DNA of 64,000 nucleotides from Pocillopora verrucosa (Eukaryota; Cnidaria; Anthozoa; Scleractinia; Pocilloporidae), in the NCBI RefSeq assembly GCF_036669915.1, contig NC_089322.1, positions 16,546,219-16,610,218 of the forward strand, read 5' to 3'. Positions 1 to 64,000 of the stretch are shown piece after piece (position 1 is the first letter of the stretch; each line of letters starts with the position of its first letter). Below the pieces are notes generated by a model. The model did not search any database, was not told where the DNA came from, and was given only the letters and a program-made list of their open reading frames with translations. The translations under genes were made by a program, and so were the position numbers.

Positions 1-507
1 GTACATATCATATAAAGTTACTATGGCAATATAAGAACCGCAATCAGATTAATTAATTAATGAACTATTATTACCGACCTTTGCTGTATATTCAAACTTT
101 CACGATGCCACACAACGACAGCATCAAGGGGAAAAATTCCCTATTTTGTGCATACACTGTCCGAACAGACTGGGTTCGGAAACATCTAAACTCTATTAAA
201 AGTACAAAACTTTGCATGCTGATCAACACAGTTTACGTGTTTCGAGCCTACGAGCGATGCGAGCGTGACAGAGATCCGCGAGAAAACAAAACATCACTTT
301 CACATTCATTCCTCATATCCGTTATCCTTTTCCCTATTCCTGATTTTGCTAACGAGAAGTTACACCCGAGCTTGTCCGATCTTGTCCGAACGATTTCCGA
401 ATATCGTGTCGTACTGTTAAAATGGCCGCTTGGAGAGTACTTCAAGAACACTGGAAGAATCTTGAAGTGGTATGAGAGGCTTTTGCACACTGAAACAGAG
501 GAGAAAA
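1..507 (+). promoter_or_regulatory. 5' leader of RNF8-like copy 1
   Basis: The window opens in a TATA-like string (catatcataTAAAG) that recurs before RNF8-like copies 2 and 3 and at the end of each CCAAT/E2F module. The leader holds a reading frame from an ATG at 105. The same frame is open in copies 2 (38726-39100) and 3 (58971-59345), about 124 codons each. In copy 1 it runs on to 545, past the RNF8 start, because the segment near 451 differs by a few bases. I do not recognise the encoded peptide and treat it as leader with a possible upstream ORF. An ATG at 472 is in frame with the RNF8 start at 508, but copy 2 lacks it, so 508 is the better start. Confidence 0.4.
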
Positions 508-2922
508 ATGCTCCGTCTGCAGAGGGTCGAGGGGAATTGCTATGATCCATCTCTACAACCAGAAAAAATTTTGCTAAAACCGACTGTCACTCGTCTCGGA
601 CTCAGTGATGAATATTCAGATGTTGTTATTGACAGTGTGATATCTCCTTTAATGATCAGTCGTGTTCACGCTGAAATTCATTTCAGCAATGGAAAATTCA
701 GAATTGATTGTAAAGGACTGAACGGGCTGCTAGTCAACAAAACAAAGCGTAGCTCTGCTGTCCTATGCGATGGTGATGTTGTTGTCTTTGGAGGTGCTGG
801 CGTTAAAACGAAAGAAGGACAGAGTTTGTCAGCTTAGGATTCGGAGCTTGTGTATGTTTTTAATGAGGTCTGCCAGAATGATTCTGAAGAAGTGGGCTCC
901 CTTGGGGAAGGAACAAGCGATGGAAGCGTGTGAAGGCGAAGCAAACGGAAAAAGCCCGTATCACTAAGTGAAGGAGTGAGGTGTGGGTACATAACACTCA
1001 GAAGTAGGGGTAGTAATGATGGAGAGTAGGGTCACTTGACCTAGAAAAGGAGTGTAGGGTACTAGACAGAGAAATAAATACTTTGGAGAAGAATTTCAAG
1101 GGGGTGGTGTGGGTTGAGATCATAGAAATTACAACAACCTCTTGTCTCTTTCACTTCCTTAGCAGATACTATTTTGTCTGTAACTCTTAAGCGGGATCAA
1201 GATCATACCCAGTTTTTTATTATTTTGTGATTTTACATGAAGACTATCATCTTTCTTCCAAGGGTCAAATATACATTTTCCCCAAAGGTGTAGGGGCATC
1301 TTCATATCTTAGATTCTAACACCCTAACCAGTTCATTTTTAATATTTTGTTGATAGTTGTATTGTATAATTTCATAACTTCTGAAACCCTCATCTTGAAT
1401 GAAAACAGACAGCTGTACAGGCCTCTTAAGTTACCAGGATCTCCCGAAACAGGTTCCCACTCATTACACCTCCTTAACATAACCATTTTGTTGTATGTGT
1501 TCCTAAAATCAAGTTCCAGACTGCTAAAAATAAGACCAAGTGTCAAGACCTAATCTGAACTTCTTAGTGAATGTTGATGGGCCTGTCAAAATTCTAATAT
1601 TTTTGTAATTTTCAGTTCTCCATGTGAAAAGAAGACTAAAGGCAGCATGGACGATAAGCAGGTAGATAAACTTGGGCTTCTGATTTAATGATTATCAAGT
1701 GGCAAATTACTATTTTTTTATATCATTTTTAAAGAAAAGGCAAAGAGAAAACAAATTTACCTTATATCTTTACCACTGAAATTAAATTTATAGGGTTATG
1801 ACCCTAAGGACAGGTTATTTCAAGAGATCTAACCCAAACCATGGTTTTACACATTCAGTGGATCCAAGGCTTTCTCTATAACAGGGTTGTTGATTTTATT
1901 AAATTGTCATCTCCATTTACTGTCAGCTTTTGGCCCTCTTGACAATGTTCACAAAAGCAAATGCTCAGATGAAAGTTCCAGCTAAATTGAAGATTATTTA
2001 GGATGAGGTCTTGTGAAATAATGGCTAAACTTTGTTTAAATAATTAGATCAAGAAAGCAACTTCTATGGATAAGTTTTAGTACCATGTATTCTAATATTT
2101 ACCGGGTAGCATATGGACATTATTAAGTAACAGACTTAATCACTTCTGAAAATCCAAGAGTTAAAAGAGATGAATTTTACATTTTATCAGGATTATCAAT
2201 TTCTCAGGGTATCATTTATACATTGTGTTCTGTGGCATGTATCAAAACCATGAATATTCTTTTCCAATCCCAGGGTTTTGAAGTTGATCAAAAAGCTGAT
2301 CCACAGGAAGAAGTAAACATCACTGAAGGTACATTTAACTCCAAGAAGTGAATTAAACTGAACTTTATCTTATGTAATGTTACAAATGTAGGATGCAACT
2401 CTCCACTGAAGGCATCTGTCTATTGTAGGGATGTGAAGAAAAAAGCCCTTAATGCCACTTTTGATAAAAAAGAGTAAATAAAGTATTTTTGCAAGCAAAG
2501 TGACCCAACTAGTGGGTTACCCCCAGCATTTTATCAGGCTTCCCTGAAAATTATCTGGTACCCAGTTATACTCCTCTTACTTTTGATTTAATGCTACATG
2601 ACTTTGTATATTCTCCATCAAAATTGCAAGTATTCCTCCAACAAAAGTCTGGGAGAAAATTATTATCAATTGCATTAATGGTTACATAGCCAGGGCTCAT
2701 GTTAAATTTTTATTTCATTTAGTAGATGACAGCAGATCAAAGAAGTGCTTGAAAGATTTAAATGAGGAGCTACTTTGCTGTATCTGTCATGAACTGATGG
2801 TATTGGCACACACTTTGCCTTGCTCACACACTTTCTGTTTTGGTTGTATCAGGGACTGGCTTTGGTGAGACATCACAGAGCATTTTTTTAGTTCTAAAGT
2901 CATCTTAATCTGTAACTTTTTA

Positions 2923-3122
2923 ACCTCTAAGGGTGATTAGCATCTAATTTCTCCTTACAATATCACCCTTAAATCACACATTAAAGTTGTGAGAATAAAG
3001 GAAACAACCAGCAACGTAAGAAGTATTTGATTGTGAAACAAATTCTCCTTGTCAGCACCTTTGGGAATGTATATATAGAGAACAGTATAGAGAATATACA
3101 CAGTGATGTTAAGGTGTAAAGG
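2923..3122. mobile_element. TTAA-flanked MITE in RNF8-like copy 1, intron 4
   Basis: A segment of about 200 bp between two TTAA tetranucleotides (2919-2922 region and 3123-3126). It starts CCTCTAAGGGTGATTAGC and ends GGTGTAAAGG. The same element sits at equivalent positions in the other RNF8-like copies (41665-41860 and 63316-63510), so it predates the duplication. Related sequence recurs in inverted orientation at 3593-3796 and in direct orientation at 5329-5534. It has no coding capacity. TTAA targets are typical of piggyBac-type non-autonomous elements; the family assignment is inference. Confidence 0.5.
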
Positions 3123-3592
3123 TTTAAGGTGAATCTGTTGGGTCATGTGAAAATTGATTTGACAGCAGTTATTCAACCACACAAAATAGTAGAATGTTTT
3201 GATTCAGAAACAACAAAATAGTCATAGGTCAAACAGAATCATTATTTCATAAAAACTTATTAGTTCACTTGTTTTTGCAAAGAAAAGAACCTTGATACAA
3301 TTGATGTGTAATCTTCAATTGCAAAGGCATAATGTGTGGACTCTATCCTATTGGTTCTTAAATTGAGCTTCTAACCAATCACATTTGAGAATTTTATTTC
3401 AGTTTCATTCACAAATGTGATTGTATTGATTGATATAATTGAAAGAGTGCTTAGAAGAATAAAATGACATGTTAATAAGCAAAAAGTATTGAAGTTATTT
3501 TTCTTGTTTCTACTTAGTCATTCAAAAGACTGTCCAAACTGTAGAGCAAAGGCTCAACTCAAGTCTGCTGTACCAGTGAAGGTGAGTGAATC

Positions 3593-3796
3593 CTTTACAC
3601 CCTAACATCAGTATGCATATTCTCCATACTGTTTGCTCTACATTTCTTAAAGTGCTGACAAGGAGAAATTGTTGAACAATCAAGGGCTTCTTTAGTCAGT
3701 GATTATTTCCTGTTTCTCATGACCTTAATGTGTGATTCAGGGATGATATTGTGAGGAGAAATTAGATGCTAGTCACTCTTAGGGTTCTAAGGGTTA
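3593..3796. mobile_element. MITE abutting the exon-5 donor of RNF8-like copy 1
   Basis: About 204 bp beginning CCTTTACACCCTAACATCAG and ending TTAGGGTTCTAAGGG. It is close to the reverse complement of the 2923-3122 element: both contain the ATTAGCATCTAATTTCTCC block or its complement. It begins about 10 bases after the exon-5 splice donor (GTGAGT at 3582). Its orthologue in copy 2 is about 42237-42444, and its start is visible at the window end in copy 3. It could affect splicing of the preceding exon, but nothing here shows that. Confidence 0.45.
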
Positions 3797-4421
3797 TCAG
3801 TTATTAGTTGGAGGGGTGATTAGAAAAGAGCCTTAAGGTTATTTTTTATGGAACACCAACTTCTTTCTTTTTTGTAACGTAATGCAAAACAATGTGGAAG
3901 GAAAATCTTTTAGTTCATCACAAGTCATTTAAGGCTTTTTTTTTCTCTCCACTTCTTCAATTTTGCTTGCGCAGTTAGTGAAAGTTAAGGTGAATTGTAT
4001 TCTATAAGACTTTCTCACATTATTTAAGGGTCATGTTTTGACAGATTGTGACATCCTAGAATAGGGGTGGATTTTAAACACTGTACTTGAGATGTATTTG
4101 CTTGTCTGTCAAGACCAGTCTGTGTCAGGTCTAGATGCATTCTCTACAAGTTTAACATGCATATTTTTGTGCTCTTATCATTGAACTGCTCTATAAACTT
4201 ACTCAATGACTCAATTCTTATTCACATGTAAACACTTTTTTTTTCATTTCTGTGACATGTCCTGTATTTTGCATATCAGAGACAAGAATTTAATTGTAAT
4301 GATAATGAGTAAGTGCTAAGCTTTCTGTTTGACCTTCCAGGTGCTAGACAATACAATAAACAAAGTAGCAGAAGAAGTTCTCATTCCAGAGGAACTTGAA
4401 GAAAGGTAGCTGAAAATTCAG

Positions 4422-6808
4422 GTGAGCAGTGATTTGAAAAAAAACCTTCCACTTTTGTTGTTGCAGTTAAGTTTTGTATTTGATCTTTTAATAAACAAAT
4501 TCTTATGAACTGAACATATCATTCCTATAACATTTTTCTTGTCTTTCTAACATAATTAAAACAAATAATTAACAATTGTATTTCACCTCAGTGGAGGTGA
4601 ACAATGGTGGATATTTACCTTGCCATTTTGTGGCTCAGTTAATATCCACCAATATTCACCAACACTTTGGTGAACAATTGTTTTGATATATACCATACAG
4701 AAACCAAAAAAATTAGTTCATTTCTGTCAATATAACAAAAAATGGTTGAAATTAATTTTGTCTCTTCACCTGCTTGGCAGTGAATAGTACTTGCTGATCT
4801 CTTCTGAACAAAGGAATCAGTACACATGAAAAGCACTATTCACCTGAGTGTGTGATATTTTCTGACAAGTGATGTTTGCATGTGTAAGATTCTTTGTGAA
4901 CTGCTGTGTACAAAAGATTAAGAAAGCAAAATCAAATTTACCAGTATTGCTTTTTCATGTAATTTCACTTTTGTTTATAGAAAATTGCATGTACATGTAA
5001 TATTTTTTTTGTCAATTCTCTGAAACATATCAGATATTTTTGTCTTCAAGATTGTTCTTGTTTGTTTGTTTTTAATTTTTTAGCTGCTTAAGCCTCCTAC
5101 ATGTGACTGGTAGTGTGTTAAATAGCTTTTTGTGATGCTTTCAGTGCTAGTGACTCCAACAGAAAAAGAGCAGCATCCCCATCTGTACCCACACCCCATA
5201 CTCATGACCCCCTCTAAGGACTGCACCTGAAGAGGCTGCTCCCAAGGTAAGTCTGGACAAGCTGTGAATTCATCAAATAGGAAATTATAAGATTAAATAA
5301 GAAGATTAAATATGAGATGGCAGCTTAACCTGTTCTCTTAGGAGTGATTAGCATCTAATTTCTCCATTCAATATCACCCCTGAATCAAACATTAAGGTCA
5401 TGAGAAAGTAGGAAATGATCACAAACTAAAAAACCCTCTTGATTGTTAATCAAATTCTCCTTGTCAGCACCTAAGGAAATGTTTAGAGAACAGTAGGGAG
5501 AATATGTATGCTAATGTTAGGGAGTGAGGGGTAAATGTCTAGAGCTCTGAGTTCAAGACTTGGACATGTTGCTGTGTTGTGTTCTTGGGTGAGACACTCT
5601 ACTTTTACAGGGTTCTCTCCACCCAGGATTATATATGGATACTGCTGTCAAGGAAACCTGATGAAATGCTGGGGGGTAACCTGCAATGGACTGACATCCC
5701 ATCTGGGAAGTGTGGGGGGGGGGGGGGGGGTGTAAAACCAAAACCTAAAAAATCTCATAGACCAACCAGATGAAAAGAAAATAACACGAGCAGGTGATAA
5801 GAACTGACAGTGAAAACAAACAAACTGGCTGAGGGGCAAGAAAATGAGAGTGATCAAGATGAGAGCAATATTTTTTATCTCTCTTCTCATTAGCAGTCAA
5901 TTTACTATAGTCCACTTTAATCATCATTGGCAGTCCATTGCAGGTGATGTTGACTGAGAAACAGTTAAGTGCTTTAGGGGCATTGATGCTCTGCAAGTTC
6001 AGCATGTGAGCAGCACAGTCTACTGCAATGGTTGCATTTAAGACTGTCAGTTGTTGGTGTGCCTCCTTTTGTTAGCTGCTTGAAACTCTGTGGGCAACAG
6101 CTGATTCCCCCCCCCCCCTCTATATCCAACCCCATTGATAAATAACGATTGTCACCTTAGTAAGATTTTTCAGTGATTTTTACTTTCCCAAACTTAATTT
6201 CCCTGAATGCACCGCTTTTATTAGTTTCCGTTTAAGGAGATAAAAGCATGGCATCTACCTACCTTATTTGCTTTTGCAGGAATTGCATTTGAGATGTATT
6301 TAGAAACCGTCTATAGACTGAGGAGTGTTTTGATTGCATCAAGTTGCAATTGCTATTTAGGTATTCCATGCATGCAGGAGTTTTCATGAACAAGTTCCTT
6401 TAAATAGTATGAAATATAAATTGATTGAATGAATTACTGATATTATAGGATACTTTTCACTGTACTCATGAACTGAGTACAGTTCTCCTTTAGGTTCAAA
6501 TAGTGTTGACCATCGTTGAAGTGATATCTTACTGAATGCATTTTGAATAAATTTACTTGTTTGATTTGCAAAAGTGTGTTACTGTGCAACAAGAATGGCT
6601 GCATGAGTAATGGTAAGTTATCTTTTTTGTTGTATTAAAATCTCATCTTTGGCTGAAGTAGGCTATTTAGGATTATTTTTTTGACTATGCCAGATTGCAT
6701 CAGTTGATAGCTAAGCTGTGAAGTTCATGAGAAACCCTTCCACCTTACTTGGTTCAGTTTAAGAGCCAAGTTAACCAAGATGTTGTCTTGCAAATTCTCA
6801 CTCTTCAG
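4422..6808 (+). other. 3' region of RNF8-like copy 1; possible exon 7; MITE; homopolymers
   Basis: A candidate seventh exon lies at 5145-5246 (ttcag acceptor, gtaagt donor, 102 bp), matched by 43989-44090 in copy 2. Entered in phase 0 it hits a stop within three codons in both copies, so it may hold only the end of the reading frame and 3' UTR. A MITE relative follows at 5329-5534, then a 17-base G run at 5714-5730 and a C run near 6107-6118. From about 6290 the sequence joins the POC1-remnant block that also follows every TRIM gene. I see no other gene. Confidence 0.35.
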
Positions 6809-7773
6809 AGACAGAGCAAATTAGATGAAGTAGCAGGGGGGATTCAGGGGAGGCTGATGGTTTGGGAGGCATTCCAGCTACACAGCCTCTGCCAGGGCCC
6901 TCACCACACCCCTGGAAAGGAGAGATATTCCTCCACAGTTGAGCATAACCCTGGAGCACATTGTTGGCCAGCTGGATGTGCTCACACAGGTTAGTTGTGG
7001 AAAAATTTGTGAACAGGGAATTGTTTTGGAAACCAAATGCCGGGGGGGGGGGGTTGGGGACGGGGGATGCACTCCTGTTAGTGACCCCATCACGCTGCCA
7101 TTTATAGGGGAGAATACCAGGGGTTGAAGAGGGACCCGTGCTAGGGGGAAAGGAGCAAAAGGTGTGGCCCAATGAAAAGCTTACACATATCACCTATCGA
7201 TCAATATCCATTTTAAAACACCCTTCCTTTAACAAGACACAAGACTTAGAAACGGGGGACACAGCTTTCGCATACTCAATTTTTGCTAGTTCCTTTTACC
7301 AGTCTTTGAGAAGCATAGATTCATTTAGCCTGAATTAGGCGGTCTTCTTCTTTGTTTGGGGGGGGGGAGAGGGAGGAAGGGGGATGGTATGGAAGCACCA
7401 CAGTTGCTCTTTCTCTCTCCCCCCTCCCCCTGGGAAAAGGAATACCTGATCGCAAGATGGACCTCATTTCTGAAACAGCGACTGGTGACCAAGTCCGTGG
7501 CCCTCGTCGGGAAAAAGGTCACGAACAGTCTAATATGAGGTTTTTGTTGTACAGAGACGAGGCAAAGATTTCATGCAACACGGAGATGTATTAGCTTATG
7601 CTGAAGCGAAAATATTTTTTAGAGTAAGGGAGATACTCTGATATTCATTGCGCCGCCTTTTGTTGCAGACAGTTTCAGTTTTGGAACAAATGCTGACGAT
7701 GACTGAGAATAAATTACGAAAATGCCTGGGTAATCAACAGAAAATAACTATACAGATCAGACCTAATGAGTAG
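6809..7773 (+). pseudogene. POC1-like C-terminal exons, copy 1
   Basis: POC1 is a centriole protein with a WD40 propeller and a conserved C-terminal POC1 helix. Only the last two coding exons are here. The penultimate exon (6809-6989, donor gttagt) should read SKLDEV...LEHIVGQLDVLTQ, but indels around 6835-6850 shift the frame. The last exon (7669-7773) is intact, encodes TVSVLEQMLTMTENKL and ends IRPNE before TAG. The pairing LEHIVGQLDVLTQ then TVSxLEQxLTxTExKL is the POC1 signature as I know it from the family. The intron holds G runs at 7042-7053 and about 7358-7367. With no WD40 exons nearby, this is a duplicated 3' fragment rather than a gene. Confidence 0.75.
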
Positions 7774-8094
7774 CTCGATGCGGCGTCAGTATAAAGAGAC
7801 TTAATCACTAGACATGTTCAGAATTCTTTTAAGACTAGTCTTTGTATGGTAATATTGTAAAGTATGAAAGAAATTTTCAATTGAGTGTCGAAAGTAGTCA
7901 TGGATATAGTCATGGGCATTGGTTTAGCTTGACTATAGTCTGTTATTGGTTTAGCGAGCCTATGCCGCCCTCTTGACCAATCAGGTACGAGCCTTATCAA
8001 GATCGAGTGTGGAGTAGGGCCATTCGTATATTTCCAACACTGAGTATCAAAAGTGATGCTGGATTGCTTTGGTTTTGCTTCACTTCGTTGTGTG

Positions 8095-8442
8095 ATTGGT
8101 CCAGAAAACTCGTGTCACAATCTCAACCAATCAAATTTAAAACTAAAACCAAACACGACTTGGTCACTCGCGTTTTCCCGCGCTTTAAGGAGGTTGCCTG
8201 TTTCTACTCTGTGTTCTCATTGGCTAATAATCATGGTAACCTTTTTTCTGATTGGCAGTTGTCATCACAACTGGATTTGGATTTTCGATACTCAATTGAA
8301 AAGTGCTCGACGATTGGCAGTTGTGATCAATTTGGGTTTGGTGATCCAGTTGTGATCAATTTGGAATTGGACACTCGATTTAAAATTCGCTTTTTGAGAA
8401 TACAGTGTTGTATATCTGTGTGCATGTACATATCATATAAAG
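8095..8442 (+). promoter_or_regulatory. Promoter-like module: five CCAAT boxes, E2F site, TATA
   Basis: ATTGG or CCAAT occurs at 8095-8099, 8127-8131, 8219-8223, 8251-8255 and 8313-8317. A perfect E2F-type TTTTCCCGCGC lies at 8173-8183 and a TATAAAG at 8436-8442. The module follows the last POC1 exon and precedes the long TRIM1 upstream region. It recurs after other POC1 remnants, with the E2F site at 15185, 24186, 34575, 47066 and 54414. Before RNF8-like copies 2 and 3 only the TATA end remains. NF-Y plus E2F is a familiar layout of cell-cycle promoters. What it drives here is not shown. Confidence 0.4.
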
Positions 8443-10160
8443 TTACTAAGGCAATATCAGAACTACAAGTAGGTAAATAAACTATTTATACCTACCTTTG
8501 CTGTATGTTTGGAATGAGAACTTGGTTTACATTTAATCGGAGGTTGAAGTAGCTTTTTTGTGAGCTGATTTTATTTTCTGGTGTTCTCTGTATTCAATGT
8601 TCTTATATGTTTTAAAATTGTTTTTGGTTTAAATACGTAGTCAGTAACTATAGATCCACGGCCAAGTAATGGCTTCTCAGGGTTGTCAAAAAGATTTTGT
8701 GTAACAGCCGTCAATTCAGTGTCAATTCCACGTTTTATTCGATCCGAACAAATACGCTCAGCACACTGTTTGAATACAATACTGTATGAGAAATCCTTTC
8801 AAACAAAGAAGTGTCCTTTTCCGTAACCTTGAAAAGTGGTACAATATCCGTAGTGATTTCGTAATGTTCTATTTCCTCGATGTGAGTCTAGTTAAACGAT
8901 CCTCATCCGAAAAATAAAGGCGAGAATAACAGGCGATGAAAACATACGTGCGCCGAGGTTTAACGTAGTGTCGAATGGCAAAACCTCGGCAGAGACTGGC
9001 CCTAGTCCTCAGGGAAGATACCGCTGACATTTAGAGTAACTGGACTGTGATACAAAGAAGGCCGCACTAAAAAGTTTTATTTCCACCATTGTCATGCTTC
9101 TATGCCTGTTACCGGCTTATTGTAACAAACCTGCCTTCTATGTAGAAAGGGCTTATCTAGAATGTTACGTATTATCTTTTTCAAACTTTTAAATGCCGAT
9201 TAACAACAGCATTAGGCGTCAAAATCTCCTATTTGATGCATACACTGTATTCAAACAGCCTTGGACCGAAGGCGAGACCACATCAGCTTCACCCTCTGTT
9301 AGGCTGTCACCGAGCGCTTGAAAAGCGAAGAACTTAGCTAAGAAGGTGACTCCTCCATCTACTTTCAACCGAGTCTCTTTTTTTCCCTCATCATCCCACC
9401 CTCCCTTCCCCCGTTCTGTTCACATGTGTTGAACCGGAAGACTGATGTTTGAAAGTTGCACAAGTTTCTTGGAATCTCAACTCACTATACGGCGATAAAT
9501 ATAGCCATGATAAAATGAGGTGGATGGTATAATTTCAAACGTTTGCAGCGTGTTCTTTTCGTGATACAATGGCTAGAGCGACACATTCGGTCACGCTATG
9601 GAATCGATATAGTTACGCAGTGATGGAGAAAGTAGACAGTAGGTGAATAAAATTGAAATGCAAAACTGTCAATCTCTGTGCAAAGATCACATGATTCTCA
9701 AGGGATCTAATTCGCTTCTTTAAATATAATTCAGTTTCTCGGAATCTCAGACAAAAGAAGGTGTGTTTCTCTCGGCAATTCGTGATGGAGTCGCTTCCAA
9801 AAAACCTCTCTAATAATTTTCGTGTGGAATCAAAAAAGTTTCTCGGAATCCCAAACTCACTAAACGGCGTTAAATGTAGCGATGATAAAATGAGCTAGAT
9901 GGTACATGAACAAACGTTCCCAGCGTAGTGTATCTCGTGATACAGTGGCTACAGCGACACATTCGGTCGCGCTATGATAATCGATTTTACTACGCAGTGA
10001 TAGAGAAAGTAAACAATAGGTGAATAAAATTGTAATTCAAAACTGTCAATCACGCGATCCTACAGACATCTGCTTCGCTGCTTTAAATAGAATGCTAATC
10101 CAAGTTCAGTCTCTCGGAATCTCAAACAAAATAGGGCTGTGTTTTACTCAGCAATTCGTG
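8443..10160 (+). other. TRIM1 upstream region with duplicated leader
   Basis: No gene is supported. The segment from about 9470 to 9660 is repeated at about 9835-10030: the ctcactaaacggcg block, gataaaatgag, the acattcggtc block and gtgaataaaattg. Between the two lies a truncated copy of the TRIM start at 9785, whose ATG GAG TCG CTT is followed by unrelated codons and a stop. The TRIM1 frame is open back to 10020, adding 47 residues, but TRIM3 has an in-frame TGA in the equivalent stretch, so I treat this part as 5' UTR. Confidence 0.5.
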
Positions 10161-12368
10161 ATGGAGTCACTTCTAAAAGACCTCAAGAAACATGTAACAT
10201 GCTCGATTTGTTTGGATACTTACACCAAACCGAAGACCATTGCTTGTCTTCATACGTTCTGCTGTGAATGCCTGGAGAGACATGCACTAACGAGCCAAAA
10301 ACAAGGGTTTTATCGATGCCCCGAGTGTCAGGCACAAATTGGCATCCCTGAAGGAAAGCGTTTTAATAATCTGCCGAGCAGTTTTCTGCACAACAGTTTG
10401 TTGAGTCTTCTCGCCGTTCGACGCAGCGGCGAGGGAAATGAAATCAGCTGTAGTACATGCCAGAAGAAGAGCGCTGAGATCAACTACTGCTTTGATTGCG
10501 AGAAGTTTATGTGCCCAGAATGTGTGAAAGCACACGAAGTGTTTCGAGAAACTTTGTTTCAAGGACACAAAGTCACACCAGTGCGACAGTTTCAAGCCAC
10601 AGACTACGAGGCGTTGTTGAAACGGCAGTCGTTTTGCTCCGTTAAGTATCACGAGAAAGAAGTAACAAAGTTTTTCTGTGTGGGCTGTCAAAGCTGCGTG
10701 TGTCAGGTTTGCATCGCCACTGATCACAAGAGCCACGATGTTGTTCCGCTTGAAAAGGCAGCGGACGATGAAAAAGCAAACATCATTGCCAGAGCAAAGC
10801 TGGTCAAAGAGATGAAGGAGGTCTGCCGAGGCGTTATTCGTGAATTTGAGAACACGGAACATGAGTTGGAAACGAACATTATCACAGCTAAACGCCAAGT
10901 TTCCCAAGCAACCGAACAGATGATGGGAAAGCTTCGCCAACTAGAACGTGAAGCCATTACTGCCCTAGAGAAGACTCGCGTGTCAAGGATTGAGAAATTA
11001 CATTCTGGAAAAGCATTGGTTTTCTCTTTCGAAAAGCAACTTGACCAAGCATTTGAGTTCAGTAACAACCTGGTTGAGAGAAGCTCAAGTTCAGACATAA
11101 TGCTAAACAAGAAAAATGTAGAAGAACGAATCAAAGACCTCCTCGAGACCACAATGCCAGCACTTCCGGTTAGCTCGAGTGTGGAGTTTGTGTCGACATG
11201 TGAACCAGAGAGTTTGAGTCTGGGATTTACGAATTTCAGCGAGACAGATGTGCAAGGATCGACCGTGGAAGGACTGGATCAGAATTTCCAAGCTGGCGTA
11301 GAGGCAGAGCTACTAATTTGTCTCAAATCAAGCGAAGGAGAAATCAGAAACACTCAGCACACAGATCGTGTTGAAATACACATAGACCCTGCGGATCAGG
11401 TGAGGAGTTTGGTGACGAGTGAAAAAGAAGATGGAAATTTCCAAGCAAAATTTGTAGCGAAAGTACCAGGTACTTATAAAATAGAAGTAAAGATAAATGG
11501 ACAGAAACTTGCCAAGAGTCCATTTTCTATTCCGGTAAAAGTACGGGTGTTAAATGTTATAGGCAAGTTGGACGTTCAGGGAGAAATGCTGCAAGGTCCT
11601 GCTGGCATTGCAGTGAACAGTAAAGGTGTTATTGCTGTGGTTGATTATAGAGGTCACTGTATCCTGGTATTTGATGAGACAGGAAAGCTTGTGCGAAAAA
11701 TTGGTTCTTATGGAGACAAGAATGGACAATTAAAGAATCCAGTCGACGTCACATTCCTCAACGATGACGAGATTCTGGTGGCAGATGAAATTAATCACCG
11801 AATACAGCAGTTGAATGTACAGACAGGGAACTTTGTGAAAAGCTTTGGAAAAAAGGGAAGTGGAGATGGAGAGTTTAAGAATCCTGTAAGTGTTTGTATT
11901 ACAAGTGATGGACGTTTTATCGTTGTAGCGGATTTAAATAACAGCAGAATTCAGGTGTTTACAATGGATGGTGAACCTGTGTTTGAGTTTGGAAACAGTG
12001 GCCCAGAAAGGCTGGATCATCCACTCAGCTGCGTTTGTTACGAGGAAAAGGTCATTGTAACTGACCGCGATAATAACTGTGTGAAAGTGTTTGATGAGAG
12101 AGGACAGTTTTTGTACAAGTTTGGAGAAAAAGGAAACTGTAATGGACAGTTATATCGGCCGTATGGCTTATGTGTTGACAAAAATAATAAAGTTTTCATA
12201 TGTGATGAAGGAAATAATCGAGTTCAACAGTTTACATTGGAAGGAACTTTCACTGGAAAGACAAGTTCAAATATTCAGTTTGGATGGCCGTGGAGTGTCA
12301 CCCCAATGCTAGATGATCGGATTGCGGTCACAGACTACAGAAAGAAAGAAGTTTACATTCTGAAATGA
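10161..12368 (+). CDS. TRIM1: TRIM2/3/71-like TRIM-NHL E3 ubiquitin ligase
   Basis: Single-exon 735-residue protein. The start MESLLK is chosen because the upstream frame is not kept in TRIM3. Domains: C3HC4 RING with ligands C14, C17, C29, H31, C34, C37, C53 and C56; B-box 1 about 97-136; B-box 2 about 159-192; coiled coil about 200-330; filamin-type Ig repeat about 350-460; six NHL repeats about 466-735. The RING should recruit a ubiquitin E2, the coiled coil should dimerise, and the propeller should bind the target. Related NHL propellers (Brat, LIN-41/TRIM71) bind RNA. All zinc ligands are present, so I judge it functional. It differs from TRIM4 at about 50 of 275 NHL-region residues but only about 27 of the first 460 (hand count). 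The variable pairs after the blade Asp are YRG, EI, LN, RD, EG and YR. The likely poly(A) signal is AATAAA at 13036. Confidence 0.92.
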   Translation: MESLLKDLKKHVTCSICLDTYTKPKTIACLHTFCCECLERHALTSQKQGFYRCPECQAQIGIPEGKRFNNLPSSFLHNSLLSLLAVRRSGEGNEISCSTCQKKSAEINYCFDCEKFMCPECVKAHEVFRETLFQGHKVTPVRQFQATDYEALLKRQSFCSVKYHEKEVTKFFCVGCQSCVCQVCIATDHKSHDVVPLEKAADDEKANIIARAKLVKEMKEVCRGVIREFENTEHELETNIITAKRQVSQATEQMMGKLRQLEREAITALEKTRVSRIEKLHSGKALVFSFEKQLDQAFEFSNNLVERSSSSDIMLNKKNVEERIKDLLETTMPALPVSSSVEFVSTCEPESLSLGFTNFSETDVQGSTVEGLDQNFQAGVEAELLICLKSSEGEIRNTQHTDRVEIHIDPADQVRSLVTSEKEDGNFQAKFVAKVPGTYKIEVKINGQKLAKSPFSIPVKVRVLNVIGKLDVQGEMLQGPAGIAVNSKGVIAVVDYRGHCILVFDETGKLVRKIGSYGDKNGQLKNPVDVTFLNDDEILVADEINHRIQQLNVQTGNFVKSFGKKGSGDGEFKNPVSVCITSDGRFIVVADLNNSRIQVFTMDGEPVFEFGNSGPERLDHPLSCVCYEEKVIVTDRDNNCVKVFDERGQFLYKFGEKGNCNGQLYRPYGLCVDKNNKVFICDEGNNRVQQFTLEGTFTGKTSSNIQFGWPWSVTPMLDDRIAVTDYRKKEVYILK

Positions 12369-13824
12369 ATGCCCATTTTTGAGAGTAACTATCAATTCTT
12401 CATAAGCAAACCTTTTGCGAATATCTGTAAGTTTTATTGTTTTATTAATTTACGGAAAACTGTGACATGTCACGTGTCACAAGAGAACTTGAAAGAAAAT
12501 GGCTAGAATCAGCAACTTGCCTTCTAATTTTTCAAGGACAGTTTCAAAGAATTGTTGATTCATCACTTCAGAAATGTGATTGTGTGAGCTTTTATTAAAT
12601 TATAGTAATAGGACTGAGTGGAGTCCAATTCGGTCTATAATCATACGAGTGATTGACAAAATCGGACGACTACGAACGGGGAGTCCCATTTGTCAATCAC
12701 TAGTTTAAAAAAGAAACTAGACATCGGTTATAAGTTTTCATGAAAAGACAACGGTTCAGTCGCCGAAATGCGCGACAACAGCGCTTGCATATGACACGCA
12801 TTGTCCATTTACACAGGCATGACATGTCAGTTGTTCTATTCAATTGTCCAGTTACAAGCATGACATCTGCACTGTCCAATTGGTGCTCAAATCGAGCTGG
12901 TGATAACCAATCACATGCCGGAATTTTGTTATAGTTTTTACAGACCACAAAATCGATTTCAAACGAGATTAAGTTTTGTAACCGCTCAAAGATTTAGGAG
13001 TATTATTAAGGCAAAAAAAAAACACATTTCTGCAAAATAAATGTACAGTGGCATTGATTAATGTAAATTGTTGATGATACATTTTACTTATCAACTTTGC
13101 ATTTTTCCAGCATCTAGTAGACTTTTCCGTGAGCATATTTTGGTAGAGTTTTGGTTAAGTTAAATAATAGTAATTCTCTCATCAAATGAAGCATGCCTTT
13201 GTATCAAATTTTTAAATTAACACATTGACAGCAGCTTGCATGATTAAGCTGTAAACAATTCAACAATTTCGTAGTGCTTCGTTACTTTTGGAGGAATAAC
13301 ATTTAAATTGTTATTAGAAACCGTCTAAAGACTGAGGAGTGTTTTGAATGCATCAAGTTTGCATTTCTATTTAGGTATTTTATGCATGCAGGAGTTTTCA
13401 TGAATAAGTTCCTTTAAGTATTATGAAAGTGTCGATTGATTGAATGAATTACAGATATTACAGGATATTTTCCACTGTATTCATGAACTGTTCTAAAGTG
13501 CTTATCCTTTAAGTCTCTATAGCATTGACCATCGATAAAACAAATATCTTATTGACAGCATTGTGAATAAATTTACTTGTTTGATTTTCAAACGTGTGTT
13601 ACTGTGCAACAAGAATGCCTGCATGAGTAATAGATTAATTATCTTTTGCTGTACTAAAAACTCTTCTTTGGATGAAGTAGGGTATTTAAGATTATTTTTG
13701 ACTTTGCCAGATTGCATCATTTGAAAGCTAAGATGTAAAGTTCACAAGAACCCCTTCTATCTTACTTGGTTCAGTTTAAGAGCCAAGCTAACCAAGATGT
13801 TGTCTTGCAAACTTCATTGTTCAG
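12369..13824 (+). other. TRIM1 3' flank, likely 3' UTR, with hairpin
   Basis: After the stop comes a near-palindromic block around CACGTG (12461-12481). A perfect 12-bp stem follows: GTGATTGACAAA at 12649-12660 against TTTGTCAATCAC at 12689-12700. AATAAA occurs at 13036-13041. The hairpin is kept behind every TRIM copy and, slightly changed, behind the NHL pseudogenes. From about 13310 the sequence is the POC1-remnant block. I see no other gene. Confidence 0.45.
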
Positions 13825-14652
13825 AGACAGAGCAAATTAGATGAAGTAACAGGGAGGACTGGGGAGGCTGATGGTTTGGGAGGCATTCCAGCTACACAGC
13901 CTCCCCTCACCACACTCCTAGAAAGAGATATTCCTCTACAACTGAGCATGACACTGGAGTAAATTGTTGGCCAGTTGGGTATGCTTACACAGTCTTTTGT
14001 CATGGAAACATATCTGAACAGGGAATTATTTTAGAAACCAAGAACCTTGGGGGTGAGGACGGGGGATACACTCCTGTTAATGACCCCATCACGCTGCTAT
14101 TCATTGGGGAGAATACAATGGGTTGAAGGGGACCCATGTTAGGGGGAAAGGAGCGAAAGGGTGTGGCCTGATGAAAAGTTTACACCTATCATCGATTAAT
14201 CAATAAAACACCCTTCCTTTAGCCAGGGGGGGGGGGGGAGGGAAGAGATGGTGGGGAAGCACTATAGTTGCTCTTTCTCTCTTCCCCATCCCCCTAGAAA
14301 GAGGAATACCTGATCGCGAGATGGGGTTCATTTCTGAAACAGCAATTAGCTATCAAGTCCATGGCTTCCGTCGTTAAAAAGGTCATGAACAGTCATATGA
14401 GTTTTTTGACGAGAGACGAGGCAAAGATTTCGTGCAACATGGAGAGGCATTAGCTTACGCTTAAACTCAATGACATTTGACTTTTTTACGACATTTTTTG
14501 GAGTTGGGGAGAGATTGTCATATTCATCGAGCCACTTTTTGTCGCAGACAGTTTCAATTTTGGAACAAAGGCTGACGAGGACTGAGAATAAACTACGAGA
14601 ATGCCTGGATAACCAACAGAAAATCACTTTACAGATCAGACCTAACGAGTAG
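13825..14652 (+). pseudogene. POC1-like C-terminal exons, copy 2
   Basis: The penultimate exon (about 13825-13992) carries an in-frame TAA at 13960-13962 where other copies have a His, Leu or Tyr codon. Its donor is lost: cacag is followed by tctttt instead of gttagt. The last exon (14548-14652) is open, [16 protein letters not shown] to IRPNE-stop. A 13-base G run lies in the intron at 14226-14238. This is a fragment of a centriole-protein gene, not expected to make protein alone. Confidence 0.7.
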
Positions 14653-15015
14653 CGCAATACAGCAACAGAATCTAGAGACCTAATCATTAGACATGTTCAG
14701 AATTATTTTAAGACTAATTTTTGTATGGTAATATTGTAAACTATAAAAGAAATTTTCAATTGAGTGTCGAAAGTAGTCATGGATATAGTCATGGGCATTG
14801 GTTTAGCTTCACTGTTGTCTGTTATTGGTTTGAAGCGCAATACAGCAACAGAATCTAGAGACCTAATCATTAGACATGTTCAGAATTATTTTAATACTAA
14901 TTTTTGTATGGTTATATTGTAGACTATAAAAGAAATTTTCAATTGAGTGTCGAAAGTAGTCATGGATATAGTCATGGGTATTAGTTTACCTTGACTGTAG
15001 TCTGTTATTGGTTTA
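14651..15015. repeat. Local tandem duplication of about 183 bp
   Basis: The segment beginning agcgcaatacagcaacag at 14651 recurs at 14834 with few changes. It includes the caattgagtgtcgaaagtag and tagtcatgggcatt blocks. The equivalent stretch after TRIM4 has a single copy, so the duplication postdates that split. Confidence 0.75.
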
Positions 15016-16261
15016 GAGAGCCTATGCTGCCCTCTTGACCAATCAGGTACGAGCCTTATCAAGATCAAGTGTTGGAATAGGGCCATTCGTATATTTCCAG
15101 CGCTTCAGGCTCTTTGCTAGTTTTTCCTTTGAGTCATATCAATCAAATGTAAAACTAAAACCAAACACGACCTGATCACTCGCGTTTTCCCGCGCTTCAA
15201 GGAGGTTGGCTGTTTCTACTCTGAGTTCTCATTGGTTAATAATCATGGCAACCTTTTTTCTGATTGGCAGTTGTGATTACTTTGGTTTTGGTTTTTCGAT
15301 ACTGAATTGAAAAGTGTTCGATGGTTGGCAGTTGTGATCACTTTGGATTGGGTTGTAGGACACTTAGTTGAAAAGCGCTTTTTGACAATACAGTGTTTTA
15401 TATCCGTGTGTAAATATCATATAAAGTTACTGAGGCAATGTCAGAACTACAAGCAGGTAAATAAACTATTTATACCTACCTTTGCTGTATGTTTGGAATG
15501 AGAACTTGTTTTACATTTAGTCGAAGGTTGAAGTAGCTTTTCTATTAGTTGATTTTATTTGCTGGTGTTCTCTGTATTTAATGTTCTTATGTGTTTTAAA
15601 ATTGTTTTTGGCTTAAATACGTATTCAGTAACTATAGATCTAGACTATGCAGAACATTATTTGTCTGCTGGTGGATACGAGTTATAATATCACTCACAAG
15701 AGAGAGATATTGTCGACACTCGAGGATAAATTTGTATTAACCCACGGCCAAGTAAAGCCTCCACAGGGTTTAAAAAAGATTTTGTGTAGCAGCCGTCAAT
15801 TCAGTGTTAATTTTTACGTTTTATTCGATCCGATCAACTACGCTTAGCACACTGTTCGAATACAATACTGTAAGATAAATCCTTTCAAACAAGTAAGTGT
15901 CCTTTTCCGTAACCTTGAAAAGTGCTACAATATCAGTAATGGTTCCGTAATGTTCTTTTTCTTCGATGTAAGTCTAGTTAAACGATCCTCATCCGAAAAA
16001 TAAAGGCGAGAATAACAAGTGATGAGAACTCATGTGTGGCGTGGTTTAACGTGGTGTCGAATGGCAAAACCTCGGCAAAGACTGGGCCTAGTGCTCAGGG
16101 GACCCACCATTTACATTTAGAGTAACTGGACTGTGTGAGAAGGCCGCACTAAAAGTTTTATTTCCACCATTGTCACGCTTCCATGCCTGTTACCGGCTTA
16201 ATGTAACAAACCTGCCTTCTATGTAGAAAGGGCTTATCTAGAATTGTTACGTATTATCTTT
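15016..16261 (+). other. Intergenic: CCAAT/E2F module copy and unannotated spacer
   Basis: This holds the second CCAAT/E2F module (E2F-like site 15185-15195, TATAAAG at 15420-15426). It is followed by spacer shared with 8443-9190, 24420-25120, 34800-35650, 47340-48060 and 54650-55490. A short minus-strand frame in this spacer (encoding AIRHYVKSQRT) is open in several copies, but I do not recognise it and do not call it a gene. Confidence 0.35.
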
Positions 16262-17260
16262 TTCAAACTTTCAAATGCCGAACAACAACAGCATTAGGGG
16301 GCAAAATCTCTTATTTGGTACATACACTTTCCGAACTGACTGGTTTCCGAAACGCAAAATGATTCTGAATGAATTGGGTTCCCTTGGGGATGGAACAAGC
16401 GATGGAAGCCTGTATCAGCGAGTGAAGTACTATGGTATGGGTACGTGATAGAGAGGTAGGGGTAGTAAAGATGGAAATAGGGCCACTTGACCCAGAAAAA
16501 GGGGTGCAGGGTACTAGACAGATAGGTCAATACTCTGGGAAAATTTTTTAAGGGGGCCGTGTGGGTTTAGATCAAAGAAATATGCACAAATAAACAACAA
16601 CAACATCAACACCTGATGCCTCTTTCGCCTAATTAGCAGATAACATTTTGTCTGTATTTCTTAATTTTTAAGCAGGATCAAGATCAAAGCCTAGTCTTGT
16701 ATAACTGATTTTGCATGAAGACTATTATCTTGCTAACAAGGGTCAAAAAGAAATTTTCGCCGTTGGGGTAGGGCCATCTTCATAGATTAAGTTCAGGGAC
16801 CTGTTTCATGAAAGTACCGGTAACCAGGAGCCCATAAGTAATGAGCTCCCGCGGTAACTTAGCGGGCCCAAAACGATATTTTAAAGTTATTATTTAAAGA
16901 ATGGAGAAGCAGGTTCAGATACTCTAACCAGTCCATTTTCTATCTTTTGCTGATTTTTCAAACTTTTGAGAAGCCCATCAAAATTGCTTAACAGGTCTCT
17001 TAAGTTACCAGGACATTTGAGAAAAAGTCCCCCACTCCTTACACTTCTTAAACTTGTCAATAAGACAAACAAACCCATTTTGTAATACTTGTTCCTACAA
17101 TCAAGTTAGTACCAGACTGCGACAAAAAATTCCAAGTGTCAAGACTTTATCTGAACTACCAACTGAATGCTGATAGACCTGTCAATCTTGTAATATTTCT
17201 TTAATTGTTAGTTCACCTAGAAGTGGTGAAAATTGGGCTGGCGATGTTTTTAATTCCTCA
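16262..17260 (+). pseudogene. RNF8-like relic 1 (leader and intron only)
   Basis: The sequence follows the RNF8-like leader, then jumps within tttccgaaacg directly to the end of the FHA exon (aatgattctgaatgaattgg). An internal deletion has therefore removed the FHA domain. It continues through recognisable intron 1 (the agggtactagacag and gtgtgggttta blocks) to a degraded exon 2 position near 17215. No RING exons follow. Parallel relics lie at 25122, 35650 and 55492. It is non-functional. Confidence 0.7.
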
Positions 17261-19264
17261 GGTACCCTTTTAATAGTTATTCCCCTGAGGCCAGCCGTTA
17301 TTTAGCAGGGGGGAGAGGACAGTCAATTTTCCAAAGTCCCCTGAAGCTGGTTCCCACCACTATATTCCCCCCCCCCCCCCCACCATCGATTAATAACGAC
17401 CACACCCTTAGTTAGATTTTTCATTGATTTTCCCTTTCCCAAAGTTAATTTCCCAGAATGCACTGCTTCTATTACTTTCCGTTTAAGGAGGTAAAAGTAT
17501 AGCGTCTACCTCTCAATTAGCCTTCCCAAGTTTGCTATGGGAGGAGATGGCAAGGGGAAGAAATTGCGCCTGGGTGGTTTTTGTTGCACAAAAACGGTGC
17601 AAGCTGCAAGGAAAAAGCAAAGTGCCCATAGAAATAATGGGCTTTTAGATTCTATGCCATTCACAGACTTTGCATTTTATCCTTAAGCACCATTCAGAAC
17701 GTTAGAAAAGGAAAGAGCCGCGGGGTATTTAGAGAACATGAACTCGATTCAAACAGCTATGTGAAGACGATATTCCTGGAAGTTCCATAAATGGAAGAGA
17801 TTCCAGCAGTTTTCAGGCATAATTTTCTTATTAGCATAACTAAAAACTAAAATCGTGGCCCTTAATGCCTACCTTACCCTCCCTAATCCACGATCCACAC
17901 CAAATGCGACACACAAACGAATTAAAATAGGTTATAACCTTTAGGCTAGTTTCCGTTCTCAGAAGAAAGTAGATTTTACCTTTCCGTTTATCTCTCGTGA
18001 CAGCACATGAAAAAACATTCATTCAACAAAAGGGCCTTCTGCAGCTTTGAATATTGAGAGCTCTCAATAATCCTCAGTCCTCAATCCTTAATCCTCGAGA
18101 ACGAGGTATCGAGGTATCGAGGGCCTCAGTTTTAGTGTTTACTTATGCTAATAAGAAAAATCAGCCTCGAAACTGCTGTGTTCAGAGTGTACAGAGAAGG
18201 TTTACGAAGAGAGTAGATTGAAAATACCTTTCCACAAGTTCCCAGAAGACAGAGATCTGTTCACAAAGTGGATAGTCGCGATACGGAGAGATGTTGGATG
18301 AGATGGAAATATCTGCTTCCACGCAGTCCTTCACTCTGAGAGAGAACAAACCCCATGAGCTGCAAGGCCATGACAATCATTGTTTTCAAACCATAAATCC
18401 GAAAGATTTCTTACCGTTTGCAAAGTTACGCTTTTGTGGAGGATCCTTTGCAGTTATCATCTCGACATTGCAGCCAAAACTTCAACTCTGAATTTTTTAA
18501 TTGACTGGGATCTTAGTTTTTAAGTGAAGACGATATTCTCGGAAGTTCTATAAGTGGAAGAGATTCCAGCAGTTCTGAGGGATGATTTTCTTATTAGCAT
18601 AACTAAAAACTAAAATCGTGGCCCTCAATGCCTACGCTACCCTCCCTAATCCACGATCCACACCAAATGCGACACACAAACGAATTAAAATAGGTTATAA
18701 CCATTAAGCTAGGTTCCGTTCTCAGAAGAAAGCAGATTTTACCTTTCTGTGACAGCACATGATAACCAGACATTTGTTTATTGTTACTTTCTCACGCTTT
18801 CTTAGAAACATTGAAATCCAAAACTGAAGCTATCAAATGGCGCTCTGGAGAACACGAGATCTCTTCTGAAGAGATCCGATTCGCTGCTTTTAATAGATTA
18901 CTGCCTATTACTCGTGTGGTGTCAACAAGTTTCTCGGAATCCCAAACTCACTAAACGCCGGTAAATGTAGGGACGATAAAATGAGGTTGATGGTTTATTT
19001 CCAAACCATCGTAGCATGTTGTTTTTCGTGATACAGTGGCTACTGCGACACATTCGGTCACGCTATGAAATCGATTTTACTACGCAGTCACAGAGAAAGT
19101 TCACAATAGGTGGATAAAATTGCAATGTAAAACTGTCAAACTCCGCCCGAAGATCACGCGATCCTACAGAGATCTGGTTCGCTGCTTTAAATAGAATGCT
19201 AAGCCAAGTTCAGTTTCTCAGAATCTCAAACAAAACAGAGCTGTGTTACTCTCAACAATTCGTG
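17261..19264 (+). other. TRIM2 upstream region with internal direct repeat
   Basis: It starts with sequence like 6080-6270 (C run near 17366-17380, then the tttccgtttaaggag block). A stretch of about 250 bp at 17760-18010 recurs at 18522-18765 (the gaagacgatattc, ctaaaatcgtggccct and tccacgatccacacc blocks). A perfect palindrome ATTGAGAGCTCTCAAT lies near 18053. A decayed copy of the unrecognised frame at 27977-28282 lies at about 18180-18491. From about 18910 it becomes the common TRIM leader. Confidence 0.45.
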
Positions 19265-21472
19265 ATGGAGTCGCTTCTAAAAAACCTCAAAGAGCATGTA
19301 ACATGTTCGATTTGTTTGGATACTTACACTAAACCGAAGACCATCGCTTGCCTTCATACGTTCTGCTGTGAATGCCTGGAGAGACATGCATTGACGAGAC
19401 AAAAACAAGGGTTGTATCCATGCCCCGAGTGTCAGGCACAAGTTCGCATCCCTGAAGGAAATCGCTTTGATAATCTGCCGAGCAGTTTTCTGCACAACAG
19501 TTTGTTGAGTCTTCTTGCTGTTCGACACAGTGGCGAAGGAAGCGAGATTAGCTGTAGTACATGCCAGAAGAGGAGCGCTGAGATCAACTACTGCTTTGAC
19601 TGCGAGAAGTTTATGTGCCCAGACTGTGTGAAAGCACACGAAGTCTTTCGAGAAAGTATGTTTGAGGGACACAAAGTCACACCAGTGCAACAGTTTCAAG
19701 CCGCAGACTACGAGGCCTTGTTGAAAAGGCAGTCATTTTGCTCAGAGAATTACCACAAAAAAGATGTGATTCGTTTTTTTTGCGTGAACTGTCAAAGTTG
19801 TGTATGTCAAGTTTGCATCGCCACAGATCACAAAAGCCACGATATTGTTCTGCTTGAAAAGGCAGCCGACGATGAAAAAGTAAACATCATTGCCAGAGCG
19901 CAGCTGGTCAAAGGGAAGAAAGAGGCTTGCCGAGGTGTTATTCGTGAATTTGAGAAGACGGAACTTGAGTTAGAAACGAACATTACCACAGCTAAACGCC
20001 AAGTCTCTCAAGCAACCGAACAGATGATGGGAAAGCTTCGCCAACTGGAGCGCGAAGCCATTTCTGCCCTCGAGAAGACTCGCGTGTCAAGGATTGAGAA
20101 ATTACATTCTGGAAAAGCATCGGTTGTGTCTTTTGAAAAGCAACTTGACCAAGCATTTGAGTTCAGTAACAACCTGGTTAACAGAAGCTCAAGTTCAGAC
20201 ATAATGCAAAACAAGAAAAATGTAGAAGAACGAATCGAAGACCTCATCAAGACCACAATGCCAGCACTTCCGGCTAGCTCGTGTGTAGGATTTGTGACGA
20301 CATGTAAACCAGAGAGTTTGAGTCTGGGATTTACGAATTTCAGCGAAACAGATGTGCAAGGATCGGCCGTAGAAGGACTGGATCAGAATTTCCAAGCTGG
20401 TGTAGAGGCAGAGCTACTAATTTGTCCCAAAACAAGCGAAGGAGAAATCAGAAACACTCAGCACACAGATCGTGTTGAAATACACATAGACCCTGCGGAT
20501 CAGGTGAGGAGCTTGGTGACGAGTGAAAAAGAAGATGGAAATTTCCAAGCAAAATTTGTAGCGAAAATACCAGGTACTTATAAAATAGAAGTAAAGATAA
20601 ATGGACAGAAACTTGCCCGGAGTTCATTTTCTATTCTGGTCAAAGCTCGAGAATTAAATATTGTAGGCAAGTTGGATATACATGGAGAAATGCTCCAAGG
20701 TCCAACCGGCATTGCAGTGAACAGCAAAGGTGTTATTGCTGTGGCTGATTCTGAAGGTCACTGTATCCTGGTATTTGATGAGACAGGAAAGCTTGTGCGA
20801 AAAATTGGTTCTTATGGAGACAAGGATGGACAATTAAAGGATCCAGTCGACGTCACATTCCTAAAGGATGACGAGATTCTGGTGGCTGATCAATGTAATC
20901 ACCGAATACAGCAGTTGAATGTACAGACAGGGAACTTTGTGAAAAGCTTTGGAAAACTGGGAAGTGGAGATGGAGAGTTTAAGAATCCTGTAAGTGTTTG
21001 TATTACAAGTGATGGACGTTTTATCGTTGTAGCGGATTTTAATAACAGCAGAATTCAGGTGTTTACAATGGATGGTGAACCTGTGTTTAAGTTTGGAGAC
21101 AGCGGTCCAGAAAGGCTGGATTATCCCGCCGGCTGCGTTTGTTACGAGGAAAAAATCTTTGTAACTGACAAGAATAATAACTGTGTGAAAGTGTTTAATG
21201 AGAGAGGACAGTTTTTGTATAAGTTTGGAGAAAAAGGAAACGGTGATGGACAGTTATATCGGCCGTATGGCTTATGTGTTGACAAACATAATAACGTTTT
21301 CTTATGTGATGGGGGAAATAATCGAGTTCAACAGTTTACATTGGAAGGAACTTTCACTGGAAAGACAAGTTCAAATATTCAGTTTGGATGGCCGGGGAGT
21401 GTCATCCCAATGCTAGATGATCAGATTGTGGTCACAGACTACATAAAGAAAGAAGTTTACATTCTGAAATGA
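19265..21472 (+). CDS. TRIM2: TRIM2/3/71-like TRIM-NHL E3 ubiquitin ligase
   Basis: Intronless, 735 residues, with the same RING, B-box 1, B-box 2, coiled coil, filamin repeat and six-NHL order as TRIM1, and all zinc ligands kept. It is the most divergent copy in the B-box 2 area (CSENYHKKDVIRFFCVNC). Upstream in-frame codons reach 19196, but MESLLK is the conserved start. The residues after each blade Asp are SEG, QC, FN, KN, GG and YI. The bases around those codons are nearly identical to the other copies, so the changes are local. AATAAA follows at 22141. Predicted role: dimeric ubiquitin ligase with a propeller-borne target site; the target is unknown. Confidence 0.92.
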   Translation: MESLLKNLKEHVTCSICLDTYTKPKTIACLHTFCCECLERHALTRQKQGLYPCPECQAQVRIPEGNRFDNLPSSFLHNSLLSLLAVRHSGEGSEISCSTCQKRSAEINYCFDCEKFMCPDCVKAHEVFRESMFEGHKVTPVQQFQAADYEALLKRQSFCSENYHKKDVIRFFCVNCQSCVCQVCIATDHKSHDIVLLEKAADDEKVNIIARAQLVKGKKEACRGVIREFEKTELELETNITTAKRQVSQATEQMMGKLRQLEREAISALEKTRVSRIEKLHSGKASVVSFEKQLDQAFEFSNNLVNRSSSSDIMQNKKNVEERIEDLIKTTMPALPASSCVGFVTTCKPESLSLGFTNFSETDVQGSAVEGLDQNFQAGVEAELLICPKTSEGEIRNTQHTDRVEIHIDPADQVRSLVTSEKEDGNFQAKFVAKIPGTYKIEVKINGQKLARSSFSILVKARELNIVGKLDIHGEMLQGPTGIAVNSKGVIAVADSEGHCILVFDETGKLVRKIGSYGDKDGQLKDPVDVTFLKDDEILVADQCNHRIQQLNVQTGNFVKSFGKLGSGDGEFKNPVSVCITSDGRFIVVADFNNSRIQVFTMDGEPVFKFGDSGPERLDYPAGCVCYEEKIFVTDKNNNCVKVFNERGQFLYKFGEKGNGDGQLYRPYGLCVDKHNNVFLCDGGNNRVQQFTLEGTFTGKTSSNIQFGWPGSVIPMLDDQIVVTDYIKKEVYILK

Positions 21473-22930
21473 ATGCCCATTTTTGAAAGTAACTATCAAT
21501 TCTTCGTAAGCAAACCTTTTGCGAATATCTGTAAGTTTTATTGTTTTATTAATTTACGGAAAACTGTGACATGTCACGTGTCACAAGAGAACTTGAAAGA
21601 AAATGGCTAGAATCAGCAACTTGCCTTCTAATTTTTCAAGGACAGTTTCAAAGAATTGTTGATTCATCACTTCAGAAATGTGATTGTGTGAGCTTTTATT
21701 AAAGTATAGTAATAGGACTGAGTGGAGTCCAATTCGGTCTATAATCATACGAGTGATTGACAAAATCGGACGGCTACGAACGGGGAGTCCCATTTGTCAA
21801 TCACCAGTTTAAAAAAGAAACTAGACATCGGTTATACGTTTTCATGAAAAGACAACGGTTCAGTCGCCGAAATGCGCGACAACAGCGCTTGCATATGACA
21901 CGCATTGTCCATTTACACAGGCATGACATGTCAACTGTTCTATTCAATTGTCCAGTTACAAGCATGACATCTGCACTGTCCAATTGGTGCTCAAATCGAG
22001 CTGGTGATAACCAATCACATGCCGGAATTTTGTTATAGTTTTGACAGACCACAAAATCGATTTCAAACGAGATTAAGCTTTGTAACCGCTCAAAGATTTG
22101 GGAGTATTATTAAGGCAAAAAAAAAACCACATTTCTGCAAAATAAATGTACAGTGGCATTGATTAATGTAAATTGTTGATGATACATTTTACTTATCAAC
22201 TTTGCATTTTTCCAGCATTTAGTAGACTTTTCCCTGAGCATATTTGGTAGAGTTTTGGTTAAGTTAAAGAATAGTAATTCTCTCATCAAATGAAGCATGC
22301 CTTTGTATCAAATTTTTAAATTAACACATTGACAGCAGCTTGCATGATTAAGCTGTAAACAATTCAACAATTTCGTAGTGCTTCGTTACTTTTGGAGGAA
22401 TAACATTTAAATTGTCATTAGAAACCGTCTAAAGACTGAGGAGTGTTTTGAATGCATCAAGTTTGCATTTCTATTTAGGTATGTTATGCATGCAGGAGTT
22501 TTCATTAATAAGTTCCTTGAAGTATTATAAAAGTGTAGATTGATTGAATGAATTACAGATATTACAGGATATTTTCCACTGTATTCATGAACTGTTCTAA
22601 AGTGCTTATCCTTTAAGTTTCTATAGCATTGACCATCGATAAAACAAATATCTTATTGACAGCATTGTGAATAAATTTACTTGTTTGATTTTCAAACGTG
22701 TGTTACTGTGCAACAAGAATGGCTGCATGAGTAATAGATTTATTATCTTTTTGCTGTCCTAAAAACTCTTCTTTGGATGAAGAAGGGCATTTAGGATTAT
22801 TTTTGACTTTGGCAGATTGCATCAGTTGAAAGCTAAGATGTAAAGTTCACAAGAACCCCTTCTGCCTTACTAGGTTCAGTTTAAGAGCCAAGTTAACCAA
22901 GATGTTGTATTGCACATTTTGATTGTTCAG
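21473..22930 (+). other. TRIM2 3' flank, likely 3' UTR
   Basis: Very close to 12369-13824, including the CACGTG near-palindrome, the GTGATTGACAAA / TTTGTCAATCAC hairpin (about 21753-21805) and AATAAA at 22141-22146. No separate gene is seen. Confidence 0.45.
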
Positions 22931-23696
22931 AGACAGAGCAAATCAGATGAATTAACAGGGAGGACTGGAGAGGCTGATGGTTTGGGAGGCATTCCAGCTA
23001 CACAGCCTCCCCTCACCACACCCCTAGAAAGAAGACATATTCCTCTACAACTGAGCATGACACTGGAGTAAATTGTGGGCCAGCTGGGTGTGCTTATACA
23101 GTCTTTTGTTGTGGAAACATATCTGAACAAGGTATTATTTTAGAAACCAAGAGCCTTGGGGTTGGGGACGGGGGAAACACTCCTGTTAATGACCCCATCA
23201 CGCTGTTATTCATCGGGGAGAATACTAGGGGTTGAAGGGGACCCATGTTAGGGAGAAAGGAGCGAAAGGGTGTGGCCTGATGAAAAGTTTACACCTATCA
23301 GCTATTAATCAAGCACTATAGTTGCTCTTTCTCTCTTCCCCCTCCCCCTAGAAAAAGGAATACCTGGTCGCGAGATGAGGCTCATTTCTGAAACAGCAAT
23401 TAGCTATCAAGTCCATGGCTCCCGTCGGGAAAAAGGTCATGAACAGTCTTATATGAGTTTTTTGTTTTACAGAGGTGAGTCAAAGATTTCGTGCAACGTG
23501 GAGATTTATTAGCTTACGCCTAAACTCAATGATATTTGAGTTTTTTTACGATATTTTTTGGTGTAGGGGAGAGATTGTCATATTCATTGAGCCACTTTTT
23601 TGTTTGGAACAAAGTCTGACTAGGACTGAGAATAAACTACGAGAATGCCTGGATAACCAACAGAAAATAACTCTACAGATCAGACCTAACGAGTAG
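22931..23696 (+). pseudogene. POC1-like C-terminal exons, copy 3
   Basis: The penultimate exon (22931-23101) has the in-frame TAA (23069-23071) and lost donor shared with copy 2. The last exon has lost its acceptor and first residues through a small deletion (ttttttgtttggaac), leaving [12 protein letters not shown] to IRPNE-stop at 23603-23696. It is more damaged than its neighbours. Confidence 0.68.
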
Positions 23697-25121
23697 TGCA
23701 ATACAGCATCAGTATCTAGAGACTTAATCATTAGTCATGTTCAGAATTATTTCAAGACTAATTTTTGTATGGTAATATTGTAAACTATAAAAGAAATCTT
23801 CAATTGAGTGTCGAAAGTAGTCATGAATATAGTCATGGGTATTAGTTTACCTTGACTGTAGTCTGTTATTGGTTTAGAGAGCCTATGCTGCCCTCTTGAC
23901 CAATCAAGTACGTGCCTCATCATGATCGAGTGTTGGAATAGGGCCATTCGTATATTTCCAGCGCTTCAGGCTCTTTGCTAGTTTTTCTTTTGAGTTATCT
24001 CTGGCCTTTTGTTATATTTCCTTTTCTAGAGCAGTTTCCAACTGAGTATCGAAAGTGATGCTGTATTGCTTTGGTTCTGCTTTACTTCTTTGTGTGGTTG
24101 GTCCACAGAAACTCAGAAAGACTCGCGTCATAATCTTAACCAATCATATGTAAAACTAAGACCAAATACGACCTGATCACTCGCGTTTTCCCGCGCTTTA
24201 AGGGGGTTGGCTGTTTCTACTCTGAGTTCTCATTGGCTAATAATCATGGAAACCTTTTTTCTGTTTTTCTGTTTTCTTCCTTTTTTCTTACCTTGGTTTT
24301 GGTTTTTCAATACTGAATTGAAAAGTGCTTGATGATTGGCAGTTGTGATCACTTTGGATTGGGTTGTGGGACACTCAGTTGAAATGCGCTTTTCGAGAGT
24401 ACAGTGTTTTATATCTGTGAGGTGTTCTCTGTATTCAATGTTCGTATGTGTTTTAAAATTGTTTTTCGTTTAAATACGTATTCAGTAACTATAGATCTAG
24501 ACTTAACAGAACGTTATTTGTCCGCTGGTGGATACGAGTTTGTAATATCTCACAAAAGAGATGTTGTCGACACTCGAGGATAAATTTGTATCAACCCATG
24601 GCCAAGTAATGCCTCCTCAGGGTTGTTAAAAAGATTTTGTGTAACAGCCGTCAATTCAGTGTCAATACCACGTTTTATTCGATCCGATCAACTACGCTCT
24701 GCACACTGTTCGAATACAATGCTGTATGATAAATCCTTTCAAACAAGTAAGTGTCCATTTCCGTAACCTTGAAAAGTGCTAAAATATCCGTAATGGTTCC
24801 GTAATGTTCTTTTTCTTCGATGTAAGTCTAGTCAAACGATCCTCATCCCAAAAATAAAAGCGAAAATAACAAGCGATGAAAACACACGTGCGCTGAGATT
24901 TAACGTAGTGTCGAATGGCAAAATCTTGGCAGAGACTGGGCCTAGTGCTCAGGGAACCTACCATTTACATTTAGAGTAACTGAACTGTGATACAAAGAGG
25001 GCCGCATAAAAAAGTTTTATTTACACCATTGTCACGCTTCCACGCCTGTTACCGGCTTAATGTAACAAACCTGCCCTCTATGTAGAAAGGGCTTATCTAG
25101 AATTGTTACATATTATCTTTT
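23697..25121 (+). other. Intergenic: CCAAT/E2F module copy and spacer
   Basis: E2F-like site at 24186-24196. A pyrimidine-rich replacement near 24259-24290 breaks one of the CCAAT boxes, and the TATA end and following block (about 24420) are shortened compared with 8400-8530. No gene is seen. Confidence 0.3.
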
Positions 25122-26140
25122 TCAAACTTTCAAATGCCGAACAACAACAGCATTAGGGGGCAAAATCTCTTGTTTGGTGTATACACTGCCCGAACTGACT
25201 GGTTTCCGAAACGCAGAATGATTCCGAATGAATTGGGTTCCCTTGGGGAAGGAACAAGCGATGGGAGCCTGTATCAGCGAGTGAAGTACTATGGTATGGG
25301 TACATGATAGAGAGGTAGAGGTAATAAAGATGAAGATAGGGTCACTTGACCCAGAAAAAGGGGTGCAGGGTATTAGACAGAGAGGTCAATGCTCTAGGAA
25401 AAATTTTTAAGGGGGCAGTGTGGGTTTAGATCATAGAAATATGCAGAAATAAACAACAACAACAACAACAACACCTGATGCCTCTTTCGCCTCCTTAGCT
25501 AATATTTTGTCTGTAACTCTTCAGCAGGATCAAGATCAAAGCCCAGTCTGGTATGACTGATTTTGCATGAAGACTATTATCTTGCTAACAAGGGTCAAAA
25601 AGAAATTTTCGCCGTAGGAGTAGGGCCATCTTCATAGATTATGTTCAGGGACCTGTTTCTTGAAAGTACCGGTAACCAGGAGCCCATAAGAAATGAGCTC
25701 CCGTGGTAACTTAGTGGGCCCAAAACGATATGTTAAAGTTATTATTTAAAGAATAGAGAAGCAGGTTCAGATACCCTAATCAGTTCATTTTCTATCTTTT
25801 GCTGATAGTTTTAGTTTGTATTTTTCAAACTTTTGAGAAGCCCATCAAAATTGCTTAACAGGTCTCTTAAGTTACCAGGACATTTGAGAAAAAGTTCCTC
25901 ACTCCTTACACTTCTTAAACTTGTCAATAAGACAAGCAAACCCATTTTGTAATACTTGTTCCTACAATCAAGTTAGTACCAGACTGCGACAAAAAATTCC
26001 AAGTGTCAAGACTTTATCTGAACTCCCAACTGAATGCTGATAGACCTGTCAATCTTGTAATATTTCTTTAATTGTTAGTTCACCCAGAAGTGGTGAAAGT
26101 TGGGCTGGCGATGTTTTTAATTCCTCAGGTACCCTTTTAA
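25122..26140 (+). pseudogene. RNF8-like relic 2
   Basis: Same structure as relic 1: leader joined directly to the end of the FHA exon, then intron 1 with a (CAA)n microsatellite near 25455-25477, and a degraded exon 2 site near 26080. No FHA body or RING is present. Confidence 0.68.
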
Positions 26141-29067
26141 TAGTTATTGCCCTGACTCCAGTCGTTATTTAACAGGGGAGAGAGGACAGTCAATTTTCCA
26201 AAGTCCCCCTAATACTCTGTCGGCGAGAGCTGGTTCCCACCACTATATTCCCCCCACCATCGATTGATAACGACCACACCCTAAGTTAGATTTTTAATTG
26301 ATTTCCCTTTCCCAAAGTCAATTTCCCAGAATGCGCTGCTTCTATTACTCTTCCATTTAAGGAGGAAAAAGTATAGCGTCTACCTTTCAATTAGCCTTCC
26401 TAAGTTTGCTATGGGAGGAGATGGTAAGGGGAAGAAATTGCGCATGGGTGGTTTGTGTTGCACAAAAACGGTGTAGGCTGCAAGAAAAAGTAAAGTGCCC
26501 GTAGAAATAATGGGCTTTCAGATTCTATGCCATTCACAGACTTTGCATTTTATCCTTAAGCACCGTTCAGAGCGTTAGAAAAGGAAAGAGCCGCGGGGTA
26601 TTTAGAGAACATGAACTCTATTCAAACAGCTATGAACAGAGGGCGAGACCACACCAGCTTCACCCTCTGTTAGGCTGTCACCGTCACTCTTGAAAAGAGA
26701 AAAGCTTAGTTAAGAAGGTGACTCCTTCATCTCCTTTCAATTGAGTCCCTTTTTTTCAGCCATTATCCCTTCCCCCCATTCTCCCACTCCGTTCACATTT
26801 GTTGAACCGGAAGGCAGATGTTTGACAGTTGCATGGTCACAAGATTGAAAGTGAAAATAGTGTGGCTGAGGAGAATTGCAGCGGAGCGTTTTTTTTCCTT
26901 TTGGACGAAGTCCGTCGCGGAAGTCGAAAAAAAAAAGATAAAGATGTTCACGCGCCGCTCTGAGCCCTCGGAGTGAGCACTAACATTAATTTTTTTCTTC
27001 ACTGATTTTTTCAACTCGCGCGACGGATTTTGCCGTACTGCCCGTAATCTAATGCTGTATCGCCGGTTACGCTGAGTAAAATCCTGTAGTTTGGTTTAAA
27101 ATGTTGTGAAAATAGTGTGGCTGAGGAGAATTGCAGCCGAGCGTTTTTTTTTCCTTTTGGGCGAAGTCCGTCGCGCAATTCGAAAAAAAAACTAGTAAGA
27201 GCTACCAAAAGAAATAAAATCCTGTAGTTTGGTTTAAAATGTTCATACAGGTTTGAACTAGTTTGAACTCTGTTAACTCAAATATAAAAGAGCAGAAACC
27301 AATTTTTAAAAAAGAGTTAATTATTCACACGTTGACCGAACGATAACAATGTGATATTCGTTACGTTTTGTTCACCTTTTTCGTCACGAGACAGAATCAT
27401 TTGCTAGATTTTAGCAGTTTAAACTGTTTAGAGTATCAATCTGTGTATTCTAAATGTTCTGTCCGACTATCTTTTCTTTTCAAATGGTTAAAATCTAAGA
27501 TTTTTGACGCTACTAACTGAGAACAGTTGGGGTCAGTCAAGGTCGGAGTTTGCTCAACAGACTAATTTGCATAATCTGCTCTCACGCTAGGAAAACAAAA
27601 ATTTGAAGTCACTACGGCGAAGGAAATTAGGAAGGAAAGTGCAGGATGTTTTTATATTTCTATGCTTTCGGACATCTTATCAGAGGAAATCAGCCAAAGT
27701 TTTTATTGGTCTAGTCTGGAATTGAGAAATATCACCTAAGAAAGAAAGAGTACTTTTGACCAATTTCAGAAAGCTTTCTAAAGGCCCGTTTAAACGGTTT
27801 CAACATTTGACAAACATTCGTTCAACAAAAGGGCCTTCTGCAGCTTTGAATATTGAGAGCTCTCAATAATCCTCAGTCCTCAATCCTCAATCCTCGAGAA
27901 CGAGGTATCGAGGGCCTCAGTTTTAGTGTTTACTTATGCTGATCAGAAAATCAGCCTCGAAACTGCTGTGTTCAGAGTGTACAGAGAAGGTTTACGAAGA
28001 GAGTGGATTGAAAATACCTTTCCACAAGTTCCCAGAAGACAGAGATCTGTTCACAAAATGGATAGTCGCGATACGGAAAGATGTTGGATGAGATGGGAAA
28101 TATCTGCTTCCACGCAGTCCTTCACTCTGAGAGAGAACAAACCCCATGAGCTGCAAGGCCATGACAACCATTGTTTTCAAACCATAAATCCGAAAGATTT
28201 CTTACCGTTTGCAAAGTTGCGCTTTTGTGGAGGATCCTTTGCAGTTATCACCTCGACATTGCAGCAAAAACTTCAATTCTGAATTTTTCAATCGACTGGG
28301 ATCTTAGTTTTTAAGTGAAGACGATATTCCTGGAAGTTCCATAAATGGAAGAGATTCCAGCAGTTTTCAGGCATAATTTTCTTATTAGCATAACTAAAAA
28401 CTAAAATCGTGGCCCTTAATGCCTACCTTACCCTCCCTAATCCACGATCCACACCAAATGCGACACACAAACGAATTAAAATAGGTTATAACCTTTAGGC
28501 TAGTTTCCGTTCTCAGAAGAAAGTAGATTTTACCTTTCCGTTTATCTCTCGTGACAGCACATGAAAACCAGACATCTGTTTATTGTTACTTTCTCACGCT
28601 TCCCTTGAAACATTGAAATCCAAAACTGAAGCTATCAAATGGCGCTCTGGAGAACACGAGATCTCTTCTGAAGAGAGCCGATTCGCTGCTTTTAACAGAA
28701 TACTGCCTATTACTTGTGTGGTGTCAAACAAGTTTCTCGGAATCCCAAACTCACTAAACACCGGTAAATGTAGGGACGATAAAATGAGGTTGATGGTTTA
28801 TTTCCAAACCATCGTAGCATGTTGTTTTTTGTGATACAGTGGCTACTGCGACATATTCGGTCACGCTATGAAATCGATTTTACTACGCAGTCACAGAGAA
28901 AGTTCACAATAGGTGGATAAAATTGCAATCCAAAACTGTCAATCTCTGCGCAAAGATCACGCGATCCTACAGAGATCTGATTCGCTGCTTTAAATAAAAT
29001 ACTAATCCAAGTTCAGTTTCTCGGAATCTCAAACAAAACAGGGCTGTATTTTTCTCAGCAATTCGTG
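26141..29067 (+). other. TRIM3 upstream region, with a local tandem repeat and an unrecognised frame
   Basis: It begins like the TRIM2 upstream region, then diverges. A block starting gaaaatagtgtggctgagg occurs at about 26850 and again at about 27107, each with gtccgtcgcg and an A-rich tail, and the pair aatcctgtagtttgg occurs at about 27070 and 27217. The region 27240-27820 has no match that I see elsewhere in the window. From 27820 it again matches the TRIM2 upstream region, with the common TRIM leader from about 28715. An in-frame TGA upstream of MESLLK in the leader fixes the TRIM start. Confidence 0.4.
27977..28282 (+). other. Unrecognised open frame upstream of TRIM3
   Basis: A frame of about 100 codons reads VYREGLRREWIENTF near its start and ends KLQF-stop. 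Its counterpart at about 18190-18491 has a GTGGATT to GTAGATT stop and a one-base deletion (gagatggaaat). It contains no motif I know. It could be a fragment of an exon carried by the duplication, or chance. I do not assign a function. Confidence 0.2.
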
Positions 29068-31269
29068 ATGGAGTCGCTTCTAAAAAACCTCAAAAAGCAT
29101 GTAACATGTTCGATTTGTTTGGATACTTACACTAAACCGAAGACCATTGCTTGTCTTCATACGTTCTGCTGTGAATGCCTGGAGAGACATGCACTAACGA
29201 GCCAAAAACAAGGGTTTTATCGATGCCCCGAGTGTCAGGCACAAATTGGCATCCCTGAAGGAAAGCGTTTTGATAATCTACCAAGCAGTTTTCTGCACAA
29301 CAGTTTGTTGAGTCTTCTCGCCGTTCGACGCAGCGGCGAGGGAGATGAAATCAGCTGTAGTACATGCCAGAAGAAGAGCGCTGAGATCAACTACTGCTTT
29401 GATTGCGAGAAGTTTATGTGCCCAGACTGTGTGAAAGCGCACGAAGTGTTTCGAGAAACTTTGTTTCAAGGACACAAAGTCACACCAGTGCGACAGTTTC
29501 AAGCTACAGACTACGAGGCGTTGTTGAAACGGCAGTCGTTTTGCTCCGTTAAGTATCACGAGAAAGAAGTGACAAAGTTTTTCTGTGTGGGCTGTCAAAG
29601 CTGCGTGTGTCAGGTTTGCATCGCCACTGATCACAAGAGCCACGATGTTGTTCCGCTTGAAAAGGCAGCGGACGATGAAAAAGCAAACATCATTGCCAGA
29701 GCAAAGCTGGTCAAAGAGATGAAGGAGGTCTGCCGAGGCGTTATTCGTGAATTTGAGAAAACGGAACATGAGTTGGAAACGAAGATTACCACAGCTAAAC
29801 GCCAAGTTTCCCAAGCAACCGAACAGATGATGGGAAAGCTTCGCCAACTACAACGTGAAGCCATTACTGCCCTAGAGAAGACTCGCGTGTCAAGGATTGA
29901 GAAATTACATTCTGGAAAAGCATCGGTTGTCTCTTTGGAAAAGCAACTTGACCAAGCATTTGAGTTCAGTAACAACCTGATTGAAAGAAGCTCAAGTTCA
30001 GACATAATGCAAAACAAGAAAAATGTAGAAGAACGAATCAAAGACCTCATCGAGACCACAATGCCTGCACTTCCGGTTAGCTCGTGTGTGGAGTTTGTGT
30101 CGACATGTGAACCAGAGAGTTTGAGTCTGGGATTTACGAAGTTCAGCAAGACAGATGTGCAAGGATCGACCGTGGAAGGACTGAATCAGAATTTCCAAGC
30201 TGGTGTAGAGGCAGAGCTACTAATTTGTCCCAAAACAAGTGAAGGAGAAATCAGAAACACTCAGCACACAGATCGTGTTGAAATACACATAGACCCTGCG
30301 GATCAGGTGAGGAGTTTGGTGAAGAGTGAAAAAGAAGATGGAAATTTCCAAGCAAAATTTGTAGCGAAAGTACCAGGTACTTATAAAATAAAAGTAAAGA
30401 TAAATGGAGAGAAACTTGCCAAGAGTCCATTTTCTATTCTGGTCAAAGCACGAGAGTTAAATATTGTAGGCAAGTTGGATATACATGGAGAAATGCTCCG
30501 AGGTCCAACCGGCATTGCAGTGAACAGTAAAGGTGTTATTGCAGTGGCTGATTATCACTGTATCCTGGTATTTGATGAGACAGGAAAGTTTGTGCGAAAA
30601 ATTGGTTCTTATGGAGATGAGAATGGACAATTAAAGAATCCAGTCGACGTCACATTCCTAAACGATGACGAGATTCTGGTGGCCGATCAATTTAATCACC
30701 GAATACAGCAGTTGAATGTACAGACAGGAAACTTTGTGAAAAGCTTTGGAAAAAAGGGAAGTGGAGATGGAGAGTTTAAGTTTCCTGTAAGTGTTTGTAT
30801 TACAAGTGATGGACGTTTTATCGTTGTAGCGGATTCTTATAATAGCAGAATTCAGGTGTTTACAATGGATGGTGAACCTGCGTTTAAGTTTGGAAACAGT
30901 GGCCCACAAAGGCTGGATCATCCATTCAGCTGCGTTTGTTACGAGGAAAAGTTCATCGTAACTGACAAGGATAATAACTGTGTGAAAGTGTTTGATGGGA
31001 AAGGACAGTTTCTGTACAAGTTTGGAGAAAAAGGAAACGGTGATGGACAGTTGAATCAGCCGCATGGCTTATGTGTTGACAAGCATAACAACGTTCTCAT
31101 ATGTGATGAGGAAAATAATCGAGTGCAACAGTTTACATTGGAAGGAACTTTCACTGGAAAGATAAGTACTAATTTTCAATTAGGATATCCCTGGAGTGTT
31201 ACCCCGATGCTAGATAATCGGATTTTGGTCACAGACTTCGGAGTGAAAGAAGTTTACATTCTGAAATGA
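29068..31269 (+). CDS. TRIM3: TRIM2/3/71-like TRIM-NHL E3 ubiquitin ligase
   Basis: Intronless, 733 residues, with the same domain order as TRIM1. ATG at 29068 is the only supportable start, because an in-frame TGA interrupts the leader frame upstream. The RING, both B-boxes and the coiled coil are close to TRIM1 and TRIM4. The NHL part carries a six-base in-frame deletion in the blade-1 turn (near 30550), giving ADYHC where other copies have two more residues. The other residues after the blade Asp are QF, SY, KD, EE and FG. Blade 5 to 6 also differs (KISTNFQLGYPWSV). The stop is followed after 33 bp by a 488-bp foldback element. AATAAA at 32434 would place that element inside the 3' UTR. 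Confidence 0.92.
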   Translation: MESLLKNLKKHVTCSICLDTYTKPKTIACLHTFCCECLERHALTSQKQGFYRCPECQAQIGIPEGKRFDNLPSSFLHNSLLSLLAVRRSGEGDEISCSTCQKKSAEINYCFDCEKFMCPDCVKAHEVFRETLFQGHKVTPVRQFQATDYEALLKRQSFCSVKYHEKEVTKFFCVGCQSCVCQVCIATDHKSHDVVPLEKAADDEKANIIARAKLVKEMKEVCRGVIREFEKTEHELETKITTAKRQVSQATEQMMGKLRQLQREAITALEKTRVSRIEKLHSGKASVVSLEKQLDQAFEFSNNLIERSSSSDIMQNKKNVEERIKDLIETTMPALPVSSCVEFVSTCEPESLSLGFTKFSKTDVQGSTVEGLNQNFQAGVEAELLICPKTSEGEIRNTQHTDRVEIHIDPADQVRSLVKSEKEDGNFQAKFVAKVPGTYKIKVKINGEKLAKSPFSILVKARELNIVGKLDIHGEMLRGPTGIAVNSKGVIAVADYHCILVFDETGKFVRKIGSYGDENGQLKNPVDVTFLNDDEILVADQFNHRIQQLNVQTGNFVKSFGKKGSGDGEFKFPVSVCITSDGRFIVVADSYNSRIQVFTMDGEPAFKFGNSGPQRLDHPFSCVCYEEKFIVTDKDNNCVKVFDGKGQFLYKFGEKGNGDGQLNQPHGLCVDKHNNVLICDEENNRVQQFTLEGTFTGKISTNFQLGYPWSVTPMLDNRILVTDFGVKEVYILK

Positions 31270-31302
31270 ATGCCCAATTTTTGAAAGTAACTATCAATTC
31301 TT

Positions 31303-31804
31303 CGTAAGCCACAGGCGGCCCAAGCTCCAGCTGTGAGATGATCATCTTGCGCAATAACAGTCATGGCGGAATTATAAGAGTTTGTATGGGCATATTTACG
31401 ACCGCTCTAAGGTATAAAATAATACGTCAAATTCTCAAAAAAAATACCTCACCTTACTTTCACAGCGTATCGCTTGTTATATGACCGCTTACTTTGATGA
31501 AAAGAACGCATTTTAGCGAGTTGTCCATTTCGAGGTTTTCAACGTTCATAAGAAAAGCCCTTTTCTTATGTACGTTGAAAACCTCGAAATAAACAACTCG
31601 CTTAAATGGGCTCTTTTCATCAAAGTAAGCGGTCAGATAACAAGCGACACACTGTGAGGTATTTTTTTTTTGAGAATTTGACGTATTTTTTATTCCTTAG
31701 AGCGGTCGTAAATATGCCCATACAAACTCTTATAATTCCGCCATGACTGTTATTGCGCAAGATGATCATCTCACAGCTGGAGCTTGGGCCGCCTGTGCGT
31801 AAGC
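31303..31804. mobile_element. 488-bp foldback (palindromic) element with 7-bp target duplication
   Basis: The element at 31310-31797 begins CACAGGCGGCCCAAGCTCC and ends with its reverse complement. Its two arms, about 240 bp each, pair almost throughout around a short centre near 31555. It is flanked by the direct repeat CGTAAGC (31303-31309 and 31798-31804). The empty site is seen in TRIM1, TRIM2 and TRIM4 as ttcgtaagcaaacc, so this is a clean insertion after the TRIM copies split. There is no coding capacity. The superfamily is not clear from the ends. A transcript through it would fold into a long double-stranded hairpin. Confidence 0.88.
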
Positions 31805-33220
31805 AAACCTTTTGCAAATATCTTTAAGTCTGATTATTTTATTAATTACAGAAAATTGCGATATGTCATGCGTCGCGAGAGAATTTGAAAGAAAATGGCT
31901 AGAATCAACAACTAATGCATTTTAATTTTTCAAGGAGAGTTCAAAGAATTGTTGATTCGTCACTTCAGAAATGTGATTGTTTGTGTTTTTAATTAATTAT
32001 AGTTATAGGACTGCGTGGAGTCCAATTCAGTCTGTAATTAAATGAGTGATTGACAAAATCGGACGACCGCGAAGGGGGAGTCCCATTTGTCAATCACAAG
32101 TTTAAGAAAGAAACTAGACATCGGTTATATGTTTTCATGAAAAGACAATGGTTCAGTCACCAAAATGCATGACAACAGCGAGTGCTCATGACACGCACTG
32201 CCCACTTATGCAGGCATAACATGTCAACTGTTCTATTCAATTGTCCAGTTACAAGCATAACATCTGCACTGTCCAATTGGTGCTCAAATCGAGCTGCTGG
32301 TAACCAATCACATGCATGAATTTTGTCATAATTTTGACAGACCACAAAATCAATTTCAAACGAGATTAAGCTTTTTAACTGCTCAAAGATATAGGAGTAT
32401 TATAAAGGCAAAAAAAAAAGCACATTTCTGCAAAATAAATGTACAGTGGCATTGATTAATGTAAATTGTTGATGATAATTTTTACTTACCAACTTTACAT
32501 TTTTTCAGCATGTAGTAGACTTTTCCGTGAGCATATTTTGGTAGAGGTTTGGTTAAGTTAAATAATGGTAATTCTCTCATCAGATGGAGCATGCCTTTGT
32601 ACCAAATTTTTAAATTAACACATTGACAGCAGCTTGTATGATTAAGATGTAAACAATTCAGCAATTTCGTAGTACTTTGTTGCTTTTGGAGGAATAACAT
32701 TTAAAATGTTATTAGAAACCATCTAAAGACTGAGGAGTATTTTGAATGCATTAAGTTAGCATTTCTATTTAGGTTTTTATGCATGCAGGAGTTTTCATGA
32801 ATAAGTTCTTTTAAGTATTATGAAAATGTAGACTGATTGAATGAATTTCTGATATTATAGGATATTTTCCAGGTTATTCTTTAACTGTTACAGTGCTTAT
32901 CCTCTAGGTTCAAATGGTGTTGACCATTGTTAAAACAAATATCTTACTGAATGCATTATGAATAAATTTACTTGTTTGAATTGCAAACGTGTGTTACTGT
33001 GCAACAAGAATGTTGCATGAGTAATAGATTAATTATCTTTTTTGTTGTACTAAAATCTCTTTTTGAATGAAGTAGGCTATTAAGGATTATTTTTGACTTT
33101 TCCAGATTGCATCAGTTAAAAGCTAAGATGTAAAGTTCACAAGAACCCCTTCTGCCTTACTTGGTTCAGTTTAAGAGCCAAGTTAACCAAGATGTTGTCT
33201 TGCACATTTTCATTGTTCAG
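31805..33220 (+). other. TRIM3 3' flank
   Basis: It continues the TRIM 3' region after the foldback insertion, with the GTGATTGACAAA / TTTGTCAATCAC hairpin at about 32045-32097 and AATAAA at 32434-32439. The CACGTG block is mutated here. No gene is seen. Confidence 0.4.
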
Positions 33221-34085
33221 AGACAGAGCAAATTAGATGAAGTAACAGGGAGGAATGGGGAGGCTGATGGTTTGGGAGGCATTCCAGCTACACAGCCTCC
33301 CCTCATCACACCCCTGGAAAGAAGACATATTCCTCTACAACTGAGCATGACACTGAAGTACATTGTGGGCCAGCTGGGTATGCTTATACACAGTCTTTTG
33401 TCATGGAAGCATATCTGAACAGGGAATTATTTTAGAAACCAAGAACCTTAGGGTTGGGGACGGGAGATACACTCCTGTTAATGACCCCATCACGCTGTTA
33501 TTCATTGGGGAGAATACTAGGGGTTGAGAATACTAGGGAGAAAGGAGTAAAAGGGTGTGGCCTGATGAAAAGTTTACATATATCAGCTATTAATCAATAT
33601 CCATTTTAAAACACCCTTCCTTTAGCCTGAATCAGGTGCCGGGGGTGGGGGGGGGGGGGGAGGGAGGGAGGGAAAAGATGGTGGGGAAGCACTATAGTTG
33701 CTCTTTCTCTCTTCCCCATCCCCCTAGAAAGAGGAATACCTGATCGCGAGATGGGGTTCATTTCTGAAACAGCAATAAGCTATCAACTCCATGGCTTCCG
33801 TCGTTAAAAAGGTCATGAACAGTCATATGAGTTTTTTGTTGTACAGAGACGAGGCAAATATTTCGTGCAACATGGAGAGGCATTAGCTTACGCTTAAACT
33901 CAATGATATTTTATTTTTTTACGACATTTTTTGGTGTTGGGGAGAGATTGTCATATTCATCGAGCCACTTTTTGTCCCAGACAATTTCAATTTTGGAACA
34001 AAGGCTGACGAGGACTGAGAATAAACTACGAGAATGCCTGGATAACCAACAGAAAATAACTCTACAGATCAGACCTAACGAGTAG
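33221..34085 (+). pseudogene. POC1-like C-terminal exons, copy 4
   Basis: The penultimate exon (33221-33393) is still open (LKYIVGQLGMLIHS) but has a lost donor. The last exon (33981-34085) is open, [16 protein letters not shown] to IRPNE-stop. The intron has a G-rich tract at 33641-33672 with several G runs. It lacks the rest of POC1, so it is a fragment. Confidence 0.68.
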
Positions 34086-35649
34086 TGCAATACAGCATCA
34101 GTATCTAGAGACTTAATCATTAGTCATGTTCAGAATTATTTCAAGACTAATTTTTGTATGGTAATATTGTAAACTATAAAAGAAATTTTCAATTGAGTGT
34201 TGAAAGTAGTCATGGATATAGTCATGGGTATTAGTTTACTTTGACTGTAGTCTGTTATTGGTTTAGAGAGCCTATGCTGCCCTCTTGACCAATCAAGTAC
34301 GTGCCTTATCATGATCGAGTGTTGGAATAGGGCCATTCGCATATTTCCAGCGCTACAGGCTCTTTGCTAGTTTTTCTTTTGAGTTATCTCTGGCCTTTTG
34401 TTATATTTCCTTTTTTAGAGCAGTTTCCAACTGAGTATCGAAAGTGATGCTGTATTGCTTTGGTTCTGCTTTACTTCTTTGTGTGGTTGGTCCACAGAAA
34501 CTCAGAAAGACTCGCGTCGCAATCTTAACCAATCATATGTAAAACTAAGACCAAATACGACCTGATCACTCGCGTTTTCCCGCGCTTTAAGGGGGTTGGC
34601 TGTTTCTACTCTGAGTTCTCATTGGCTAATAATCATGGAAACCTTTTTTCTGACTGGCAGTTGTGATTACCTTGGTTTTGGTTTTTCGATACTGAATTGA
34701 AAAGTGCTCGATGATTGGCAGTTGTGATCACTTTGGATTGGGTTGTAGGACACTCAGTTGAAATGTGCTTTTTGAGAGTACAGTGTTTTATATCTGTGTG
34801 TAAATATCACATAAAGTTACTAAGTCAATGGCAGAACTACAAGTGGATTAATAAAATATTTTTACCTACCTTTGCTGTATGTTTGGAATGAGAACTTGTT
34901 TTACATTTAGTCGGAGGTTGAAGTAGCTTTTCTATTAGCTGATTTTATTTGCTGGTGTGTCTCTTCAATGTTCTTATGTGTTTTAAAATTGTTTTTCGTT
35001 TAAATACGTATTCAGTAACTTTAGACCTAGACTAAACAGAACGTTATTTGTCCGCTGGTGGATACGAGTTTATAATATCTCTCACAAAAGAGAGATGTTG
35101 GCGACACTGGAGGATAAATTTGTATCAACCCACGGCCATGTAATGCCTTCTCAGGGTTGTCAAAAAGATTTTGTGTAACAGCCGTCAATTCAGTGTCAAT
35201 ACCACGTTTTATTCGATCTGATCAACTACGCTCTGCACACTGTTCGAATACAATGCTGTATGATAAATCCTTTCAAACAAGTAAGTGTCCTTTTCCGTAA
35301 CCTTGAAAAGTGCTACAATATCCGTAATGGTTCCGTAATGTTCTTTTTCTTCGATGTAAGTCTAGTTAAACGATCCTCATCTGAAAAATAAAAGCGAAAA
35401 TAACAAGCGATGAAAACACACGTGCGCTGAGATTTAACGTAGTGTCGAATGGCAAAATCTCGGCAGAGACTAGGCCTAGTGCTTAGGGAACCTACCATTT
35501 ACATTTAGAGTAACTGAACTGTGATACAAAAAAGGCCGAAAAAAAAGTTTTATTTACACCACTGTCATGCTTCCATGCCTGTTACCGGATTAATGTAACA
35601 AATCTGCCCTCTATGTAGAAAGGGCTTATCTAGAAATGTTACATATTAT
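34086..35649 (+). other. Intergenic: CCAAT/E2F module copy and spacer
   Basis: E2F-like site at 34575-34585 with CCAAT-type boxes around it. The following spacer is shared with 54079-55491. No gene is seen. Confidence 0.3.
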
Positions 35650-36231
35650 CTTTTTCAAACTTTCAAATGCCGAACAACAACAGCATCAGGGGGCAAAATG
35701 TCTTGTTTGGTGCATACACTGTCCGAACTGACTGGTTTCCGAAACGCAGAATGATTCCGAATGAATTGGGTTCCCTTGGGGAACGAACAAGCGATGGGAG
35801 CCTGTATCACCGAGTGAAGTACTATGGTATGGGTACATGATAGAGAGGTAGGGGTAGTAAAGATGGAGATAGGGCCACTTGACCCAGAAAAAGGGGTGCA
35901 GGGTACTAGACAGAGAGGTAAATACTCTGGGAAAATTTTTAAGGGGGCGGTGTGGGTTTAGATCATAGAAATATGCAGAAATAAACAACAACAACAACAA
36001 CACCTGATACCTCTTTCACCTCATTAGCAGATAATATTTTGTCTGTAACTCTGAAGTAGGATCAAGATCAAAGCCCAATCTTGTTTAACTGATTTTGCAT
36101 GAAGATTATCATCCTTCTGCCAAGGGTCAAAAAGAAATTTTCGCCGTAGGGGTAAGGCCATCTTCATAGATTAAGTTCAGGGACCTGTTTCTTGAAAGTA
36201 GCGGTAACCAGCAGCCCATAAGTAATGAGCT
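35650..36231 (+). pseudogene. RNF8-like relic 3, fused to an NHL fragment
   Basis: Leader joined to the FHA exon end, then intron 1 as in relics 1 and 2 (including a (CAA)n run near 35987), up to agtaatgagctcc. There it stops abruptly and continues as TRIM NHL coding sequence. The same junction occurs at 56065, so the fusion happened once and was then duplicated. Confidence 0.72.
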
Positions 36232-36794
36232 CCGAATACAGCAATTGAATGTACAGACAGGGAACTTTGTGAAAAGTTTTGGCAAAGAAGGAAGTGGAGA
36301 TGGAGAGTTTGTGTCTCCTGTAGGTGTTTGTATTACAAGTGATGGACGTTTTATCGTTGTAACGGAGTTTGCTAACAGCAGAATTCAGGTGTTTACAATG
36401 GATGGTGAACCTGTGTTTAAGTTTGGAGACAACGGCCCAGAAAGGCTGGATCATCCCACCAGCTGCGTTTGTTACAAGGAAAAGTTCTTTATAACTAACA
36501 ATAATAATAACTGTGTGAAAGTGTTTGATGAGAGAGGACAATTTCTGTACAAATTTGGGACACGGTGATGGACAGATGGATACGCCGTATGGCTTATGTG
36601 TTGACAAACATAACAACGTTTTGGTATATGATGCGAGGAACATTCGCATTCAACAGTTTACTCTGGAAGGAGCTTTCACTGGAAAGACAAGTTCAAATAT
36701 TCAATTTGGATTGTCCTGGAGTGTTACCCCAATGTTAGATGATCGGATTTTGGTCACAGGCTTCCGCGGGAAAGAAGTTTACATTCTGAAGTGA
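36232..36794 (+). pseudogene. Truncated TRIM-NHL pseudogene 1
   Basis: It starts inside NHL blade 2 (equivalent to HRIQQLNVQTGNF of the intact genes) and runs to the conserved end KEVYILK-stop. RING, B-boxes, coiled coil and filamin repeat are absent. An 8-base deletion near 36559 (tttgggacacgg where intact copies have tttggagaaaaaggaaacgg) shifts the frame after blade 4. Residues after the blade Asp or its replacement are FA, NN, AR and FR, again different from every intact copy. The typical TRIM 3' flank follows. Confidence 0.85.
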
Positions 36795-38171
36795 ACGTCC
36801 ATTTCTGAAAGCAACAATCAATTTTTCAAAAGCAAACCTTTAGCAAATATCTTTGAGTTTTATTATTTTATTAATTTCCGGAAAATTGTGACATGTCATT
36901 TGTCGTAGGAGAATTGGAAAGAAAATGGCTAGAATCAGCAACCTGCCTTCTAATTTTCTTTGGAGAGTTCAAAGAACTGTTGATTCATCATTTCGGTAAT
37001 GTGATTGTTTGTGTCGTATATTGATAATAGTAATAGGATTGAGTGGACTCCAATCTGATTTCTAATCGTACTAGTGATTGACAAAATCAGACGGCCGCAA
37101 AGTGGGAGTCAGATTTGTCAATCAATAGTTTAGAAAGCAACCACTCATTGGTTATATGTTTTGTATTTCCGATCCCATTGGCCCGAGGGCGCTTGCGATT
37201 ACTTGTTTATGACATAAAGGGAAAAATTTTTGAGGGAATTGCATTTGCGCACAATGTCTACATGTCTAATTACCAATCACGTGCAAGAATATAGTTTTGA
37301 TAAAACATGAAATCAATTTCAAACGAGAATAAGCTCTATAACCGCTTAAAGACATAGGAGTATTTTAAAGGCAAAATATACATTTCTGCAAAGTAACTGT
37401 ACAGTGGTACTGAGTAGTGTTAATTGTTTCTGATAATTTTTACTTATTAACTTTATATATTTTCAGCAGGTTTAAGTAGACTCTTCCGTGAGCATATTTT
37501 GGGACTGATAGTTGAGCTCGATAATATTAATTGACTTGTCAGATGGAGCATGCTTTTACATCCAATTCTTTAATGACCACTCATGGACAGTGGCTTGCAT
37601 GATTAAGCTGTAAACAATTTGACAATTTCGTAGTACTTAGTTGCTTTTGGAGGAATTACATCTAAAATGTGATTAGAAATTATCTTAAGACTGAGAAGTG
37701 TTTTGAATGCATCAAGGTAGCATTTCTATTTAGGTTTTTCGTACATGGAGGAATTTTTAAGAACAAGTTTCTTTAAGTATTATAAAAATGTAAATTGATC
37801 GAATGAATTACTGATATTATAGGATATTTTTCACCATATTCATGAACTGTTCAACAGTGCTTATCCTTTAGGTTTGTATAGCGTTGACCACTGTTAAATC
37901 AAATATCTTACTGAATGCATTGTGAATAAATTTACTTGTTTGATTTGCAAAAGTGTATTACTGTGCAACACTGTGAATAATAGGTAAATGATCTTTTTTG
38001 TTGTACTTAAAACTCTCCATTGGATGAAGTAGGCTATTGAGAATTATTATTTGACTTTGTCAGATAGCATCAAATGAAAGCTAAGAGTTGAAGTTCACGA
38101 GAAATCCTTCCACCTTACTTGGTTTAGTTGAAGAGCAAAGTTAACCAAGATGTTGTCTTGCAATTCTTCAG
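36795..38171 (+). other. 3' flank of NHL pseudogene 1
   Basis: Diverged TRIM 3' flank. The hairpin at about 37072-37124 is altered to GTGATTGACAAA / TTTGTCAATCAA. The POC1 block starts near 37680. No other gene is seen. Confidence 0.35.
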
Positions 38172-38340
38172 AGACAGAGCAAATTAGATGAAGTAACAGG
38201 GAGGACTGGGGAAGCTGATGGTTTGGGAGGCATTCCAGTTACACAGCCTCCCCTCACCACAGCTCTGGAAAGAAGAGATATTCCTCCACAACTGAGCATG
38301 ACACTGGAGCTCATTGTGGGCTAGCTGGATGTGCTAACAC
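38172..38340 (+). pseudogene. POC1-like penultimate exon, copy 5
   Basis: It reads SKLDEVTGRTGEADGLGG onward to LELIVG, then an in-frame TAG at 38322-38324. The last POC1 exon is missing: near 38562 the block jumps to the TATA-like start of the RNF8-like leader. Confidence 0.65.
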
Positions 38341-38599
38341 GTTTGGTGTGCAAACATTTCTGAACAGGGAAGTATTTTAGAAACCAAGCGCCTTGGGGGT
38401 GGGGTGGGGTGCACTCCTGTTAATGACCCCATCATGCTAACACACATTGAGGAGAATACCAGGGGTTGAAGAGGGACCCATGTCAGGGGAAAGAAGCAAA
38501 AGAGTTTGGTCCAATGAAAAGTTTACACATATCAACCACGGATCAATATCCATTTTAAAACGAAACGGGGGGCACGGCTTTTGGGTACCCAGTTTAAGA

Positions 38600-39132
38600 A
38601 TACAGTGTTTTATATCTGTGTGTACATATCATATAAAGTTACTATGGTAATATAAGAACTGCAATCAGATTAATTAATTAATTAACTATTATTACCGACC
38701 TTTGCTGTATATTCAAACTTTCGCGATGCCACACAACGACAGCATCAAGGGGAAAAATTCCCTATTTTGTGCATACACTGTCCGAACAGACTGGGTTCGG
38801 AAACATCTAAATTCAATTAAAAGTACAAAACTTTGCATGATGATCAACGCAGTTCGCGTGTTTCGAGCCTACGAGCGATGTGAGCGTGACAGAGATCCGC
38901 GAGAAAACAAAACACCACTTTCACATTCATTCCTCATATCCGTTATCCTTTTCCCTATTCCTGATTTTGCTAACGAGAAGTTACACCCGAGCTTGTCCGA
39001 TCTTGTCCGAACGATTTCCGAATATCGTGTCGTACTGTTAAAATGGCCGCTTGGAGAGTACTTCAAGAACACAGTCAAGAAGAATCTTGAAGTGGTGTAA
39101 GAGGCTTTTGCACACTGAAACAGAAGAGAAAA
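38600..39132 (+). promoter_or_regulatory. 5' leader of RNF8-like copy 2
   Basis: TATA-like catatcatataaag near 38626, a (TTAA)n run near 38670, then the leader frame 38726-39100 that is also open in copies 1 and 3. The CCAAT/E2F module present in other units is deleted here. Function is unproven. Confidence 0.35.
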
Positions 39133-42100
39133 ATGTTCCGTCTGCAGTGGGTCGAAGGGAATTGCTATGATCCATCTCTACAACCGGAAAAAATTTTGCT
39201 AAAACCGACTGTCACTCGTCTCGGACGCAGTAATGAATATACAGATGTTGTTATTGACAGTGTGAGATCTCCTTTGATGATCAGTCGTGTTCACGCTCAA
39301 ATTCATTTCAACAATGGAAAATTCAGAATTGATTGCAAAGGACTGAACGGGCTGCTAGTCAACAAAACAAAGCGTAGCTCTGCTGTCCTATGCGATGGTG
39401 ATGTTGTTGTCTTTGGAGGTGCTGGCGTTAAAACGAAAGAAGGACAGAGTTTGTCAGCTTACGATTCGGAGCTTGTGTATGTTTTTAATGAGGTCTGCCA
39501 GAATGATTCTGAAGAAGTGGGCTCCCTTGGGGAAGGAACAAGCGATGGAAGCGTGCGAAGGCGAAGTAAACGGAAAAAGCCCGCATCACTAAGTGAAGGA
39601 GTGAGGTATGGGTACAATTAACACTCAGAAGTAGGGGTAGTAACGATGGAGAGTAGGGTCACTTGACCTAGAAAAGGAGTGTAGGGTACTAGACAGAGAA
39701 ATAAATACTCTGGAAAAAAATTTCAAGGGGGTGATGTGGGTTGAGATCATAGAAATTACAACAACCTCTTGCCTCTTTCGCTTCCTTAGCAGATACTATT
39801 TTGTCTGTAACTCTTAAGCGGGATCAAGATCATACCCCAGTTTTTTATTATTTTGTGATTTTGCATGAAGACTATCATCTTTCTTCCAAGGGTCAAATAC
39901 ACATTTTCCCCAAAGGTGTAGGGGCATCTTCATATCTTAAGTTGGGGGGCCTGTTTCTTGAATTACTGTCCCAGTAACTTAACAGGCCCCAAACCATATT
40001 TTAAAGACAATATTTAAAGCCAATAGAGAAGCAGATTCTAACAGCCCTAAGCAGTTCATTTTTAATATTTTGTTGATAGTTGTATTGTATAATTTCATAA
40101 CTTCTGAAACCCTCATCTTGAATGAAAACAGACAGCTGTACAGGCCTCTTAAGTTACCAGGATCTCCCGAAGCAGGTTCCCACTCATTACACCTCCTTAA
40201 CATAACCATTTTGTTGTATGTGTTCCTAAAATCAAGTTCCAGACTGCTAAAAATAAGACCAAGTGTCAAGACCTAATCTGAACTTCCTATTGAATGCTGA
40301 TAGGCCTGTCAAACTTCTAATATTTTTGTAATTTTCAGCTCTCCGTGTGAAAAGAAGACTAAAGGCAGCATGGACGATAAGCAGGTAGATAAACTTGGGC
40401 TTCTGATTTAATGATTATCAAGTGGCAAATTACTATTTTTTTATATCATTTTTAAAGAAAAGGCAAAGAGAAAACAAATTTACCTTATATCTTTACCGCT
40501 GAAAATAAATTTATAGGGTTATGACCCTAAGGACAGGTTATTTCAAGAGATCTAACCCAAACCATGGTTTTACACATTCAGTGGATCCAAGGCTTTCTCT
40601 ATAACAGGGTTGTTGATTTTATTAAATTGTCATCTACATCTACTGTTAGCTTTTGGCCCTCTTGACAATGTTCACAAAAATAAATGTTCAGATGAAAGTT
40701 CTAGCTAATAGTATAGTAAATTGAATATTATTTAGGATGAGGTCTTGTGAAATAATGGCTAAACTTTGTTTAAATAATTAGATCAAGAAAGCAACTTCTA
40801 TAGATAAGTATTAGTACCATGTATTCTAATATTTACCGGGTAGCATATGGACATTATTAAGTTACAGACTTAATCACTTCTGAAAATCCAAGAGTTAAAA
40901 GAGATGAATTTTACATTTTATCAGGATTATCAGTTTCTCAGGGTATCATTCAGTGTAGTACACTGTGTTCTGTGGCATGTATCAAAACCATTAATATTAT
41001 TTTCCAATCCCAGGTTTTTGAAGTTGATCAAAAAGCTGATCCACAGGAAGAAGTAAACATCAGTGAAGGTATATTTAACTCCAAGAAGTGAATTAAACTG
41101 AACTTTATCTTATGTAATGTTACAAATGTAGGATGCAACTCTCCACTGAAGGCACCTGTCTATTGTAGGGATGTGAAGAAAAAAGCCCTTAATGCCACTT
41201 TTGATAAAAAAGAGTAAATAAAGTATTTTTGCAAGCAAAGTGACCCAACTAGTGGGTTACCCCCAGCATTTCATCAGGCTTCCCTGAAAATTGTCTGGTA
41301 CCCAGTTATACTCCTCTCACTTTCGATTTAATGCTACATGACTTTGTATATTCTCCATCAAAATTGCAAGTTTTCCTCCAACAAAGTCTGGGAGAAAGTT
41401 ATTATCAATTGCATCAAAGGTTACATAGCCAGGACTCATGTTAAATTTTTATTTCATATAGTAGATGACAGCAGATCAAAGAAGTGCCTAAAAGATTTAA
41501 ATGAGGAGCTACTTTGTTGTATCTGTCGTGAACTGATAGTATTGGCGCACACTTTGCCTTGCTCACACACTTTCTGTTTTGGTTGTATCAGGGACTGGCT
41601 TTGGTGAGACATATCACAGAGCATTTTTTTAGTTCGAAAGTCATCTTAACCCGTAACCTTTTAACCCCTAAGGGTGATTAGCATCTAATTTCTCCTTACA
41701 ATATCACCCTTAAATCACACATTAAAGTTGTGAGAATAAAGGAAACAACCAGCAACATAAGAAGTATTTGATTGTGAAACAAATTCTCCTTGTCAGCACC
41801 TTTGGGAATGTATAGAGAACAGTATGGAGAATATGCACAGTGATGTTTGGGTGTAAAGGTTTAAGGTAAATCTGTTTGGTCATGTGAAATGATTTGACAG
41901 CACATTATTCAACCACACACAATAGTAGAATGTTTTGATTCAGAAACAACAAAATAGTCATAGGTCAAACTGAGTCATTATTTCATAAAAACTTGTGTAA
42001 TCTTGAATTTCAAAGGCATAATGTGTGGACTCTATCCTATTGGTTCTTAAATTGAGCTTCTAACCAATAACATTTGAGAATTTTATTTCAGTTTGATTCA

Positions 42101-43062
42101 CTAATGTGATTGTATTGATTGATATAATTGAAAGAGTGCTAAGAATAAAATGACATGTTAATGGAGCAAAAAGACTGTCCAAACTGTAGAGCAAAGGCTC
42201 AACTCAAGTCTGCTGTACCAGTGAAGGTGAGTGAATCCTTTACACCCTAACATCAGTATGCATATTCTCCATACTGTTTGCTCTACATTTCCTAAAGTGC
42301 TGACAAGGAGAATTTGTTGAACAATCGGAAGGGCTTCTTTAGTCTGTGATTATTTCCTGTATTTTCATGACCTTAATGTGTGATTCAGAGGTGATATTGT
42401 AGGGAGAAATTAGATGCTTGTTACTCTTAGGGTTCTAAGGGTTATCAGTTGGAGGGGTGATTAGAAAAGAGCCTTAAGGTTATTTTTTATGGAACACCAA
42501 CTTCTTCTTTCTTTTTTGTGAGGTGATACAGAACAATGTGGAAGGAAAATCTTTTAGTTCATCACAAGTCATTTAAGGCTTTTTTTTTTCTCTCCACTTC
42601 AATTTTGCTTGCACAGTTAGTGAAAGTTAAGGTGAATTGTATTCTATAAGACTTTCTCACATTATTTAAGGGTCATGTTTTGACAGATTGTGACATCCTA
42701 GAATAGGGGTGGATTTTAAACACTGTACTTGAGATGTATTTGCTTGTCTGTCAAGACCAGTCTGTGTCAGGTCTAGATGCATTCTCTACAAGTTTAACAT
42801 GCATATTTTTGTGCTCTTATCAGTGAACTGCTCTATAAACTTACTCAATGACTCAATTCTTATTCACATGTAAACAATTTTTTTTCATTTCTGTGACATG
42901 TCCTGTATTTTGCATATCAGAGACAAGAATTCAATTGTAATGATAATGAGTAAGTGCTAAGCTTTCTGTTTGACCTTCCAGGTGCTAGACAATACAATAA
43001 ACAAAGTAGCAGAAGAAGTTCTTTCTCCAGAGGAACTTGAAGAAACGCTGCTGAAAATTCAG
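39133..43062 (+). pseudogene. RNF8-like FHA-RING E3 ligase, copy 2, splice-site deletion
   Basis: Exons 39133-39605 (FHA, with GRS, SRVHA and LNGLLVN all present), 40339-40384, 41014-41068 and 41462-41603 (first RING half, LCCIC to FCFGC) are open with good splice sites. The next exon has lost its acceptor and first codons. Compared with copy 3, 43 bases are missing between two aaaag repeats at about 42166-42173, so gcaaaaag runs directly into actgtcc of the CPNC motif. No nearby AG restores the frame, and skipping to the exon at 42982-43062 also shifts it. The second zinc-site cysteines are therefore probably not translated. A truncated FHA-only protein remains possible. Confidence 0.75.
41665..41860. 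mobile_element. TTAA-flanked MITE in RNF8-like copy 2, intron 4
   Basis: Counterpart of 2923-3122, bounded by TTAA at 41661-41664 and 41861-41864. It begins CCCCTAAGGGTGATTAGC and is non-coding. Confidence 0.5.
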
Positions 43063-43723
43063 GTGAGCAGTGATTTGAAAAAAAACCTTCCACTTTTGTT
43101 GTTGCAGTTAAGTTTTGTATTGATCTTTTAATAAACAAATTCTTATGAACTGAACATACATGTATCATTCCTATAACATTTTTCTTGTCTTTCTAACATA
43201 ATTAAAACAAATAATTAACAATTGTATTTCACCTCAGTGGAGGTGAACAATGGTGGATATTTACCTTGCCATTTAGTGGCTCAGTTAATATCCACCAATA
43301 TTCACCAACACTTTGGTGAATAATTGTTTTGATATATACCATACAGAAACCAAAAAAATTAGTTTATTCCTGTCAATATAGCGAAAAATGGTTGAAATTA
43401 ATTTTGTCTCTTCACCTGCTTGGCAGTGAATAGTACTTGCTGATCTCTTCTGAACAAATGAATCAGTGCACATGAAAAGCACTATTCACCTGTGTGATAT
43501 TTTCTGACAAGTGATGTTTGCATGTGTAAGATTCTTTGTGAACTGCTGTGTACAAAAGATTAAAAAAGCAAAATCAAATTTACCAGTATTGCTTTTTCAT
43601 GTCATTTCACTTTTGTTTATAGAAAATTGCATTTAATATTTTTTTTGTCAATTCTCTGAAACATATCAGATATTTTTGTCTTCAAGATTGTTCTTGTTTG
43701 TTTGTTTTTAATTTTTTAGCTGC
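43063..43723 (+). other. Intron sequence of RNF8-like copy 2
   Basis: Non-coding sequence equivalent to 4422-5085. It includes a short inverted repeat around tatccaccaatattcacc. Nothing further is seen. Confidence 0.3.
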
Positions 43724-43935
43724 TTAACCCTTTCACTCCCAAGATCTAATTAGTAATTCTCCTTACTATATGCCATACAATTCTTATGATGTTAGTTCAG
43801 AGAATTTGGTATTGGATCAACTAATAATCCCACAATTGACATTCTTCTCTATTCTTGTTACTTCCCTGCTTGATATTGTATTGATATTGTAAGGAGAAAT
43901 TCTGTCTTGGTCACTTGTGGGAGTGAAAGGGTTAA
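43724..43935. mobile_element. 204-bp MITE with TTAA target duplication
   Basis: The element at 43728-43931 begins CCCTTTCACTCCC and ends GGGAGTGAAAGGG, a perfect 13-bp terminal inverted repeat, flanked by TTAA on both sides (43724-43727 and 43932-43935). The empty site is present in copy 1 near 5085-5090 (gctgcttaagcctcc), so it inserted after the RNF8-like copies split. Non-coding; a piggyBac-type origin is inferred from TTAA. Confidence 0.9.
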
Positions 43936-45653
43936 GCCTCCTACATGTGACTGGTAGTGTGTTAAATAGCTTTTTGTGATGCTTTCAGTGTTACTGACTC
44001 CCACAGAAAAAGAGCAGCATCCCCATCTGTACCCACACCCCATACTCATGACCCCCTCTAAGGACTGCACCCGAAGAGGCTGCTCCCAAGGTAAGTCTGG
44101 ACAAGCTGTGAATTCATCAAATAGGAAATTATAAGATTAAATAAGAAGATTAAATATGAGATGGCAGCTTAACCTGTTCTCTTAAGAGTGATTAGCATCT
44201 AATTTCTCCATTCAATATCACCTCTGAATCAAACATTAAGGTCATGAGAAAGTAGGAAATGATCACAAACTAAAAAACCCTCTTGATTGTTAATCAAATT
44301 CTCCTTGTCAGCACCTAAGGAAATGTTTAGAGAACAGAAGGGAGAATATGTATGCTAATGTTAGGGAGTGAGGGGTAAATGTCTAGAGCTCTGAGTTCAA
44401 GACTTGGACATGTTGCTGTGTTGTGTTCTTGGGTGAGACACTTTACTTTCACAGGGTTCTCTCCACCCAGGATTATATATGGATACTGCTGTCAAGGAAA
44501 CCTGATGAAATGATGGGGGGTAACCTGCAATGGACTGACATCCCATCTGGGAAGGGGGGGGGGGGGAGGGGTGTAAAACCAAAACCTAAAAAATCTCATA
44601 GACCAACCAGATGAAAAGAAAATAACATGAGCAGGTGATAAGAACTGACATTGAAAACAAACAAACTGGCTGAGGGGCAAGAAAATGAGAGTGATCAAGA
44701 TGAGAGCGATATTTTTTTATCCCTCTTCTCATTAGCAGTCAATTTACTATAGTCCACTTTAATCATCATTGGCAGTCCATTGCAGGTGATGTTGACTGAG
44801 AAACAGTTAACTGCTTTAGGGGCATTGATGCACTGCAAGTTCAGCATGTGAGCAGCACAGTCTACTGCAATGGTTGCATTTAAGACTGTCAGTTGTTGGT
44901 GTGCCTCCTTTTGTGAGCTGCTTGAAACTCTGTTGGAGACAGCTGATTCCCCCCCCCCCCCTCTATATCCAACCCCATTGATAGATAACGATTGTCACCT
45001 TAGTAAGATTTTTCAGTGATTTTTATTTTCCCAAACTTAATTTCCCTGAATGCACCGCTTTTATTAGTTTCCGTTTAAGGAGATAAAAGCATAGCATCTA
45101 CCTACCTTATTTGCTTTTGCAGGAATTGCATTTGAGATGTATTTAGAAACAGTCTATAGACTGAGGAGTGTTTTGATTGCATCAAGTTGCAATTGCTATT
45201 TAGGTATTCCATGCATGCAGGAGTTTTCATGAACAAGTTCCTTTAAATAGTATGAAATATAAATTGATTGAATGAATTACTGATATTATAGGATACTTTT
45301 CACTGTACTCATAAACTGAGTACAGTTCTCCTTTAGGTTCAAATAGTGTTGACCATTGTTGAAATGATATCTTACTGAATGCATTGTGAATAAATTTTAC
45401 TTGTTTGATTTGCAAAAGTGTGTTACTCTTCAGCAAGAATGACTGCATGAGTAATGGATAAGTTATCTTTTTTGTTGTATTAAAATCTCATCTTTGGCTG
45501 AAGTAGGCTATTTAGGATTATTTTTTTGACTTTGCCAGATTGCATCAGTTGATAGCTAAGATGTAAAGTTCATGAGAAACCCTTCCACCTTACTTGGTTT
45601 AGTTTAAGAGCCAAGTTAACCAAGATGTTGTCTTGCAAATTCTCATTCTTCGG
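43936..45653 (+). other. 3' region of RNF8-like copy 2
   Basis: Candidate exon 7 at 43989-44090. Entered in phase 0 it reads Cys-Tyr-stop, which would end a protein of about 289 residues if upstream splicing were intact. A MITE relative lies at 44173-44378, a 13-base G run at 44554-44566 and a C run near 44950. The POC1 block starts near 45140. Confidence 0.35.
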
Positions 45654-46587
45654 AGACAGAGCAAATTAGATGAAGTAGCAGGAAGGAATGAGGAGACTGA
45701 TGGTTTGGGAGGCATTCCGGCTACACAGCCTCCCCTCACCGCACCCCTGGAAAGAAGAGATAATTCTCCACAGTTGAGCATACTCTGGAGCACATTGTTG
45801 GCCAGCTGGATGTGCTCACACAGGTTAGTTGCGGAAAAAATTTGTGAACAAGGAATTGTTTTGGAAACCAAGAGCCTTGGGGGGTGGGGACAGGGGATAC
45901 ACTCCTGTTAATGACCCCACCACGCTGCCATTCATAGGGGAGAATACCAGGGGTTGAAGAGGGACCCATGTTAGGGGGAAAGGGGCAAAAGGTGTGGCCC
46001 GATGAAAAGCTTACTCGTATTAACAATAATCAATATCTATTTTAAAACACCCTTCCTTTAACAAGACACAAGACTTAGAAACGGGGGACACAGCTTTCAT
46101 GTACTCAATTTTTGCCAGTTCCTTTTACCAGCCTTTGAGAAGCTTAGATTCATTTAGCCTGAATCAGACGGTCTTCTTCTTTGTTTGGGGAGGGGGGAGG
46201 GAGGGAGGGGGATGGTATGGAAGCACCACAGTTGCTTTTTGTCTCTCCTCCCTCCCCCTGGAAAAAGGAATACCTGATCGCAAGATGGAGTTCATTTCTG
46301 ATCAAATCCGTGGCCCTCGTCGGGAAAAAGGTCATGAACAGTCTAATATGAGGTTTTTGTTGTACAGAGACGAGGCAAAGATTTCATGCAACATGGAGAT
46401 GTATTAGCTTATGCTGAAGCGAAAAATGTTTTTTAGAGTAAGGGAGATACTCTGATATTCATTGCGCCGCCTTTTGTTGCAGACAGTTTCAATTTTGGAA
46501 CAAATGCTGACGATGACTGAGAATAAATTACGAAAATGCCTGGGTAATCAACAGAAAATAACTCTACAGATCAGACCTAATGAGTAG
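45654..46587 (+). pseudogene. POC1-like C-terminal exons, copy 6
   Basis: The penultimate exon (45654-45823) has a mutated acceptor (ttcag to ttcgg) and loses a few bases at catactctgg, which shifts the frame before HIVGQLDVLTQ. The donor gttagt is kept. The last exon (46483-46587) is open, TVSILEQMLTMTENKL to IRPNE-stop. It is the counterpart of copy 1 (6809-7773). Confidence 0.7.
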
Positions 46588-49570
46588 CGCGATGCGGCGT
46601 CAGTATAAAGAGACTTAATCACTAGACATGTTCAGAATTCTTTTAAGACTAGTCTTTGTAAGGTAATATTGTAAACTATGAAAGAAATTTTCAATTGAGT
46701 GTCGAAAGTAGTCATGGATATAGTCATGGGCATTGGTTTAACTTGACTTTAGTATGTTATTGGTTTAGAAAGCCTATGCCACCCTCTTGACCAATCAGGT
46801 ACGAGCCTTATCAAGATCGAGCGTGGAGTAGGGCCATTCGTATATTTCCAACGCGTCAGGCTCTTTGACAGTTTTTTTCTTTGAGTTATCTTTGGCATTT
46901 TATTATATTTCCTTTATTAGAGCAGTTTCCAACTGATTATCAAAAGTGATGCTGGATTGCTTTGGTTTTGCTTCATTTCGTTGTGTGATTGGTCCAGAAA
47001 ACTCGTGTCACAATCTCAACCAATCAAATGTAAAACTAAAACCAAACACGACTTGGTCACTCGCGTTTTCCCGCGCTTTAAGGAGGTTGCCTGTTTCTAC
47101 TCTGTGTTCTCATTGGCTAATAATCATGGTAACCTTTTTTCTGATTGGCAGTTGTCATCACAACTGGATTTGGTTTTTCGATACTCAATTGAAAAGTGCT
47201 CGACGATTGGCAGTTGTGATCAATTTGGATTTGGTGATCCAGTTGTGATCAATTTGGATTTGGACACTCGATTGAAATTCGCTTTTTGAGAATACAGTGT
47301 TGTATATCTGTGTGCATGTACATATCATATAAAGTTACTAAGGCAGTACCAGAACTACAAGTAGATTAATAAACTATTTATACCTACCTTTGCTGTATGT
47401 TTGGAATGAGAACTTGGTTTACATTTAGTCGGAGGTTGAAGTAGCTTTTTTGTGAACTTTTGATTTTATTTTCTGGTGTTCTCTGTATTCAATGTTCTTA
47501 TATGTTTTAAAATTGTTTTTGGTTTAAATACGTAGTCAGTAACTATAGATCCACGGCCAAGTAATGGCTTCTCAGGGTTGTCAAAAAGATTTTGTGTAAC
47601 AGCCGTCAATTCAGTGTCAATTCCACGTTTTATTCGATCCGAACAAATACGCTCAGCACACTGATCGAATACAATACTGTATGAGAAATCCTTACAAACA
47701 AGCAAGTGTCCTTTTCCGTAACCTTGAACAGTGCTACAATATCCGTAATGGTTCCGTAATGTTCTATTTCTTCGATGTGAGTCTAGTTAAATGATCCTCA
47801 TCCGAAAAATAAAAGCGAGAATAACAAGCGATGAAAACATACGTGCGCCGAGGTTTAACGTAGTGTCGAATGGCAAAACCTCGGCAGAGACTGGCCCTAG
47901 ACCTCAGGGAAGATACCACTGACATTTAGAGTAACTGGACTGTGATACAAAGAAGGCCGCACTAAAAAGTTTATTTCCACCATTGTCATGCTTCTATGCC
48001 TGTTACCGGCTCAATGTAACAAACCTGCCTTCTATGTAGAAAGGGCTTATCTAGATTGTTACGTATTATCTTTTTCAAACTTTTAAATGCCGATTAACAA
48101 CAGCATTAGGGGTCAAAATCTCCTATTTGATGCATACACTGTATTCAAACAGCCTTGGACCGAAGGCGAGACCACATCAGCTTCACTCTCTGTTAGGCTG
48201 TCACCGAGCGCTTGAAAAGAGAAGAACTTATCTAAGAAGGTGACTCCTCCATCTACTTTCAACTGAGTCTCTTTTTTTCACTCATCATCCACCCTCCCTT
48301 CCCCCGTTCTGTTCGCATGTGTTGAACCGGAAGACTGATGTTTGAAAGTTGCATGGTCACAAGAATAAAATGAAAATAGTGTGGCAGAGAAGAACTGCAG
48401 CCGACCGTTTTTTTTTTAACTTTCACCTACATTTAGTTAACACCATTTCTGCAAAAAGTGGTTGGCTTTCCGAGTATCTGTATACCTACCCCTCCCCTAA
48501 CTCAACATTAACCCGGACTTATTATAGGTTGACTGTTTTGGGGTGAAGGAAGGGGTAGGTTCGTTGTTTCTCTGACGTTGATCCTAATCCATGATCCGCA
48601 CCAAATGCGACACGCAAACGAATCAAAATAAGTTATAACCTTTAGAGAGCTAGTCTCCCTTCTCATAAGAAATCAGATTTTAGTGACCTTTCCGTCAATG
48701 TCACGGAATTTCTAATCGTGACTGCATATCTGCTTAGTGTTACTCTCTCGCGCTCCCTTTCAAAAAGTTAAGAAACATCGAAATAAAAAACTGAAGCTAT
48801 CAAATACCGCTCGGGAGAGCACGAGATTTCTACCAAAGAGATCCAATTCGCTGCTTTTTAATAAAAAACTGTGTCAATCAAGTTTCTTGGAATCTCAACT
48901 CACTAAACGGCGATAAATATAGCCATGATAAAATGAGGTGGATGGTATAATTTCAAACGTTAGCAGCGTGTTCTTTTCGTGATACAATGGCAAGAGCGAT
49001 CCCTTCGGTCACGCTCTGAAATCGATATAATTACGCAGTGATTGAGAAAGTAGACAGTTGGTGAATAAAATTGAAATGCAAAACTGTCAATCTCTGCGAG
49101 AAGCTCACATGATTCTTAAGAGATCTAACTCGCTGCTTTAAATAGAATTTAGTTTCTTGAAATCTCAAACAAAACAGGGTGTGTTTCTCTCTGCAATTCG
49201 TGATGGAGACGCTTCCACAAAACCTCTCTGATAATTTTCGTGTGGAATCAAAAAAGTTTTCTCAAACTCACTAAACTGCGGTAAATGTAGCGATGATAAA
49301 ATGAGGTTGATGGTACAAGAACAAACGTTCCCAGCGTAGAGTATTTCGTGATACAGTGGCTAGAACGACACATTCGGTCACGCTATGAAATCGATTTTAC
49401 TACGCAGTGAGAGAGAAAGTAAACAATAGGTGAATAAAATTGTAATTCAAAACTGTCAATCACGCGATCCTACAGAGATCTGCTTCGCTGCTTTAGATAG
49501 AATGCTAATCCAAGTTCAGTTTCTCGGAATCTCAAACAAAATAGGGCTTTGTTTTACTCAGCAATTCGTG
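46588..49570 (+). other. TRIM4 upstream region with CCAAT/E2F module and duplicated leader
   Basis: E2F-like site at 47066-47076, several CCAAT/ATTGG boxes from about 46986 to 47208, and TATAAAG at 47328-47334. The spacer then matches 8443-9470. About 48340-48880 is an extra stretch not in the TRIM1 unit that resembles parts of 26800-28700. The leader is duplicated as in TRIM1, with a truncated TRIM start at 49203 (ATG GAG ACG CTT). No separate gene is seen. Confidence 0.4.
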
Positions 49571-51778
49571 ATGGAGTCGCTTCTAAAAAACCTCAAGGAG
49601 CATGTAACATGCTCGATTTGTTTGGATACTTACACCAAACCGAAGACCATTGCTTGTCTTCATACGTTCTGCTGTGAATGCCTGGAGAGACATGCACTAA
49701 CGAGCCAAAAACAAGGGTTTTATCGATGCCCCGAGTGTCAGGCACAAATTGGCATCCCTGAAGGAAAGCGTTTTGATAATCTGCCGAGCAGTTTTCTGCA
49801 CAACAGTTTGTTGAGTCTTCTCGCCGTTCGACGCAGCGGCGAGGGAAATGAAATCAGCTGTAGTACATGCCAGAAGAAGAGCGCTGAGATCAACTACTGC
49901 TTTGATTGCGAGAAGTTTATGTGCCCAGACTGTGTGAAAGCACACGAAGTGTTTCGAGAAACTTTGTTTCAAGGACACAAAGTCACACCAGTGCGACAGT
50001 TTCAAGCCACAGACTACGAGGCGTTGTTGAAACGGCAGTCATTTTGCTCCGTTAAGTATCACGAGAAAGAAGTGACAAAGTTTTTCTGTGTGGGCTGTCA
50101 AAGCTGCGTGTGTCAGGTTTGCATCGCCACTGATCACAAGAGCCACGATGTTGTTCCGCTTGAAAAGGCAGCGGACGATGAAAAAGCAAACATTATTGCC
50201 AGAGCAAAGCTGGTCAAAGAGATGAAGGAGGTCTGCCGAGGCGTTATTTGTGAATTTGAGAACACGGAACATGAGTTGGAAACGAACATTACCACAGCTA
50301 AACGCCAAGTTTCCCAAGCAGCCCAACAGATGATGGGAAAGCTTTGCCAACTACAACGTCAAGCCATTACTGCCCTAGAGAAGACTCGCGTGTCAAGGAT
50401 TGAGAAATTACATTCTGGAAAAGCATCGGTTGTCTCTTTCGAAAAGCAACTTGACCAAGCATTTGAGTTCAGTAACAACCTGGTTGAAAGAAGCTCAAGT
50501 TCAGACATAATGCAAAACAAGAAAAATGTAGAAGAACGAATCAAAGACCTCATCGAGACCACAATGCCTGCACTTCCGGTTAGCTCGTGTGTGGAGTTTG
50601 TGTCGACATGTGAACCAGAGAGTTTGAGTCTGGGATTTACGAAGTTCAGCAAGACAGATGTGCAAGGATCGACCGTGGAAGGACTGGATCAGAATTTCCA
50701 AGCTGGTGTAGAGGCAGAGCTACTAATTTGTCCCAAATCAAGCGAAGGAGAAATCAGAAACACTCGGCACACAGATCGTGTTGAAATACACGTAAACCCT
50801 GCTGATCAGGTGAGGAGCTTGGTGACGAGTGAAAAAGAAGATGGAAATTTCCAAGCAAAATTTGTAGCGAAAGTACCTGGTCCTTATCAAATAGAATTAA
50901 AGATAAATGGACAGAAACTTGCCCGGAGTCCATTTTCTATTCTGGTCAAAGCACGAGAGTTAAATATTGTAGGCAAGTTGGATATACATGGAGAAATGCT
51001 CCAATGTCCAACCGGCATTGCAGTGAACAGTAAAGGTGTTATTGCTGTGGCTGATCTGTATCGTCATTGTATCCTGGTATTTAATGAGACAGGAAAGTTT
51101 GTGCGAGAAATTGGTTCTTATGGAGACAAGGATAGACAATTAAAGAATCCAGTCGACGTCACGTTCGTAAACGATGACGAGATTCTTGTGGCAGATAAAT
51201 ATAATCACCGAATACAGCAGTTGAATGTACAGACAGGGAACTTTGAGAAAAGCTTTGGAAAAAAGGGAAGTGGAGATGGAGAGTTTATGTTTCCTGTAAG
51301 TGTTTGTATTACAAGTGATGGACGTTTTATCGTTGTAGTGGACCGTGATAACAGCAGAATTCAGGTGTTTACAATGGATGGTGAACCTGTGTTTAAGTTT
51401 GGAGACAGTGGCCCAGAAAGGCTGGATAATCCACTCAGCTGCGTTTGTTACGAGGAAAAGTTCTTTGTAACTGACTTTAAAAATAACTGTGTGAAAGTGT
51501 TTGATGAGAGAGGACAGTTTTTGTACAAGTTTGGAGAAAAAGGAAACGGTGATGGACGGATGGATCAGCTGTATGGCTTATGTGTTGACAAACATAATAA
51601 CGTTTTCTTATGTGATAGGAGAAATAATGGAGTTCAACAGTTTACATTGGAAGGAACTTTCACTGGAAAGGCAAGTTCAAATAATCAGTTTGGATGGCCG
51701 TGGAGTGTCACCCCAATGCTAGATGATCGGATTGTGGTCACAGACTTCAGAAAGAAAGAAGTTTACATTCTGAAATGA
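49571..51778 (+). CDS. TRIM4: TRIM2/3/71-like TRIM-NHL E3 ubiquitin ligase
   Basis: Intronless, 735 residues from MESLLK; the frame is open back to 49430 as in TRIM1. RING, B-box 1 and B-box 2 ligands, coiled coil (with several Glu to Gln changes around 251-264), filamin repeat and six NHL blades are all complete. The residues after each blade Asp are LYR, KY, RD, FK, RR and FR, more basic and aromatic than in TRIM1. The conserved blade-5 NNRV reads NNGV and the blade-5 opening reads GRMDQLYG. Predicted role: dimeric ubiquitin ligase whose propeller carries its own specificity. AATAAA at 52446. Confidence 0.92.
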   Translation: MESLLKNLKEHVTCSICLDTYTKPKTIACLHTFCCECLERHALTSQKQGFYRCPECQAQIGIPEGKRFDNLPSSFLHNSLLSLLAVRRSGEGNEISCSTCQKKSAEINYCFDCEKFMCPDCVKAHEVFRETLFQGHKVTPVRQFQATDYEALLKRQSFCSVKYHEKEVTKFFCVGCQSCVCQVCIATDHKSHDVVPLEKAADDEKANIIARAKLVKEMKEVCRGVICEFENTEHELETNITTAKRQVSQAAQQMMGKLCQLQRQAITALEKTRVSRIEKLHSGKASVVSFEKQLDQAFEFSNNLVERSSSSDIMQNKKNVEERIKDLIETTMPALPVSSCVEFVSTCEPESLSLGFTKFSKTDVQGSTVEGLDQNFQAGVEAELLICPKSSEGEIRNTRHTDRVEIHVNPADQVRSLVTSEKEDGNFQAKFVAKVPGPYQIELKINGQKLARSPFSILVKARELNIVGKLDIHGEMLQCPTGIAVNSKGVIAVADLYRHCILVFNETGKFVREIGSYGDKDRQLKNPVDVTFVNDDEILVADKYNHRIQQLNVQTGNFEKSFGKKGSGDGEFMFPVSVCITSDGRFIVVVDRDNSRIQVFTMDGEPVFKFGDSGPERLDNPLSCVCYEEKFFVTDFKNNCVKVFDERGQFLYKFGEKGNGDGRMDQLYGLCVDKHNNVFLCDRRNNGVQQFTLEGTFTGKASSNNQFGWPWSVTPMLDDRIVVTDFRKKEVYILK

Positions 51779-53233
51779 ATGCCCATTTTTGAAAGTAACT
51801 ATCAATTCTTCGTAAGCAAACCTTTTGCGAATATCTGTAAGTTTTATTGTTTTATTAATTTACGGAAAACTGTGACATGTCACGTGTCACAAGAAAACTT
51901 GAAAGAAAATGGCAAGAATCAACAACTTGCCTTCTAATTTTTCAAGGACAGTTTCAAAGAGTTGTTGATTCATCACTTCAGAAATGTGACTGTGTGAACT
52001 TTTATTAAATTATAGTAATAGGACTGAGTGAAGTCCAATTCGGTCTAAAATCATACGAGTGATTGACAAAATCGGACGACTACGAACGGGGAGTCCCATT
52101 TGTCAATCACTAGTTTAAAAAAGAAACTAGACATCGATTATACGTTTTTATGAAAAGACAACGGTTCAGTCGCCGAAATGCGCGACAACAGCGCTTGCAT
52201 ATGACACGCATTGTCCATTTACACAGGCATGACATGTCAACTGTTCTATTCAATTGTCCAGTTACAGGCATGACATCTGCACTGTCCAGTTGGTGCTCAA
52301 ATCGAGCTGGTGATAACCAATCACATGCAGGAATTTTGTTATAGTTTTGACAGACCACAAAATGGATTTCAAACGAGATTAAGCTTTGTAACCGCTCAAA
52401 GATTTAGGAGTATTATAAAGGCAAAAAAAAAACACATTTTTGCAAAATAAATGTACAGTGGCATTGATTAATGTAAATTGTTGATGATACATTTTACTTA
52501 TCAACTTTACATTTTTCCAGCATGTAGTAGACTTTTCCGTGAGCATATTTTGGTAGAGCTTTGGTTAAGTTAAATAATAGCAATTCTCTCATCAAATGAA
52601 GCATGCCTTTGTATCAAATTTTTAAATTAACACATTGACAGCAGCTTGCATGATTAAACTGTAAACAATTCAACAATTTCGTAGTTCTTCGTTACTTTTG
52701 GAGGAACAACATTTAAATTGTTATTAGAAACCGTCTAAAGACTGAGGAGTGTTTTGAATGCATCAAGTTTGCATTTCTATTTAGGTATTTTATGCATGCA
52801 GGAGTTTTCATGAATAAGTTCCTTTAAGTATTATGAAAGTGTCGATTGATTGAATGAATTACAGATATTACAGGATATTTTCCACTGTATTCATGAACTG
52901 TTCTAAAGTGCTTATCCTTTAAGTTTCTATAGCATTGACCATCGATAAAACAAATATCTTATTGAAAGCATTGTGAATAAATTTACTTGTTTGATTTTCA
53001 AACGTGTGTTACTGTGCAACAAGAATGGCTGCATGAGTAATAGATTAATTATCTTTTTGCTGTACTAAAAACTCTTCTTTGGATGAAGTAGGGTATTTAG
53101 GATTATTTTTGACTTTGCCAGACTGCATCAGTTGAAAGCTAAGATGTAAAGTTCACAAGAACCCCTTCTGCCTTACTTGGTTCAGTTTAAGAGCCAAGCT
53201 AACCAAGATGTTGTCGCACACTTCATTGTTCAG
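51779..53233 (+). other. TRIM4 3' flank, likely 3' UTR
   Basis: Counterpart of 12369-13824, with the CACGTG near-palindrome, the GTGATTGACAAA / TTTGTCAATCAC hairpin (about 52059-52110) and AATAAA at 52446-52451. No other gene is seen. Confidence 0.45.
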
Positions 53234-54078
53234 AAACAGAGCAAATTAGATGAAGTAACAGGGAGGACTGGGGAGGCTGATGGTTTGGGAGGCATTCCAG
53301 CTACACAGCCTCCCCTCACCACACTCCTAGAAAGAAGAGATATTCCTCTACAACTGAGCATGACACTGGAGTAAATTGTGGGCCAGCTGGGTATGCCTAC
53401 ACAGTCTTTTGTTATGGAGACATATCTGAACAGGGAATTATTTTAGAAACCAAGAACCTTGGGGGTGGGGACGGCGGATACACTCTTGTAAATGACCCCA
53501 TCACGCTGTTATTCATTGGGGAGAATACTAGGGGTTGAAGGGGACCCATGTTAGGGAGAAAGGAGCGAAAGGGTGTGGCCTGATGAAAAGTTTACACCTA
53601 TCATCGATTAATCAATATCCATTTTAAAACACCCTTCCTTTAGCCGGGTATGGGGGGGGGGGGGAGGGAAGAGATGGTGGGGAAGCACTATAGTTGCTCT
53701 TTCTCTCTTCCCCATCCCCCTAGAAAGAGGAATACCTGATCGCAAGATGGGGTTCATTTCTGAAACAGCAATTAGCTATCAAGTCCATGGCTTCCGTCGT
53801 TAAAAAGGTCATGAACAGTCATATGAGTTTTTTGACGAGAGACGAGGCAAAGATTTCGTGCAACATGGAGAGGCATTAGCTTACGCTTAAACTTAATGAT
53901 ATTTGACTTTTTTACGACATTTTTTGGTGTTGGGGAGAGATTGTCATATTCATCGAGCCACTTTTTGTCGCAGACAGTTTCAATTTTGGAACAAAGGCTG
54001 ACGAGGACTGAGAATAAACTACGAGAATGCCTGGATAACCAACAGAAAATCACTTTGCAGATCAGACCTAACGAGTAG
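53234..54078 (+). pseudogene. POC1-like C-terminal exons, copy 7
   Basis: The penultimate exon (53234-53404) has the in-frame TAA at 53372-53374 and the lost donor seen in copies 2 and 3. The last exon (53974-54078) is open to IRPNE-stop. A G run of 13 or so lies at 53652-53664. Confidence 0.7.
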
Positions 54079-55491
54079 CGCAATACAGCAACAGAATCTA
54101 GAGACCTGATCATTAGACATGTTCAGAATTATTTTAAGACTAATTTTTGTATGGTAAAAAGAAATTTTAAATTGAGTGTCGAAAGTAGTCATGGATATAG
54201 TCATGGGCATTGGTTTAGCTTCGCTGTTGTCTGTTATTGGTTTGGAAAGCCTATGCCGCCCTCTTGACCAATCAAGTACGTGCCTTATCATGATCTAGTG
54301 TTGGAGTTGGGCCATTCGTATATTTCCAGCGCTTCAGGCTCTTTGCTAGTTTTTCCTTTGAGTCAAATCAATCAAATGTAAAACTAAGACCAAACACGAC
54401 CTGATCACTCGCATTTTCCCGCGCTTCAAGGAGGTTGGCTGTTTCTACTCTGAGTTCTCATTGGCTAATAATCATGGAAACCTTTTTTCTGATTGGCAGT
54501 TGTGATTACCTTGGTTTTGGTTTTTCGATACTGAATTGAAAAGTGCTCGATGATTGGCAGTTGTGATCACTTTGGATTGGGTTGTAGGACACTCAGTTGA
54601 AATGCGCTTTTTGAGAGTACAGTGTTTTATATCTGTGTGTAAATATCACATAAAGTTACTAAGTCAATGGCAGAACTACAAGTAAATTAATAAAATATTT
54701 TTACCTACCTTTGCTGTATGTTTGGAATGAGAACTTGTTTTACATTTAGTCGGAGGTTGAAGTAGCTTTTCTATTAGCTGATTTTATTTGCTGGTGTTCT
54801 CTGTATTCAATGTTCTTATGTGTTCTAAAACTGTTTTTCGTTTAAATACCTATTCAGTAACTTTAGACCTAAACTAAACAGAACGTTATTTGTCCGCTGG
54901 TGGATACGAGTTTATAATATCTCTCACAAAAGAGAGATGTTGTCGACACTCGAGGATAAATTTGTATCAACCCACAGCCATGTAATGCCTTCTCAGGGTT
55001 GTAAAAAAAGATTTTGTGTAACAGCCGTCAATTCAGTGTCAATACCACGTTTTATTCGATCCGATCAACTACGCTCTGCACACTGTTCGAATACAATGCT
55101 GTATGATAAATCCTTTCAAACAAGTAAGTGTCCTTTTCCGTAACCTTGAAAAGTGCTACAATATCCGTAATGGTTCCGTAGTGTTCTTTTTCTTCGATGT
55201 AAGTCTAGTTAAACGATCCTCATCCGAAAAATAAAAGTGAAAATAACAAGCGATGAAAACACACGTGCGCTGAGATTTAACGTAGTGTCGAATGGCAAAA
55301 TCTCGGCAGAGACTAGGCCTAGTGCTTAGGGAAGCTACCATTTACATTTAGAGTAACTGAACTGTGATACAAAGAAGGCCGCATAAAAAAGTTTTATTTA
55401 CACCACTGTCATGCTTCCATGCCTGTTACCGGATTAATGTAACAAATCTGCCCTCTATTTAGAAAGGGCTTATCTAGAAATGTTACATATT
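54079..55491 (+). other. Intergenic: CCAAT/E2F module copy and spacer
   Basis: E2F-like site at 54414-54424 with CCAAT-type boxes, then the common spacer. No gene is seen. Confidence 0.3.
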
Positions 55492-56065
55492 ATCTTTTTC
55501 AAACTTTCAAATGCCGAACAACAACAGCATCAGGGGGCAAAATGTCTTATTTGGTACATACACTGTCCGAACTGACTGGTTTCCAAAACGCAGAATGATT
55601 CCGAATGAATTGGGTTCCCTTGGGGAAGGAACAAGCGATGGGAGCCTGTATCTCCGAGTGAAGTACTATGGTATGGGTACATGATAGAGAGGTAGGGGTA
55701 GTAAAGATGGAGATAGGGCCACTTGACCCAGAAAAAGGGGTGCAGGGTACTAGACAGAGAGGTAAATACTCTGGGAAAATTTTTAAGGGGCGGTGTGGGT
55801 TTAGATCATAGAAATATGCAGAAATAAACAACAACACCTGAAACCTCTTTCACCTCTTTAGCAGATAATATTTTGTCTGTAACTCTGAAGTAGGATCAAG
55901 ATCAAAGCCCAATCTTGTTTAACTGATTTTGCATGAAGATTATCATCCTTCTGTTAAGGGTCATAAAGAAATTTTCGCCGTAGGGGTAAGGCCATCTTCA
56001 TAGATTAAGTTCAGGAACCTGTTTCTTGAAAGTACCGGTAACCAGGAGCCCATAAGTAATGAGCT
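55492..56065 (+). pseudogene. RNF8-like relic 4, fused to an NHL fragment
   Basis: Near-identical counterpart of 35650-36231, ending at the same agtaatgagctcc junction. The (CAA)n run is shorter here (near 55826). Confidence 0.72.
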
Positions 56066-56628
56066 CCGAATACAGCAATTGAATGTACAGACAGGGAACT
56101 TTGTGAAAAGCTTTGGCAAAGAAGGAAGTGGAGATGGAGAGTTTGTGTCTCCTGTAGGTGTTTGTATTACAGGTGACGGACGTTTTATCGTTGTAACGGA
56201 GTTTGCTAACAGCAGAATTCAGGTGTTTACAATGGATGGTGAACCTGTGTTTAAGTTTGGAGACAACGGCCCAGAAAGGCTGGATCATCCCACCAGCTGC
56301 GTTTGTTACAAGGAAAAGTTCTTTGTAACTGACAAGAAGAATAACTGTGTGAAAGTGTTTGATGAGAGAGGACAATTTCTGTACAAATTTGGGACACGGT
56401 GATGGACAGATGGATACGCCGTATGGCTTATGTGTTGACAAACATAACAACGTTTTGGTATATGATGCGAGGAACATTCGCATTCAACAGTTTACCCTGG
56501 AAGGAGCTTTCACTGGAAAGACAAGTTCAAATATTCAATTTGGATTGTCCTGGAGTGTTACCCCAATGTTAGATGATCGGATTTTGGTCACAGGCTTCCG
56601 CGGGAAAGAAGTTTACATTCTGAAATGA
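56066..56628 (+). pseudogene. Truncated TRIM-NHL pseudogene 2
   Basis: Counterpart of 36232-36794: same truncated start in blade 2, same 8-base deletion and frameshift near 56393, same KEVYILK end. It differs at few positions, including the blade-4 turn (DKKNNC here, NNNNNC there). Non-functional. Confidence 0.85.
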
Positions 56629-58373
56629 ACGTCCATTTCTGAAAGCAACAATCAATTTTTCAAAAGCAAACCTTTAGCATATATCTTTGAGTTTTATTGT
56701 TTTATTAATTTACGGAAAATTGTGACGTGTCATTTGTCGTAAGAGAATTGGAAAGAAAATGACTAGAATCAGCAACCTACCTTCTAATTTTCTTTGGAGA
56801 GTTCAAAGAACTGTTGATTCATCACTTCGGTAATGTGATTGTTTGTGTCGTATATTGATAATAGTAATAGGATTGAGTGGACTCCAATCTGATCTCTAAT
56901 CGTACTAGTGATTGACAAAATCAGACGGCCGCAAAGTGGGAGTCAGATTTGTCAATCAATAGTTTAGAAAGCAACCACCCATTGGTTATATGTTTTGTAT
57001 TTCCGATCCCATTGGCCCGAGGGCGCTTGCGATTACGTGTCTATCACATAAAGGGAAAAATTTTTGAGGGAATTGCATTTGCGCACATTGTCTACATGAT
57101 TTAGCCCTTTGAATACTGCTACTAATGTCAAAACAGATGTAACTGACCAATAGATTCAATGAACATTTTATTCTGAAAGTACAGTTACCAACATCACACG
57201 GCTTCATTCAGTTAAATTGCAATCAATAACTGGTTGCCACCAACAGCAAAAAGACTCAATCAACATCAAGTGATTTAAGAAAAAATGCATTCTGTCTTAT
57301 CCAATCAGTATTCAGTAATTTTTCTCCTCTTTTGATAATACAAAAAAATCAACAGAGCGTGCATATGATGAGAACTGTTTACTTACATCGGCATGACATG
57401 TCAACTGTTCTATTCAATTGTCCAATCGCAAGCATAATGCATACACAGTCCTATTGGTGTTCAAATTGGGCTGGTAATAACCAATCACGTGCAAGAATAT
57501 AGTTTTGATAAAGCATGAAATCAATTTCAAACGAGAATAAGCTCTATAACCGCTTAAAGACATAGGAGTATTTTAAAGGCAAAATATACATTTCTGCTAA
57601 GTAACTGTACAGTGGTACTGAGTAGTGTTAATTGTTGCTGATAATTTTTACTTATTTACTTTATATATTTTCAGCAGGTTTAAGTAGACTCTTCCGTGCG
57701 CATATTTTGGGAGACTGATAGTTGAGCTCGATAATATTAATTGACTTGTCAGATGGAGCATGCTTTTACATCCAATTCTTTAATGAACACTCATGGACAG
57801 TGGCTTGCATGATTAAGCTGTTAACAATTTGACAATTTCGTAGTACTTAGTTGCTTTTGGAGGAATTACATCTAAAATGTGATTAGAAATCATCTTAAGA
57901 CTGAGAAGTGTTTTGAATGCATGAAGGTAGCATTTCTATTTAGGTTTTTCATGCATGGATGAATTTTTAAGAATAAGTTTCTTTAAGTATTATAAAAATG
58001 TAAATTGATCGAATGAATTACTGATATTATAGGATATTTTTCACCATATTCATGAACTGTTCAACAGTGCTTATCCTTTAGGTTTGTATAGCGTTGACCA
58101 CTGTTAAAACAAATATCTTACTGAATGCATTGTGAATAAATTAACTTGTTTGATTTGCAAAAGTGTATTACTGTGCAACACTGTGAATAATAGGTAAATG
58201 ATCTTTTTTGTTGTACTTAAAACTCTCCATTGGATGAAGTAGGCTATGACTTTGCCAGATAGCATCAAATGAAAGCTAAGAGTTGAAGTTCACGAGAAAT
58301 CCTTCCACCTCACTTGGTTTAGTTGAAGAGCAAAGTTAACCAAGATGTTGTCTTGCAAATTTTCATTCTTCAG
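56629..58373 (+). other. 3' flank of NHL pseudogene 2
   Basis: Matches 36795-38171, but about 57100-57490 holds extra sequence missing from the first copy. The first copy jumps near 37260 from tctacatgtct to accaatcacgtg, so that unit suffered a deletion. POC1 block from about 57880. No gene is seen. Confidence 0.35.
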
Positions 58374-58542
58374 AGACAGAGCAAATTAGATGAAGTAACA
58401 GGGAGGACTGGGGAAGCTGATGGTTTGGGAGGCATTCCAGTTACACAGCCTCCCCTCACCACACCCCTGGAAAGAAGAGATATTCCTCCACAACTGAGCA
58501 TGACACTGGAGCTCATTGTGGGCTACCTGGATGTGCTAACAC
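58374..58542 (+). pseudogene. POC1-like penultimate exon, copy 8
   Basis: The most intact penultimate exon: cag acceptor, open frame SKLDEVTGRTGEADGLGG through LELIVGYLDVLTR, and gtttgg donor. The last exon is missing because the block jumps to the RNF8-like leader near 58800. Confidence 0.65.
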
Positions 58543-58849
58543 GTTTGGTGTGCAAACATTTCTGAACAGGGAAGTATTTTAGAAAACCAAGCGCCTTGCG
58601 GGTGGGGTGGGATGCACTCCTGTTAATGACCCCATCATGCTAACACACATTGAGGAGAATACCAGGGGTTGAAGAGGGACCCATGTCGGGGGGAAAGAAG
58701 CAAAAGAGTTTGGTCCAATGAAAAGTTTACACATATCAACCACGGATCAATATCCATTTTAAAACATCCTCCCTTCAACAAAACACGAGTCTTAGAAACG
58801 GGGGGCACGGCTTTTGGGTACCCAGTTTAAGAATACAGTGTTTTATATC

Positions 58850-59377
58850 TGTGTGTACATATCATATAAAGTTACTATGGCAATATAAGAACCGCAATCA
58901 GATTAATTAATTAGTTAATTAATTAATTAACTATTATTACCGACCTTTGCTGTATATTCAAACTTTCACGATGCCACACAACGACAGCATCAAGGGGAAA
59001 AATTCCCTACTTTGTGCATACACTGTCCGAACAGACTGGGTTCGGAAACATCTAAATTCAATTAAAAGTACAAAACTTTGCATGATGATCAACGCAGTTC
59101 GCGTGTTTCGAGCCTACGAGCGATGTGAGCGTGACAGAGATCCGCGAGAAAGCAAAACATCACTTTCACATTCATTCCTCATATCCTTTATCCTTTTCCC
59201 TATTCCTGATTTTGCTAACGAGAAGTTACACCCGAGCTTGTCCGATCTTGTCCGAACGATTTCCGAATATCATGTCGTACTGTTAAAATGGCCGCTTGGA
59301 GAGTACTTCAAGAACACAGTCAAGAAGAATCTTGAAGTGGTATGAGAGGCTTTTGCACACTGAAACAGAGGAGAAAA
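58850..59377 (+). promoter_or_regulatory. 5' leader of RNF8-like copy 3
   Basis: TATA-like catatcatataaag near 58858, a (TTAA)n run near 58905-58930, and the leader frame 58971-59345. The end of that frame overlaps an ATG at 59342 that is in frame with the RNF8 start at 59378. Copy 2 lacks this ATG, so 59378 is preferred. Confidence 0.35.
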
Positions 59378-62300
59378 ATGCTCCATCTGCAGAGGGTCGA
59401 AGGGAATTGCTATGATCCATCTCTACAACCAGAAAAAATTTTGCTAAAACCGACTGTCACTCGTCTCGGACGCAGTGATGAATATTCAGATGTTGTTATT
59501 GACAGTGTGATATCTCCTTTAATGATCAGTCGTGTTCACGCTGAAATTCATTTCAGCAATGGAAAATTCAGAATTGATTGTAAAGGACTGAACGGGCTGC
59601 TAGTCAACAAAAGAAAGCGTAGCTCTGCTGTCCTATGCGATGGTGATGTTGTTGTCTTAGGAGGTGCTGGCGTCAAAACGAAAGAAGGACAGAGTTTGTC
59701 AGCTTACGATTCGGAGCTTGTGTATGTTTTTAATGAGGTCTGCCAGAATGATTCTGAAGAAGTGGGCTCCCTTGGGGAAGGAACAAGCGATGGAAGCGTG
59801 CGAAGGCGAAGCAAACGGAAAAAGCCCGCATCACTAAGTGAAGGAGTGAGGTATGGATACATAACACTCAGAAGTAGGGGTAGTAATGATGGAGAGTAGG
59901 GTCACTTGACCCAGAAAAGGAGTGTAGGGTACTAGAAAGAGAAATAAATACTCTGGAAAAAAATTTCAAGGGGGTGGTGTGGGTTGAGATCATAGAAATT
60001 ACAACAACCTCTTACCTCTTTCGCTTCCTAAATAGCAGATACTATTTTGTCTGTAACTCTTAAGCGGGATCAAGATCGTACCCCAGTTTTTTATTATTTT
60101 GTGATTATTCATGAAGACTATCATCTTTCTTCCAAGGGTCAAATACACATTTTCCCCAAAGGTGTAGTGGCATCTTCATATCTTAAGTTGGGGGGCCTGT
60201 TTCTCAAATTACTGTCCCAGTAACTTAACAGGCCCCAAACCATATTTTAAAGTCAATATTTAAAGCCAATAGAGAAGCAGATTCTGACACCCTAACCAGT
60301 TCATTTTTAATATTTTGTTGATAGTTGTATTGTATAATTTTCACAACTTTTGAAACCTTCATCTTGAATGAAAACAGACAGCTGTACAGGCCTCTTAAGT
60401 TACCAGGATCTTCCAGAAACAGGTTCCCACTCATTACACCTCCTTAACATAACCATTTTGTTGTATGTGTTCCTAAAATCAAGTTCCAGTCTGCTACAAA
60501 TAAGACCAAGTGTCAAGACCTAATCTGAACTTCCTATTGAATGCTGATAGGCCTGTCAAACTTCTAATATTTTTGTAATTTCCAGCTCTCCATGTGAAAA
60601 GAAGACTAAAGGCAGCATGGACGATAAGCAGGTAGATAAACTTGGGCTTCTGATTTAATGATTATCAAGCGGCAAATTACTATTTTTTTATATCATTTTT
60701 AAAGAAAATGCAAAGAGAAAACAAATTTACCTTATATCTTTACCACTGAAATTAAATTTATATATGTTATTTGCCGGCTGGGAGGTCCGTATGGTGAAAA
60801 ACTGTGACCGAGGTCTTGAAAATACTTGGCAGCATTTTCAAGACCTCGGTCACAGTTTTTCACCATACGGACCGACCCTTAGCCGGTAAATAACATATTT
60901 ATTGTTTTTAAACTTGACGAAATTCTTTCCGAAAGAACCCGAATGATTTATGGCCGTAAATACGGCAAGATCTTCCATAAACTGAAAAATTTTTGAGTGG
61001 GTAAATGGTAGTTAAATAGAGGTGATGCAAATTTAAGAGAGATGCCTTAGCGAAACATTTTCATTTCCGTAACGATAAAGGTGATTTAAAAGGCTTCCAA
61101 ACAAACTTTGAAACATTATTTTTACAAGTATCTGTCACAATCTGACAGCGTGCAAGAAAAAAAAAAGCGAAGGAACATTTGAAAACCAACAGAACTAGTT
61201 TGGCAAGGACTGTCACGACAATGTTTTCTTCAAAATCGGTTAATGATCTAACGGAAACTATTATTCACTCTCATCGACGATTCATTCATGTACGAAGATG
61301 TACCTCTGTTCATTAAGTAAACGGCGAGGAAATTAATTGTGAGTAAATTCAATCTTTTTATTTTGAAGTTGTGAGAGTTTGCTCGTTTGTTTGCTGTAAT
61401 GGCGTGTTTAACTCTGATCTTTCCTTCACAAAAACTAAATTCGAACGGCACACTCCAACGAGACACAAGGGAATGTAATGCGGCCTTTTCTCAAAAAATT
61501 CCTTCAATTTCTGTTGTGCAATTTAAGGTACAAATGTCCAAATTGAACGGAATTGGAAAGACTCACCAGGAGCGTATATTTGTTGTAGAACTTAAATTAA
61601 AACTTCGCTCGCTCTTTCACTATGAACAAATTGCTCGAGAAAATTCAGATATTAAATGAATGAAAGTTCCATCGTTCAGTTTAACTGTAACCAAATACCT
61701 CACGTTCCAACTTTCTGGGTACTTTTTGTGAACGATTAAAATTAATTGCAGAAGGTTTTTAGGCCGCTTGTCAACCAACGTAATGACACTATTGTTTATA
61801 CAAATTCAGTCTGAAACCAATATTTTTCTGTCAACCAAAGTGATTTGATAGAGAGAAAAGAGAGGATTCATAAGTTATTTATCGGCTTGAGGTAGTGACC
61901 GACGTGTTTGCTTAAAAATACTGCCCAGCCGGAAAACGAGGTATATTTATGAAAAATGACAACGAAAGTTGTGATGTACTCGGCGACTCACGAAAGCGTT
62001 ACCGTGGCCCGTGGGCAGAGATAGGAAAATACTGACCGGGTAAAGAACCAATCAGATTGTAAGATTCGTTACCGTGCCCTCTAAAAAAACAATAAATAGG
62101 GTTATGACCCTAAGGACAGGTTATTTTCAGAGATCTAACCCAAACCATGGTTTTACACATTCAGTGGATTCAAGGCTTTCTCTATAACAGGGTTGTTGAT
62201 TTTATTAAATTGTCATCTCCATCTACTGTCAGCTTTTGGTCCTCTTGACAATGTTCACAAAAACAAATGCTCAGATGAAAGTTCTAGCTAAATTGAAGAT

Positions 62301-63966
62301 TATTTAGGATGAGGTCTTGTGAAATAATGGCTAAACCTTGTTTAAATAATTAGATCAAGAAAGCAACTTCTATGGATAAGTTTTAGTACCATGTATTCTA
62401 ATATTTACCGGGTAGCATATGAACATTATTAAGTTACAGACTTAATCACTTCTGAAAATCCAAGAGTTAAAAGAGATGAATTTTACATTTTATCAGGATT
62501 ATCAATTTCTCAGGGTATCATTTATACATTGTGTTCTGTGGCATGTATCAAAACCATTAATATTATTTTCCGATCCCAGGTTTTTGAAGTTGATCAAAAA
62601 GCTGATCCACAGGAAGAAGTAAACATCAGTGAAGGTACATTTAACTCCAAGAAGTGAATTAAACTGAACTTTATCTTATGTAATGTTACAAATGTAGGAT
62701 GCAACTCTCCACTGAAGGCATCTGTCTATTGTAGGGATGTGAAGAAAAAAGCCCTTAATGCCACTTTTGATAAAAAAGAGTAAATAAAGTCTGTTTGCAA
62801 GCAAAGTGACCCAACTAGTGGGGGATTATTCTGGCTTCCTTAGCATGAAGCAACTAGGAGTTTCACCACTCCCCCCCTAGATGGGATATCAGCTCATCAC
62901 AAGGTTACCCCCCCAGCATTTCATCAGGCTTCCCTGAAAATTATCTGGTACCCAGTGATACTCCTCTCTCTTTCGATTTAATGCTACATGACTTTGTATA
63001 TTCTCCATCAAAATTGCAAGTATTCCTCCAACTGAAGTCTGGGAGAAAATTATTATCAATTGCATTAATGGTTACATAGCCAGGACTCATGTTAAATTTT
63101 TATTTCATTTAGTAGATGAAAGCAGATCAAAGAAGTGCTTGAAAGATTTAAATGAGGAGCTACTTTGTTGTATCTGTCGTGAACTGATAGTATTGGCGCA
63201 CACTTTGCCTTGCTCACACACTTTCTGTTTTGGTTGTATCAGGGACTGGCTTTGGTAAGACATATCACAGAGCATTTTTTTAGTTCTAAAGTCATCTTAA
63301 CCTGTAATCTTTTAACCCCTAAGGGTGATTAGCATCTAATTTCTCCTGACAATATCACCCTTAAATCACACATTAAAGTTGTGAGAATAAGGAAACAACC
63401 AGCAACTTAAGAAGTATTTGATTGTGAAACAAATTCTCCTTGTCAGCACCTTTGGGAATGTATAGAGAACAGTATGGAGAATATGCACAGTGATGTAAGG
63501 GTGTAAAGGTTTAAGGTAAATCTGTTTGGTCATTTGAAATGATTTGACAGCACATTATTCAACCACGCACAATAGTAGAATGTTTTGATTCAGAAATAAC
63601 AAAATAGTCATAGGTCAAACAGAGTCATTATTTCATAAAAACTTATTAGTTCACTTGTTTTTGCAAAGAAAAGAACCTTCATACAATTGATGTGTAATCT
63701 TCAATTGCAAAGGCATAATGTGTGGACTCTATCCTATTGGTTCTTAAATTGAGCTGCTAACTAATCACATTTGAGAATTTTATTTCAGTTTCATTCACTA
63801 ATGTGATTGTATTGATTTATATAATTGAAAGAGTGCTAAGAATAAAATGACATGTCAATGGAGCAAAAAGTATTGAAGTTATTTTTCTTGTTTTCTACTT
63901 AGTCATTCAAAAGACTGTCCAAACTGTAGAGCAAACGCTCAACTCAAGTCTGCTGTACCAGTGAAG
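59378..63966 (+). CDS. RNF8-like FHA-RING E3 ubiquitin ligase, copy 3 (partial, intact so far)
   Basis: Exons 59378-59850, 60586-60631, 62580-62634, 63113-63254 and 63903-63966 join in frame into 260 residues. The gene continues past the window. FHA domain about 1-120: G31-R32-S33, S51-R-V-H54, N72 and N77 conserved, with R32 the expected phosphothreonine contact. A basic stretch RRRSKRKK (142-149) may be a nuclear signal. C3HC4 RING: C210, C213, C225, H227, C230, C233, C244 and C247. The linker between FHA and RING is only about 70 residues, far shorter than in vertebrate RNF8, and shows no clear coiled coil. Predicted role: nuclear ubiquitin ligase recruited to phosphothreonine proteins, as RNF8 is at DNA breaks. 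Intron 2 carries a 1.33-kb insertion. This is the only copy of the three without a lesion in the visible part. Confidence 0.82.
60763..62096. mobile_element. 1.33-kb insertion in RNF8-like copy 3, intron 2
   Basis: Copies 1 and 2 read aaatttatagggttatg without a break; here the sequence is interrupted between aaatttata and taggg, consistent with a TA target duplication (60761-60762 and 62097-62098). The left end is a long hairpin: arms of about 60 bases at 60766-60895, with tatggtgaaaaactgtgacc pairing with its complement. Inside, a + frame of about 87 codons lies at 61399-61659 (ending IARENSDIK), which I do not recognise. The right end includes aaccaatcagattg and accgtgccctc. It looks like a non-autonomous DNA element; class unproven. 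Confidence 0.75.
63316..63510. mobile_element. TTAA-flanked MITE in RNF8-like copy 3, intron 4
   Basis: Counterpart of 2923-3122 and 41665-41860, bounded by TTAA at 63312-63315 and 63511-63514. Non-coding. Confidence 0.5.
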
Positions 63967-64000
63967 GTGAGTGAATCCTTTACACCCTAACATCAGTATG

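Follow-up and report, generated by a model that had tools for sequence, protein, structure and literature searches.

The window analysed here is a stretch of 64,000 nucleotides of Pocillopora verrucosa DNA, and it contains four intact TRIM genes (T1 to T4) that are members of a larger array. Each of the four encodes a RING, B-boxes, a filamin repeat and six NHL blades (Table 1). Two NHL remnants also lie in the window; they differ from each other at 9 of 559 bases, and four of these nine differences are packed into a stretch of 15 bases at the turn of blade 4. The analysis did not show the remnants to be conversion donors. Scans of the window with Rfam (at the gathering threshold) and for tRNAs returned zero matches.

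Table 1. Features of the TRIM array in the 64,000-nucleotide window (residue numbers refer to T1)
Feature	Positions	Strand	Remarks
TRIM copy T1	10161..12368	+	single ORF, 735 aa; RING, two B-box matches, middle region, filamin, six-bladed NHL
RING finger of T1	10200..10328	+	Pfam zf-RING_UBOX and zf-C3HC4 above cut-off
B-box zinc finger of T1	10632..10751	+	better-scoring of two B-box stretches
Filamin repeat of T1	11244..11525	+	Pfam Filamin
NHL propeller of T1	11565..12365	+	residues 469-735; Pfam NHL and model
Blade 1 d-a site (P-2, P-1, P, P+1)	11592..11603	+	residues 478-481
Blade 1 b-c turn (D+1/D+2)	11646..11651	+	residues 496-497; third codon first noted (to 11654) is D+3
Blade 2 d-a site (P-2..P+1)	11733..11744	+	residues 525-528
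Blade 2 b-c turn (D+1/D+2)	11787..11792	+	residues 543-544
Blade 3 d-a site (P-2..P+1)	11877..11888	+	residues 573-576
Blade 3 b-c turn (D+1/D+2)	11934..11939	+	residues 592-593
Blade 4 d-a site (P-2..P+1)	12015..12026	+	residues 619-622
Blade 4 b-c turn (D+1/D+2)	12066..12071	+	residues 636-637
Blade 5 d-a site (P-2..P+1)	12153..12164	+	residues 665-668
Blade 5 b-c turn (D+1/D+2)	12207..12212	+	residues 683-684
Blade 6 d-a site (P-2..P+1)	12282..12293	+	residues 708-711
Blade 6 b-c turn (D+1/D+2)	12336..12341	+	residues 726-727
TRIM copy T2	19265..21472	+	intact
TRIM copy T3	29068..31269	+	intact; blade 1 turn shortened by two-residue deletion
NHL remnant (pseudogene)	36233..36791	+	5'-truncated, frame-shifted
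TRIM copy T4	49571..51778	+	intact
Second NHL remnant	56067..56625	+	shares truncation and frame break with first remnant

The predicted T1 protein carries a RING with its zinc ligands and two B-box stretches, as expected of a TRIM (RBCC) protein, and its filamin domain and six-bladed NHL propeller place it in TRIM class VII. The structure model of T1 is a six-bladed propeller (pLDDT 88) that matches solved NHL propellers. T1 has 15 Pfam matches at E 0.001, and B30.2/SPRY, the C-terminal domain of finTRIMs, is not one of them; T1 has NHL in its place. From the same coral genome we collected 53 open, full-length copies (522 candidates gave 61 matches that were scored), a count that is a lower bound of at least 53 since it comes from one query; one of them, L029, is without the usual start methionine. 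Seven of the eight RING Cys/His ligand positions are intact in 53/53 paralogues and the eighth in 52/53 (one Cys to Ser). A viral contig collection searched for relatives gave no matches, and four bacterial NHL-like loci from a genome contig collection were set aside (27-31% identity).

The preliminary description had pointed to the residues after the conserved Asp of each NHL blade as differing among the four intact copies. Alignment and codon mapping found every string that it quoted at the TRIM1 codons given: YRG/SEG/Y--/LYR in blade 1, EI/QC/QF/KY in blade 2, LN/FN/SY/RD in blade 3, RD/KN/KD/FK in blade 4, EG/GG/EE/RR in blade 5 and YR/YI/FG/FR in blade 6, and the pseudogene turns FA, NN, KK and AR are likewise present. 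Among T1 to T4, the 13 codons originally noted had a dN/dS of 3.9 (pN 0.52, pS 0.19), while the ratio was 0.58 in the remaining NHL codons (pN 0.059, pS 0.099) and 0.32 from the RING to the filamin repeat. Across the 53 paralogues, each of the six blades is hypervariable at D+1 and D+2, the two residues that follow its conserved Asp, as had been proposed from the four copies. A second periodic set of variable sites, which had been overlooked, comprises P-2, P-1 and P+1 around the Pro that opens strand a in each blade.

The b-c set (D+1, D+2) and the d-a set (P-2, P-1, P+1) over six blades make up a structural mask of 30 of the 267 NHL sites, the d-a half of which was picked after the first protein alignment had been seen. 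Five groups of paralogues were analysed: a group of 24 genes (C11a) and four smaller groups (C8, C13a, C13b and C11b, the last with 5 genes). The mask codons were hypervariable in 5/5 groups, and two further protein sets showed the same pattern of variability. Of the 30 NHL sites with the highest variability in the 24-gene group, 24 belong to the mask (hypergeometric p 3e-23), and the mean entropy of the mask was reached by none of 266 circular shifts, in this group or in any of the others; for the b-c set alone in C13b, 2/266 shifts matched or beat the observed entropy. Diversity at codon positions 1/2/3 of the 24-gene group was 0.47/0.46/0.19 at the b-c sites and 0.07/0.04/0.10 in the rest of the NHL domain.

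A dN/dS above 1 had been predicted for the turn codons, and codon tests on the whole mask were positive in the 24-gene group. NG86 estimates of dN/dS in this group were 4.07 for the b-c set and 4.02 for the d-a set, compared with 0.38 for other NHL codons and 0.28 for the RING-filamin part. Maximum likelihood on its 22 unique NHL sequences gave a mask omega of 4.4 (MG) or 5.6 (MGK) and 0.37 or 0.46 for other NHL codons, and the mask departed from omega = 1 with 2 delta lnL 38.5 (MG, p 5.5e-10). The mask omega of the four smaller groups was 1.7-3.8, with p values against omega = 1 of 4e-5 in C13b, 0.04 in C8, 0.08 in C13a and 0.07 in C11b. When the two sets were tested separately in these four groups, the d-a set reached significance in C13b only and the b-c set in none (p 0.05-0.66).

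Recombination is strong in the family (PHI; 0/300 permutations gave a value as low as the observed one). Recombination can raise omega estimated on a tree; nevertheless, tree-free counts on 24 disjoint gene pairs agree. The mask of these pairs carried 437 nonsynonymous and 61 synonymous changes (pN 0.267, pS 0.143), and the other NHL codons had pN 0.055 and pS 0.116. The ratio of the two kinds of change differed between mask and other codons (Fisher p 4e-27), and the nonsynonymous changes exceeded the neutral expectation (p 8e-7). Among the seven most recent pairs, four had no mask replacement at all. Blade-sized cassettes as units of exchange were unsupported, because the association between mask sites within a blade (0.446) was barely above the values between blades by linear distance (0.39-0.46; 21 unique surfaces).

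In all six blades of the model, the Asp ends strand b and the Pro begins strand a; because of this, the variable sites fall in or beside the b-c and d-a loops, which lie on one shared face of the modelled propeller. The expectation that variable sites would cluster on one face is thus borne out in the predicted structure. Mean loop entropy in the 24-gene group was 0.74 bits on the variable face and 0.21 on the opposite face, and the opposite-face loops were less variable in 5/5 groups. All 14 LIN41 RNA contacts named in the available portion of the source map to mask positions. The 14 coral codons matching these contacts had an omega of 27.7, the highest of the six blade registers, and this register is also the one backed by structural alignment. 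The contact residues themselves are not kept, with T1 retaining 1/14 of those named there in a by-hand comparison. T1 therefore does not have the conserved top-face contact residues of a LIN41/TRIM71 RNA-binding orthologue: the positions match and the residues are hypervariable. Net charge over the 30 sites averaged -0.8 to +1.9 in the five groups vs +5 in LIN41, and the face is not uniformly basic, although some paralogues reach a LIN41-like charge (up to +5). Recognition of RNA or antigen by the variable NHL face may be suggested by analogy with these contacts. Taken together, the RING-to-filamin part and the propeller scaffold are conserved, and about 30 sites on one face are replaced faster than silent change. 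Such a pattern is a signature of positive selection on a putative ligand-binding surface of clustered paralogues; the codon evidence for it is strong for the 24 genes of C11a and less so for the four smaller groups.

Could the turns simply be free to vary? The sites are surface loops, the b-c loop of T3 tolerates a two-residue deletion, and the omega of the mask in C8, C13a and C11b does not clearly exceed 1 (p 0.04-0.08). On the other hand, drift predicts a dN/dS of about 1, while the 24-gene group has values of 4-6 for the mask and 28 for the codons matching LIN41 contacts, the disjoint pairs show nonsynonymous change above the neutral fraction, and the opposite-face loops are less variable in all five groups, so that we give relaxed constraint without positive selection very little credence. 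Local hypermutation targeted to the turns, or a templated mutator acting there, would fit changes as sharply focal as these and the packing of four of the nine remnant differences at the blade 4 turn, and silent sites bear on it directly. The earlier statement that the bases on either side of the turns are nearly invariant held broadly for amino acids, but the 24-gene group has elevated silent diversity beside the mask (pS 0.236 in adjoining codons vs 0.065-0.144 further away). One codon from the mask, silent diversity is somewhat raised in C13a (0.537 vs 0.32-0.40), slightly in C8 and not in C13b, so these three groups show no consistent flank excess. In the mask itself, pS (0.105 in C11a, 0.280 in C8, 0.432 in C13a and 0.177 in C13b) stays inside the range that the remaining NHL distance bins span, in all four groups tested. 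The exceptions are in two small groups: mask pS is 0.22/0.21 vs 0.10 in other NHL codons of C11b, and among same-amino-acid pairs at the b-c sites of C13b, 20/81 (0.247) differ silently vs 0.104 elsewhere. By the same measure, which favours closely related pairs, the 24-gene group shows no rise at the mask (0.062/0.029 vs 0.080 elsewhere). Adenine-biased templated mutation of the diversity-generating retroelement type finds no support, the share of changes involving A being 0.67 at mask positions 1 and 2 vs 0.66 in other codons of the 24-gene group. With the exceptions in C11b and C13b and beside the mask in the 24-gene group, silent sites mostly argue against local hypermutation, which we consider very unlikely.

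Corals host algal symbionts and display allorecognition, and the face could diversify for matching partners within the animal (self and non-self, gamete or symbiont) rather than for anti-microbial defence. Gamete recognition, allorecognition or symbiont recognition would be expected to leave an identical signature of selection. However, an architecture of RING, B-box, filamin and NHL is typical of intracellular TRIMs and would sit less well with recognition at the cell surface, and we regard partner matching as unlikely. It is also conceivable, if improbable, that the paralogues divide many host mRNA targets among them, in the way that LIN41, Brat and Mei-P26 differ in the RNAs they bind through the NHL face. 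Recent copies would not normally undergo repeated replacement on account of host targets, and the low mean charge of the sites and the single LIN41 contact residue kept in T1 also speak against this. In its favour are the 14/14 mapped contacts at variable positions and the copies as charged as LIN41, and RNA specificity is known to shift at the NHL face from family to family, according to the available part of one report (PMC5908797).

We consider it probable that the array encodes a tandemly duplicated family of TRIM E3 ligases whose hypervariable, putatively ligand-binding NHL face is diversifying against varying ligands. The copies are duplicated in arrays and recombine with one another. 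In the proposed mechanism, the variable face would bind varying or evolving ligands, most likely RNAs or proteins of microbes or viruses encountered inside coral cells, and the RING would then ubiquitinate the ligand or a partner. Selection for new specificities would keep altering the face. The copies would arise by tandem duplication and their variants by point mutation, and recombination among the copies would reshuffle these variants. The role of such a germline ligase repertoire is probably immune. More tentatively, the RNA-gripping face of a TRIM71-type NHL propeller may have been turned, in reef corals, into a germline-encoded hypervariable surface, giving a repertoire that recognises many foreign RNAs or proteins and marks them for ubiquitination; the many ligases would then have a common scaffold, and what sets them apart would be a ring of about 30 residues that recombination reshuffles. 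In an animal that lacks antibodies, the family would be a candidate repertoire for recognition inside the cell. Should its ligands come from viruses, microbes or symbionts, it would bear on how corals distinguish friend from foe. Direct binding tests can now be aimed at a few dozen named residues, with many natural variants to choose from.

In the available part of their paper, Sardiello et al. described a fast, species-specific group of TRIM genes with SPRY as the shared domain, together with a conserved group 1 that includes TRIM32 (PMC2533329); all NHL TRIMs would presumably belong to group 1. The coral genes are an NHL TRIM family with the fast, diversified pattern, on the face of known RNA contacts. 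A close likeness is to the finTRIMs, for which the accessible portion of the source gives 84 zebrafish genes with a near-identical RING/B-box part and positive selection on the C-terminal recognition domain (PMC2657112). Like these, the coral family has dozens of clustered paralogues, a conserved N-terminal part and a selected C-terminal domain, but the selected domain is B30.2 in the teleost genes and NHL in the coral family, and finTRIMs were discovered as virus-induced transcripts, the coral family as genes in a genome. TRIM5alpha differs similarly, with a SPRY domain and a known ligand where the coral family has NHL and a putative one. The coral family may therefore work like finTRIM or TRIM5, using another domain. 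A precedent for an immune role is human TRIM56, which restricts Zika virus and for this needs its E3 activity as well as its NHL-like C-terminus, through which it binds viral RNA; it is a human gene, and the portion of the report at hand does not describe a diversified face (PMC6623546). In TRIM71/LIN-41, which binds an RNA stem-loop, the contact residues are fixed, 14/14 being identical by eye between zebrafish and mammalian chains, whereas the same positions are among the most variable in the coral family.

Contig C11 of the 353-Mb genome carries the window (16546219-16610218), which holds four intact, single-frame TRIM open reading frames (T1-T4) and two truncated, frame-shifted NHL remnants (feature table). 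The T1 product has a RING, B-boxes, a filamin repeat and NHL repeats, and T2-T4 can be aligned to T1 end to end. The window is made up of duplicated blocks, and T2 looks mosaic: its RING-to-filamin part has a dS of 0.21-0.23 to the other three copies, and its NHL outside the turns is nearer in silent-site distance to T1 (0.08) and T4 (0.07) than to T3 (0.15).

Feature table: positions of TRIM genes, remnants and repeated sequence in the window
Feature	Position	Strand	Remark
T1	10161-12368	+	
T2	19265-21472	+	
T3	29068-31269	+	
T4	49571-51778	+	
NHL remnant	36233-36791	+	
NHL remnant	56067-56625	+	
Difference cluster of the remnants	36491-36505 and matching bases of 56067-56625		AAC AAT AAT versus GAC AAG AAG, plus one preceding base
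Duplicated block (example)	9461-14832 and 48879-54244		95%
Duplicated block (example)	34527-37264 and 54366-57098		97%
Like ORFs	39091-39621 and 59336-59899		inside duplicated blocks about 96% similar; FHA domain in the first ORF (domain scan of that ORF)
183-base unit in tandem pair	14651-15014		95% alike

A genome search with one protein query scored 61 matches among 522 candidates. Of these, 53 are open, full-length paralogues (29 on C11, 15 on contig C13, 8 on C8 and 1 on C10), a lower bound for the genome, and the remaining eight are partial or have stops. The C11 copies comprise 24 around the window and 5 at 15.47-15.56 Mb. We compared 53 sequences, the 4 in the window and 49 from elsewhere in the genome; one (L029) lacks the usual start Met. 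By contig and identity to T1, 52 were sorted into five groups (group table), which are not strict arrays: one member of group C8 sits at 22.79 Mb, and one of C13a at 14.51 Mb. The group statistics leave out the lone gene on C10. By eye, the C-termini of the 15 C13 paralogues (L038-L047, L049-L053) are TS, AS, IG or VTT/VTN, compared with VTD in the window genes; in these sequences the blade 6 Asp seems to be replaced.

The preliminary description had proposed that the residues after the conserved Asp of all six NHL blades differ almost every time among the four copies, and every residue string and coordinate it quoted was verified by alignment and codon mapping. When the four copies were aligned with 120 listed of 1384 protein matches, the 25 columns of highest variability included 21 at the two residues after this Asp (D+1, D+2) or around the blade-opening Pro (P-2, P-1, P+1). 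We fixed these as a mask of 30 sites, with a b-c half (12 sites; D+1, D+2) that was the earlier finding and a d-a half (18 sites; P-2, P-1, P+1) that was picked after seeing this alignment. In C11a, amino-acid entropy was 2.06 bits at b-c, 1.41 at d-a, 0.28 in the other NHL codons and 0.20 in RING-filamin; the nucleotide diversity at codon positions 1/2/3 was 0.472/0.458/0.186, 0.350/0.259/0.114, 0.069/0.035/0.096 and 0.046/0.033/0.095, respectively. None of 266 circular shifts reached the mean entropy of the mask in any of the five groups. Counting against the pattern, 2 of 266 shifts equalled or exceeded the entropy of the b-c set alone in C13b. The 53 genes have 47 distinct 30-site surfaces. 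Two further protein sets placed 23 of the top 30 variable sites (22 of 23 rows from two contigs) and 24 of 30 (40 rows of P0191-P0235, 700-760 aa, 61-65% identical to the query, one from Oculina patagonica) in the mask, and in both its entropy was matched by 0 of 266 shifts.

Group table: variability, selection and silent divergence at the mask
Group	Genes	Mask sites in top 30 variable NHL sites	Mask ML omega (MG)	Other-NHL ML omega (MG)	p, mask vs omega = 1	Mask pS	pS, other NHL distance bins
C11a	24	24	4.4	0.37	5.5e-10	0.105	0.065-0.236
C11b	5	16	2.2	0.60	0.071		
C8	8	16	1.9	0.34	0.043	0.280	0.229-0.299
C13a	8	15	1.7	0.32	0.080	0.432	0.320-0.537
C13b	7	16	3.8	0.57	3.9e-5	0.177	0.095-0.213

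The NG86 dN/dS in C11a was 4.07 at b-c and 4.02 at d-a, compared with 0.38 in the other NHL codons and 0.28 in RING-filamin; in the other four groups it was 1.67-2.10 at b-c, 1.03-6.02 at d-a and 0.25-0.59 outside the mask. Given their p values for the mask omega, C11b, C8 and C13a are weak taken singly. With each half tested alone against omega = 1 in the four smaller groups, b-c gave p values of 0.05-0.66, and d-a gave 4e-5 in C13b and 0.07-0.23 in the other three. Because recombination in C11a is plain (PHI 0.197 versus 0.395 expected; no value this low in 300 permutations), the tree-based omegas are possibly inflated. The pairwise counts are tree-free: across 24 disjoint gene pairs, replacement changes numbered 437 and silent changes 61 in the mask (pN 0.267, pS 0.143), versus 729 and 434 in the other NHL codons (0.055, 0.116). 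The two ratios differ (Fisher p 4e-27) and the mask replacements exceed the neutral share of 0.794 (p 8e-7), both p values being approximate because changes in the same codon are interdependent. Codon resampling placed the mask pN/pS in C11a at 1.89-5.66 (95%). Of the seven pairs that diverged most recently, four (L012/L015, L026/L027, L038/L039, L041/L042) had no mask replacement.

If the turns were simply mutating faster, silent sites ought to reveal an excess. The mask pS was inside the span of the other NHL distance bins in all four groups tested. Among same-amino-acid pairs in C11a, silent differences were 55/880 at b-c, 60/2041 at d-a and 4552/57237 elsewhere in the NHL, a comparison that is supportive at most since it is weighted toward closely related pairs. 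Pointing toward a hotspot, the codon adjoining the mask had the top pS in C11a (0.236) and C13a (0.537), though the bottom one in C13b (0.095); the mask pS in C11b was 0.22/0.21 versus 0.10, and same-amino-acid pairs in C13b had silent differences at b-c in 20/81 (0.247) versus 0.104. These contrary signals are far below the replacement excess, and a modest local mutation effect may act at the mask. The two remnants, which have a common truncation and frame break, differ at 9 of 559 bases, and 4 of these differences sit at the blade 4 turn in a stretch of 15 bases; a short conversion tract or local slippage may account for this cluster.

The T1 NHL model is a six-bladed propeller (pLDDT 88) with structural matches to Thin, TRIM71, LIN41, TRIM2/3 and Brat. 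Since in all its blades the Asp closes strand b and the Pro opens strand a, the mask sites fall within or next to the b-c and d-a loops, and propeller topology and the LIN41 footprint would place both sets of loops on one common face. In C11a, mean loop entropy was 0.74 bits on the mask face and 0.21 on the opposite face; the top loops exceeded the bottom loops in each of the five groups (p 4e-5 to 0.018), with the smallest gap in C13a (0.91 versus 0.62). For LIN41 of zebrafish, an RNA-binding relative, Kumari et al. (2018, PMC5908797) describe 14 residues that contact RNA or stack on it. All 14 contacts named there are at D+1, D+2, P-2, P-1 or P+1, sites that make up 30 of 277 residues (p 1e-15), and this set is independent of our own column choice because it was defined by others in another animal. 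Mapped blade by blade, the 14 matching C11a codons had an entropy of 1.98 versus 0.35 in the rest of the NHL and an omega of 27.7 (2 delta lnL 47.5); the five rotated blade registers gave 3.0-16.5, and structural alignment (model 15-289 on 6fq3 542-824) backs the unrotated register. However, the contact residues are not retained in the coral: compared by hand, T1 has 1 of the 14 named. The net charge of the 30 sites spans -4 to +5 (+4 in the C10 gene), with group means of -0.8 to +1.9 compared with +5 in LIN41.

We infer that the ligands of the NHL face vary and are most simply foreign, and that the RING would act on them. The LIN41 footprint makes RNA a possible ligand, and protein is at least as possible because the chemistry of the face is mixed. 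Foreign-ligand recognition with RING action may find an analogy in TRIM56, whose action against Zika virus is reported to depend on both its E3 function and its NHL-like RNA binding (PMC6623546). Expanded NHL-repeat and B-box orthogroups are reported in merulinid corals (PMC11639872), and tandemly amplified coral gene families, many of them with links to innate immunity, are described in a study whose main text does not contain "NHL" (PMC10236652). Among the best-ranked matches of several searches of the open-licence PMC literature, no paper was found to describe a diversified NHL face for a cnidarian. Sardiello et al. describe conserved group 1 and fast, SPRY-bearing group 2 TRIM genes (PMC2533329). 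The coral genes resemble finTRIM of fish and TRIM5alpha in having a constant ligase body, a positively selected binding face and clustered copies; in those TRIMs the diversified domain is B30.2/SPRY, whereas here it is the NHL.
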